64,000 nt of DNA from Pholiota molesta (taxonomy: Eukaryota; Basidiomycota; Agaricomycetes; Agaricales; Strophariaceae): positions 186,001-250,000 of the forward strand of contig JACGCK010000014.1 of assembly GCA_014925825.1 (NCBI GenBank), read 5' to 3'. The position numbers and the translations under genes were made by a program. The notes beneath the pieces were generated by a model that saw nothing but the letters and a program-made list of their open reading frames with translations, was not told where the DNA came from and searched no databases. Below, in pieces: positions 1-64,000 of the stretch (position 1 is its first letter; each line of letters begins with the position of its first letter).

Positions 1-1091
1 ATCGCGCTGTTTTCGGTGTCGCGGATGCCGCCTCAGGCTCTCGCAGCCTACTCTGTCATCAAAATTACGCGAAGTTGAGTTGGACGAAAGCCTGTTTAAA
101 CTATGTGGCGTCTTTGCTTCATTCGCCGTCGTTGTCGTGATTAACGTCGTTTTCAATACAGAGTACCTACGCCATGTGCGGTATCGCTTTTTTTTTTTCT
201 CGTTCATCGTGATCACATTTATTCCCACTTTCTACATCCTTTGCGGCTTCATTCCCTTGTACACTATTGTACCATTACCACGACGTGGATTTTCTTCTGT
301 TTTCTTTGCTTCGAGTGCGCGCGTATGTATATATGGTTCTAAATTCAGGAATGGCGAAACCTCCTTTACACCACCCATTGCAAGCCGATTACTGACATAT
401 CTGTATTTCGGAGCATGAATTGTATCTGATTGTTGCCCCTTCGAGCTTGCGCGCCTACCGACGCCTACCGACCTGTACGAAATTGGCAATATCGAAAGTT
501 ATGCACCTCATGACTCGAGATTTAATAAATGCAGTTTGAGACAAACTCCATGTTTTCCTGCCGTTTTTTTAGCCCCGTTTCTGCTTCATCTGAACTTCAT
601 TTTCTTTTACATTCTAAACGTTCTCATAGTATGTTACGCTTGAATCAGGGTCCTTGTCTATATTCGGCGTATCCCAAACGCGAGGTGTGATGCACGGTTC
701 TCATCAGGTCCTCATGCCCTCCAGCCGGGGCTGTCATAGGATCAGACCTTGATCAGAGCTCCTCATTCAGCAATACCGAGCTGCGGTTTGTCGTCCGATT
801 TTGCCGAGCCAGAACACGCTCTGTTCCTGATTGAGAAATAAGAAAACAGTGCTATATCACCCGTCGGTTTGCAAGCGCACAGTATTCAACGTGTCGCTAT
901 CATGATTACCTCGGGCGTAGTGTTATCGCTGTTAAGTTTAAGTAGAGTCTCGTGGTGCGCACTTCATAGTCAGGGATGTTAACATTGCGGCCAGAGTTCA
1001 GGGCGCATGCGCAAGCAAACGGTGAAGAAAAATGGGTACAATTCGAGCGCGCTCAAACTCGATGCAGCGAAGGGGTCAAGATCTTTACAGC

Positions 1092-1097
1092 TTAAAA
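1092..1097 (+). promoter_or_regulatory. TATA-like TTAAAA upstream of gene A1
   Basis: TTAAAA lies 75 bp upstream of the A1 start codon. The same motif in the same context (cagcTTAAAAg) occurs upstream of A2 (6742-6747), A3 (20389-20394) and, inverted, A4 (around 37915-37920). Position and conservation suit a core promoter element, but the flanks are also conserved by duplication, so this is only suggestive. Confidence 0.3.
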
Positions 1098-1171
1098 GGA
1101 ACGCGTTCGACTCCCAAATAAATCCATCCCACCACCTCCGATCCATCTTCGCAACGTAGCTTATCTTCGCC

Positions 1172-2633
1172 ATGTCTGCAGGCAATCCTTACCCCTTGTT
1201 CTTTGACGACTTGACGGACGCACAGAACGTCATCAACGACGGTCACAATTCGACCGACGCTCACGCACCTGCCGGCGTCAAACCGTATCCCCAGAGTCAA
1301 GCAGGATCGTCGAGTGGCACCGGAACTGCGGTAGGACCAATACGATCCGCCTGTGTTCCTTCGATAGGGAATCCATTCGCGCCATATACTCGACAACGAC
1401 CAGATTCAACTGAATTGCGAGGCCGACAGGTGCAGCCTCCCGCGAGCAACGTTGCCCTATGTAAGTGTTCGTTAATTTCTGCGGGTATGATTATACTGAT
1501 TGACCGAATCTATCGCTTTGCGATCTCGACAGACCAAACCAGTTTCGCAGAAGAGTGGAATACGAATACAATCAATGAATCTGAGCTCGCCGGCAGCGGT
1601 GGCCAGATGGGCGCCACCGTCGCCGGCAGTGCTGGGCCCTCATCGAGCCTAGCACTTCCTGCTCTGATGTACGTTGCTCCGATTCCACTCTTGAGCTTGC
1701 AGATGCTGACTGTCTCCAATATTTAGCGTGAAGAGAGAGGCAGTTGAGCCATGGATGAGCGCCGATGCTCCGGGAAATTGGACAGGTTCGGAGATGCAGA
1801 CACCAGCCCAGCACCCTTATGCAGGGGCCCTAGCAGCCGCATGGCAATCATCTTCATCGCTGATGATGGCTCCCAGTGTAGTACCGTCGAATGCCGCGTT
1901 TCCCTCAACAACCCACGGAGCCGCTCAACCCAGGACACGGCCGTCGAGATCGAGGACCAAGGCATCCTCATTAGTCAAACAGGCATACTCGCGCCTCGCA
2001 GCCAGCTCCGAACACTATGGGCGGTGCAGCATGCAGGAGTGCAGGATGCAGCACTGGGACGGAATCGTCAGCCGCCAGGTGTGGCAGGTGGTCGCGCCCC
2101 AGGAAGAGCCCACTTCGCCCATCAAGGACTTCGTAACAAGCCTCAACTACGACCTTCTGGCGCTATTTCCCAATGAAGCTGCCGCCATCCACGAGACGCT
2201 GCGATGGGGGCCATTCCGCGAAATCCACCTGCATTCCCTGTACTCGGCGTCGGCCATCGACGCGAACGGCCGCGATCTGACGTCGATCCCTGGTTTTGCT
2301 AAGATTCCGGGCAGCCTGAAGCTGCTGGTGATGCTGGGTGGGGAGCGGCTCTACGACGAGCTGAGGAACCATGTTATGGTAACGGGAGCACTCAGTGTTG
2401 CGATCGGTAATGCGCTCCAGCCCTGCGGTTTGGTGATCTGCGACGCATTTTGGAAGCAGTTGGAGACGGAGAAAGAGGCGATCGAGACCTGGAGAGAGGG
2501 TTTCTATGTGTAAGCACTCTTTTACTGAAGAATATCAAAAATTATGCTTACATTTCGTTTCAGCGATTTGTTCTTGGACAGTCCGGATCCACGGACAAGC
2601 GTAAGATTCGAGCAGAACGAAGGTGCGATATGA
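1172..2633 (+). CDS. Gene A1: unknown multicopy four-exon gene
   Basis: Exons 1172-1460, 1533-1668, 1727-2509 and 2564-2633 join into 425 codons. All introns are GT-AG (54-72 bp) and the same junctions work in the other three copies. The N-terminal half is rich in Ser, Pro, Thr and Ala and begins MSAGNPYPLFFDDLT. The C-terminal half (from about residue 230) is more ordered and nearly invariant between copies, with conserved stretches such as SPIKDFVTSL, LRWGPFREIHLHS and PCGLVICDAFWKQLE. No signal peptide, membrane segment or family was recognised. The last exon adds about 22 residues; A4 ends the same way, while A2 and A3 stop about eight codons earlier. The start is the first ATG after the conserved TTAAAA and is shared by all copies. 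Function unknown. Confidence 0.75.
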
Positions 2634-3290
2634 TCGATGGCGAACAAATCGTCGTCTAGATTACGGCAAACGGGCCGGGCCCCAATATCTACTGTTCGTT
2701 CGCAAGTTGTTCAGTAGTTTTCTTTCTATATATGTTTTTAGTTTCAAAATACCTTCTTGCATGTCGCCACCTTCATATGTATGGTCCGTTTCACACTGGA
2801 TTAGATATATTATCAGTTATGTCGGAGAACAATAAGCAAGAATTCGACAAGCTTTGGGACAGACGGGGTTTAGAAACAAGATAGCTAGCATACTTTTAAG
2901 AACTTTCTGCGAAGGTTATGCGTCGTACTCTATCGTATTGTTGTACTTAAGTGCACACTGTTGGTGGCATCCAAAATTCCCATTATCGATGATTGATATC
3001 AGACTATCTATCAACATTCCCAAAACATTCCACCTGCCAAATGTTTTTCCGTATGTCAGGCAAGTATCGCGGAACGACGTAAATTACTTCCGTGTCCTGA
3101 ACATGCAGCTGATGCTCATTGACCAGCCCGTGAAATATGATAGATTCAAAGGATTCAGCGTCATTTATAACATGCAACGACTAGGGAGTTATGATACTAA
3201 AAATGTATTCGTACAGAAACGGAATGAGATGTAAGTGTCGTGAATGAGCAAAAGGATATACAATATACCGCGAGAGATGCGCAGGCTCTG
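2634..3290. other. AT-rich 3' flank of gene A (X); no gene
   Basis: An AT-rich stretch that recurs at 22000-22420 and, inverted, at 35815-36378, with a shorter match at 47340-47480. A 126-codon open frame at 2854-3234 is not kept open in the other copies, so it is treated as chance. Nothing else was recognised. Confidence 0.5.
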
Positions 3291-4800
3291 AACCAATGAA
3301 CGTCGAATATCGAACGTCGAACCCCTTGAATCGAATACTGCGCGCCCGCCAACTGTCGATCAAAATTAAGATGTCGGATGATTAGCATCATAGAATAGGC
3401 AGCTCGTTGACTCGATCAACGTGAGCAACAATCACGGCGAGAACTCGCAGAAACAAGCATTCTACAGAAGGGTGGCGTCAGACCTATTGGGATTTGAGAA
3501 TCTGGAGTGCCTTCCGCGCCGGTAAAGTCACCAGCTGCCTCGGCGGAAACGTCAAGTCCAACAGGATCTCGACGCTTTCCCAGATGCAGGTTCAACGCAG
3601 ATCCCACCCTTGGATAGCGCTTCATTCCGCTGGAGTTCACCACATGAGATGTTTAGGGAGCACATACCGCAAGCCAGGGCACCGGGACGAAGGCAAAAAT
3701 CGGAGTTGTAAGTGCGATCCTGTTACATCTTCAAAGATGAGCTTGATCGACTGGTTGGGTATAAGATAATATCTTACGCACCCAGGTGCATTCGACGGCG
3801 GTGCTCAGGCTCCCTGCCGCACGAGCCCCGTCTCCCCATCGTACCTCCCGAGCTCACACATTCCGCCAGTAGATAGGTGGTTGCGAGGGGGAACTGGGGC
3901 GCCGTTGGGCATGCGACTCTCTTGGGAGAACAAACGTCCACCGTCGCCGGGCTGTAGGCCGGTCCTGCGCCTGCACTTCGAGCCGAGCACGTTCCGGGAG
4001 AGGATGACCGAGCCGTCCAGCGTCCAGGTGGCATTCGCACCTGCCAATGGGACGAGCTGTGGGCCAGTGTTTTGAACCTATCACCATCAGATTCAGCCAG
4101 CGATACAGCGCCGTCAACACGTGGAGGGTCGCTCACCGTCGATGCGCGCCAAAGACTTGGCATCATTAGCGTCATCGTCATCGTCGTCGTCGTGGCCTAA
4201 GGAGACTCTGCTACGGATATGTAAGCTTGCCGTTGGAAGAGATTGAGTTTAGTTACCAGCGACGGCCTCCATGTCTTCTTCATCGTCCTTATTGACATTG
4301 GAACCGGCGTAGAATGGAATGAAATCCGAGGCCAATCGGAGGCTGATGGTGGCTCGTAACGAGATTTGGACGAGCTCGAGTGGCTTGTCGGCATTATAAC
4401 ATTTAAAACTCCGAAGCGCTTCTTTTGCAAGTTGGCGGTCTCCCCCAAGTCTCCCACACCGCCTCCTACATCCTCGATACTGACCGCCGGCCTCTCGCCA
4501 GATGTGTTGATATCAATGCTGCCGTTCCGCCCACTCTCTCCCCCATGAAATGCACACGCGGAGTGACCCACCCCGAAATGTTCCGTACCTGGCTTTTCCA
4601 TACGTCGGAAGTCGCCCATCTGCTCCTTTCAGCTCAGTCGCTTGCACCGTGCACTCTCATTCACAGTCGACGTCCAACGCTCATCATAACGCCGGGCCTC
4701 TATTGCGCATCTCTGATCTGCGATCACCAGGTGTGGCAACCCGATGTCGCCTTACGTAGTGTTGAAGCCTCGACGGTGTAGATTCCAAGTAGGATCGAGC
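3291..4800 (+). pseudogene. Y1: degenerate gene-B-related locus
   Basis: A piece around 3494-3590 resembles the second exon of gene B: a Ser/Thr-rich run ending in Ser-Gln-Met followed by an intron-like sequence. Downstream, a possible intron (about 3711-3783, ending cacccag) leads to an open frame over about 3784-4075 that contains PSSVQVAFAPANGTS, interrupted by TGA. A hydrophobic run rich in Val and Ile (about 4155-4200) could have been a membrane anchor. The reverse strand is also open here and contains ANATWTLDG-type sequence plus an acidic Asp run, so the coding strand is not certain. A 118-codon frame at 4425-4781 is shared with Y3 (34206-34616) but not with Y2 or Y4. Best read as a decayed copy. 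Confidence 0.4.
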
Positions 4801-5396
4801 ACTGTGCTCGTAAAGGCATTCGGATGCGCCTATTTACACCTTGTCTCCCTCCTCCGCTGTGCCGCTCTACGCACGACCTAGGGGCCGGCTGTTGGTGGCG
4901 CGGGCTCAGCATCTACTCGGGCAGTGCGCATCCGAGCATGTATGTCGTCCGCATACGCACTCGGCGGTGCACGATCTGCGCGATTGAGATTGTTTTTTTG
5001 CCTCTACCACCAACATCCTCACCACCCGATCGTCGCTTTCGGTCCTTCTCCTTCTTGCAGCACGCTCGTCACCGCGTCCCGCCCCGGGCTCTACTCTACG
5101 CAAGGCACGTGTATGTGGCTCCGTGGGCCTTGTGCTAGTGCGCTGCGTCGTTTCCGAATCTGAGCCGGGGGACGCGGTGCGCGTTTACGCTGGAAAGGAG
5201 ACGCTATGCGTATTATGCTGCTCGCGCAACGGTGCCTGGCTGGACAGGTAGGCGCATGTCGCGCTGTTCCCGTTGTCACGGACGCCGCCTCTCAGGCTCT
5301 CACAGCCAACTCTTAAACCACGCGAAGTTGATCTGGACAAAGGTGTGTTTGAACCATGTGGTGTATCGCCATGCTTCGCCGTTGTTGTCGTGAATA

Positions 5397-5803
5397 ATGT
5401 CGATTTCGATACAGAGGACGATATCGCGAACAGCAGAGCCCCCCAACTTCACCGCCGTGTCGCCGAGCGCAAATGCAAATAGCGCTGCCAACACACCCGC
5501 GTCGAACACCTCTGCGCACCCGAACTCAGGTTTAAGCTCGACTAACCCCGCAACTGAACTATCATCGACGGCGTCCACGGCGAAACGGCGTACGACCGGC
5601 TCCTCCTGCGCTCCGTGTCGTTGCGAGACAGCGCAGGCCGGCGGCAGGGGCTGGTGACGGCGCTCCTCGAACTTGGCGTCCAGGGCCCGGCGGCGGGTGC
5701 TTGGGAGCAGGACGGTGTGATGATAGGAGTGGGCACGAGAGCTGGGGACCGCGCGGCGCGGCGGTCGTTAGATAGCACATGCAAGGCGAGGGAAGAGGTA
5801 TGA
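5397..5803 (+). pseudogene. Z1: degenerate Ala/Ser-rich ORF
   Basis: Open frame 5397-5657 begins MSISIQRTISRT and is rich in Ala, Asn, Ser and Thr. It overlaps a second open frame, 5615-5803, that includes LVTALLELGVQGPAAGA and ends KAREEV. Z2 (19024-19429) has the same two frames, with the first running on to 19401. The inverted copy Z4 keeps the second frame only in part. No family recognised. The frame change between copies suggests decay or an unrecognised intron. Confidence 0.3.
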
Positions 5804-6822
5804 AACGCTTTGTTGAGACCCTATCCCGATGCTCTGCATCCCCAGCGTTGGATCTGTTGTTGATTGCGTGTTATTACTCTCATTCTTCATCGCGATTATT
5901 TTTATTCTCATTTTCTACACCATTTGTGGCTTCGATTACTTGTAACTGTTGTACCTTTACCATGACTTAATTTTTCTTTGGTTCGAGTGCGCGTGTATGT
6001 ACATTGTATATATATGGTTCTTAATTCAGGAATGGTGAAACTTCCTTTACTCCCCCATTGCAAGCCGATCACTGACATATCTGTATTTCGGAGCATAAAT
6101 TGTATCTGATTGGTGCCCCTTCGAGCTTGCGCGCCTACTGACGCCCACCGACCTATACGAAATTGGCAATATCGAAAGTTATGCACCTCATGACTCGGGA
6201 TTTGATGAATGCAGTTCGAGACAAACTCCATGTTTTCCTGCCGTTTCTTAGGCCCGCTCTCTGGTTCATCCGAACTTCATTTCGTTTTACATTCTAAACG
6301 TTGTCATAGTATGTTACGCTTGAATAAGGGTCCTTGTCTATATTCGGCGTATCCCAAACGCGAGGTGCGACGCACTGTCCTCATCAAGTCCTCATGCCCT
6401 CCAGCCGGTGAAGCATAGGATTAGAGCTTGATCAGAGCTCCTCATTCAGCAATACCGAGCTGCGGGCTGTCGCCCTGTTTCGCCGAGCCAGAACACGCTC
6501 TTTGCCTGATTGAGAAATAAGAAAACAGGTGCCGCTATCATGATTACCTTCGGCGTAGTGTCATGGCTGTTTCTTTATCATCAGGCCTCTAAAGTAGAGT
6601 CTGGTGATGCGTAATAGTCAGGGATGTTACCATTGCGGCCAGTGTTCAGGGTGCATGCGCAAGAAAACAATCAAAAAAAGAAAGGGTATAATTCGAGCGC
6701 ATTCAAACTCGATGCGGCGAAGGGGTCAAGATCTTTACAGCTTAAAAGCAACGCGTTCGACTCCCAAAAAAATTCATCCCACCACCTCCGATCCATCTTC
6801 GCAACCAAGCTCATCTTCGCCC
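5804..6822. other. W region upstream of gene A2; no gene
   Basis: About 1 kb conserved upstream of every gene A copy (170-1171, 5804-6822, 19430-20468 and inverted 37842-38818). Short open frames do not persist between copies. It probably contains the gene A promoter and 5' untranslated region. Confidence 0.45.
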
Positions 6823-8259
6823 ATGTCCTCAGGCAATCCTTGTCCCTTGTTCTTTGACTCGACGGACGCACAAGAAGTCATCAACGACCGTTACAATCCA
6901 TCCGACGGTCCCGCACCTGCCGTCGTCAATCCGTATCCTCAGAGTCATCCAGGACCATCGAGTGGCTCCGGAAGTGCGGTAGGACCAACACGATCCGCCG
7001 ATGTTCCTTCGTCAAGGAGTCAGTCCGCGCCATATACTAGACGACCGCGTTCGACCGTATCGCAAGGCGGACAGGTTCAACCTCCCACGAGCGATGTTCC
7101 CTTATGTGAGCGCTCGTTCATTTCTGCGGGTCAGATAGTACTAATGACCACATCCATTGCTTTTCGATCACGATAGACAACATCCGTTCCGCAGAAGAGT
7201 GGAATCCGGTATCAGTGTATCAATCTGAGCTCGCCGGCAGAGATGGCCAGATGGGCGCCACCGTCGCCGGCAGCGCTGGGCCCTCATCGAGCCTAGCAAC
7301 CCCTGCTCTGATGTACGTTGCTCCGATTCCACTCTTGAGCTTGCAGATGCTGACTGTCTCCAATATTCAGCGTGAAGAGGGAGCCAGTTGAGCCATGGAT
7401 GAGCGCTAATGCTCCGGCGCCGGGATATTGGATCGGTTCGGAGACGCAAACACCAGTCCAACACCCTTATGCAGGGGCCATAGCCGCCGCGTGGCAGTCA
7501 TCTCCATCGCTGATGATGGCTCCGGTGGTACCGTCGAATGCCGCGTTTCCCTCAACAACCCACGCAGCCGCTCGACCCAGGACACAGCCGTCGAAATCGA
7601 GGACCAAGGCATCCTCATCAGTCAAGCAGACATACTCGCGCCTCGCAGCCGGCTCCGAACACTATGGGCGGTGCAGCACGCAGGAGTGCAGGATGCAGCA
7701 CTGGGATGGAATCGTCAGCCGCCAAGTGTGGCAGGTCGTCGCGCCCCAGGAAGAGCCCACTTCGCCCATCAAGGACTTCGTAACAAGCCTCAAGTACGAC
7801 CTTCTGGCGCTATTTCCCATAGACGCTGCCGCCATCCACGAGACGCTGCGATGGGGGCCATTCCGCGAAATCCACCTGCATTCCCTGTACTCGGCGTCGG
7901 CCATCGACGCGCACGGCCGCGATCTGACGTCGATCCCTGGTTTTGCTAAGATTCCGGGCAGCCTGAAGCTGCTGGTGATGCTAGGTGGGGAGCGGCTCTA
8001 CGACGAGCTGAGGAACCACGTTATGGTAACGGGAGCACTCAGCGTTGCGATCGGTAATGCGCTCCAGCCCTGCGGTTTGGTGATCTGCGACGAATTTTGG
8101 AAGCAGTTGGAGACGGAGAAAGAGGCGATCGAGAACTGGAGAAAGGGTTCCTACGTGTAAGCACCCTTTCACTGAAGAATATCAGAAATTATGCTTACAA
8201 TTCGTTTCAGCGATTTGTTTTTGGACAGTCCTGATCCGCGGACAAGCGTAAGATTCTAG
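6823..8259 (+). CDS. Gene A2: unknown multicopy four-exon gene
   Basis: Exons 6823-7105, 7177-7312, 7371-8156 and 8211-8259 give 417 codons with the same intron positions as A1. Exon 1 belongs to a different sequence class from A1 and A3: it has TRSADVPSSRSQSAPYTRRP where they have IRSACVPSIGNPFAPYTR. It also has a 1-2 residue shorter N-terminus (MSSGNPCPLFFDSTDAQ). Exon 3 is nearly identical to the other copies. The last exon stops early at TAG (SVRF end). Unknown function, no recognised domain. Confidence 0.75.
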
Positions 8260-8430
8260 CAGAACGAAGATTCGATATGATCGATGGTGAACATGTCCTC
8301 GTCTAGATTACGGCAAACGGGCCGGCCCCCGTTATGTGGTCGTTTTGCAAGTTGATCATTACTTTTCTTTCTATGTATGTTTTTAATTTCAAAATGCCTT
8401 CTTACATGTCGCCACCTTCATATGTATGGT

Positions 8431-11094
8431 CCTTAAGCTGGGCTGAAAAATATTTCAAAAGATGTAATGATCACTATTGCTTGTTAGAGATGCAATGAAT
8501 TATTCAAGATTCATTCATGTGCTTGTTATGTAGCATGCTGAGTGGCTTCGATCGTCATTGTTCGATTTTTCCCACTAAGAACATTCCCAACAATGGCCTT
8601 TGCTATCTACACGTAACTTATAAAGCTCTCGACTATCTCCTGCTTCATATACTAGCACGTAGCGGATAAATCCTAAATACAAATAGAAGCTTGGCGAGGC
8701 AATGGATGGTCATAGATCAATGCTGGAAATAACGAATTACATACGGACTTTGCGCGTATTAGCGGCAGTAAGCCCCGTGGGATTTTAAGCAGGTACCTCG
8801 GTCCATAGGACATACCGTAGTGTTTGTAGCAGCCTGCATCAGCTCATTATCGAATACCGTCGAGTGTCCTTCTCCGCGTCGTCGACCAGATCGATACGAA
8901 ACACACAGTGCATCGGAGCTTCAGGGTCTACGACGTGACAAGCTAGACTAAGACAAGAGCATAGCGAGAAATCGCCCACGGTCGAGCGCTGAGGGCTAAG
9001 CAGCCCATTCCTCAGGAACAAATGGCGAATGTAAAGCAGCATAAACATAGATATCATACAAGCAGGGACCCGTAGCGAATCCCGCAAGCCCAGCCTTCGC
9101 ATGGTCCCTTGACCTCGCAAGCCGAACATCTTCACTCACGCGTAGTGGCATACAAAACAGCGTCGCTGGTCCGCATAGCCGAAAGCGCGTGTCCGGATGT
9201 TCGGTGTCGCACAATAGCAAGCAGTAGCTCAACAGGTAGGAATCACAGCGATAACCAGCTATAGCCTTGGGCATTCCTTCTTGAATGGAACGCATGACAC
9301 TTGCATATCAGAGCACCCCGCCAGGGCTGGTGATATCACGAGCAGCCATGACGGACACGTCAACGCCCGGTGGGCGTCGACGGGCGCTCGGAAGGTAAGC
9401 ATCTACTTAGTCCCACTCCGAGATAGACGGCTGATTGGTCCGCTAGCGAGCTGTCGCTGTACGGGACGTCGATCCAAGAGTCCGACAGAAGAAATGCTGA
9501 GCTTCCGTTGTCAGAGCCAGTACTAAGGGCGTGGAAACTGTCGAACCCCTTCGTGATCTTGATTTTGGCCAGGCCATCCGCTATCCTCCTTTCGAAGGCA
9601 CAGGTGGAAAGGCAGCAAGTCGAGCGTCAAAAGCTTCTACTAGGTCGGCAAGATGCCTGAGGAAGGTTCATTGTAAGCCATACCAATCGTACCTCGAACG
9701 CAACATGACAAGCGTCGCAATCCTGAAATCAGCGATTCTGTTCACTGATGAAAGGGACATGCCATACCCACCGCTCGCACGGGGCTTCTCAGGTGAAGAG
9801 GGTTAGTCATTGTGAGGTGAGTCGGTGTTCACGCTAGCAGTGACCGTGAAGACAAAGTCAATACCGTTGATAACACAGGAGCTTACTCACAGTCGATCCA
9901 CGCCAACTTGCTAGTCGGCCCTCTTCGCCTACGAGTTCAGAACCGCGGGGCTTTCTAAGAGATCCCGCCCCTTCCATCATGTCACAGCTGGTGCGCAACG
10001 TAAGCTCCGAGTCCCTTGCAGACCCGATACACCATGCTTTCGACTTCAGAGAGACAAAGGTGGAAAGGTATGGTTGCAACGGAGAGGGCGTCGACGAAGT
10101 GGGTGAGGAGGGATCGCTGGGAGGCCGCGGAGCCATGGAGGCGTGTACTCTAAGTAATGTTCTGAGTGAGGTTCATTGGTCTATGGTTGGTTCATTGAAC
10201 TCACTGCGCGAGTGGGTTCAACCTGGGGTGGCCAGCAGCGAAGATGCGAAACGGTCGCGGTATGTGTAGAAAGGCAGGTTCGTTGGCTAAACTGGACGTC
10301 GAGACATTAGACATTGGGAGGATGAGAAGACGAGGCTTGGACGAGGCTGGACTGGAACGAATCCCGTCGCACGCAATTGAAACTCCGATCGTGAATTGTA
10401 AACGCCGCTCTCCCTCGCTCTCCACCATCTAACCCCGCCCACCAGATTTCTGCCACACGCCGCCCCTGCGTCGCCCTCGCGCAGGTCCCAAGTGAGTGGC
10501 CCTAGCCCTGCCAACTGCGCCCTGCGCTCGTGTACGTGCTGTATGTACTTGAGTACAACGCCGCTCTCGCTGCCCGTCCCCACGTCCGATGGCGATTGCC
10601 TGCCTGTCACCCCTACGAAACACACTCGCCGCATGATGGCACCAATAACTCACATATGGTTGCGTCCACCGCCAGCGCCATATCGCTGCCAGCCTGTGAC
10701 GTCCCATGCTAGGCCAGGAAGGAGTTGAACAAGGTGAGAGATTCCTCCACAGGCGACTCGAGCTCACGCCTGGGCTCGTCGCCTGTTCTCATGCCCGCTG
10801 TTGGTTTGCTGAACGACCGTCCTTCCACCCTCTCGAAGTCGATCGACCTTCCTCAAGCTTGGGGTCCGCGGATCGTCCTTGCCAACCAACATGAACGCAA
10901 TCGATGGGCGATATCGGCCCGCCGCCTTCCAATGCCCAAGTTTCGCCGGTCACCCCCAGAAGTGGGCACTGGAAGCGCCAATCGCCAAACTTCTAACTCT
11001 GACGCTCTTCTTCATGCAGCATACTCATCCACCGCGCTTCTGCCCCGGCCCTTGTGCAATGGCGCGTGTACGTAGCTCGCGTGTTTAGCGCCAG
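8431..11094. other. No recognised gene
   Basis: This stretch has open frames of up to 116 codons on both strands, none with a recognisable domain or a convincing splice pattern. Bases around 10740-11090 are related, inverted, to 39430-39870. A minus-strand frame at 8839-9295 looks fairly protein-like but I cannot support a model. The rest appears to be unique intergenic or decayed sequence. Confidence 0.4.
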
Positions 11095-11238
11095 TGCGAC
11101 GTGCCATTGCTTCATGGCGTCATCAAAGTGCGGTGTGCGTTTGTGCTCGCGTGCATGTGCCCCAGCTAGTAGCGATGCGTGCGTTAGTGCATTAAAGTGT
11201 GATAGCGCCTGCCTGCACGGGCGCGTGCTTATCGCTCC

Positions 11239-11571
11239 GTCTTCATGTTTAGTGGATGCACAGATCAGGCAGCGTACGCCTCCCGGGCACCATACGAGAC
11301 GTTCGAGAGGCTTGCTGCGCAGGAGCATGTACGGCTCGGTTTCACATCGGGCAGCGTACGCCTCCCGGACAACCGTACGAGATTCTTGCTGCGCAGGAGT
11401 GGAGCGCGTACGGAGCGCGTTATATGTGTGGTCAGGTCGTGAGCGCTAGAGCCGCTGTTTCGGTGGTTCTAGAAGGCGCTTGTCCCTTCGCGGATGTGCG
11501 TTAACGCATGGGCGGGGCTGGTGTAGGCAAAAGCAAAGGGCCCATCGGATGCGATCCCTCGCAATGGCTCC
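11239..11571. repeat. 333-bp insertion present only in the left B/C copy
   Basis: Against the right copy (empty site near 52591), 333 bp are inserted here, flanked by the 5-bp direct repeat GCTCC (11234-11238 and 11567-11571, one copy counted in the insert). No terminal inverted repeat was seen and the ends are not LTR-like. It contains a short tandem repeat. The mechanism is unclear. Confidence 0.45.
11269..11399. repeat. Imperfect two-copy short tandem repeat
   Basis: Two copies of a roughly 50-57 bp motif that begins ggcagcgtacgcctcccgg and ends ttgctgcgcaggag, at 11269-11325 and 11350-11399. They lie inside the left-specific insertion. Confidence 0.6.
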
Positions 11572-12166
11572 TTGAGAACGCCCCCATCCATCGCTCGCCC
11601 AGGATTTCCGGGACTCTCGGTGAGTTCGTCCGAGATCCGTGAGCTTGGTATTGTTTTGTGCCTCTTGTCCTTTCTGCGGCGTTATCTGGGGATCGCGCGA
11701 CGTCTACATTGCCGGTTCTGTATGATCCCTTCTTCGTTCTCGCCCATTGTCTGCCCGATCTTCGGCCTGAATAAAATTTCAGACCTAGCTGTGCCACTCC
11801 TTCTGCTTACCGTTTTTGTTCGAACAATGGATGAACGAGTTGAGTGGCACAGACGGACATACTATATTTAGGGATCTTCGAAGGAATGTACGGTGCCGAT
11901 ACATGTAGCAGGCGTGCACAGGCGGCTTAAGCGATAAACCGCCTTTAATATCTTGCTACTAGAGCATCTTGAGTTCCATTGTTCGATAGTTTGGGAAAAT
12001 CAAATCTCATCGCTACATCATTTTTGAACCACGAGTGATTGACTGCTGCTTGTAATTGCTAGGTCAAGTGCATGTCGGTATATTCATAAATCGCCATGAA
12101 ACAAGCAGTTCGAGGTCGTTGAACGATCATTGAACGTAGATAACAGATTGTGCAACAGTATAAAGC

Positions 12167-12781
12167 ATGGCTCGCATTCAAGTACAGATATTACACTCGA
12201 AAGATTCCCCCCATCCACCATACCACCAAGGCTCCTTCAATCTCAGGCATCGCGCAATGTTTCACGATGCGCCTCACCATCCCATTGACACCGCGCCACC
12301 ATATGGTGATAAGTCCGACGCCGCTCTTCCGCATATACACGGTAATCATCGTCAAATTTGGTACCATATTCATCAGCGACAGAGATGATATTGTACTGAC
12401 CCTACTATCAATAACAGGACAGATGCTCAACAGTATCAGCCACATTCACAGGCAAAACCGAAACCTAGAGGTCAACTTGAGATCACCATTGGCGCTGGCC
12501 AGATCACCAGATCACCAGCACCCAGAACGGAAGGGCTGAGCTCCAGGGGCACTCAACACCAACACACTCCCAGATGTAAGTCAAATGTAGTCTGCCCTTG
12601 TATCGTGGTCTTATCGTATGCTAGGAATGGGGCGACGTCAACCGCAGGCTGATCTGGGCACGAAAGCGGAGCGGGCTTCGTCAATGAATCCGCGCCCCAC
12701 CTCACAGCGGAGCATCGGCATTGGCATCATCATCGTCGCCGTCGAAGCATCTCGCAGATCCTACCGACTTATCATTGTTGA
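12167..12781 (+). pseudogene. Gene C (left): degenerate gene-B-related gene
   Basis: A possible first exon starts at ATG 12167 (MARIQVQILHSKDSPHPPY) and ends before an intron of about 57 bp (gtaccat...aacag, about 12360-12416). A second exon rich in Gln, Pro and Ser ends ctcccagat|gtaagt, the same junction used by gene B. A third exon starts after tgctag. The third exon reads through to a His/Arg-rich end in the right copy (50364-50549). In the left copy one extra base (gcgggctt against gcggctt) shifts the frame. The frames of exons 2 and 3 do not join cleanly, so I call it a decayed paralogue. Confidence 0.35.
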
Positions 12782-13478
12782 AGGATAATGAATTCCACTT
12801 CTGACAATATAATTTCCTATTCTACAGTACAGAACCATTTATATTACCTTTCCATATCACCTTTCATTTGTGTAATTTATAGCGTATGTATTCTTCAAAA
12901 TCTAGTTGAGTGAGTTGAGACAAATCTTTCTACATAGCAATAAGGAAAGACGCAAGCTACTTGTATATATTTTTAGTAATGCATCAACCGTACATTTCTT
13001 GTAATTCAGGCCCAGATTCATCGCGCAGCGCTTGAATTTAGATTATTTCTTGATGTCATGGTCATCCCTAGATGCTTGCACTTGGCCCATTGGGCATTAA
13101 TTGCAACCCTCTCAACCATAGGATGTCTTCTTAGCGTCTAGAAAGTACAACAGAGGCCCTAAAAATGGGTGCCCACCGATACCATGACGAGCAATCCCCA
13201 GGACCTTTGTCGAAAAAAGTAATGCTCCGCGTTTCTGAGTCAGGGATGCAGGACGCAACTTCTCCTCGACGATACTGTCATTGTTGGAAACAACCTGGTA
13301 TGTAGTGGGGGGCAATCTCCCAGGGCGTACAGGACGACCGCTTCGCGAGTTAGAGCGGATCGAATTCAAAGCAACGCATTGTGGAGGGACAGGGTCCACG
13401 GGGATCCAACCGAATAGGTACAGTATAAAGAAGCGAGACAAGCGGAAAAAAAACTCCGACAGACTCCCCGTTCTCCCC
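12782..13478. other. AT-rich spacer between genes C and B1
   Basis: AT-rich up to about 13100, then shared with the inverted block (50040-49662). Open frames on both strands here (for example 13112-13555 minus) are shadows across the gene B upstream region. It probably contains the gene B promoter. Confidence 0.4.
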
Positions 13479-15262
13479 ATGAATCGCGGCAAGCGCAAAC
13501 ACTCTCTTAGTGAAGCAGAGAGCCCGAGGAGCCAACAGCGCCAACTCCGGCCCAAGATGCAGATGGATGCAGGAGAGGCGAATGCGCGGCAGGATGGAGG
13601 CTATGTGATGACAGATCCTCACACAGAGGGGCGAGCTGAAGCTGCAGCTGGCGCCTCAATGTCGCGTCACACCCAGCAACCTCTGGCACCGGGGGATGGA
13701 GGTGGGCACATGGCGCTCCCGCAGCGGCAGCCCCTGGCTACTACAAACGACGACGGTGAGTAACCAAGCTACTTCACCGATTAGCCAGTTTGACTTGCTT
13801 GGTAAACAGGAATTAGGCGAAGCAATAGCAACAACGATTCCCCCCAAGGGCGGAACCATATAATAAATTTGCGATCTGGGAGCGCCGTAGGTGCCAGCCA
13901 GATCACCAGCACGCTCGATGGAAGAGTCGAGTCCCATGGGGTCTCGACCCCCTCCCAGATGTAAGTTTGATATGATCCTACCCTTCAACGGTAGTCTAAT
14001 CATTGTGCTAGGAACCTGCAGCCGGAAGGCCATCCTGGAAACGAGGAGATATAGTGGGTTGAGCTCAGTTAAACATTTCAGCGTCAGCCTGAATGTTTAC
14101 GACAGTCTTTTCCACCCATACGGCGAAAGAACCTACCGAGATGCATCGAGTCCCGAGAGGCTCCAGGAAAAGGGGGATACGAGGCGGGGGTCGGCAATGT
14201 AAGTCAAATGCAGTCGCAGTGTCGCACGAAAAAAAATAGACTGACCATTGAGCTAGGCATGAAGATTTGAATATCGCGTACGGAGCTACGCCAAACGACG
14301 CCAGCTCATCGAGCTCATCGCGAAGTTCGATCGCGTATCCGCCAACGCCGTCCCGCTATGAAGGCGCCCATATTCTCTGGCCCCACGCCTATGGAACCAC
14401 ATCGAACGTAGCGGCTACACTAACATCGATATCGCCTGGAGCGTATCATTCGCCTACGCAGTGGTCGAGCGCGTTCGATATGAGGCCAGAAGGCATGGAC
14501 TATGGTTCGCCGTTCGTACACCCTAACATCGGAGAGCTGGCACTCCCTTCAGTACTGCGTCAGCAAAATGGCGCCAGTGATATGGCTGCGAATGACACAC
14601 AGCAAGAAGCGACGGAGGCATATGCCAATGCTGCACAGATGCTAGGCACTGCCGCGGCGCAAACGAATGGAGGTTTCTCAATAACAGTGTCTGGGTACAT
14701 TACCTCGCCGTTATCGCTGTCATTCTCGAGCATCTCCCCGTTTTCAACGCTCGAAAATGCACTGTCACCGGTATTATCGTCGCCGACCTCGTTATCCGCA
14801 TCCTCGCCGACGACCACATCCTCTGCACCCTCACCGTCAGCATCCTTGCCATTCGCACTCACTTCCGCATCCACAGAATGTCTTGCCGGCCACTCAGCAT
14901 CATCGTCGTCGCCCGAGCTAGACAGCGGTGTTCAGTTGGCAATGACAGACACAAATACGAGCAACGCACCAACAATGTCCGCCGGTGCATCTCCTCTGCC
15001 GTTCTCGAGTCCCACAGCACCATCATCGTCGATCTCGCCAGGACCTTCATCGACATCGGCATCTTCTCCCTCACAGCATCCCACGCATCCCACCGCCTCG
15101 TCGTCATCAAGCGGGCCAATGGAGGAAGACGCGGACGACCCCGACACCACCTTGCTGGGGTGGCTGGCGCAGAACACGAGCACCGCAGCCGTCGCTGCGC
15201 TGATCAGCCAGTACTATGGGACTCCGTACGAGTGCGTCGATTGGAAGTTTGGATCCGGTTAG
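13479..15262 (+). CDS. Gene B1: unknown Ser-rich five-exon gene
   Basis: Exons 13479-13755, 13810-13960, 14012-14053, 14106-14198 and 14257-15262 join in frame to 522 codons; all four introns are GT-AG (about 51-58 bp). It starts MNRGKRKHSLSEAESPRSQQ, a basic nuclear-localisation-like N-terminus. The middle contains a Tyr/Pro/Gly-rich part. The large last exon is extremely Ser/Thr/Pro/Ala-rich and ends in a short conserved segment (LLGWLAQNT, ALISQYYGTPY). No known domain recognised. The inverted paralogue B2 has the same exon plan. The C-termini of B1 (ends WKFGSG) and B2 (ends TPYV) differ because of small changes near the stop. Low-complexity composition suggests a largely disordered, possibly nuclear protein; this is inference. 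Confidence 0.7.
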
Positions 15263-15640
15263 GTGTTCATTGATTTCGCTGTGAATAAGGCGTAGCAAGC
15301 AGTGTATGAGGCGTTTGAGGGGCGGCGGGACAGAGATGGGCGGTCGTCGCGGAGGCGAGGCGGAGTACACGTCGAACAGAGATGTTATCGATGATCAAGA
15401 GGACTCCCGCAGTTATGTCGAAGCCCGACCGGGCCGTCACGCTATATGCTCGTCCTCACAATCCGCCTTGAATCCGTCAACAGCTCTCAGATCCCAATAT
15501 GCGCTCTAGTCTGTTTATTATGTATATATCTTTCGACCTTCTACCAAATATCTATTGAATTCATAACAACACCATTCAGGTTTTCTCCATGTTTTCTCAC
15601 CGTTTTTCCCAGTCAAACCTGACAAGAGGCTTCGTAAAGC

Positions 15641-16723
15641 ATGGATATCGCATACCATTTATCTTCTGATATTTTCTTCACTGAAGAGGAATTTAGAGCA
15701 CCAACCTTCAAGATCCCAACCAGAGTTACTCTCAACGATGCGAAGCGCCAATCTTGGTTTGCTGATTTGGCAAATCCCGACTTTCCATTATATAAACTCA
15801 AAAGTGTTCCACATGGAGCCAAAGGTCACGACCTGCTGGACCTACTGCACTCAAATAATGTCGCAATTCCACGCGCTGTTTGGTTTCTGCGAGTTTTTGG
15901 GGCTAATGAAACGGTATTCAACATTTCGTTGATTTATGTCCTCGATTCATCTAATAATTTGCAGGCAGGTCTAAGGAACAAACCAGCGTATGTACCGACT
16001 CAATATAGCATCGACTGGGCCAATGTAGTCACTGGCTACATGAGGAAGCAGTTAATAGAGATTGCTCTTCCAAGCGCTCCACGACCTGGACTGAACATCA
16101 AGCAGACTTTCAAAGGGGTCCTGGCCGATGCAGATACTCGTGAAAGATGGATGTCCCGTTTTACGTACTGGTGAATTTTCTACTTCCTCGTTCAGTTGCT
16201 CCTCTGAAGCTCTGTGTAAGTCTCAAACTCCTCCGAACATTTTATGCAGAAGACCTCGTCGACCACAAGACCTTTTTAATGTGGCTTGTCCAACAAATGA
16301 CGACCTGCAATCTCGCTCAGGCCGGCTTTCTGACTCGCCTCACCGATGAATACATCAATGATATTTTTTCGAGCCGAGCATTGGCTAGGCCTCTTGGTGA
16401 AGCTTGCCTTGCAAAATTATCTGAGGTATGCTCAAAGGTCCATACGCAGCGTCAAACAGTGTTCATTTGATTCCTAGATTCGGACAACATCGGCCCACGA
16501 ATTTTTGAAGGACACAGAGGACTTGTTGAAGGTTCTTCTTCAGGTACGTGCTATTGTGCAGAGAGATTTTACACGACTTATACGGTATGGTATGCAGCGC
16601 ATATGCTTGGCCTTCCCAGATGCCCTGGTCAGCCCAAAAATGTGGAGTGCATATTCTGTTCTGCTGGAGGAGGTCATGTTTGCAAACGCAACGAAGCCAC
16701 TTGATGACCATTCTATTGCATAA
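15641..16723 (+). pseudogene. MED12: Captured fragment of Mediator subunit Med12
   Basis: Five exons (15641-15913, 15965-16170, 16221-16425, 16478-16543, 16598-16723) give 291 codons that I recognise as the Med12 N-terminal domain. Hallmarks are RVTLNDAKRQSWFADLANP, VPHGAKGHDLLDLL, PRAVWFLRVFGANET and NIKQTFKGVLADADTRERW, followed by FYAEDLVDHKTFLMWLVQQM. Med12 is a subunit of the Mediator kinase module and is normally well over 1000 residues, so both ends are missing. The four introns (50-54 bp) are retained, so this came from genomic DNA, not from a reverse-transcribed mRNA. It sits between the end of gene B1 and a scrap of another gene B copy, a place where the inverted copy has nothing. 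Probably not a working Mediator subunit. Confidence 0.75.
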
Positions 16724-16728
16724 ATGTC

Positions 16729-17028
16729 GCGTACGAAGCAACACAGAATGACGCTGGCTCATCGGGCCCATCGCGAGCATCGACCGCATATCCGCCAACG
16801 CCGTTGTGCTACGAAGACTCCCATATGCTCTGGCCGTTCGGGTATCCATCTATACCGACTAGAGCGAATCACTCGCCTGTGCGGTGGTTCGGCGACCGCG
16901 CATTCGATACGAGCCAAATGACATGGACTCTTGTTCGGCATTCACAACACATGCCAAAGTCTGGGAGCTTGCACGCCCTTTCGTGCTGCGTCAGGAGGAT
17001 GGCGAGACTGATAAGGCTGTGAATTAAT
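16729..17028 (+). pseudogene. Fragment of a second gene B copy
   Basis: Bases 16729-17028 align with 14277-14600 of gene B1 (for example gcgtacg-agcaacac, tatccgccaacgccgt, actcccatatgctctggcc) but with frame-breaking changes and deletions. It follows the Med12 fragment directly. It looks like the remnant of a gene B copy into whose 5' side the Med12 segment was joined. Confidence 0.6.
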
Positions 17029-17029
17029 G

Positions 17030-18270
17030 AACGTCGAACATCGAACTGCATTGGGTTTGCAACGACGCGCCCACCAACTGTCGATCAAAAGTAAGTTATT
17101 TTGGATGTATCAGCGTCATAGAATAGGCAGGTCATTGACCCGATCGATGTGAACAGCAATCCCGGTGAGAACTTGCAGAAACAAGCATTCTACAGAAGGG
17201 TGGCATCCACGCATTTAACTGGGTGAATCTGGAGTGCCTTCGGTGCCAGTAAGGTCACCAGCTGCCTCGGCTGACAAGTCAAGTCCAAAGGAACTCGACG
17301 CCCTCCCAGATGTATGTTCAATGTCAATGCCACCCTTGAATCAATGAATAATCTTTCATTCCGCTGGAGTTCACCACATGGGATGTTTAGGGAGCACGTA
17401 CCGCAAGCCAGGCCACCAGGATGAAGGCATAAATATCGGAGAGTGCGATCCTGTTACATCTTCAAAGGTGAGCTTGATCGACTGTTTAGGTATAGAATAA
17501 GATCTTACGCACCAACATTCGACAGCGGCGCTCAGGCTCCCTGCTGCACGAGGCCCGGCTCCCCTCGTACCTCCACAAGCCTCCTCGTTCCACCAGGTAC
17601 TTGTACGGAGAAACTTGGGATGCCGTTGGGCATGCGATTCTCGCGGGAGAACGTCCGCCGCCGCTGGGCTGTGGGCCCGTTTCGCGCCTGAAGTTCGAGC
17701 AGAGCACATTCCAGGCGAGGATGGCCAAGCCGTCCAGCGTCCAAGTGGCATTCGCACTTGCCAATGGGACGAGCGGTGGAGCCAGTGTTTTGGACTTATC
17801 ACAATCAGATCAGCCAGCGAGGGCCATGAATACGTGGAGGGTTCGCTCACGGATGCGCGCCATTGACGTTAGGGATACTCTGTTATGGATATGTAAGCTT
17901 GAAGTTGACATAAATTGTGGTTACTCACTCACAATGACCTCTATCTCTGTCATTGGAGCTGGCGTAGAATGTGCCAGCACAAGGTCAACATAGAATACGT
18001 GTCCACCAATCGCCCCAGGAGCGAACTCCAATCGAACCTCCGAAACTCGAATGATTATTGCGATGTGTTGGAAGAGAACGGAATCCAGGCTGACGGTCGT
18101 AACGAGCTCGACCAAAGCTCGACCGTGGTTTGTCGGTCTTATAACATTTAAAACTCCGAACTACATCAAGTCGCCGGTCTCCCCCGCCGCCTCGCCCCCA
18201 CACATCCTGGCAGGCCTCGACATTTATACGCCGGAAGTCGCCCTTCTGCTCCAGCTCAGTCGCTAGCACT
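17030..18270 (+). pseudogene. Y2: degenerate gene-B-related locus
   Basis: Second Y copy, more diverged than Y1. It retains the ccctcccagatgta exon-end motif near 17310 and an open frame 17601-17993 with PSSVQVAFALANGTS, but lacks the hydrophobic run seen in Y1 and Y4. The minus strand has a 159-codon open frame (17371-17850), which again makes the coding strand ambiguous. No copy of Y gives a clean gene model. Confidence 0.35.
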
Positions 18271-19023
18271 GCCCACTCTCATTCACCGTCGACGTCCAAT
18301 GCTCGTCATAACGCTGGGCGTTCCCTGTGCACCTCCGATCTGCGATCCCAGGTGTGGCGCCCCGACGTCACCATGACTTATTGAAACCTCGACGGTGAAT
18401 GCACCATTGCGACGGCGTGCTGAGCTCGTAAACGGCATTCGGATACGCATACACGTTGTTTCCCTCCTCCCTCCGCTGCACCGCCGTACACGCGACCTAG
18501 GGGCCGGCTGTTGGTGGCGCGGGCGCAGAATCTACTCGGGCAGTGCGCCTCCGAGCACGTACGTCGTCCGCATACGCACTCGGCGGTGCACGATCTGCGC
18601 GATCAAATATTTCTTTATTCTACCACCAACATCCTCACCACCCGATCGTCGTTTTCGGCTCCTCTCCTTCTTGCAGCACGCTCGTCACCGCGCCCCTCCC
18701 CCAAACTCTTCGCAACGGTACGTGCGCATGGCCCATGGGCCTCGTGCTAGGGCGCTGCGTTGTCTCAGAATGTGAACCGGGGGACGCGGTGCGCGTTTAC
18801 GCTGGAAAGGAGACGCTATGCCTATTATGCTGCTCACGCTACCCTCCAGGTAGAACGGTGCCTGGCTGGACAGGTAGGCGCATGTCGCGCTGTTCCCATT
18901 ATCGCGGACGCCGCCTCTCAGGCTCTCACAGTCGACTCTCAAAACCACGCTAAGTTGAGCTGGAGAAAGGCGTGTTCAAACTATGTGGTATCTTGGTATG
19001 CTTAGCCGTCGTTGTCGTGATTA

Positions 19024-19429
19024 ATGTCGATTTCGATACAGAGTACGATATCGCGAACAGGAGGGCCCCCCAACTTCACCGCCGTGTCGTCGACCGCAAA
19101 TGCAAATAGCGCTGCCAACGCACCCGCGTCGACCGCCTCTGCGCACCCGAACTCAGGTCCAAGCTCGACTCTTCCGCAATTGAACCAGCATCGACGGCGT
19201 CCAAGGCGAAACGGCGTGCGACCGGCTCCTCCTGCGATCCGTGGCGTTGCGAGACAGCGCAGGCCGGCGGCAGGGGCTGGTGACGGCGCTCCTCGAACTT
19301 GGCGTCCAGGGCGCGGCGGTGGGTGCTGGGGAGCAGGACGGTGTGATGATAGGAGTGGGCACGAGAGCTGGGGACCGCGCGGCGCGGCGGTCGTTGGATA
19401 GCATACGCAAGGCGAGGGAAGAGGTATGA
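19024..19429 (+). pseudogene. Z2: degenerate Ala/Ser-rich ORF
   Basis: Open frame 19024-19401 (125 codons) begins MSISIQSTISRT, continues through an Ala/Asn/Ser-rich part and becomes Arg/Gly-rich. An overlapping frame (19241-19429) contains LVTALLELGVQGAAVGA. Compared with Z1 the first frame runs on for about 40 more codons because of an indel. Coding status is doubtful. Confidence 0.3.
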
Positions 19430-20468
19430 AACGCTTTGTTGAGACCCTATCCCGATGCTCTGCGTCCCCGGCGTTGGATCTGTTGTTGATTGCGTGTTAT
19501 TACTCTCATTCTTCATCACGATTACATTTATTCTCATTTTCTACATCATTTGCGGCTTCAATGACTTGTACACTGTTGTACCTTTACCATGACTCAATTT
19601 TTCTTTCGTTCGAGTGCGCGTGTATGTATATATATATGGTTCTTAGTTCAGGAATGGTGAAACTTCCTTACTTACAGATTTGTATTTCGGAGCATAAATT
19701 ACTGTATCTGATTGTTGCCCCTTCGAGCTTGCGCGCCTACCGACGCCTACCGACCTGTACGAAATTGGCAATATCGAAAGCTATGCACCTCATGACTCGG
19801 GATTTAATAAATGCAGTTTGAAACAAACTCTATGTTCTCCTGTCATTTTCTAGGCCCGCTCTCTGGTTCATCTAAACTTCATTTACTTTTACATTCTGAA
19901 CGTTCTCATAGTATGTTGCGCTTGAATAAGGGTCCTTGTCTATATTCGGCGTATCCCAAACGCGAGGTGTGATGCATGGTCCTCATCAAGTCCTCATGCC
20001 CTCCAGGCGGGGCAGTCATAAGATCAGAGCTTGATCAGAGCTCCTCATTCAGCAATACCGAGCTGCGGTCTGTCGCTTGATTTTGCCGATCCAGAGCACG
20101 CCCTTTGCCTGAATGAGAAATAAGAAAACAGTGTTATATTACCCATCGGTTTGCAAGCGCACAGTACTCAACGTGCTGGTTTCATAATTACCTCGGGCGT
20201 AGTGTTATTGCTGTTTCTTTATCATTAAGCCTCTAAAGGAGAGTCTTGTGATGCGCATTTTATAGTCAGGGATGTTAACATTGTGGCCAGAGTTCAGGGT
20301 GCATGCGCAAGCAAACGATGAAGGAAAAATGGGTACAATTCGAGCGCGCTCAAACTCGATGCGGCGAAGGGGTAAAGATCCTTACAGCTTAAAAGCAACG
20401 CGTTCGACTCGCAAAAAAATTCACCCCACCACCTCCAATCCAATCTCTCAACCTAGCTAATCTTCGCC
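19430..20468. other. W region upstream of gene A3; no gene
   Basis: Copy of the conserved gene A upstream region, with the TTAAAA motif at 20389-20394. The short open frames here are not conserved. Confidence 0.4.
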
Positions 20469-21922
20469 ATGTCTGCAGGCAATCCTTACCCCTTGTTCTT
20501 TGACGACTTGACGGACGCACAGGACGTCATCAACGACAGTTACAACCCGTCCGACGCTCCCGCACCTGCCGTCGTCGATCCGTATCCCCAGAGTCAAGCA
20601 GGATCGTCGAGTGGCACCGGAACTACGGTAGGACCAATACGATCCGCCTGTGTTCCTTCGATAGGGAATCCATTCGCGCCATATACTCGACGACGACCAG
20701 ATTCAACTGAATTGCGAGGCCGACAGGTGCAGCCTCAGCCTCCCGCGAGCAACGTTGCCCTATGTAAGTGTTCGTTAATTTCTGCGGGTATGATTATACT
20801 GATTGACCGAATCTATCGCTTTGCGATCTCGACAGACCACACCAGTTTCGCAGAAGAGCGGAATTCAATCACTTCATTTCAATCTGAGCTCGCCGGCAGC
20901 GGTGGGCAGATGGGCGCCACCGTCGCCGGCAGCGCTGGGTCCTCGTTGAACCTAGCACCTCATGCTCTGATGTACGTTGCTCCAATTCCACTCTTGAGCT
21001 TGCAAATGCTGATAGTCTCCGATGTTTTAGCGTGAAAAGAGAGGCCGTTGAGCCATGGATGAGCGCTGATGCTCCGGCGCCGGGCAACTGGACAGGTTCG
21101 GAGATGCAGACACCAGTCCAGCACCCTTATGCAGGGGCCCTAGCAGCCGGATGGCAGTCATCTCCATCGCTGATGATGGCTCCGGCAGTACCGTCGAACG
21201 CTGCCGCGTTTCCCTCAACAACCCACGGAGCCGCTCGACCCAGGACACAGCCGTCGAGATCGAGGACCAAGGCATCCTCATCAGTCAAGCAGGCATACTC
21301 GCGCCTCGCAGCCGGCTCCGAACACTACGGGCGGTGCAGCATGCAGGAGTGCAGGATGCAGCACTGGGACGGTATCGTCAGCCGCCAAGTGTGGCAGGTG
21401 GTCGCGCCCCGGGAAGAGCCCACTTCGCCAATCAAGGACTTCGTAACAAGCCTCAAGTACGACCTTCTGGCGCTATTTCCCAATGAAGCTGCCGCCATCC
21501 ACGAGACGCTGCGATGGGGGCCATTCCGGGAAATCCACCTGCATTCCCTATACTCGGCGTCGGCCATCGACGCGAACGGCCGCGATCTGACGTCGATCCC
21601 TGGTTTTGCGAAGATTCCGGGCAGCCTGAAGCTGCTGGTGATGCTAGGTGGGGAGCGGCTCTACGACGAGCTGAGGAACCATGTTATGGTAACGGGAGCA
21701 CTCAGCGTTGCGATCGGTAATGCGCTCCAGCCCTGCGGTTTGGTGATCTGCGACGCATTTTGGAAGCAGTTGGAGACGGAGAAAGAGGCGATCGAGACCT
21801 GGAGAGAGGCTTTCTATGTGTAAGCACCCTTTCACTAAAGGATATCAAAAATTATGCTTACATTTAGTTTCAGCGATTTGTTCTTGGACAGTCCGGATCC
21901 GCGTACAAGCGTAAGATACTAG
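20469..21922 (+). CDS. Gene A3: unknown multicopy four-exon gene
   Basis: Exons 20469-20763, 20836-20971, 21031-21819 and 21874-21922 give 422 codons. Exon 1 is of the A1 class (IRSACVPSIGNPFAPYTR), with an extra Gln-Pro pair near the first intron. Exon 3 is near-identical to the other copies. The last exon ends early (SVRY then TAG), as in A2. No domain recognised. All four copies keep open frames and splice sites, which argues that the gene is, or recently was, functional. Confidence 0.75.
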
Positions 21923-22420
21923 CAGAACGAAGATTCGATATGATCGATGGCGAATATGTCGTCGTCTAGATTACTGCAAACGGGCCGGGCCCCCTTACCT
22001 TACATGAGCTGGCTACTGGTCGTTCGCAAGTTGTTCGATATTTTTCTTTCTATGTATATTTTTTATTTCAAAATACCTTCTTGCATGTCGCCACGTTCAT
22101 ATATATGGTTCGCTGCACATCGGACAAGATAGATTATGATTTATGGTGGAGAATAATGGGCAACAATTCGACAGGTTTTAGAATAGATAGGAATTAGAAA
22201 CGAGATAGCTAGCATGCACTATGAATTTTCTACGAAGATTATGTATCATACTCGATCGTGCTGTAACTTGTTCCCGTTATCAATGATTGGTATCAAACTA
22301 TATCTGAACATCCCACCTGCCAAACGTTTTCCGTAATAATGTCAGGCAAGTCTCACGGAACGACAAAACTAAAATCAGTCGTACTTGGGAAGACTAAGTA
22401 GGAGATAACACGAAGAAATT

Positions 22421-22916
22421 CGGCACTTGGAAAGGACCGATCGGCCATGAGGATAACATTCTGGTGGCCATAGTTGATCATGAATTAGATTCTACGTAGT
22501 TCGGTCTTCGGCGCCTAACTTTCAAGGGTTGACATAGATGGATTGATACCTGCATGAACCATGTGACAATCCTCGTGCGATCGGAGGTTCACGCGTTGGC
22601 CGCGAGGTTGCAATGTTGCAACGGCGGTGCCAAGGCGGTGTCAAGCCGATGTCTGTTCAAGTCGCCTCGATGTAACTCCGGGCGCTTAATTAAATCCACT
22701 GCCTCAATACCTTCCATCAACCTTCCATCGACATATTTAAAAGTAGATTCATCGGATCTTCCGTTGGCTTTCCGTTCAGTCTGTCCCTCACCTCCTCTCC
22801 CCAATCGCCGTACAGCGAGCTATCAATCTAGTCCTCGTCCTCTCTCCCGTTAGTCATTTGACATCCGAACATAATACCTAGTATATTTTGAATCACGTCT
22901 GCAGACGACAGCTCCG
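22421..22916. other. Upstream region of the membrane-protein gene
   Basis: No gene seen. A TATA-like catatttaa lies at 22732-22740 and pyrimidine-rich sequence (cctcctctcccc) follows, which is common in fungal promoters. Open frames on both strands here are short. Confidence 0.35.
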
Positions 22917-24210
22917 ATGGCAAACCCTGCATGCGATGCTTTCTCCTCTATTGATCAGGTGCTCGCCCAAGCCAACGTGGGACAGCTAAATATCACCACC
23001 TTCGTCGCCTCATGTCCCCAGACATGCACTCTCGCTTGGGGCACTGGTAATCCAGATCTCTCCGGTATCGGCGCCAACATATCGTACATTCTTCAAGCAG
23101 TCCTCACCTTCATCTTCTGTCCTCTGTTCTGCTTACTCTATTGGTGTCTCAATCGATGGGAGATTAGCAAGGATACGAAGGACAAACTCGAAACACTACA
23201 GGACACGTTCCTCGACATCTCGGCCCAATTCAGCATCCCTGTCGCCGTCGCGGCTGTCATTCGATTCCGCCAGCACGCACCATTCTATGAGCTTGCATTT
23301 CTGCGCTCTCTGACGACCATGCAGTTCCTCTCCTTGCTATCCTCAACCGTTACTTCTGGAATCTTCAAAGAGCGGAAAAGCCCTCTGCGTATCGGAGTCC
23401 TCGTCGCCTACGGGCTACTCGAATTCGGCCTCTACATGGGTCTGATCGGCAATCTGCGTGAGGGCAAGAAAAGCTGGGAGATACTCAGCGAATTGGGCCA
23501 GGCGTGCAAGGCTTACAACCAGATCGAGCCCTGGATCCAGAATATCCCAACTCGCCCACCAGGTGTTCTTGCCCACGTCACGGCCGAGAATTTCTTTGAC
23601 CTCTTCAGCAAAAAGCACTGGAAAGAATCCTTGGTCGAATTGGCGTTGGCGATCGCGGGCATCATCGGTTTGTTTGTCGCGATTGGCATCATCGTGGTCC
23701 TAGTACTCGTTTTGATTGGGCGTGACGTGAGGCTTCTGGGAACAATGAGCTTGGCGTTCACTGTTGGGATGTTGGTCGAAGTAGCGGAGATGGAGCGCAC
23801 AAGAAACGTCATGAAGACGGTTACGGGAGCGCAGTTTCAGGATAATCAATGGGGATTTGGCCAGGTTATCTCCCTCTTTCTCTGGGCGCCACTATGTCTC
23901 CAGAGTTTCTACCAAATATTCTGTGAGTTCGCCTCTTTCCTGCTCATTCGAATACCATGTTTAGTACTTACCGTTTTCTTTGCTAGTGATAACACTCAAC
24001 TCACTAAGGCATTGGGCCCGCCGTACGCCAATCACTGATGTTGAGCATGGGCTCTCTGGGAAGACGAAGACAACCAAAGACCGAGATGAGCTCGTTAGCA
24101 CGGGCCAGACATTGGACAAGGCTCGAACCACGTTGGCACGCCAGAGTTGTTGGAGAAGACCGAAGCTGAAAGCACAAATCAAGGAGAGAACGAGACTGAA
24201 GCCGAGGTGA
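22917..24210 (+). CDS. Polytopic integral membrane protein, function unknown
   Basis: Exon 22917-23922, intron 23923-23986 (gtgagt...gctag) and exon 23987-24210 give 409 codons. The N-terminal 50 residues contain paired cysteines (SCPQTCTLAW) and a GTGNPDLSGIG motif that I associate with uncharacterised fungal membrane proteins. Likely membrane segments lie near residues 54-76, 101-115, 128-148, 158-178, 243-272, 277-293 and 322-345. The tail is basic and hydrophilic. Near the 3' end another frame reads a Glu/Thr-rich tail (TPELLEKTEAE, then an intron-like gap, then TEVIKDPATASEP ending at TAA about 24322). The true C-terminus may therefore use that frame through a further intron, or there is a frameshift near 24100. 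Transport or signalling roles cannot be told from the sequence. Confidence 0.7.
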
Positions 24211-24643
24211 GAATCAATCTTGAAGTGAGCTTAATTGCCAGTTGATGTTATAAGACGGAGGTCATAAAGGATCCGGCTACAGCCTCAGAGCCCATCGGCG
24301 AACTCAAGGAGACCAGAATTTAAACGATTTCAGTTATGGATATTTGTGGATAGTTGGAGTATAACACAAGACGTCGCATTGCTTGTATCGAAAATTGTTA
24401 ACTGGCAAGTCTAAGATATGATTAGAAGCAGGATATGGATACTCGTCGCAGATTCTGGCAATAAACTCGGGCAAGCGAGACCTTCATCATCGCTGGAAGC
24501 GGCCTGCAAATCGAAGGTGGAACTATCACATATCAAGAGTGCGAAAAAGCGACATAAGACAAAATAGCTGACAAGGAGGAGGCAGAAAACGAGAAGAATA
24601 AAGAGAATGTAGAGCTGGCATAGCTCGACGGCATTTTTAAGGG

Positions 24644-25096
24644 ATGAAATTACGGATGGCACAACCACAAAGTCCGTACAGTAGAGATGACGCTGAATTT
24701 AAAGGCGCCGAAAGAAAAGAGCATCTTCGTGACGGGTCGTCCATTTCAAAAAAGATTGAAGGTCGTCGCGTCGCAATGCAGAGTCTATTCGGTAGCCAAT
24801 GGAGCAAGAACTGGTAGGAACCTCCAAAGACAGAACCAGAACCCCATCGGACAGCAGAAGAGGCAGAGGCCTTGCGAGCAGTCAAAAGAACACGTCGCCT
24901 GAAAGACCATGTCAGACAAAATACTCAGCTCTGGAATTCAACCGAGTCAGCATCCTCCGCGCGTGACGTGGATGAGCCTCTCAACGTATGCAAAAGGTGT
25001 CTTGACCAAGTCTTGACTGTAAAGTCGACTCAGAATTGTTCATATCCAGCACGGCAACGCTTCCTCAGCGTAGCTATCAATCGTGGCTGTCAGTAA
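24644..25096 (+). pseudogene. Broken ORF with one in-frame stop
   Basis: A frame from ATG 24644 (MKLRMAQPQSPYSRDDAEF) reads 57 codons to TAG at 24815-24817. The same frame then stays open for 92 more codons (EPPKTEPEPHRTAEEAEALR and on) to a stop at 25094-25096. The protein would be charged and coiled-coil-like. The stop may be a nonsense mutation, or an intron I could not place may remove it. No family recognised. It lies downstream of, and on the same strand as, the membrane-protein gene. Confidence 0.3.
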
Positions 25097-25319
25097 TGCA
25101 TCTGAGCAATGATAAGTAAGGCAACGATGAGATACGTAGCGATAGAACTCACGACATTGTACCCTCCTTAGTAGCTGCTCATCATTGCGGATGACCTGGC
25201 CGTCAACGTGTCGAGGTCAACGTCGTCGAAAACAGTCCTTTGTTTGGCAACACCAAGCAAAGCACACCGGTGACCACAGCGGAGAACCGTGATTGCCGGC
25301 GATTGCCGTGCTTACAACC

Positions 25320-25948
25320 ATGCACTACCTTGTGAAATACGGCCTCATCCTCCTCCTTCCTTTCTCTTATCTCTTCTATCGCCGTTTCCCAACCTTCAGA
25401 CTCACTTCAAATCGCGTACCCACAGCGCCACCGCCCGCAGAGACAGAACCAAAGAAACCGCTCAAGAGCATCATGCAAGCAGCCCGTGACGATCTCGCCC
25501 CTCCCAAGGATGACCCCATTACCACGGAACAGCTGAAGCAATACGATGGTTCAGATCCAACAAAGCCCATTTACGTCGCTATCAAAGGTACGCTGAAACG
25601 TCTGACGTGTCGAATAGATCGCTCATCATGGTGGGCGTCGCCAATAGGCACTGTCTTCGACGTTTCGAGCAAAGCTGAGGTGTACGGCCCTGGGAAGTCC
25701 TACAGCATTTTCGCGGGCAAGGATGGGTCGCGTGGGCTGGGCATGTCTAGTTTGAAGCCAGAGGATGCTGTTGCCGACTACAGCAAGCTCGATGAGAAGG
25801 ATATGAAGGTCCTCGACGACTGGCACGCTTTCTTTTCGTGAGTTGTTAGTCATCTTCCCCCAATTGGAGGTCTCTGAATGATGTTGTACGCAGAAAACGG
25901 TACAACATCGTTGGAAAGGTTATCGATGGACCAATCCCCCCATCTTAG
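25320..25948 (+). CDS. Cytochrome b5-like heme-binding protein (MAPR/Dap1 type)
   Basis: Exons 25320-25587, 25648-25837 and 25894-25948 give 170 codons. The first intron (60 bp) is in frame, so an unspliced reading also looks open, but removing it restores the domain: YVAIKGTVFDVS directly followed by SKAEVYGPGKSYSIFAGKDG. A hydrophobic N-terminal segment (residues about 6-20, YGLILLLPFSYLFY) suggests a single membrane anchor. The soluble part has the layout of membrane-associated progesterone receptor (MAPR) proteins, the family of yeast Dap1, which bind heme and support cytochrome P450 enzymes of sterol synthesis. It ends RYNIVGKVIDGPIPPS. The family assignment is confident; the role is inferred from relatives. 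Confidence 0.85.
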
Positions 25949-26509
25949 ACTTCTCTCGCGTCTCAAGACCTTCTCATTCGACGTTCAATCATCGATCCAC
26001 TTATCCACGCCCTTATGCCCCCTTATTTTTATCCACTACGTTGAAAGAAAGAACAAGGCTGTAATTAGGACTTATACCACCTCCCAGTCTCATATCCAGT
26101 TGTTTATCGCTATCTTGGATATCTATCATTGGGTTCGAGTACCTTGGGGATTCGGCGTTCGGTATGATAAACGCATCTTTAAATCCTGGGACCCTGGACA
26201 CACGTATTCTCGGGCCAGACACTGACCGCTTCGCGCCTTTAGTTCGATTCCACACGACGGAGAATACCAAGAAAGTCAATCCCGGCCGGGATTACTTCTT
26301 GAGAACGTCGGGAATCGCGTCATCGATATCCACGGATGTCGAGGCCAGGCCGAATGGTTGGATTCCGTCAAGCCTCCGAGATTCTTGTGATGATGAGTAA
26401 GAAATTGAAAATAGCTTGAAGACGAACGTAAAAGTTGACTATGATACATAACTCAAACTTTCGACATAGAAGTACATAAACTCCCACCCAACGCCAACGA
26501 CCTCAGACT
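25949..26509. other. Intergenic, no gene
   Basis: Between the convergent MAPR-like and CFEM genes. A 115-codon open frame (25878-26225) overlaps the end of the MAPR-like gene in another frame and has no support. It probably holds the two 3' untranslated regions. Confidence 0.4.
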
Positions 26510-27449
26510 TCAGTAGCCCAGTAGACCCCAAACACACACCGCCCCCACGAAGAACCCCCACCCCGGCCCCGCATCGCGCCGCACAGAGCCCGCACCCGAC
26601 ACCGTCGCCGAGGGCGGCAGCGTCACCGTCTGCACCACCACGCTCGTGCTCGTGGGCGACGTCCCCGGCGCCGTGAGGCTGCTGGGCGCTGCGCTGATGA
26701 TCGGGCCGCCGGGGTTAAAAGCCGTGCCTGGAGTCGTTCCCGGGGCAAATGTGGGCGGCGCTGAGCCGGTGGGCGTGGGGCTGGGTGTGGGTGGGGCTTG
26801 GGAGGAGGTGGCGGTAGTCTGGGACGTGGGTGACGGCTGGGAGGAGGTGCTGGACGTGGAATGCGCTGATGTGGTGGTGGTGGGCTGTGTGGTGTTCGTG
26901 GTGGTGCGTGTGGATGTGGTGGTGGATGTGAACGCTGTGTGACCGATGGAGATCGATTATTTTGGAACACGAATTTGTTGGATATGAAAAGATCGTGAGC
27001 ACGGAGCGGACTGAACTTTGCTTGAAGGCGAAGGTATTCTCTCACCTGAGCAGAAAGTATCCAGCACGCCATTCAGTGTACTCTGATCCTCGATCGGACA
27101 CACGCTAGAGGCACATCCCACGGTCGCAGCGATGAACGAGTGGCTGCTACAGAGACACGATGGATCCGGATTTTGTCTATACAAAGAAACTGTCAATTCC
27201 CAGACGCCTTGACGGGCGTGCGCAGCGCCCTTATCCTCAGCTTGCGACATACAGTGAGCATCCGATGGCCGTCGCGGCCGTCCTCGCACAGTTCACGGCG
27301 CATGCCGGGAGATCATCCAGGCCGCCGCCTCCTTGCGCTCTTGTGTTAGCGACGCACTGGGTGGAGAGTAAGGTGTAGAGGGCGAGGGTGCGGAGATACG
27401 AGCCTGAAAGGCTTGAAGGGCGAGCATGGAGCATGATCGAGCGGAACAT
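26510..27449 (-). CDS. CFEM-domain secreted protein with GPI-type tail
   Basis: Exons 27449-27253, 27176-27046 and 26934-26510 give 250 codons. After a signal-peptide-like start (LRTLALYTLLSTQCVA) comes a CFEM domain with the expected eight cysteines: LPACAVNCARTAATAIGC, then across the first intron PDPSCLCSSHSFIAATVGC, ASSVC and DTFC. A long Thr/Ser/Pro-rich stalk (about 100 residues) follows, then a C-terminal hydrophobic stretch (GWGFFVGAVCVWGLLGY) typical of GPI-anchored wall proteins. CFEM proteins of fungi act at the surface in heme or iron uptake, adhesion or host interaction. The strongly T-rich stalk produces a long open frame on the opposite strand (26646-26942), which I reject. An in-frame Met five codons after the chosen start is an alternative. 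Confidence 0.85.
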
Positions 27450-28437
27450 GACGGTTGCTCTCCAACGTCTGAGGTGGCAAAAAGAAGGTATCGTGAGGAC
27501 GTAAAAATGGAGTGTGTTAATTTTATCGAACCCGACATCTTTGAATGTTTTTTTTTTTCGTGTGTTGATCCGAAGTACTCAATTCAGAAGATGCAAAATT
27601 GCGAAGAGTGCAACGGTTTGGTTGCGGTCCTAATTGTGTAGGGCAACGACAAGGATTTTTGAGAGATGGATGGCCCCGTAGGCGTCTACTCGGTTCTCAA
27701 AGACCACCTGGGACGTCCAAAACGCATGACCATGCTCTTTGATTCTTGTCTCCCTAGAAAAGCTGGCTATTAATAGGAAAGTGATCCAAACAACGGCAAC
27801 GGAAGATATAAATAACACCTCGCTGATCACTTGATCCAAAGTTCAGAGCGCCCATTATTTCGCACTTTGATCTTAGCGCGCATTGTATTCTTATAGTCTA
27901 TAGCATACTGAAGGAGATCAAGAGAAATTTGTTGTCTCAACTGAGATGGGTTTTCTTGTACCAGGCCAACGCGGCTTGTCATCTGGTACATGTTCTTTTG
28001 GATTCTTCGGCTTGACAAGCATCGCCTGAACATTGAATACTGAGTACCGAACGCTTATACGTACCGGAATTCTAGAATGATATGCCACTGTCAACCAAAG
28101 TGGTCATCATCTCATGCAAAATATTTAGCAATCAGTATCTAAGAAACTTTCACATCCTGGAAGCGGATGGTACACGAAACGCACGGCAATGTAACGCGAT
28201 TCACAACTCAAGCAGTAGGATGGGGTAAACACGTCTGGCGCGATAATCGGACCTCATAGTTGATTGACATGGGAGGAAGTCGATGAGAATATGGCATAGA
28301 TATAACCCACGTCAGACCCACGTAGTCTTCTGGAGGGTTCGCGTCGTCCTTGGCAAAGAGGTACATGCGTCGACTTGCTCGCCCAAGCCAGGTCGGCTCT
28401 CTATTTATAGAATTCCGACAGAACCCATCTGATAACC
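27450..28437. other. Intergenic, no gene
   Basis: Only short open frames on both strands. The first part probably carries the CFEM promoter. No repeat or domain recognised. Confidence 0.4.
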
Positions 28438-28711
28438 ATGGATTTCGCTCAATCGAGCGAGTATTTCGAAGAGTGTTGTATTGACGTTGATGACACCTCC
28501 GATAACAATGATCATGGCAAGGTTCTTTGTCTACGTGGAGGTCTCGCGCGGCCCGTACGCCCCTGCGATATGGAGATAGAAAGACGACTTATATTGACGT
28601 GTGCCAGTGGCGCAATACCAAACAACGAAGTAAGCAAGCCTTGTTTCTTATCTCCGTTTTCTTGTCCGATTATTTCTTGTAATTGATCTCACTGAAATAC
28701 CCACATAGTGA
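28438..28711 (+). CDS. Possible small protein of unknown function
   Basis: ATG 28438 starts a 64-codon acidic, Cys-containing frame (MDFAQSSEYFEECCIDVDD). A good GTAAGC donor at 28630 and an ACATAG acceptor ending at 28708 would join it directly to TGA (28709-28711). Reading through, it ends at 28686. A TATA-like ctatttatag sits about 40 bp upstream. Four cysteines, no signal peptide, no family. Weakly supported. Confidence 0.25.
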
Positions 28712-29486
28712 GAGCGAATCAGGTTCCAGGAACAAACGGCCCAGGATTCACAGATTCATATATGGAATAAGTACACAATCAAACCTTAGAGAATGTTGTA
28801 CACCGTATCTGGCCATTATTTATCCATTGGGAAGTTTCAAATGTTAACCCTTGGGGTCGTTGAACCTCGTATACCCTTCATGAACGCATGATACGGACAT
28901 TGGACGCGCCAAGGCTTCGAACTCACGGCATTGTGTCAGGTGGATTGTATATTCAAGTAGGATTCTATCTCTAGCTTGATCGAAACATCAGGACCAAATT
29001 TCAAGTTGTCTCTCTTCAAGATGATTTTCGCCTTTATTTTTTTTTGTAATATTCTAGTGAGAAGATCTCTTAATTATAGAAGAGGACCGAATTAGCCTCG
29101 GTATTTTGGAGTGTGAATATCCTAATTTAGAGAATTGCGTGGGGAGCAATCACGTTTGCTCAAAATACTCATGTACTCATGTACTCAAGGCTTATACACG
29201 AAACCGGTAATCCGTTATGCCCGTTTAAGTATTCACGTAACTTGTATATTGTGCTGTTACATTCCGATAGCGCCGCTGATGCGTCCAATCTGTTTGAGAC
29301 CTCGTATAGCTCGGCAGGACGGTCAGCAGAACAGTTCTTGCCAAGGTGTATTTCTTACTCCTTCAATACCAAGGCTGGACGTGCAAGATTATCATTACAA
29401 TACGTGTCTTGAGGTGATTCGTCAAAGGAACTTGTACTCTGTGAAATTTTATCGAAAGTAGCACGACTAGAGAGTAGACAGACTTG
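28712..29486. other. Intergenic, no gene
   Basis: AT-rich, with a few short open frames (such as 29135-29461) that lack support. No repeat seen. Confidence 0.4.
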
Positions 29487-29492
29487 TATAAA
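29487..29492 (+). promoter_or_regulatory. TATA box of the secreted-protein gene
   Basis: TATAAA in acttgTATAAAtgcag lies 94 bp upstream of the start codon at 29581, the expected spacing for a fungal promoter with a short 5' leader. Confidence 0.5.
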
Positions 29493-29580
29493 TGCAGAGG
29501 AAAAAAGTCATAATCTGCAGTATTCGAAGCATCTCAAATCGTCTACTACCTTGCCTTCTCAAGTGCAACACTCAAAAAAG

Positions 29581-30370
29581 ATGTCTTTCACTCTTAAAAA
29601 GATCAACTCTCTCCTCGTCGCTTGCATCATTGCGGTGACCGCTGTCGGAGCGATCCCCCAGACCACTACCCCGCCCGACACCGCAATCACCTGTACGACG
29701 ATTGCCACTGGGCTCTTGTCGGGTACCAATGGTGGTAAGCACCGTTGAAATACACATTTATATTTCATTCTAAGTTTCGCCATTCGTCGCAGAATCCGTT
29801 GGGTGGCTGTTTGACGGCCTCGATGCTCTCAATTACGACACGAGAACTACTGGCACGGTCAATGTAGAATTCCAAGCTTGCACTCCCAACCCCGGCGGGT
29901 TTGCGAACGCTGCAGGTGGCGATATTAGCGGTGCGTACGCTCGAACAGCTTCCGCCTGCCCGAATATTGAACATTTCCTTAGGACATGTCTTCCTCTCTG
30001 ACTTTAACCAGTGCCTGGGTGTTCCCGACGAGCTGTTGCTCACGATTAGCAAGGTAGACTGCTCCCTCGTCAATGACGACCAACAGTTTATCCAGGCATG
30101 GGTGTTCAACAACGGACAGATTACTTGGGTCAGTACCTTTTGGACTAAATATTTCTCGAAACGGCACTGACTTAACTTTGTCGGCAGAGCGGACACACCA
30201 CCGCTGATGGCACCGTCATCGAAGGAGGCGATTGCGGAACCGATGGTGCTGGACAGTATGGATACGAGGCAGTCAAGAAGCCCCTTGGTGAACCAAACCT
30301 TGGAGGCCAAGAGGTCAAATGCATCAGCTCGAAGACCGCGGCCAGGGCGTTCCCCTTCATTCTCGCTTGA
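29581..30370 (+). CDS. Small secreted protein, unknown family
   Basis: Exons 29581-29734, 29793-29930, 29983-30128 and 30188-30370 give 206 codons. The N-terminus (INSLLVACIIAVTAVGAIPQ) is a clear signal peptide, with likely cleavage near Ala23. The mature protein is rich in Gly, Asp, Asn and Thr and contains several cysteines (AITCTTIA, EFQACTPN, FNQCLGVPDE, KVDCSLVND, EGGDCGTDG, EVKCISSK). No known enzyme motif. The Trp- and Gly-rich repeated look could suit a beta-fold secreted protein, but that is a guess. A TATA box lies upstream. The third intron begins GTCAGT, a weaker donor, but is required to reach the SGHTTADGT segment. Confidence 0.75.
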
Positions 30371-30591
30371 GGAATAGACGCGCCGCATACTCAAGATTGG
30401 GATGGAAGAGTAGTGAACTTGTGCGCAAATGGTTCCAAATGCATTGTATATATTTTTATTCGGCGATTGTATATGTAACGCCTAAAAGAAATGTAAATTG
30501 ATATGTACCGTCTTCAAAATTGGATTATGATTTTGAATCAATAAATTACACTCGATAAAAGAAAGCCAACAAGAAACTATTTACTAATTTG

Positions 30592-32804
30592 CTACAAATA
30601 TAATGTGACTAGTTGCATTCCATGGCGTGCTAGTTGATTTCTTGCTATTCGGTAATATGTCCGATATTCATCGAGGCCATCTTCGTCGATGTCGTCGGTG
30701 CTGCAAAGATCGAAGACAATCGGAGCGCGAGTGTCTATTTTCGTGACCGGGCCCAGCGTCGTTACGCTCCCAGCATCTTCCTGACAGGATAATCCCACTG
30801 CGTGACAGGTTTTTGAGACGTGGATATTGCTCTCATCCCCTCCAAAGTTGAGTATACCAAACGTCATCTGGAAGTTACCTTGACTGTTGCGACCATCAGG
30901 CCCAGATATCCCCTTATCCAGCAGGGTATACGTATGGGCTCGGAGCTCGTCTTCCCAGAACTTGATGGGAGCAATGTCCACCACGGCGTAGTAGTCCCCA
31001 ATGGGATTATTCGATGCGGCTGGATCGTCGAATGAGATAGCGGGCATCAATAGGATTGGTATACGCAGCCCCAAGTGAGTCAGTGTGAGCGGCTCTATCG
31101 GTCGCATCGGTTCTACTTGTATGTACGAGTAGCGGTAAAGGTAGCGTTGGGGGCTGGATGGCAGAAGGGAAGAAATCGACGTCCACTGAGGGGAAGGGAG
31201 GTCGGACGCCCAGTTGAACATGTCGAAGACGTCTCGGTATGAGCTCAGCAGCTCTTTGATCAGGCGGAAAAACGCCCTCTCGGCGCCTTCGCCGTAGGCA
31301 ATTGAGATACTGATGTCAAAAATTCCCATCAGTGAATATGCAGTGTCTTCTTCGCGCGTTACTTCACGCTTCGCCGCCAGCTGCATCCTGCGCGAAATAG
31401 AGGTAGCGTGTATGTTCAGCAGCTCGTACTCTGTAATGGTAGTTGCCAGCTCAATTTGTTCCTGGATTTGGGAATCCAACGCGTCGCTATACGGCGAAGC
31501 GCCGACAAGTCGTTTCCAATCCACGCCATAAAACCTCATACAGTTCGGCGCAAGGAGCTCCTGTAACGTCCAACCGCGGGTAAACCAAGGATCCAGGTGC
31601 ATGTCCGGCAGCGACGCCGTCTCCGCGAGATACGTCATACATACGCTGGCGTCGCGATACCACTTATACATCGAGCGAATGGACTCGTCGAGCTCGGCGC
31701 TGCTCTCCTTGTTAATGCACACTGTGTCCATCCAGCCAAGATGGACGCCGTGTTCCGCCCATGACGTCTGGCAGAATTGAACCAGTTTACGGTGGCCTGG
31801 ATGCGTTGAATCGAGGCCTCCTCTACGCCAGTCGGCGTAGGTCACTTCTCCTGGCGCCTCTCGGATCCAGGTATGGGACAAGATGGCGTATCGTGTGTAT
31901 TTTGACACGCACCCTTCGATAGCCTCTAATTCGGCCTCCGCCTCTGTCATCCATGGCTTGATACCAGTCTCAATCTCGGAAACGAACGTGTCCTCGTTGA
32001 ACTCGGATTGCAGCCGCGGTGCAAGGAGAGCGTAAATCTCGCTCCTCTCGAGGAGCGTTATTTGGAGAGTGGTATCGTGCGGCTTGAAGAACAACAGACG
32101 GATAGGCATCTTGTTGAATACGCGGTGGCGGAGCGCCATGAGCACCTTCTCCGTCCGCGTGGGTTGTAGGTGCTGTATGGAGACGTTTTGTTGTTCTGCG
32201 TCTGACGAATAAATATCGTAGTCTTTATAAAATTGTGATTTTCCTCACCGTCGGTGGGATCAGACTGAGAAGAGGATCTTTTGGGTAACGGCACAGGGAT
32301 AACATTGGATTCGTCTACATGAAGAATTGTGTTCGTGCGGCTTCCTCTTGTAACATTGATCGCAAATCTCACCTTCCAAGTCGACCTCGACCTTGTTTTG
32401 GCGGTTTAATTGAGAGTTTACGACGTCAGATATGAAATCGCGGAGTACAATGAGAAATGTATGTCCTTCAGGCCCAAAGGCAACCTGGTTTGCTTGTTCT
32501 AAAGTAAGGCATTGTCAAAATCCACCGCAATTATAATCAACATACGCTCCTGACCTGTGTTATTCCTTCTACCAGTGCCGTTCTGCATGAATGGCATAAT
32601 AAAACACTGCAAGGACCTCAATAATAGCTGTTCTTGAGCGCTTGAAAGATCCGTATGGTCGAAATCTAGCGTGAATATGAGCATTAGAAAGCTTCACATT
32701 CTGAAGTTACTACTAGCTGACTCACCCATACTGTTAGGTTGGTCCTCTAATCGAACATCGGTATCAACTCTTCCGTTAGTTGGATCGTCAGCAGCGTGCG
32801 GCAT
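30592..32804 (-). CDS. HET-domain protein 1
   Basis: Exons 32804-32726, 32665-32546, 32498-32373, 32314-32249 and 32195-30592 give 664 codons. The large last exon carries a classical HET (heterokaryon incompatibility) domain: RYAILSHTW (about residues 232-240), GWMDTVCINKESSAELDES (about 284-302) and WFTRGWTLQELLAP (about 334-347). About 270 more residues follow, ending in HGMQLVTLYL, shared with HET2. The N-terminal 130 residues are spread over four small exons and hold no recognised domain. HET proteins trigger cell death when incompatible fungal cells fuse and act in NLR-like allorecognition; the partner here is unknown. An upstream in-frame ATG at 32906 is an alternative start. Its paralogue HET2 lies on the opposite strand 9 kb away. 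Confidence 0.88.
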
Positions 32805-33779
32805 TAGTTTCTGCTTCGAGGACGCCGAAAATGCGTTGGTAGCGAATGGAAGAAGCGCTAAATTCGAATGAGGTCGACGTTGCAGACGAAGAGAGCAGCC
32901 GCACACAACTGACTTCGTCGTCTGCGATGGCGAGTACTGCCCGACAAGCCAGCTGTCATCCTGTGCTGCGGGCCCAGTGCGGGCCTCACAGCCCCTAACC
33001 CTGTGGCGCCTGTATCCGGAATCTGCGCGTCAGGGCTTGACGTCCAGGTCGTTGTCATTGCGACCACAGGACATGCGTCCATTCCACCCTTTCCGGGGTG
33101 CCGTAACTCAGTCTGTATACACAGGAAGGGGTGAATGCCGTGGATAGGCTTGGACAGGGTGTTACCTACCTTGCATGAACGAGGAATACCTGAACCGTGA
33201 TTAGACTTGCACGCGGGACGCTCCTGTCCCTCCCCTGGATGGTGGTGAACTTATGAGATTAAGCGCCCAACTTCCGGTTACTAAATATAGTCCACACCGC
33301 ACACTTAGAATCAAACAATCAATATTTATATTGGTGATGATCGATGAGCACCGGGTCTAGCCTCTTCCCATCGATAGTGTTTCCATCCGATGTGTATACT
33401 GAAGGGCTTCGTTGGACCACTTTGTGCATCTGTAGCTGTGTGCTCCTCATCGAGCTCTATGGGCACAAATGAGTTGAACTGCGCAATTCATGCGAGGTTG
33501 CACGAAATTGGCTTACCTCACTCGGTAGAAAATGACGAGAAGTATCCAAACACCGACAGCGCAGTAGCTGAGACTATCAAGGAGACTGCATTACAATTTA
33601 CCAGTTAGTGCTTCGAGCTTTAAATTTATAATTCGCATAATACTATGCGGTCCAAAAGCTACTGCAGCAATAGCATGAGCGATAAAGAAGGTCGAACGCT
33701 GTCTGCGACAACGAGAACAACGCGATATGCGACCATCTGTCCATCTAGGCACCGTTGTACCCGGACGCTAGCGCGAGCA
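32805..33779. other. Intergenic, no gene
   Basis: Upstream of HET1. A 72-codon frame (33390-33608, MCILKGFVGPLCAS) has no support. Similarity to the Y block begins near 33750. Confidence 0.4.
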
Positions 33780-35800
33780 GCATCAGTACGCACAGCGCCT
33801 CCTCATCCCACCTGATTTCGAATTCGCACAGCAACGCAGCGCACTAACACAGGCCCCACACACGGGCCACATGCACGTGCCGTTGCGTAGAGTAGAGCCC
33901 GGGGGCGGGACGCGGTGACGAGCGAGCTGCAAGAAGGAGAAGGACCGAAAGCGACGATCGGGTGGTGAGGATGTTGGTGGTAGAGGCAAAAAAACAATCT
34001 CAATCGCGCAGATCGCGCACCGCCGAGTGCGTATGCGGACGACATACGTGCTCGGATGCGCACTGCCCGAGTAGATGCAGAGCCCGCGCCACCAACAGCC
34101 GGCCCCTAGGTCGTGCGTAGAGCGGCACAGCGGAGGAGGGAGACAAGGTGTAAATAGGCGCATCCGAATGCCTTTACGAGCACAGTGCTCGATCCTACTT
34201 GGAATCTACACCGTCGAGGCTTCAACACTACGTAAGGCGACATCGGGTTGCCACACCTGGTGATCGCAGATCAGAGATGCGCAATGGAGGCCCGACGGCG
34301 TTATGATGAGCGTTGGACGTCGACTGTGAATGAGAGTGTACGGTGCAAGCGACTGAGCTGAAAGGAGCAGATGGGCGACTTCCGACGTATGGAAAAGCCA
34401 GGTACGGAACATTTCGGGGTGGGTCACTCCGCGTGTGCATTTCATGGGGGAGAGGATGGGCGGAACGGCAGCATTGATATCAACACATCCGGCGAGAGGC
34501 CGGCGGTCAGTATCGAGGATGCGGGAGGCGGTGTGGGAGACTTGGAAGTTGGGGGAGACCACCGACTTGCAAAAGAGCCCTTCGGAGTTTGAAATGTTAT
34601 AATGCCGACAAGCCACTCGAGCTCGTCCAAATCTCGTTACGAGCCACCATCAGCCTCCGATTGGCCTCGGATTTCATTCCATTCTACGCCGGTTCCAATG
34701 TCAATAAGGACGATGAAGAAGACATGGAGGCCGTCGCTGGTAACTAAACTCAATCTCTTCCAACGGCAAGCTTACATATCCGTAGCAGAGTCTCCTTAGG
34801 CCACGACGACGACGATGACGATGACGCTAATGATGCCAAGTCTTTGGCGCGCATCGACGGTGAGCGACCCTCCACGTGTTGACGGCGCTGTATCGCTGGC
34901 TGAATCTGATGGTGATAGGTTCAAAACACTGGCCCACAGCTCGTCCCATTGGCAGGTGCGAATGCCACCTGGACGCTGGACGGCTCGGTCATCCTCTCCC
35001 GGAACGTGCTCGGCTCGAAGTGCAGGCGCAGGACCGGCCTACAGCCCGGCGACGGTGGACGTTTGTTCTCCCAAGAGAATCGCATGCCCAATGGCGCCCC
35101 AAGCTTACCCGCCCAACGGTCTGGCTACTGGCGGAACGTCTGGGTTGTGGAGATACGACGGGGAGACCGGGGTCGTGATCAAGGGAGCCTGCGCGCCGCC
35201 GTCGAATGCTGTATGGTGCGTAAGATGCTGTTTTACAACCAACAGACGTAATTATCCCGCCAGTTTCTTTTAGGTGCAACGGGTTTGGTGTTGCAACTAC
35301 GATTTAACTGGTGTATGCGCCTCCCTTCGTCCTGGTATCCTGGCTCGCGGTTTGTTATCCCTAAACGTCCCATGAGGTGAACTCCAGCGGAATGAAAGAC
35401 TATTCATTGTATTCAAGGGTGGCATCTGCATTGGACCTGCATCTGGGAAAGCGTCGATATCCTTTGGACTTGACGTTTCCGTGACTTTACCGGCGCGGAA
35501 GGCACTCCAGATTCTCAAATTCCAATAGGTCTGACGCCACCCTTCCGTAGAATGCTTGTTTCTGCGAGTTCTCGCCGTGATTGCTGCTCACGTTGGTCGA
35601 GTCAACGAGCTGCCTATTCTATGACGCTGATCATCCGACAGCTTACTTTTGATCGACAGTTGGCGGGCGCGCAGTATTCAATTCAAGGGGATCGACGTTC
35701 GATGTTCGACGTTCATTGGTTCAGAGCCTGCGCATCTCTCGCGGTATATTGCATATCCTTTCGCTCATTCACGACACTTACATCTCATTCCGAGTCTGTG
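33780..35800 (-). pseudogene. Y3: degenerate gene-B-related locus
   Basis: Inverted copy closest to Y1. The minus-strand frame 34616-34206 matches 4425-4781 of Y1 over about 115 codons (DTDRRPLAGCVDINAA). The plus strand is also open across 34815-35273. There it has an apparent intron (gtgagcgacc...ggtgatag, about 34860-34919) followed by LVPLAGANATWTLDGSVIL. Neither strand gives a complete model. Kept as degenerate. Confidence 0.35.
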
Positions 35801-36378
35801 TACGATTAAATTTTTAGTATCATAACTCCCTAATTGTTGCTTGTTATAAATGACGCTGAGTCCTTGAATCTATCATATTTTACGGGCTGGTCAATGAGCA
35901 TCAGCGGCGTGTTCAGAACATGGAAATGATTTTAGTTACGTCGTTCCGTGAGACTTGCCTGACATAAGGAAAAACATTTGGCAGGTGGAATGTTGATAGA
36001 TAGTCTGATATCAATCATGAATAACGGGAATCTTGGTTGCCACGAACAGTGTGTGCTTAAGTACAACAATACGATAGAGTACGACACATAATCTTCGCAG
36101 AAAATTCTTAATGCATGCTAGCTATCTCGTTTCTAATTCCTATCTATTCTAAAACCTGTCGAATTGTTGCCCATTATTCTCCAATATAAATTATAATATA
36201 TCTAATCCAGTGCGAAACGGACCATACATATGAAGGTGGCGACATGCAAGAAGGCATTCTGAAACTAAAAACATATATAGAAAGAAAAGTACTGAGCAAC
36301 TTGCGAATGCCCAGTAGATATTGGGGCCCGGCCCGTTTGCCGTAATCTAGACGAGGATTTGTTCGCCATCGATTCAGA

Positions 36379-37841
36379 TCATATCGCACCTTTGTTCTGC
36401 TCAAATCTTACACTTGTCCTCGGATCCGGACTGTCCAAGAACAAATCGCTGAAACGAAATGTAAGCATAGTTTTTGATATCCTTCAGTGAATGGGTGCTT
36501 ACGCATAGAAACCCTCTCTCCAGGTCTCGATTGCCTCTTTCTCCGTCTCCAACTGCTTCCAAAATTCGTCGCAGATAACCAAACCGCAGGGCTGGAGCGC
36601 ATTACCGATCGCAACGCTGAGTGCTCCCGTTACCATAAAATGGTTCCTCAGCTCGTCGTAGAGTCGCTCCCCACCTAGCATCACCAACAGCTTCAGGCTG
36701 CCCGGAATCTTAGCAAAACCAGGGATCGACGTCAGATCGCGGCCGTTCGCGTCGACGGCTGATGCTGAGTATAGTGAATGCAGGTGGATTTCCCGGAATG
36801 GCCCCCATCGCAGCGTCTCGTGGATGGCGGCAGCTTCATTGGGAAATAGCGCCAGAAGGTCGTAGTTGAGGCTTGTTAGAAAGTCCTTGATTGGCGAAGT
36901 GGGCTCTTCCTGGGGTGCGACCACCTGCCACACTTGGCGGCTGACAATTCCATCCCAGTGCTGCATCCTGCACTCCTGCATGCTGCACCGCCCATAGTGT
37001 TCGGAGCCGGCTGCGAGGCGCGAGTATGTCTGCTTGACTGATGAGGATGCCTTGGTCCTCGATCTCGACGGCCGGGTCCTGGGTTGAGCGGCTCCGTGGG
37101 TTGTTGAGGGAAACGCGGCATTCGACGGTACTACCGGAGCCATCATCAGCGATGAAGATGATTGCCATGCGGCTGCTTGGGCCCCTGCATAAGGGTGCTG
37201 GACTGGTGTCTGCGTCTCCGAACCTGTCCAAATTCCCGGCGCTGGAGCATCAGCGCTCATCCATGGGTCAACTGCCTCTCTCTTCACGCTAAAACATCGG
37301 AGACAGTCAGCATCTGCAAGCTCAAGAGTGGGATCGGAGCAACGTACATCAGAGCATGAGGTGCTAGGCTCGATGATGGCCCAGCGCTGCCGGCGACGGT
37401 GGCGCCCATCTGGCCACCGCTGCGGGCGAGCTCAGATTGAAAAATTGCATGCGTATTCCCCTCTTCTGCGGAACTTCTGTAGTCTGTCGAGATTGAAAAG
37501 CGATGAATTCGGTCAATCAGTGCGATCTGACCAGAAGTAATAAACGAGCGCTTACATAGGGGGACATTGTTCATAGGAATTTGATCCTGTCCGCCTTGCG
37601 ATGCGGTCGAAAGCGGTCGTCTAGTATATGGCGCGGACTGACTCCTTGACGAAGGAACATCGGCGGATCGCGTTGGTCCTACCGCACTTCCGGCGCCACT
37701 CGATGGTCCTGCATGACTCTGAGGATACGGATCGCCGACGGCAGGTGCGGGAGCGTTGGATGGATTGTAACGGTCGTTGATGACGTTCTGTGCGTCCGTC
37801 AAGTCGTCAAAGAACAAGGGGTAAGGATTGCCTGCAGACAT
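36379..37841 (-). CDS. Gene A4: inverted copy of the unknown four-exon gene
   Basis: Exons 37841-37556, 37483-37348, 37288-36503 and 36448-36379 give 425 codons with the intron positions of A1-A3. Exon 1 is of the A2 class (TRSADVPSSRSQSAPYTRRP). Exon 3 carries a few unique changes, for example ASAVDANGRD and MVTGALSVAIGN preceded by NHF. The last exon keeps the longer ending seen in A1 (RFEQNKGAI). Function unknown. Confidence 0.75.
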
Positions 37842-38818
37842 GGCGAAGATTAGCTAGGTTGTGAAGATGGATCGGAGGTGTGGGGTGAATTTCTTTGGGA
37901 GTCGAACGTGCTCCTTTTAAGCTGTCAGGATCTTTACCTCTTCGCCGCATCGAGTTTGAGCGCGCTCGAATTGTACCCATTTTTTCTTCATCGTTTGCTT
38001 GCGCATGCACCCTGAACTCTGGCCGCAATGTTAACATCCCTGACTATAAAATGCGCATCACAAGACTCTCCTTTAGAGGCTTAATGATAAAGAAACAGCA
38101 ATAACACTACGCCCGAGGTAATTATGAAAACAGCATGTTGAGTACTGTGCGCTTGCAAAAATACTATTTTTTTCTTATTTTTCAATCAGGCAAAAAGCGT
38201 GTTCTGGCGCGGCAAAATCGGACGACAGACCGCAGCTCGGTATTGCTGAATGAGGAGCTCTGATCAAGGTCCGATCCTATGACCGCCCCGGCTGGAGGGC
38301 ATGAGGACTTGATGAGGACCGTGCGTCGCACCTCGCGTTTGGTATACGCCGAATATAGACAAGGACCCTTATTCAAGCGCAACATAGAGAACGTTCAGGA
38401 TGTAAAACAAATGAAGTTTAGACGAAGCAGAATCAGGGCCTAGAGAGCGGCAGGGGACTAGCGTAGCGTTTAATCCCGAGCCACAAGGATAACAGTGAGA
38501 TACAAATTTACGCGCATAACTTTCGAAATTGCCAATTTAGTACAGGTCGGTAGGCGTCCAAGCTCGAAGGGGCGACAGACAGATATCACAATTGCTGAAT
38601 CTAGAACCATATATATACATACGCGTGCACTCGAAGCAAAATAGAATAAAACAAATCCAAGTCGTGGTAAAGGTACAACAGTGTACAAGGAATTGAAGCC
38701 GCAGATGATGTAGAAAGTGAGAACGAATGTGATCATGACGAACACCGAGAGAAAAGGGTAATAACACGCAATTAACGACAAATCCAACGCTGGGGACGCA
38801 GAGCATCGGGATAGGGTC

Positions 38819-39377
38819 TCAACAAAGCGTTTCGTGCCTTTTCCCTCGCCTTGCGTGTGCTACCCAACGACTGCCGCGCCGCGCAGTCCCCAGCACTCCA
38901 GCCCAGCCCCTACCATCACACCGTCCTGCCCCCCAGCACCCGCCGCCGCGCCCTGGACGCCAAGTTTGGAGGCGCCGTCGCCGGCCCCTGTCGCCGGCCC
39001 GCGCTATCTCGCACCGCGACGGCGTGCAGGAGGAGCCATGTCGAGGGAGCCGAGGATCGATGGTGCTCGTCGACGACCGCAGGTGCACATGCGGAAGCGC
39101 TTTGGCTGCACGGCGTGCTGTTGAGGGTGCTCCCGCGCCGCCGCTGGGCACGAGCGCGGCGCAGATGGTCATCATATTTGCCGCGGCGCCGCCCGCCAGA
39201 GGCGTCTGGTGCTGCCCCTGCGTGCCGTGGCCGATGACGGGCACGGCGATGAGTCCGCCGGTGGATTGAGGCCTGGCGGATCAAAGGGCAAGTCGACGAT
39301 GTTAGAGCCCAGGATCTTTGAGCTGCGTGTACGGATGTCGCCGCTGCCGCCATGTTTAGTGGTACTAGGACGCCCAA
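38819..39377 (-). pseudogene. Z4: degenerate Z copy
   Basis: Minus-strand frames 39244-38819 and 39377-38916 overlap and cover sequence related to Z1 and Z2 (for example TWRPGRGGGCWGAGRCD). The upstream part (39244-39377), with Pro/Asp-rich frames, has no counterpart in Z1 or Z2. Arg-rich composition on a GC-rich segment makes chance open frames likely. Confidence 0.3.
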
Positions 39378-39400
39378 CGTTGCGTGAAATCAACCTAGGG

Positions 39401-41655
39401 AAACTTGAGGGAAACTAACGTTAGCCTCACTGCGACGTCATGATCCACGATGGTACTCGTACGCAGCGGTTGGAGACGGAGAAAGAGTCGATAGAGTCGA
39501 GCAGGCGCAAGTATCGTTTGAACGGACAGAGCCTATGCTTACATTGCGATAAAAATCCGGACAAACGCGCGTGAACGTGCCAAACGAGCGCGCTGGTAGA
39601 GCCTTGCTACGAGGGGTCGAGAAGAGAGAATATGGCAGTGATGATGGCGCTTTTGCACCTCCAGCGCCCAGTTCTAGGTGCCAGGTCTCGCTCGTCGATT
39701 GCATCCGCATGTGGGTCGTCGAATATAGTCGCCAAACTCGAGGAAGGTGCGTCTGTTTCAAGAGGGTTGGAGATGAAGCTGAAGCACTGAAGGGAGGTTG
39801 GTTAGTAAACCAATAGCGAGTACAAAAACAGGTGACGAGCCCAGGCGTGGCGTGAGCTCGAGTCGCCTGTATAAGAATATCTCGCCTCGTTTCATCCCTC
39901 TTAATCCTGGCGCAGGCTGGCTTTGCTGCTATGGAGCGTGCGTATTTCGTAGAGGAGAGAGAGAGTGAGGCAGAGAATGTCGTTTATGCCAACAGGTTGC
40001 CAACAGGGCGGGAGGCAGACATGGGTGAGGAGTTTGCCAGGTGGCAGGACTACAACCAAAGGCCAGAGTAATTCGCTCCCTAGTTTGGAGCCCGCATTGT
40101 GTTCGCTGGAGGGTGGAACGTGGTAGACATCTGGCAAGCTAAGGCTCGCGGACGGAAGAGCGAGGCAGAGAGGCTGCAGAGCGGTGTTCACGATTACAGT
40201 CGGAGTTTGAAATTCCTACGGTCAACAACTCATCCTGCTCAGAGCTGCTCAGTCGCGTATCTCATCACTCGTACCCCCTCTCCTCTCTACGATTTTGAAC
40301 GATGGAGCACGCTGACGGCTGCAATGTTTATTCAATAGGCGACCTAATGTTGCGCACCGGGTACGCAGGTGGACATTGAGTGGACAGACGGATGTGCTGT
40401 GAAGTTGCTGTGAAAAAGCCTGAGCATAGTCGTGTATCGGGTATGGAAACGGGCGCGTTCTTTTGAGCTCGACTGTGTCTATCGATAGTGACTGATCCAT
40501 ATCCTAATGAAGTCAGTCGCTTAAAGGGCCGATACATAACTGCGGCTGGACGTCGTCGAACCAAATCTACACCTCGTAATTCTAAACAACAATATCCTTG
40601 AAGACGCAGACATGCCGAAGATATCCAAGGGCGTTGGCTGGCGCCTCAGGAGCAGGCGCAGTCCCTCACGCGATCGCAGCCACCGGATTACCATGCGGGC
40701 TCGTCCTTAACTTCCTGCCGCCTTCTGCAGCGCAGGACATTAAGCCGAGTCTGCCATCACAACCTCGTGCCCTCCGAGCCGTCAGCGCTAAGAGGAGCTG
40801 GATTATTTGATTCCGGAACTGGAGAAGGAGCAAGAAGCACCTACGGCGGATGCAGACACTAGAGTCGCTTTTGCGCTTATTCGATGAGGTGCAAAATCTG
40901 GCTATCTCTTCATCGAGACTACTGACCATCGTTATAGGCTATAAAGAAAGTCACCGAGCGCAAGGCGCGGAGGGAGCGAATGAGAGCTCAAACGGGGGAA
41001 GACGCGTTATGGACCGCACTTTTGTTTATTGAAGGCGCAAAATTTACGACCATCTACCCAGCTAGCGAGCTCATTACACGCAGCGTCATCCTCTTTGATC
41101 ACAACTCAGTACTCAACGCCAACCTTGACCGACCCCACTGCCATCCAGCTCTGCCCCGTCGCCCTCTCGTTTGCCATCCGCGTTAAGCAGGCTCTCCGTC
41201 CTGTCCCCCACCCTAAAAGAAATATAATGTATACCCTGCTCTCGTGGCGTTCCTGCGTTGCCTGCTGCGGTTTGGTGAGAATGACCACCATGCCCCTTTC
41301 CTGTACATAATCAAACTCTTCCTTCCAAGTTCCCGGTGATAGTGACCGATATGAGACGATGGACTATATGTCATATCTATTTTAACATGAGAAACATACA
41401 GTCCAAATGTTGTCGACGTCATGAGGTCCGAGGAAGCGTCAAGCATGTCAAGGATAATCAAACTGATGACAAAGGTGCAAAAAAAGGGATCCCGAACGGA
41501 TCTCTGCTTATCGTTCCCGTATATTGCACTCGATCTCGCAACAGTTTCTCGCTGCAATTGCGCGGTAAATCGCTGGTGAATTGTGATCAACAGACTTATA
41601 TCGTCGCCTTTGAGACAAATTCTCTTGTCTTGCAGTCACACGCATTTACTAAGTC
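39401..41655. other. No recognised gene; mosaic of repeat pieces
   Basis: 39430-39870 is related, inverted, to 10740-11090. A short stretch at 39467-39560 resembles the 3' end of gene A. The rest (39900-41655) has only unsupported open frames; the part just upstream of 41656 should hold the HET2 promoter. Confidence 0.4.
39467..39560 (+). pseudogene. Possible scrap of a gene A 3' end
   Basis: gttggagacggagaaagag matches gene A exon 3 exactly (for example 2459-2477), and tatgcttacatt further on matches its third intron. The spacing is shortened by about 20 bp. Orientation is plus. Short, so the homology is likely but not certain. Confidence 0.35.
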
Positions 41656-43795
41656 ATGGCATCTAATGAAAAGAAAGCAACAGATGACCAGATCGATACA
41701 GGTGCGTCAGCGTCCATCGACTATGCTTGGGACGAGGGATATACTCATCCACAATTCTAGAGAAGAATAACTTATCTGCAAGCGTATCCGATCAGCCATT
41801 ATTGAAGGCGTTGCAGGACTTTATTGTTCCACTCATACGGAGCATGGATCGAAGGGAGGAAAAGGAAAATAGTACGTCGTCGTCTGGATGCAAGGGAAAT
41901 CGTTCTGAGCTGGCCGATGTGTTAGATATCAATCAGTTTCCCTTGGGATCCGAAGCGGAAAAGTTAATCACGGCACTGCGAGAATTCATTTCAAGCATCG
42001 TAAGAAGTTCGCCATCCGTGACCACAAACACAATCGAAGTGAGCCTGATCGAAGGTGCATATCAATAATCAACTTGTGTCATGCGATAAATGATAGAATT
42101 TACGCTGATAAAAAAGCTATCCAAGCAGATCTCAATGATGGGGAGGAAGACTCCGAGGAGGTCAATGACAACGACGGTGATGGCGACGATGAAGGTATGA
42201 AAATTTGATGATTCTCGTATTAGAATTATAGTAATAGCATCTCGGAACAGCCAAGACCTCGTCTTTTGAAGGTGATCCACCACCTAAGACGCCTTCAAAG
42301 GTAGAGAATGCAGTAACAGGAAACCTTGCAGAAAAAACTGGTAAGAATTAGAGTTATCGTCCATAGACTCTGCGATTGAAGGAACTTATCAAGTATTATA
42401 GGTACCTTGGAGAAACCACTACCAACATTCCATGACAAGCTGTTCAACGCACTCCGAGAGCATGTCTTCAATGCAATGCCAATTCGCCTACTATGTTTCC
42501 AGCCGCACGGATCCGGCCTCCAGATCTCCCTGCTCGAAAGGGGAGCGATCCATGCACGCCTCGAATCAGCACTGCGCGCGAACATCCATGAACCTGACCA
42601 CATCCCACAAACCACTTCGAAAAAGAAGGAAACAGAGGAGAAAGCTATACAGCGCCTGATCTCCAGATACGCACGATACGCCATCCTGTCCCATGCATGG
42701 CTGTCTACGGCCGCCGGTGAAGTCACCTATAGCAACTGGACCAAAGGCGTATTCGATGCGCAAGACCCTGGATATCAGAAACTGGTGAACTTCTGCAAAA
42801 CGGCTTGGAAGAACCACGGGCTTGTGTTCGGTTGGATGGACACGGTCTGCATCGATAAAGAAAGTAGCGCCGAGCTCGATGAGTCTATTCGCTCAATGTT
42901 TAATTGGTACCGCCGTGCTCACATGTGTGTCATATATCTCTCGGAGACCATGACAGTTTCGAATATGCACATGGATCGGTGGTTCACCCGCGGATGGACG
43001 TTGCAGGAACTACTCGCACCACGTGTCATTAAGTTCTATAACGGCGACTGGAAAGAACTCGTCAAGGGTTCGAATAACGACAAAATGGTTTCACAGACTA
43101 TAGAGCAAATCGAGCGCGCAACAACCATCTCAGAGGGCGAGCTCAGCGATATCTACAGCTCGCCGATTTCGCGCAGGATGCAATTGGCTGCGAACCGGAT
43201 TGTGACCCGCGAAGAAGACATGGCGTACTCTTTGATGGGGATCTTCAGTATCAGTATTTCGACTGCCTATGGCGAGGGTGCTGATCGCGCATTCTCTCGT
43301 CTACTCCGAGAAATTTTGAATTCGTATGAGGAGGGTGTCTTGGATATGCTCAATTGGGCGGGTCCTCTCCCGGACTCCCGGCCCCACTGTTCCATGCTTC
43401 TGCCACCCAGCCCTCGATACTATCTGTGCCGATCTTCCATCATAGATTTGTTTGTAGGAATGCTAGGCCGGCCTATAGCGCCACTGACGCTGACACATCT
43501 CGGGCTTCATATCCCAGTCATACTCATGCCTGCAGTGTCAATCTCGGGTGAATCCATCCAACACGACGCTATTGGTGATTTCAACGCTACCGTCGATATT
43601 TCACCAGATACACACTACGATGACTTCCCCACCACCTACAATGTTCTCGACAAGAGAATCTCTGGTCCCGATGGCTCCAACAAGGATAACAACGGTTGGT
43701 ATCAAATTACGCTGGCAGTTTTCAATTTCGGCGGGAATAAATTGAACCTCTTCATTCCGAAAACGTGCACTGCAAGGGGCATGGAATTTGTTTGA
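41656..43795 (+). CDS. HET-domain protein 2, C-terminally truncated
   Basis: Exons 41656-41701, 41761-41871, 41926-42054, 42129-42194, 42251-42340 and 42402-43795 give 611 codons. The acceptor of the third intron could also be at 42116. HET motifs are intact: RYAILSHAW, GWMDTVCIDKESSAELDES and WFTRGWTLQELLAP. It parallels HET1 along its length and through matching intron positions. Compared with HET1 the frame ends about 90 codons early at TGA 43793-43795. The same frame is open afterwards to 44068 and matches the HET1 tail (PIVFDL, HGMQLMSLYM). The truncated region follows the HET domain, so the protein may still act. A role in allorecognition or programmed cell death is inferred from the family. 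Confidence 0.82.
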
Positions 43796-44068
43796 CCTGC
43801 TGGCAAAGTGACAGCTTTGGGGCGTTTCATCATGATCGAAACAAATGAACCCATTGTGTTCGACCTCTCCGGCCAATCGACCGCCCTCGAAGGAAGTGAT
43901 TCAGACAAAGATACTACGAATAGCGACGAAGATACCACAAATAGCGATGAAGGGGATTACGAGGACGATGATGGTGGTTATTTTAATGTCTGGGACGACA
44001 CATATTATCGTGTTAAAAGGACCGAACTTAAAAACCATGGTATGCAGCTCATGAGCTTGTACATGTAA
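43796..44068 (+). pseudogene. Orphaned C-terminal part of HET2
   Basis: Continuation of the HET2 frame beyond the TGA, 90 codons plus stop. It holds an acidic Asp/Ser-rich repeat (TTNSDEDTTNSDEG) absent from HET1 and the shared terminal motif. It is lost from the protein unless the stop is read through. Confidence 0.65.
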
Positions 44069-44459
44069 TAGGGAAATGTCGAATACATTATCAGATTTTT
44101 GAAATTTTTTGAAGAAAGTAGCTAGCTGTTATGTTTACGGCCGCATCTCTGATTTGACTAAACAGTCAGACTGCGCCTCGATATCGCCTCTTCTCTGAAT
44201 CTATGAACGGAGTCGGACGGCGTCAATTACGATAACAACGGCGCAGTGTGATGCACTGAAGCTTCCGTGCACGTTCATTCACCTCCAGCTTGAATCTTTC
44301 TCAGAGGCGACGACGAGCGTCCTCTGCACCACCAAAACTAGGGCGACACGCGCGCGTCTAGCTATCCGCGCACCGTCATAGCTGAACGCACTCGCAGAAG
44401 CCTCATCACCCGATTTAGAATTGTGGAGTGCAAAACATTCTGTAATGCCATACTACTTA

Positions 44460-45415
44460 CCAGTGGTGGAAATGGCGCGGACGACAAGAAGGTCACATGC
44501 GAATGAATAATGAGGCTTGGCGCAGTGGCTTTCAAGTTGATGGCGTAGCTACTCTGTATCGAAATCGAAGTTAATCACGACGATGGCGGCGAAGCAGGCA
44601 AAGACACAACCTTGTTTGAACACACCTTCGTCCAGCTCAAATTCGCGTGGTTTTGATGACAGAGAGGCGGCGTCTGCGATAGCGAAAACAGGGCCATATG
44701 CACGGAGATGCACGGATCTCTCCATCCAGGCACCGTCGTAACTGGACGCTAGCGCGGAGCATCAGTAGGCACAGCCTGCGCCTCCTCCCCTGCATACACG
44801 CGCACCGCGTCCCACCTATACAATCCAAAAACAACGCAGCGCACTAGCACGAGGCCCACGGGCCACATGCACGTGCCGTTGCATAGAGTAGAGCCCGGGT
44901 GCGGGACGCGGTGGAAAGCGACAATCGGGTGGTGAGGATGTTAGTGGTAGAGGCAAAAGAAACTCTGGATCAAGACCATACTACGCAGCCCAAGAGCAAC
45001 TGTGGAAATAGCGCGGACGAAAAAAAGGTCGAATGCGAATAAGAAATGAGGCTTGGCGCAGTGGCTTTCAGCAGCTACTCTGTATTGAATCGACTTTAAA
45101 CACGACAACGACGGCGAAGCAGGCAAAGACACCACCTAGTTTGAACACGCCTTGGTCCAGTTCGACTTCGTTATACCTGGAAGCTAGCGCGAGCAACATA
45201 ATAGGCATAGCGCCTCCTCGCCAGCATCAACGCGCACCGCATCCCACCTGATATTGCATTTCCACAGCAACGCAGCGCACTAACACGAGGCCCATGGGCC
45301 ACATGCACGTGTCGCTGCGTGGAGCTCGAGGCGGGACGCGATGGACGAGCTCGACGAAGGAAAGGGGCCGAAAGCGAAGATCGGGTGGTGAGGATGTTGG
45401 TGGTAGAAGCAAAGA
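44460..45415. repeat. Local tandem duplication of a roughly 500-bp segment
   Basis: 44460-44960 and 45000-45415 share the same ordered motifs: cgaggcttggcgcagtggc-like sequence, the cacgacgatggcggcgaag run, caacgcagcgcactagcacg and tcgggtggtgaggatgtt. They are diverged copies of the Y/Z junction of the large unit. No open frame is conserved in both. Confidence 0.55.
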
Positions 45416-47340
45416 TAATCCTAGATCGCGCAGATCGTGCACCGCCGAGTGCGTATGCGGACGACGTACGTGCTCGGAGGCGCACTGCCCGAGTAGATGC
45501 TGCACCCACACCACCAACAGCCCGCCCCTAGGTCGTGCATAGAGCGGCGCAGCGGTGGAAGGAGGGAGACAAGGTGTAGGCGTATCCGAATGCCGTTACG
45601 AGCTCAGCGCGCCGTCGTACTGGTCCATACACCGTCGATGATTACTGATGCGCGTGTTAACGTCGGGTCCGTTGCATGCCACACCGGGTGATCGCAGATC
45701 GGAGGTGCACAGGGAAGGCCCGGCGTTATGACGAGCGTTGAACGTCGACGGTGAATAGGGTGTGCGGTGCTAGCGATTGAGCTGAAAGGAGCAGAAGAGC
45801 GACTTCCGACGTATAGATAAGCCAGGGCGAGAGAGAGCGGGTGGAATGGCAGCATTGATGTCAAGGCCCGCGGTCAGTACCAGTCAGGATGTGTGGGTGA
45901 GGGGGCGGGGAGACCGGCGACTTGAAGTAGAGGGGTTCGGAGTTTTAAATGTTATAAGGCCGACAAGCCACGCTCGAGCTCGTCCAAACGTGCCTCAATC
46001 TCGTTACGAGCCACCGTCAGCCTGGATTCCATTCTCTTCGTTTTCCCTCCTGCCAAGTTCTAACACATCGCAATAAATCGTTCGAGTTTCAGGGGTTTGA
46101 TTGGAGTCCGCTCCTGGCGCGACCGGTGGACGCGTACCCTATGTTGACCTTGTGCTTACTCTGCTGACCCGTTCTACGGCGGCTCCAATGACAACAAGGA
46201 CGATGACGAAGAGATAGAAGCCATCGCTGGTGACTAACCGCAGTCTCTTCCAACGGCAAGCTTATATATCCGTAGCAGAGTAGCCCTACGACGAAGATGA
46301 TGACGCTAGTGACGATGTCAATTCTTTGTGATGTTGTCGTGCATCGACGGTGAGCGATCCTCCACGTGTTGACGGCACTGCACTCTGGCTGAATCTGATA
46401 GGTGCAACATAACGGCTCCGCAGCTCGTCCCATTGGCAGGTGCGAATGCCACCTGGACGCTGGACGGCTCGGCCATCGTCGCCTGGAACGTGCTCTGCTC
46501 GAAGTGCAGGCGCGGAACCCGCCCACAGCCCGGCGACGGTGGACGTTTGTTCTCCCAAGAGAACCGCATATGCAACGGCGCCCCAAGTTTACCCGAACAA
46601 CGATCTGGCTACTGGTGGAATGTGTGAGTTTAGGAGATATGAGGGGAAGACGGGGGTCGCGCTGAAGAGAGCCTGCATGCTGCCGTCGAATGCTGTGAAG
46701 TGCGTAAGATACTGTTTAACAACAAACGTAATGATCCCGCCAGTTTTTTTTTAGGTGCAACGGGTTTAGTGTTGCAACTATGTACGATTTATCTGGTGTA
46801 CGCGCCTCCCTTCGTCCTGGTGTCCTGGCATGCGGTATCTTCTCCCTAAACGTCCCATGTGATGAACTCCAGCGGAATGAAAGACTATTCATTGTATTCA
46901 AGGGTGGCATCGGCATTGAACGTGCATCTGGGAAAGCGTCGAGATCCTGTTGGACTTGACGTTTCCGCCGAGGCGGCTGTTGACCTTACCGGCGCCGAAG
47001 GCACTCCAGATTTCCTATTTTTGTGAGGTCTGATGCCACCCTTCTGTAGAATGCTTGTCTCTGCAAGTTCTCGCCGTGATTGCTGTTCACATCGATCGGG
47101 TCAATGACTTGCCTATACTATGGCGCTAATCGTCCGACAACTTATTTTTGAGCAACAGTTGGCGGGCGCGTCGTATCAAACCCAACGGAGTTCGACGTTC
47201 GACGTTTGTTGGTTCAGAGCCAGCCTCACCATCCGTAATATAATATTATCCTGCTTTCTACTGCCAATTATCTAGCCTTATGCTCATTTACATCCTTCAG
47301 CGCCTCCTCTAGGCTGGTCGGATTCTAAGTATCTTAACTT
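44600..47340 (-). repeat. Segmental-duplication unit 5, inverted and partial (Y4)
   Basis: Inverted copy of the Y part only, lying directly downstream of gene B2 on the minus strand, whereas on the left the Med12 fragment lies between B1 and Y2. Includes a short X remnant at 47340-47400. Confidence 0.6.
45600..47250 (-). pseudogene. Y4: degenerate gene-B-related locus
   Basis: Minus-strand frames 46575-46318 (MRFSWENKRPPSPGC, PSSVQVAFAPANGTS) and 46586-46089. The latter includes a 20-residue hydrophobic run (IDIVTSVIIFVVGLLCYGYI) that would suit a single membrane segment. As in the other copies the plus strand is also open (46402-46665) with ANATWTLDG-type sequence. Frames change between segments, so a complete gene is not supported. 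Confidence 0.35.
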
Positions 47341-47865
47341 TTCAGTCATTACATGCTGTAAATGACGCTGAATCTTTGTATCTATCATATTATACGGGCT
47401 GCTCAATGATTACTAGCTGCGTGTTCAGAACGTGGGCAACTATGGAGAAAATATCGGAAGACCTCATGTGTTGCCAATGGACCTTTTGAAATGAGAAAAC
47501 AGCAAGAAAACACGAAATGATATTGTTATGAATTCATAGATATCTGGTAGGAAATACGGAAGATATATACAAAATAAACAAAATAGAGTCATGTAATAAG
47601 AGCATCATGGTAAAGAGCGCTGTAGAGATTGGGCGGATTGTGAGGACGAGCATATCGCGTGACGGCCCGGTCGAGCTTCGACATAACTGCAGGTGTCCTC
47701 CGATCGATAACATCTCTGTTCGACGTGTATACTCCGCCTCGCCTCCTCGACGACCGCCCATTCCTCTCTGCCCCGCCGTCCCCTGATTCGTATATCGCTT
47801 GCTATCCCTATCCACAGCAAGCTCGATGAACACGTAGCTGGATCCAAACTTCCAATCGATGCACC

Positions 47866-49661
47866 TCACACGTACGGAGTCCCATAGTACTGGCTGATCA
47901 GCGCAGCGACGGCCGCGGCGCCCGTGTTCTGCGCCAGCCACCCGAGCAAGGTGGCGTTGGGGTCGTCTACGTCTTCCTCCGTTGGTCCACTTGATGCTGA
48001 CGAGGCAGTAGGATGCGTGGGATGCTGCGAGGGAGAAGACGACGACGCTGATGCAGGTCCAGGCCAAATCGACGACGATGGTGCCATGAGACTCGAGGAC
48101 GGCAGAGGAGATGCGCCGGCGGACATTGTTGGTGTGTAGCTTATATTCGTGTCAGCCATAATCTCGGGCATTGACAGCTGAACACCGCTGTCTAGCTCGG
48201 GTGACGACGACGACGACGAGTGGCCGGCAAGACATTCTGTGGACGCGGAAGTGAGTGCGAACGGCAAGGATGCTGACGGTGAGGGCGCAGACGACGAGGA
48301 CGACGGCGAGGATGCGGATAACGAGGTCGGCGACGATAACGACGGTGACAACGCATTTTCGAGCGTTGAAAACGGGGAGATGCACGATAATGACAGCGAT
48401 AACGGCGAGGTAACGTACCCTGACACCGTTAATGAGAAACCTCCATTCATTTGCGTCGCGGCAGTGATTAGCATCTGTGCATCATTGGCATATGCCTCTG
48501 TCGTTTCTTGCTGTGAGCCACTCGCAGCCATATTAGTGGCGCCATTTTGCTGGCGCAGTACTGAAGGGGGTGCCACTGGCAGCTCTCCGATGTTGGGGTG
48601 TGCGAACACCGGACCATAGGCCATGCCATCTAGCCTCATATCGAACGCGCTCGGGGCGTCGAGCCACTGCGCAGGCGAATGATACACTCCAGGCGATATC
48701 AATGTTGGTGGAGCCGCTACGTTCGATGTGGTTCCATAGGCGTGGGGCCAGAGCATATGAGCGCCTTCATAGTGGGACGGCATTGGCGAATACGCGGTCG
48801 ATGTTGGCGATGAGCTCGATGAGCTGGCGTTGTTTGGTGTAGCTCCATACGTGATATTGAAATCTTCAAGCCTAGCTCAATGGTCAGTCTATTTCTTTTT
48901 TACGTCCGACTGCATTTGACTTGCATTGCCGACCCCCGCCTCGGATCTCCTTTTTCCTTTTCCTGGAGCCTCTCGGGACTCGACGGTTCTCGGTATGTTC
49001 GTTCGCCGAATGGGTGGAAAAGACTGTCGTAAAACACTCAGGCTGATGGTGACATGTTTAACTGGGCTCAACTCACTATATCTCCCCACTTTTAGGATGG
49101 CCATCCGGCTGCAGATTCCTAGCACAATGGTTAGACTACCGTTGAAGGGTGGGATCATATCTAACATACATCTGGGAGGGGGTTGAGACCTCATGGGACT
49201 CGACTCTTCCGTCAAGTGTGCTGGTGATCTGGCTGGCACCTACGGCGCTCCCAGATCTCTTTTGTTTTGTATGGTTCCGCCCTTGGGGGGAATCATCTGT
49301 GCTTCGCCTAGTTTCTGTTTGCCAAGCGAGTCAAACCTGGCTATTTGGGGAAGCAGCTTGTTTACTCACCGTCGTCATTCGTAGTAGCCAGGGGCTGCCG
49401 CTGCGGGAGCACCATCCGCCCACCCCCATCCCCCGATGCCAGAGGGCGATTTTGCTCGGTGTGACGCGACATTAAGGGACCAGCTGCAGCTTCAGCTCGC
49501 CCCTCTGTGCGTGTTTCTGTCGTCACAGAGCCTCCGTTTTGCTGCGCTTTCGTGTCTTCTGCGTCCATTTGTATCTCGCGGCGCAACTGGAGGAGTTGGC
49601 GCTGTTGGCTCCTCGGGCTTTCTGCTTCACTAAGAGAGTGTTTGTGTTTGCCGCGATTCAT
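47866..49661 (-). CDS. Gene B2: inverted paralogue of gene B1
   Basis: Exons 49661-49370, 49314-49170, 49118-49077, 49023-48925 and 48871-47866 join to 527 codons, the same plan as B1. The fourth intron (48924-48872) begins GCAAGT where B1 has GTAAGT: a GC-AG intron, still plausible for splicing. The N-terminus is again basic (MNRGKHKHSLSEAESPRS) and the last exon is Ser/Thr/Pro-rich with the conserved end LLGWLAQNT and ALISQYYGTPY. The stop comes right after TPYV, while a downstream frame (to 47534) stays open in this copy only. Unknown function. Confidence 0.7.
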
Positions 49662-50363
49662 GGGGAGAATGGGGAGTTTGTCGGAGTTTTTTTTTTCGCT
49701 TGTCTCGCTTCTTTATACTGTACCTATTCGGTTGGATCCCCGTGGACCCTGTCCCTCCACAATGCGTTGCTTGGAATGCGATCCGCTCTAACTCGCGAAG
49801 CGGTCGTCCTGTACGCCCTGGGAGGTTGCCCCCCACTACATACCAGGCCGTTTCCTACAATGACAGTATCTGCGAGAAAAAAATGCATCTTGCATCCCTA
49901 CCTCAGAAACGCGAAGCATTTCTTTTTTCGACAAAGGTCCTGGCAATTGTTCGTCATGGTAGAGGGCACCCATTTTAGGGCCTCTGTTGTACTTTCTAGA
50001 TGCTGAGAAACATCCTATGGTTGAGAGGGTTGTAACTAATGCTTAATGGGCCAAGTGCAAGCGTCTAGGGATGACAATGACATTAAGAAATAACCTAAAT
50101 TCAAGCGCTGCGTGATAAATCTGGGCCTGAATGACAAGAAATGTACAGTTGATGCACTACTAAAAATATATACAAGTAGCTTGCGTCTTTACTGCAGTGG
50201 CAACATGTAGAAAGTTTTCCTTATTGCTATGTAGAAAAATTTGTCTCAACTCACTCAACTAGATTTTGAGAATACATACGCTATAAATTACACAAATGAA
50301 AGGTAATATAGATGGTTCTGTAGAATAGGAAATTATATGGTCAGAAGTGGAATTCATTATCAT

Positions 50364-51997
50364 TCAACGATGATAAGTCAGTAGGATCTGCGAGATGCTT
50401 CGACGGTGACGATGATGATGATGATAATACCGATGCTCCGCTGTGAGGTGGGGCGCTGATTCATTGACGAAGCCGCTCCGATTTCGTGCCCAAATCAGCC
50501 TGCGGTTGAAACTTGACGTACCCCCATTCCTAGCATACGATAAGACCACGATACAAGGGCAGACTACATTTAACTTACATCAGGGAGTGTGTTGGTGTTG
50601 AGTGCCCCTGGAGCTCAGCCCTTCTGTTCTGGGTGCTGGTGATCTGTTGAGCTGGCCAGCGCCAACGGTGATCTCAAGTTGACCTCTAGGTTTCGCCTGC
50701 GAATGGGGCTGATATTGTAGCTGCCGAGTATATGTCCTGTTATTGATAGTAGAGTCAGTACGATATCATCTCTGTCGCTGATGGATATGGTACAAACTTG
50801 AACGATGATTATTGTCTATATGCTGAAGAGCGGCGTCGGGCCCGCCACCATACGGCGGCGCGGTGTCAATGGGATGGGGAGGCGCATTTTGAAACATTGC
50901 GCGATTAAGGCAGGACACGAGTATACTCGCGAGTCTCGCGGATCCTTACTCGCAAGTATTGAAGTACTAAAATCTCATACTTGGATCCGTACAAGTAGTT
51001 TCCCACGGATGACTCGGATCCGCGAGTATTTACTCACAAGTATTGGCAAGTATGCAAGTACTTGTTGCCTTACAAGTAGAGATGAGTACTTACAGGTAAA
51101 CTTGCAAGTACTTGCAAAGAGTCATGTATTAAATAAATTGTATAGACTTATAGAACTCTAAAAGTCCTTTCGAACGATGCCAAGATTGTATTTTTAGCAT
51201 AAGAATTGACAAAGTTATTAATAATTTGATTTAAGTAAGTACTTTGGGCATCTAAAAACGCTTTTACCTGCAGTTCAAACGTTAACCGCCCGTACCTTTT
51301 GCAAACTTGCACATAAATAAAAGACATGTAGATCCACAGGATACAATTTAGAACTTAATATTTGAGCAACATTCGGCTGAGCTATAGTAGTATCTATGTT
51401 TTCTACTCTTTTTGACTACTTTAAAGACGCTTTTGCCTATGCTTCGTTTAATATAGCCATCGCCCTTTCGCAAATTGGCGTACAGTTAGATATTTAAACT
51501 ACCTTTTTAACAAGCATATGACCATAATATTTGGCTGAGAATTGATTGAGATATTACAAAATGCGCTCAACCACTGCATTGGCTAGTATTTTAGTTGTTT
51601 CTCACTCATTTCTCCACCGATTTTTGTCTTCTCTGAATTATACTACCCAGATATTACCATGTCAAATACTTCTTAGAGTCACAATTAGATAAAATTTAGC
51701 AATATGATTATTAATGCCATAGAGAATTAAATATATCAATATCCACAAGTACTTGCACAAGTATTTGCTATCCCGGAAATCCATACTCGGATCCGGACAT
51801 ACCCGTGGGAACGAGTGATCCGGATCCGCGAGTCAGTATACTTGCAAGTATTCCCACGAGTCGACTCACAGGTACCTGCAAGTAGACACTACTCGTGTCC
51901 AGCCTTATGCGCGATGCCTGAGATCGAAGGAGCCTTGGTGGTATGGTGGATGAGGGAAATCTTTTGAGTGTAATATCTGTCCTTAAATTCGAGCCAT
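50364..51997 (-). pseudogene. Gene C (right), broken by stop codon and hAT insertion
   Basis: Counterpart of 12167-12781. The start region (ATG 51997) has TAA at codon 5 where the left copy has CAA. The first exon is split by the 1002-bp element 50906-51907. The last exon (50549-50364) is open and His/Arg-rich (EHRYYHHHHRHRRSISQ). It is clearly non-functional in its present form. Confidence 0.5.
50906..51907. mobile_element. Non-autonomous hAT-like element 1
   Basis: 1002 bp with 18-bp terminal inverted repeats (TAAGGCAGGACACGAGTA against TAAGGCTGGACACGAGTA) and an 8-bp target duplication TGCGCGAT at 50898-50905 and 51908-51915. The matching left site (ATCGCGCA, 12249-12256) is empty. The ends hold many cttgcaagta and gatccgcgagta motifs, like transposase-binding repeats. 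The core is AT-rich and has no transposase frame, so it would need one in trans. An 8-bp duplication is typical of the hAT superfamily. Confidence 0.9.
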
Positions 51998-52722
51998 GCT
52001 TTATACTGTTGCAACTTGCACGATCTGTTATCTACGTTCCATCATCGTTCAACGACCTCGAAATACTTGTTTCATGGTGATTTTTTGAATATGCCAACGT
52101 CCACTTGACCTCGCAATTACAATAACAACAAGCAGCAGTCAATCACTCGTGGTTCAGAAATGATGTAGCGATGAGATTTGATTTTTCCTAAACTATCGAA
52201 CAATGGACTCAAGATGCTCTAGTAGCAAGATATTAAACGCGGTTTATTACACATGTATCGGTACTTGATCGGCACCATACATCCCCTCGAAGATCCCTAA
52301 AAAGAGAATGACCATCTGTGCCACTCAACTCGGTCGGCTATTGTTCGAACAAAAAAGTTTCGCAGAAGGAGTGGCACAGCTAGATCTGAAGATTTATTCA
52401 GGCCGAAGATCGGGCAGACAATGGGCGAGGGGGGAGGAATCATACAGAACGATAACGGCGATGTAGACGTCGCGCGATCCCGAGATAATGCTGCGGAAAG
52501 GACAAGAGGCACGAAACAATACCGAGCTCACGGATCTCGGACGGACGCAACGAGAGTGCCGGGGATCATACGCAAGCAATGGATTCTCAAGGAGCGATAC
52601 GTACGTGCCCGTGCAGGCAGGCGCCATCTCACTTGAATGCACTAACGCACGCATCACTGCTAACTGTGGTACCTACACGCGAGCATAATAAACGAACACC
52701 GCACTTCGGATGATGCGATGGC

Positions 52723-53233
52723 ACTAGTGTCTGGTGATATCATGCATGAAATCCTGGTAGTTCGCCAGGAAAGAAGTTGCATCCAGCCTGGTAACTCAGC
52801 TAGCATAGCCACCCCACCTATCTGGCTTTGAATCTTTCCACTCTAGGCAGGTGGTCTGTGCTAGTCACTGGGTGCTGTGATGGTGATCACTGGATGCTGT
52901 GCACTTGCTCACCATGCTCAACAGTGCCCAGCACTCCTCGTCGCTGTTGTCAGGGTCATCCCAAAATGGAAATTCCCAAAATAACATTTTTCTAATATTG
53001 CTGGCATTGCACCTGGGCAGCTGGTCCACTCTGTTTGGGGCCCACTGGGACCATTTTATACCTGTAGATGCGGAATTTTATTCTGAATACAGCTGTGAAA
53101 TTTTCATATTTATAGCTGCATTGGTTCACGCGCTAGACACGAATTACTGATGGTGTAAAATTGGCGCCCACAAAGAATATTCCTTTCCTCCTTAACCGCG
53201 GCATCGTTTTGCATGATCTTAGGTTGTATCTAG
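52723..53233. other. Unassigned sequence, no gene
   Basis: No homology to the left arm after 52722. It contains short inverted motifs (ctggtg and caccag-like) around 52735-52920 and an unsupported 83-codon frame (52899-53150). Confidence 0.35.
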
Positions 53234-54800
53234 AGGTATTAAATGCGCGCTTCTAACGCGTCCATGATCATAATTTGACGTCCGTTGCTTGCTCCATAAA
53301 ACAGCCCGCACGAATTTACGCTCGCACCGCTTTAGCGCCGGCCACGCTTTAAATATTTGCGCGCATATTATACCATAAAATAGCTTAATATTACACCTTT
53401 CCAATGATATACTACTCGTGTGTATTGGACTACTGTACGCGACCTTATTTACAAAATGGTTGTTTTCATATAGCATAGGAACCAAAAATCGCATCAGCGA
53501 GCGCTTAGGTGCGTTGTCATCTTCTAGATTTATGGAATTTAATGACACACTGACTATATGGGTCAGAGCCCGGGAAGGCACTGAACCAGCTGCTGGGCTG
53601 GCATGAATATTGGCTGGCTGGCTGGAAGAATTCTATATTTAGCGTTCGGACCGAGCACGTGTCTGTCGGCTGTGTGCCCTCCCCCCCTCCCTCCTCCTCT
53701 TTTCCTCCACACCCACTGCACCGTTTGGCTTCATTTAAGATGGTACTTTTAGGTATTAAATACGCGCTTTTAACGCGTGTATAACCATAATTTTACGGTG
53801 CTTTGTCGCTCCGTAAAATAGCCCGCGCGAATGGCACTTGCACCGCTTTAGCGCCGGCCACGCCCTGAATATTTGCGCGCATATTATACCATAAAATAGC
53901 TTAATATTACACCTTTCCAATGATATACTATTCGTGTGTATTGGATTACTGTACGCGACCTTATTTACAAAATGGTTGTTTTCATATAGCATAGGAACCA
54001 AAAATCGCATCAGCGAGCGCTTAGGTGCGTTGTCATCTTCTAAATTTATGGGATTTAATTACACACTGATTATATAGGTCAGAGCCCGGGAAGGCACTGA
54101 ACCAGCTGCTGGGCTGGCATGAATATTGGCTGGCTGGCTGGAAGAATTCTATATTTAGCGTTCGGACCGAGCACGTGTCTGTCGGCTGTGTGCCCTCCCC
54201 TCCTCCCTCCTCCTCTTTTCCTCCACACCCACTGCACCGTTTGGCTTCATTTAAAATGGTACTTTGAGGTATTAAATACGCGCTCTTAACGCGTGTATAA
54301 CCATAATTTTACGGTGCTTTGTCGCTCCGTAAAATAGCCCGCGCGAATGGCACTCGCACCGCTTTAGCGCCGGCCACGCTTTGAATATCCGTGCGCCAAT
54401 TACATTACAAAATAGCTCAATAACACACCTTTTTAACAATACCTTATTTGTATTTATTGAAAAATGTCTTGCAGCCCTATAAAAGAAATGGTTGTTCATA
54501 AATAGCGCAGGCAGTATTTACTGTACCGCCGTGTGCCTACGTGCATTGGAATCTTCCAGATTTATTGAATTTATTAATGTCTCCATTATAAAAATTGGGG
54601 ACTAGGAAGGTGGTGAATCAGAAACTGGGCATTACTTTGCTAGCCGGAATGACGCTATATTTAGCATGCCATGGCTTTGCTGGCTTGACCGGCATTTCCG
54701 GGCATGGACCGGTGGTGTCCTCCCACTCTCCCAAATCTTGAATTTTCGATTTCTCTCCCCTTTTCTCATTCTATCCCTTCGTTTTCTGCTTCAGTATTTT
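53234..54800. repeat. Three tandem units of about 517 bp
   Basis: Units begin with aggtattaaat at 53234, 53751 and 54267 (periods 517 and 516). The first two are very similar throughout (for example gagcccgggaaggcactgaa and ggctggctggctggaag). The third matches closely for about 120 bp and is then clearly diverged. Minus-strand open frames (53581-53219, 54010-53756, 54499-54272) repeat with the unit and have no recognisable domain. No terminal features of an LTR or inverted-repeat element were seen. Confidence 0.8.
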
Positions 54801-54953
54801 GTACAGGGGGTGTGGGCTATCAGATAAAAATTAAAAAGTTCAATCAATTGAAGATAAGATAAAGTAAGATAACAAATAGTATGCAACCTGACAAAAAACA
54901 AAACATTTAAGAAGATGCTTGTAAGATACGGTAAGGTAGAAGCTAAAATAATA

Positions 54954-57416
54954 TTAGCAGAAGGTCAACTTGCAAATTGTGATGGATATATACAAGTCAG
55001 GTTTGTATGTCACTGATCTAGCACGGGCTATCCAGGCAGTGACACAAGGCGGGCGCCCTGCGCTTCCAAGTTTCGCCTGCTCTTCATAGCCCGAATCCTT
55101 TTCGAAGTGCGCCCACGCCCTTACTAGCTGTACCCAAGATGGCCCGAGATCGTTCGAAAGAAGCATCTGGTATGCTTTTAAGAACCAATCTGGACAACCA
55201 GCAAGTTGCTCCTGAGTCAGAGGGGCAGTTGATTCAACGGCTGGCATGCTGGAGTCAAGGTCCAATGGGATTCCGGTAGTGGCAACGGCTGACGGGGCTG
55301 GGGCATGACCTACGGCACTGGTTGTGCCTTGAACGGACCCGCCATTTATCCCTTTAATCCTCGAGGACCTCAGACGTTTCCTAGGTGGGCTAGACTCGGG
55401 ATCATTGGGCTTCGCAAGACTGTCCTCGTCTTCATCGGAACATGGACGTTTGGGCAAGGCTACTTCTTCAGCCGAAGGCAAAGTAGGTGGCATTGGCGCT
55501 GGCTTCTGAGGCGCCGTCGTTGCAAACAAGCCTTGGGATCGCATCGCCGGCAGAGCGCGCTGTGGTGTCGCTGAAAAACCTCGATCCGCTGGCGCAGATA
55601 AGGCAGAAGGCGCCAGCACCAGCAACGCGCAGGAAGGCGCCAGAACCGGCGACGCGTAGGGCGATGGTGCTGGCGAAGGCACAGCTGACAGACAGGGCGA
55701 AGGAGTGGGGGGTGGCAAGGCACATGGCGCCGGTGCTGGCGATGGACAGCACGAAGGAGTGGAAGGTGGCGAGGCAAAGAGCGACGGCGCTGGCGAAGGC
55801 GCCGCTGATAGGCATGACAAAGGAGGGTGGGATGGTGAGGCAAAGGGAGATTGCAAGGCATAGAATGACAGTGCTGGCAAAGGCATGGCTGGCAAAGGAG
55901 GGGGGTACTTCCCTAGCAAAGTCTCTGAATGCGGCGCAGCCTGCAAAGGCGTTTGTGGGATCGACTCCATTGGCGGCTTCGCCAAGCGGTTGAGCGAAGA
56001 TAGCGGGTCACGTTGGCTTGTCCTGCTAATGGGGGGCCCGAATTTGGCTGGGATTTGGGACGTCAAGGACGGCGACGGCGTTTCAGGCTCATTGAGGTTA
56101 CCCGGCGCGCGAGCGACCTTCACGTAGGCAATGGAGTCTTCCATGGAATTGATACTGAAATCGCCGCCGTCTAATCGGAGGACATCCGCAAGCGATACGG
56201 TAGTCGGATCCACAAGGGCAGCTGCGCGACAATCTTCAATGGCTACACACAGAATTGGTGAGAAATATCACTTCAACAAGAAAGGAAAACTTACTATAGC
56301 ACTTCTTTAGAAAGTTACCGAAGATTGGCATCACAAACGCCTTATATGCTTGTCTCTCGGCCCTTCCGAAGTTCATCTTGATGTTGCCAACGGTTTCTCC
56401 CGAATGAAAACTACAAGATGGGATGAGATTCAGAACGGCAAGCAAATATGGTCAAAAACGTACCTCATCATGTTCAAGCGACCTTGATCGGCGGGCTCAG
56501 GACCGCCGACGAGGAGAGTAGCTTTCCACCCTGTATAGTCGGCAATTAAATCCAAGATGGGCTGAACGAAAGTTGGAAGGCCTTTCAAAACGCTGTGAAA
56601 GGCTGTTGAGAATACAAGAAGGATTTCCTTGAGAGAAGTATGACTTACTGTTGGCAATCTGCAGGATCCGATGAAGGCGGGGCGTTCAAAGCCTCTTCAA
56701 TTCTCTCTAGTGCCGCGCGATGCTCCTCAGCAGCTTCGTTCTCGTAGTCCTTCCTTTCCTCCTCATCAAGCTCCGCGAAGCACTCCTTGTAGACTTTAGT
56801 TCGAAGCGCCGCTCTGTTTTTCAAGGGGGTATTGTCGGTCTTCACGCGGTCCTCGTAAATGGGGTCCGCGAACTGTCGGTTTCGCTGACCCCACAGGATG
56901 TAGGCCGTTTTCATGCGGGGCTTCTTCACAGGAATTCCGGCCAGCTTAGCCAATAGCACGGTCATAGGATCCTCTGAACCGACGGTGATATGTTTTGTTG
57001 AATTTTCGTCCTTGGCGTATTGGTAGGCAAGACGCCGTGTGATTTGCTATCCAAACGAGAGGCGTAAGACAGAAGAATAGAAACAGAACTCGAAGACGTA
57101 CGCCTTTGCGGAATTTCAAGAGCTTCACTTGCCCATCATATATGATTTGAGCAGCCTTGAAGGCCTCATCGTCGAGAATTGCCTGATCAGGCGGAATAAA
57201 ATCTTGGTCGGGGGCGTTGTCATCTACTTGGGCCAGAAAATCGGCACTAGGTTCCACAGTATGTAGCAAAGACATCGGGTAACACTTGAAATAGCGGCGC
57301 TGAATGTCGGCAACAGTGTCTGCAGCATGATTTCCAGCCACTGCGTCCGCGTAGAGTGCGCTCTGTGCGGAGAGAAACTCCTTGCGCGTGCCAAAGAACG
57401 CTCCGGGATTGACCAT
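54954..57416 (-). CDS. HMG-box-like protein of an agaricomycete expanded family
   Basis: Exons 57416-57102, 57046-56649, 56592-56464, 56410-56295 and 56242-54954 give 748 codons. It starts MVNPGAFFGTRKEFL, a beginning I associate with a family expanded in mushroom genomes. Residues about 146-215 (KKPRMKTAYILWGQRNRQ to YENEAAEEHR) resemble an HMG-box-like DNA-binding region. Residues about 390-530 are a Pro/Ser/Ala low-complexity stretch with repeated APSP units. A basic nuclear-signal-like PPRKRLRSSR follows, and a conserved C-terminal region (CPDWFLKAYQ to TAWIARARS). It probably acts in the nucleus. Together with the TET/JBP-like gene it suggests a transposon-linked module; that link is inference. 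The last 18 residues may be read-through of an unrecognised intron. Confidence 0.65.
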
Positions 57417-57858
57417 AGTAATTGAATGAAATTAAAACGAGTGGGGGAATGGACGCTGGAGACTCGAGAGGCAACCAAGGGTAGAGTCTTAGAGAAATCA
57501 AAGAAATTTGGGCCAGACTAGAACGGGCTAATTGCCCCATTTTTGTTGGGATTTGTAGCACGATGTTTGACAGACGGACAACGGAGTGAAACGCGATCTG
57601 CGATTCCACAGGAGAGACACAGTAGTTGCGCAGAAAGACACAGTTGCGCAGAAGAAACTTGGGGAGCATACGCAATCCAGTTAGCGGCGTGCCTGTGTAA
57701 CATCAACGAGTCACGCGTGTCACAGATCTGAAGTTGCAGCCCTTCAATCCAAACCACACCCATGTCCGTGCACGGCAAATCTGAGATCTCGCTCCCTCGC
57801 TCCGTTCCTTTAAATGCCCGTTGCACAAACATCCAAGGCCCATCTCTGCATCCAACAT

Positions 57859-58940
57859 ATGCCGTCCCCACCTTCCAACACCTCCGACGAATCATTCAGC
57901 TCTGTTTCCGCCCAATCAACCATGTCCACAGCTTCTGACCAGTTCGACGAGGTCATTCCACGTGAGTATACACCTTTCTACTCCCCTTCCCTATTCTCAA
58001 AACTGATACATTCTGTGGCTTAGCGTCGAACACCGTGTTAAGCTTCTACCAGAAGTCAACCATGATCACCGGCAGACAAGTTCCTGTCAAGCACCCTAGA
58101 CGCGGTCAAGGTACGGCATATTACTTCGATATCTTCATCTCGCTGAACTTCAACGCCGTTTAGGACATTTTGTCTTCCAGAAGACGGTTAAAACCGAAGA
58201 GATGGTTATCCAGAACACTGCGACACCCCCAACTATCATGCTCGTAAAGTAGGCCTTTGTTCATCCCCATACCGCTTTCATGTATACTCAGTTCATTCAA
58301 AAATAGGGACCAGGGAGTTGCACCCAATGAAAAACTACCTACTGCCGTCGCGCCTATCGCCTCCGTTCCTGCGGCTGTACCCCAGGGCGTTCCCATCCTT
58401 AACCCCTTCTTCAGACCCAACAGAACTGCCAATGCTCCAGGCCCATCAAACAAGCGAGCTCGTAGACCTTCTATGGCTAATGCGGAGCATCCTGGCCGCA
58501 ATATATTACCTACTGCCCTCGCGCCTATCGCCTCCGTTCCTGCGGCTGTACCCCAGGGTGTTCCCATCCTTGACCCCTTCTTCAGACCCAACAGAACTGC
58601 CAATGCTCCAGGCCCATCGAACAAACGAGCTCGTAGACCTTCTGTGGCTGATGCGGAGCATCCTGGCCGCAAGTATATCCTCATCAGCAACGATGGGGGT
58701 AGAAAAGCGAAGGCCAAGGAGGTCATTCCCGCCGTTCGACGCAACACCACTCCCGTCAGACGCAACGCCGCTCCTGTCGGGTGCAAGTTCGCCCCCGCCG
58801 TCCGACACAACGCCTCTACCGCCATCGAACGCGAGGTCGCTCCCGGCGTCGAACGCGCAGCCACTGCCCCCGAACACGCTGACGAACTCGGCTCCCCAAT
58901 CGTCCTAGTTGAGGACAGCGAGAACGCCTTCAGTGCTTGA
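57859..58940 (+). CDS. Unknown protein with a 57-residue tandem repeat
   Basis: Exons 57859-57961, 58024-58110, 58164-58248 and 58307-58940 give 302 codons. The N-terminal part is Ser-rich (MPSPPSNTSDESFSS), followed by a conserved-looking core (SNTVLSFYQKS, PVKHPRRGQ, FVFQKTV, TPPTIMLV). The last exon holds two nearly identical 57-residue repeats (VAPIASVPAAVPQGVPIL, NKRARRPS) with NKRARRP nuclear-signal-like basic motifs, then an Arg/Ala-rich tail. It is transcribed divergently from the HMG-box-like gene (start codons 442 bp apart). No family recognised. An earlier in-frame ATG at 57814 is possible. Confidence 0.65.
58336..58677 (+). repeat. 171-bp in-frame tandem duplication
   Basis: Units 58336-58506 and 58507-58677 differ at only a few positions. 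The length is a multiple of three, so the frame is kept. Recent duplication inside the coding exon. Confidence 0.9.
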
Positions 58941-59553
58941 ACCACATTCCTCGAACATTTTCCCTCGAAAGCCCGTTGTGTTTCGTCTTGGAATATCTAC
59001 TTCTTCTCATACCCAGCCCGTCGTGTTTCGCCTTGGACTATTTACTTCTCATACCTAGCATACACTTTCTGTACCTAGCAAAAAATCTCATAAGCACTGA
59101 ATAAATTGGCTTGTTTCGCCATCAAACAAAACAATATCCTCTCTCGCAAATACTTGGCATCTAGATATATTTGGAATTGGGTTGGGGCATACAAATATTT
59201 AGCACCTATGTCATTGGAATGCAGAGATGCTGCAACAGGCTTAATAGGGCTTAATGAGCCTTCGGAATGACTTAATCTGTCAGATGTAATCCCCATTCAG
59301 AAATTTTGGTCATATAAAGATGTCTATTATAGCCGACCCCACCCTCTCAGCACGGACAAGAAGGCATTGGGTGGGCCATTGCCGTGTTTCAGAACAAATA
59401 TTCAGAATTCTCCGCCACCATAGATTTTTTTAGATTCCTTCCAGAACAAATCAGAGACGCCGTGAGGCCCATCAGCAAAAGGATCGTCGAATAGTACTGA
59501 AAGGAGATGTACTCTATTCATTCAAAGATTATTGCCGGATTCTCCACGGCGCC
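58941..59553. other. Intergenic, no gene
   Basis: Between two convergent genes. It contains a short repeated piece (cccgttgtgtttcgtcttgg and cccgtcgtgtttcgccttgg, near 58970 and 59010). No supported open frame. Confidence 0.4.
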
Positions 59554-60040
59554 TCAGACTTTTTTCTCCTGTCCGGTAGCGGCCTTTCGACGCTGACTGG
59601 GTGGGTGGAGCAACCCGGGTGAGAATTGCAGCTATAGAGTTGAAAAGAGGCCTTACCGACGCAGTTTCTCTTTGGCCCTGAGCTCGTCTCTATGATTTTC
59701 TCGGTGCGCTGCCCGTATCTGCTTACGGCGATCTTTGATTTCTTCCTGCTCGGCTTGAGGAAGTGTTTCGAATCGCCGTTTGTCCCTATGAAAAGTGGTA
59801 AGCAGCGCAAATGTTTGGATATTTGTAAATATGTGCTACCTATCCCTCCTCTCTTGGGCTTTTTGCCTCAACCGCTTCGAATTCCTGCTGGAAGGTGAGC
59901 ACTAGCAGGAGTGGTAGGTAACAAAATACTCACTTTAGATAGTAAACATTGTGTCGGCTGAGTTTAGGGCCATCTTCAGCGGCGGTAACATACGTTGCGG
60001 TATCGGGTTCCATTTTCTGGAGCAGTGAGCTTTTAACCAT
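59554..60040 (-). CDS. Short basic coiled-coil protein
   Basis: Exons 60040-59934, 59887-59840, 59785-59657 and 59596-59554 give 108 codons. All three introns are GT-AG (46-60 bp), and the frame only works when all are removed, which supports the model. After a short N-terminal part (MEPDTATYVTAAEDGPKLSR) the protein is a highly charged Arg/Lys/Glu helix (RDKRRFETLPQAEQEEIKDR and on), likely a coiled coil or nucleic-acid-binding helix. I recall similar small proteins in other mushroom genomes but cannot name a family. The start could also be at 60013. Confidence 0.6.
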
Positions 60041-60941
60041 GGCTCTTAAATACCTTTTGCACAACTTTTGGATGTCCGAGCAATGCGATTCAACAGATCC
60101 CGTCCCGATCAGTTCCAGATTAGGCGGCTCACATACTATTTATGGAAGTTAATTGATTCTGCCTTGCAACGTCATTGCGCCTCGATGGTACGGACCAGAT
60201 ATTTGAAGGAAAACAATAGATTGCTGCACTAAATTTTATATACAATGCTTCGCAAGGTAGGTGTACAAGAATCCGAACTTAGATTTAAATATATCCAGGA
60301 GGACTTCTCACAAAAAATGTATCTGTTGCGACGTCGCCATGCACACACTCCGCACCTCGGGTTTGAACAGAGTAAATCCCATTGAGGTCTCAAAGAGGTG
60401 GATACTTATGCAGGCAATGTGTATGCATTTAATTTTTAAAAAATACAGAGGATTAATAGAGAGGAAGTGGCAGCATGCGAGATTGTGTCGCGACGTCGCC
60501 ACAAGGACTTGCCCGAAGAATGTATGTATAACTTAGTACGGTGTTGACCTTAATGGTGGTACACCTTGTCCTTTTATTTTGCGAATGATACACCGTCACT
60601 AATTCTTATAACCGTACCATATAATGTCTATAGCTAATTGTTTCAGTATACTCAAACAATACACAGAATTAGTAGAGCGGAAGTAGCAGTATTCGAGATT
60701 GTGTCGCGACGTCGCCACAAGGGCTTGATTGAAGAACACATGTATAACTTGGGATTGACTATGGCATGTCTTGTTTCTTTTTTTTCGCCAATGATACGCC
60801 GCAGCTACATTCTCATAATCAATAACATCTAAAGTCTACAGCTTATAGTTTCAACATGCTTAAGTCCAGGAGGTTCATTGCTCAATGTTCCGAAGATCGT
60901 ATTTCAAAAAGGTGTATAATATTTAACAAATGCGGCGTGTA
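60041..60941. other. Intergenic, no gene
   Basis: AT-rich, holding the short tandem repeat at 60443-60860. No supported open frame. Confidence 0.4.
60443..60860. repeat. Two-copy imperfect direct repeat, period about 216 bp
   Basis: Both units contain gattgtgtcgcgacgtcgcc and a following acaagg-cttg...tgtataactt block, starting near 60443 and 60659. A further gcgacgtcgcc sits near 60330. Non-coding. Confidence 0.65.
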
Positions 60942-63452
60942 CTATACGTTTCGATTTCTAACGAGCCGATTCCTGGCATCCTGATCTACGGGTAAGCTCT
61001 TCATGGTGGAAAACAAGGACAGCCCGAGTTTACATCGCGCTTCCTGCCGTTTGACATCCTCCTCCACACCCTCGTCAGACAGTGTCGCCGTATACGTGTT
61101 CGTGCATTGGAATCCTTGGTCTGCCCATCGAAAAAGCCCACCCGCACTGAATTGAGTGAACGAGTATCGAGTTTCACGGCGCCCAATCGGAACGTTGGAG
61201 TGAGGGATGGCTGCCGAGGGGACGAGGATGGTGGATCCTGGGGGGAATTCGATAACGAGTTTGAGGCTCCACAGTATGAGATGGCCGCCTTGGGAGGGGT
61301 CGAATTCGCCGAGCGCAGTGATGCCACACCAGCCAAATGGGAGGTTTGCGAAGTCGCGGTGGCGGCGGCAAACGGTTTTGGGGCCGAAGTTCACCGCGAA
61401 CGAGGCCCAGACGTTGTTGGGCCAGTTGCGACGAAGCGAAGGATCGTGCTCCAGAAGTGCGTCGAAATGGCTTTCGTAGTACGTGTAGAGGTTCGGGGCC
61501 CATGTGGCAAAGGCTGCATTGGCGTACTTTGCGATTCTCGAGATGTTTTCGTTTGCAACAAGGGCTGAGAGCGCCCTGCTATTCTGGGCGTTGTGGGTCA
61601 GATTTCCTGGTTGCTGAGGAGAAAGTGAGTTTAAAGCAAAGATATAGGAGTATACACGTACCTTCTGTCCCCCGCCATGAGATATCCCCCAGTTTAACGC
61701 AGCAAAACTGCCCCGTCGATGGCGAAGTGCTTTTTTCGGGAAGTGGCAGCGGCCTCTGGATTAGTGTTCGAAGGTCCGGTTACAAGACCGGAAAAAGACC
61801 GCAAAAAAACCGGACCACAACCGCGCTGGACCGAAAATAGAATGGACCGATCAAGACCGCAACCGCGGTCCGGTCCACGGTCTTTCCTAATTTTCTAAAT
61901 CAAAAGACCGATAAAAACCGGTTAGGACCGGTTAGGACCGGTCTTTCACCGACATTTTTTGTAGCACGGTAGAGCGTCAAAAACCATCTTCAACAATGCT
62001 AAAAACATATTTTTAGCATCAAATTTGACGAAGATATTAATAGTTTACGATTAAATCGTTATTTTGAGCGCTTAAAAACGCGTTTGCCCGCAGTTCAATC
62101 GTTAGGCATTCGTACCTTTCGCAAACTTGCGCATAAATAGATGACATGTATATCTACAAAATGTATTTTAAATTTTATTAATTGAACAAAATCTGACTAT
62201 GTTATAATAAAATCAATATTCTCTACTTGACTTCACTATTAACAAGACGCTTTTGCCAACGGTTCATTCGTTAAATAAGCTAGCCTTTCGTAAACCAGGG
62301 CCAAGGTATAAAATCAAAATACCTATCTAACGAGCCTTTATACATAATATTTGGGTAAGAACTCATTGAGATACGGGCAAATGCGCTCAAGCAGTCCAAT
62401 TTCTACTATTAAAATAGTTTCTATAGGTAAAATCAATTTGAAGTCGGCCCACAGACCGGTCTACAACCAGTCCTCAACCAGTCTTTAATAGGACTGGTTG
62501 AGGACCGGTTTTTTGCGGTTGCTCAACCACAGAAGACCGACGTAGACCGGTTTACGTCGGTCTTGTGCGGTTTTTTGCAGTCTTTAAACTGCAGTTAACC
62601 GGTTGCAGTCTCGGTCCATGGCACCTAGGGCCAAAAGACCGGACCGGACCGGACCTTCGAACACTACTCTGGATGCTTGGATGGCCTCCGCTGCGCCGCG
62701 ATGGGCGACATCCCAGTCGGGGGCATCTGGATGCCCGGCAAGCACGGCAATAATGCGCGAGGATGCGTCGATTATGGGCCTCGCAGTCCTGAAGATCACG
62801 TTTGGTTAGCCAAGTAGGGAAGACTGAATGACGCTGATACTTACTTACCATCCCAGGCTTCAATTTTGAAGCCCAGGACATCGACAAGCTCCTTAAGCTT
62901 ATATATCCCTCCAAATTCGCCATGATCTGGAAGAGAAATATATCCCGTGGCAGCTATCGGAAAATCTTTCGAGTCGAAGGACGTTTTTGTGGGTTTGGCG
63001 GGTCGAACGCACTTATCGTAAGCGGCCTGGCTGATTTCAAGGGGGCGTGTCCGAGCAGCATCTCTCTGGGCATTGCGTTTCTCTGTCCGTTTTGCGCGCA
63101 TTCTCTTCTGATTCCGCCTCCTTTTGCTGTTCTGAGGTTTAGGGGGTGGGTTGTGCGCATTTGGAATGGACAAAGGTATGGTGGAGGCCTTTGATGGGTG
63201 CCGGAATGACGAGCTTGGGTCTTTTGGTTGTGGGGATGCTGACCTAGAGGAGGATGGAGACGAAGATGCCGAGGTACAAGGCGAGGTAAGGGGGGATGAG
63301 CCGAAGAAAAGGCGATACTCCAGTTCGAGCGTGTCTGAGGGCAGACGGTCCATTGGGCCGAGATCTTGCTCTTCGTAGCCTTCGTCCGCGATGGTCTCAT
63401 GGAGGCTGTTTTCGAAGAGGAAGGTGGGATCCTGTGGGCGTACGGCAGACAT
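60942..63452 (-). pseudogene. TET/JBP-like 2OG-Fe(II) dioxygenase gene split by a hAT element
   Basis: Exons 63452-62845, 62788-62675 plus one copy of the 8-bp target duplication, 61753-61662 and 61613-60942 join to 497 codons once the element 61762-62666 is left out; lengths and phases agree. The last exon carries the catalytic fold: an HxD pair in VCRRHRDFANLPFGWC (about residues 359-361), then GGHLILWSLKLVIEFPPGS, a distal His in PSAAIPHSNVP (about 412) and Arg in ETRYSFTQFSAGGLFRW. This layout is what I know from fungal TET/JBP proteins, which oxidise 5-methylcytosine or thymine in DNA. The N-terminal part is Ser-rich and basic (KRRRNQKRMRAKRTEKRN). As it stands, the gene is disrupted in exon 2 (913 extra bases, not a multiple of three). 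Confidence 0.75.
61762..62666. mobile_element. Non-autonomous hAT-like element 2
   Basis: 905 bp bounded by inverted repeats TAGTGTTCGAAGGTCCGG and CCGGACCTTCGAACACTA, with the 8-bp target duplication CTCTGGAT at 61754-61761 and 62667-62674. Both ends are packed with aagaccgg and ccggtc motifs. The AT-rich core (about 61985-62430) is clearly related to the core of element 1 (ttcgcaaacttgc, cataaata, agacatgta). No transposase frame. It interrupts the TET/JBP-like gene. Confidence 0.92.
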
Positions 63453-64000
63453 AGACGCGACAAGGCCTGTATTACCTGAGGGTGGATGGGTCAGTTGTGG
63501 CGCAAGGTTGGTGAGATGGATTGAATGGGAATTGAATCCTAACACGCCAACGCCTCATGCGTACTGAGATTCCCGGGGGGTCGAGTATCAGAGCAGAGGC
63601 ATAGTGGGCGACGCACGGTATGGGATGGTCAAGTCTGACGCGCCGGCTGAGATTCCCGAGGGATCAAGTATCAGAGCCATTGCGTCTGACCGTGTGAGGG
63701 GGATGTAGGGTGGACGATAACTTGCTCACCTAGCATCTGTGGAAGGGATGTGGCGTGCAGAGCCGTTGGAGGGGGTATGGTTGTTTAGTTGGATAGTTGG
63801 AACTTAAGGCTTAGCCGAGGGTTGATCTAGAGTAAGTACTTTGTTTAATTTCGAGCGGACCGCGGTGACAGTGCACGTGCATGCGCGTCGCGCGTCGCGC
63901 ATCATCGTACGTCCTCTGAATGATAATCACTCACTGGCAGTACCCTCCACAACTCCGTCAGCTATGTCTCGCCCGTTCAAAAGGTCTAAAAAAACTCACT
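63453..64000. other. Upstream region of the TET/JBP-like gene
   Basis: The same frame continues upstream to an ATG at 63543-63545, so a longer start or an intron (gtaatacag) near 63470 is possible. Repeated gagattcccg-gg and tatcagagc motifs at 63568-63590 and 63650-63675 form a short duplication. No other gene seen. Confidence 0.4.

What the first reader, a model, noticed from the sequence alone, without database searches (positions are those of the whole stretch)
60942..63452. TET/JBP-like DNA dioxygenase gene cut by a precise hAT insertion
The gene carries the HxD, distal His and Arg pattern of a TET/JBP-type oxygenase. Exon 2 is interrupted by a 905-bp element with perfect 18-bp inverted repeats and an 8-bp target duplication (seen directly). 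Skipping the element and one duplication gives an uninterrupted frame with matching intron phases, so the insertion looks recent and excision could bring the gene back. A mobile switch on a DNA-demethylation-type enzyme would be notable; that last point is inference.
Basis: partly seen in the sequence, partly recalled or inferred. Interest (0 to 1): 0.85.

Follow-up and report, generated by a model that had tools for sequence, protein, structure and literature searches.

The report
Transposon-borne TET gene cut by transposon
A TET-like DNA-oxidising enzyme gene in a mushroom genome is carried by one jumping gene (a Kyakuja-like transposon) and has been cut cleanly by a second, smaller one (a hAT miniature element); this looks like ordinary jumping genes nested in jumping genes, not a switch on a host gene.

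Summary
A 905-bp element (61762-62666; 19-bp perfect inverted ends, 8-bp duplication CTCTGGAT) splits exon 2 of a minus-strand gene (63452-60942) whose exons otherwise read as one 497-codon frame. The protein is TET/JBP-like: unassigned by Pfam cut-offs, but the predicted fold of exon 3 best matches CcTet. The element is a non-autonomous hAT miniature transposon with about 40 or more copies; its nearest copies differ by 1.8-2.7%.

The missing context: the gene is cargo of an 18,191-bp Kyakuja-like (KDZ) transposon running from 52722 to 6.9 kb beyond the window, with CA..TG ends, 7-bp duplication GCGATGG and a divergent KDZ transposase. A second hAT element of the same family cuts that transposase. 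The sister copy's TET gene is cut by an LTR-type insert, and another TET-like gene by a related hAT element. Some hAT copies also interrupt retrotransposon genes.

So this is transposon-in-transposon nesting: a broken, probably immobile copy of a published kind (TET+ KDZ transposon). A reversible epigenetic switch on a host gene is not supported.

The parts
52715..52721 (.). 7-bp target duplication GCGATGG of the Kyakuja-like transposon (left copy; the right copy follows its end 6.9 kb past the window)
52722..64000 (.). TET+ Kyakuja-like KDZ transposon, 18,191 bp in all, CA..TG ends; runs to position 70912 in extended coordinates (contig C46 base 256912)
   Evidence: homologous copy on C163
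52722..54740 (+). left terminal inverted arm, 96.3% identical to the right arm (70906-68886 in extended coordinates)
62845..63452 (-). TET-like gene exon 1 (ATG at 63452)
   Evidence: exon 1 homologue in C163
62667..62788 (-). TET-like gene exon 2, first part
62667..62674 (.). 8-bp target duplication CTCTGGAT of the hAT element, one copy
61762..62666 (.). 905-bp non-autonomous hAT element (MITE) with 19-bp perfect terminal inverted repeats
   Evidence: hAT assignment
61754..61761 (.). 8-bp target duplication CTCTGGAT, other copy
61662..61753 (-). TET-like gene exon 2, second part
60942..61613 (-). TET-like gene exon 3, 2OG-Fe(II) oxygenase domain (HxD, H, R), stop included
63964..64000 (+). 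start of the divergent KDZ transposase gene (first Met of the frame, MSRPFKRSKK..., position counted by me); CxC2 and KDZ domains lie past the window at L066:1129-1710 and 2132-2731, cut by a second hAT element at L066:2732-3634

Best explanation
A Kyakuja-like (KDZ) DNA transposon carrying its own transposase and a TET/JBP-like 2OG-Fe(II) dioxygenase inserted in this mushroom chromosome (shown by ends, 7-bp duplication and genes). The dioxygenase presumably helps the transposon escape methylation-based silencing by oxidising modified bases (inferred; published proposal for this class). Later a non-autonomous hAT miniature element, presumably mobilised in trans by a hAT transposase from an element with the same ends (inferred), inserted into exon 2 (shown), and another of the same family inserted into the transposase gene (shown; which came first is not known). 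A transcript through the TET gene would stop 27 codons into the element, before the catalytic exon, so this copy should make no active oxygenase; with its transposase cut too, the copy is probably dead unless helped in trans (inferred). It is nested transposon decay, not host gene regulation.
For: KDZ domain PF18758 E 6.4e-35 and CxC2 PF18803 E 1.5e-35 beside the gene. CA..TG ends and 7/7 target duplication GCGATGG, right end fixed independently by the C163 copy; these are Kyakuja features in PMC12730594 (section 3.2.1). 22 of 43 TET-like loci lie within 10 kb of a KDZ hit, about 0.9 expected. hAT nature: an element beginning TAGTGTTTGAAGGTCCGG encodes PF05699 above cut-off, and MITE copy L032 sits in a hAT element with a homologous end and a PF05699 hit. 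Unoccupied sites for both insertions in C163. Purifying selection: dN/dS 0.079/0.565 for exon 3 (158 codons) and 0.18/1.14 for exon 1 (198 codons) against C163. Fold: CcTet best. Other hAT elements interrupt a KDZ transposase on C45, a TET-like gene on C555 and retrotransposon frames.
Against: The window protein has no Pfam match above cut-off, and the profile of 38 sequences found no TET structure by sequence, so TET/JBP membership rests on fold, motif and the 6 of 38 aligned sequences that hit Tet_JBP at E 0.01 or better (9 of 38 hit the general PF13640). In Foldseek a gamma-carboxylase (rank 9) and a prolyl 4-hydroxylase (rank 12) stand above NgTET1 (rank 18), though with rmsd of 15-19 A. 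Kyakuja was described without terminal inverted repeats, whereas this element has 2-kb inverted arms. Expression, DNA activity and transposition were not testable.
Confidence: 0.9

Rival explanations
1. One reading: a host DNA-demethylation-type gene reversibly switched off by a mobile hAT element; excision restores it.
For: Clean insertion, open frame in the exons, recent element, four copies 97-98% identical, hAT transposase genes in the genome.
Against: The gene is inside a KDZ transposon with a divergent transposase, that transposase is also cut, and no empty or footprint allele was found in this assembly. hAT excision commonly leaves footprints (recalled, not from a call).
Confidence: 0.04
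2. The element is tolerated because it is removed by splicing, so the gene still works.
For: DNA transposons can become introns in some eukaryotes (recalled). The frame is otherwise intact.
Against: A scan for GTRNG donors before the first stop and YAG acceptors in the last 60 bp of the element or beyond, keeping the frame, found 0 pairs; other sites were not scanned. The two introns of this gene are about 48 and 56-60 bp.
Confidence: 0.03
3. The protein is a non-TET 2OG-Fe(II) oxygenase (for example prolyl-4-hydroxylase type) carried by the transposon.
For: 9 of 38 aligned sequences hit PF13640 and only 6 of 38 hit Tet_JBP; some database entries carry prolyl 4-hydroxylase names; a prolyl 4-hydroxylase (6iuq) ranks above NgTET1 in Foldseek. 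The residues at the CcTet Gly331/Asp337 positions look like Asn/Cys (inference from an ungapped register after HxD).
Confidence: 0.08

Closest known systems
TET+ Kyakuja transposons of Agaricomycetes (Kojima 2025, PMC12730594, parts 1-4 and 7 of 7 read; Iyer 2014 known only through citations)
   Same: KDZ transposase plus TET/JBP gene, 7-bp duplication, CA..TG ends, mushroom host
   Different: Here 2-kb, 96%-identical inverted arms, whereas the paper says no TIRs; CcTet Gly331/Asp337 positions appear to be Asn/Cys; this copy is broken by a hAT element in each of its two identified genes
CcTet of Coprinopsis cinerea (7vpn, 8jkk, 7w5p)
   Same: best fold match, HxD...H...R core
   Different: 15-18% identity over the aligned part; CcTet activity cannot be assumed
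hAT-superfamily miniature elements (MITEs)
   Same: 8-bp duplication, short perfect inverted ends, no transposase frame seen, ends shared with hAT elements that encode a transposase
   Different: 905 bp is on the long side for a MITE (recalled); no repeat library was available to look up a family name
Cryptococcus KDZ1-KDZ3 (PMC12810828, passages seen)
   Same: KDZ transposons with KDZ domain and terminal inverted repeats
   Different: CxC1 rather than CxC2; inverted repeats of 139-241 bp; 4-8-bp duplications; no TET named among the domains in the figure legend passage seen

Membership tests
TET/JBP dioxygenase | HxD...H Fe-binding triad and distal Arg | tested here: met
   both His and the Arg invariant in 38 of 38 aligned sequences, Asp in 90% or more and present in the window protein
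TET/JBP dioxygenase | Pfam Tet_JBP match | tested here: inconclusive
   window exon 3: none; 6 of 38 aligned sequences match at E<=0.01, best 9.5e-6
TET/JBP dioxygenase | closest solved fold is a TET enzyme | tested here: met
TET/JBP dioxygenase | oxidation of 5mC, 6mA or T in DNA | not testable with these tools
   needs enzyme assay
Kyakuja (KDZ) transposon | KDZ transposase | tested here: met
   PF18758 E 6.4e-35, PF18803 E 1.5e-35
Kyakuja (KDZ) transposon | 7-bp TSD and CA..TG ends | tested here: met
   GCGATGG both sides, CACTAG...GGCTG
Kyakuja (KDZ) transposon | no terminal inverted repeats, as described for two Laccaria families | tested here: not met
   2-kb arms 96.3% identical; so I file it as a Kyakuja-like KDZ element, lineage not confirmed by a tree
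AG-type TET (Kojima 2025) | Gly/Ser and Asp at CcTet 331/337 positions | tested here: inconclusive
   Asn90 and Cys96 invariant at these offsets if the register is ungapped; no residue-level structural alignment available
hAT MITE | 8-bp TSD, short inverted ends shared with a hAT transposase-coding element | tested here: met
hAT MITE | mobilised by that hAT transposase | not testable with these tools
   needs excision assay

The most novel reading that the evidence does not exclude
hAT miniature elements preferentially parasitise TET+ KDZ transposons, either profiting from the low-methylation state that the dioxygenase makes or riding along when the larger element moves. Four precise hAT-element insertions were read in KDZ or TET genes (TET and KDZ on C46, KDZ on C45, TET on C555).
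Probability: 0.07. Interest if true: 0.6.

Novelty: new member of a known kind. Interest (0 to 1): 0.3.

Why it matters
It gives a delimited TET+ KDZ transposon in a mushroom, probably Pholiota molesta, and shows one way such elements die: both identified genes were hit by small transposons. It corrects the tempting reading of a switchable host demethylase, and it warns that gene counts of fungal TETs can include broken transposon cargo. Three TET-like genes cut by other transposons were read in this one genome, which makes it testable whether host or transposon benefits from these enzymes.

Tried and rejected
Splice rescue: no consensus intron removing the element in frame, within the limits of the scan. 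An allelic or empty copy of this locus: with 57000-60941 only C163 (69-79%) and shorter pieces on C625 and C224 matched; the other side was not searched this way. Sequence search of solved structures with the family profile: no TET hit; single sequences: P0053 none, the L001 frame none, the L004 frame hit CcTet only weakly, E 0.048. NCBIfam: nothing in 4 proteins. Rfam over 52000-64000: nothing above gathering. Tandem Repeats Finder found only a 48-bp array in 52500-55000. Enrichment of hAT elements near KDZ: 5 of 40 copies within 10 kb, about 0.85 expected. The Poisson figures use my own rough expected values and were chosen after seeing the data, so I do not rest on them. Against enrichment as the explanation: I picked 20 long frames beside 12 of the 30 copies read; 6 frames on 5 copies matched reverse-transcriptase or RNase H families above cut-off, and one more only below. 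Frames on L007, L010 and L034 abut the element; those on L020 and L022 lie 98-443 bp away. General nesting is therefore enough. Near-identical TET loci on C53, C249 and C295 differ mostly by small gaps, so some of the 43 loci may be assembly duplicates. Iyer 2014 was not held. In one search I dropped KDZ rows weaker than E 1.1e-9 of the 128 rows, joined hits closer than 3 kb, and removed the second half of the split C163 gene. For alignment A1 I chose 37 of the 120 relatives listed (of 742 found).

Full report
Organism. The window is bases 186001-250000 of contig C46 of a 65.6-Mb genome in 625 contigs; C46 has 660,119 bp. Three other contig lengths of this genome, 60,570, 1,257,724 and 1,074,669 bp, equal those given for database proteins named Pholiota molesta (P0007, P0013, P0079), so the organism is probably Pholiota molesta (Strophariaceae). 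This is inference from lengths.

The insertion. The element spans 61762-62666 (905 bp), with CTCTGGAT on both sides and 19 identical bases at its inverted ends. A genome search scored 40 of 228 candidates and found 40 places with long matches, one of them split. I read 30 copies with flanks; 22 have a perfect 8-bp duplication at the borders the script picked, 8 do not. The four nearest copies differ by 1.8-2.7% (K2P), and the window copy has 10 private substitutions in 906 columns among the seven nearest copies. A larger element on contig C101 that starts TAGTGTTTGAAGGTCCGG encodes a protein with the hAT dimerisation domain (PF05699, E 7.6e-6, above cut-off). MITE copy L032 lies inside another hAT element whose end resembles the window element's end and whose hAT domain lies just inside. 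The element is therefore best read as a non-autonomous hAT element.

The context. Divergent to the gene, with a first Met at 63964, is a KDZ transposase gene with CxC2 (E 1.5e-35) and KDZ (E 6.4e-35) domains. Comparison with the homologous copy on C163 fixes the right end. The left end is a weaker mirror of it over the outermost 31 bases and matches closely inside; the unit reads CA..TG and both ends are flanked by GCGATGG. The unit is 18,191 bp with about 2-kb inverted arms, 96.3% identical. Seven-base duplications and CA..TG ends are the Kyakuja features given in PMC12730594 (parts 1-4 and 7 of 7 read), but that paper says its Kyakuja elements have no terminal inverted repeats, so I call this one Kyakuja-like. 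Genome-wide, 22 of 43 TET-like loci lie within 10 kb of a KDZ hit, about 0.9 expected; 21 do not.

Decay of the family. A second hAT element (TSD ATGCTGAT) cuts the KDZ transposase of this same copy. C163 lacks both hAT insertions, but its TET exon 3 is cut by a 5.0-kb insert with 403-bp identical direct terminal repeats and the 5-bp duplication GCGGG. On C555, exon 1 of another TET-like gene is cut by a related hAT element (TSD CATAGAAT). On C45 a KDZ transposase is cut by a hAT element (TSD ACCAGTAC). Coding sequence between the C46 and C163 copies shows purifying selection (exon 3 dN 0.079, dS 0.565; exon 1 dN 0.18, dS 1.14), so the gene was probably kept working before these hits. Other hAT-element copies interrupt or lie near retrotransposon genes.

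Judgement. What is shown: a nested insertion, its precision, its youth, the carrier transposon and its second broken gene. What is inferred: loss of function, immobility, and the role of the enzyme in escape from silencing (a published proposal, not experimentally validated according to PMC12730594). A reversible switch on a host epigenetic gene is not supported, because the target is transposon cargo and its carrier is disabled as well. In my paper searches (listings only, apart from PMC12730594 and passages of PMC12810828 and PMC8889193) I saw no description of this locus. The kind, TET+ KDZ transposons, is published.

Noticed in passing
L045:12-953 with L076 (contig C555, about 502.5 kb): Another TET-like gene cut in exon 1 by a 942-bp hAT element of a sister family, TSD CATAGAAT.
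   Followed up: yes
L067:2636-7656 (contig C163): TET exon 3 of the sister copy cut by a 5.0-kb insert with 403-bp identical direct terminal repeats and 5-bp duplication GCGGG; no protein domain sought.
   Followed up: partly
L077/L078 (contig C45, 87.3-88.2 kb): KDZ transposase cut by a hAT element, TSD ACCAGTAC, frame continuing on the far side.
   Followed up: yes
52722-54740 and 68886-70906 in extended coordinates: Inverted arms of one KDZ copy are 96% identical to each other but only about 65-74% to the C163 arm, as if arms are homogenised within an element.
   Followed up: partly
54954-56267 (-) and 58192-58940 (+): Proline-rich open frames inside the KDZ unit; the first has no Pfam match, the second was not tested. 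Possibly further cargo genes.
   Followed up: partly
1710-2513, 7354-8160, 20888-21823, 36499-37431: Four copies of one gene-sized frame of 267-311 aa scattered in the window (alike by eye); the one copy tested had no Pfam match.
   Followed up: no
30592-32244 (-) and 42380-43795 (+): Two frames alike by eye; the first has a heterokaryon-incompatibility (HET) domain, PF06985 E 3.4e-9; the second was not tested.
   Followed up: no
51151-51602: A 68%-identical fragment of the hAT element family just left of the KDZ unit.
   Followed up: no
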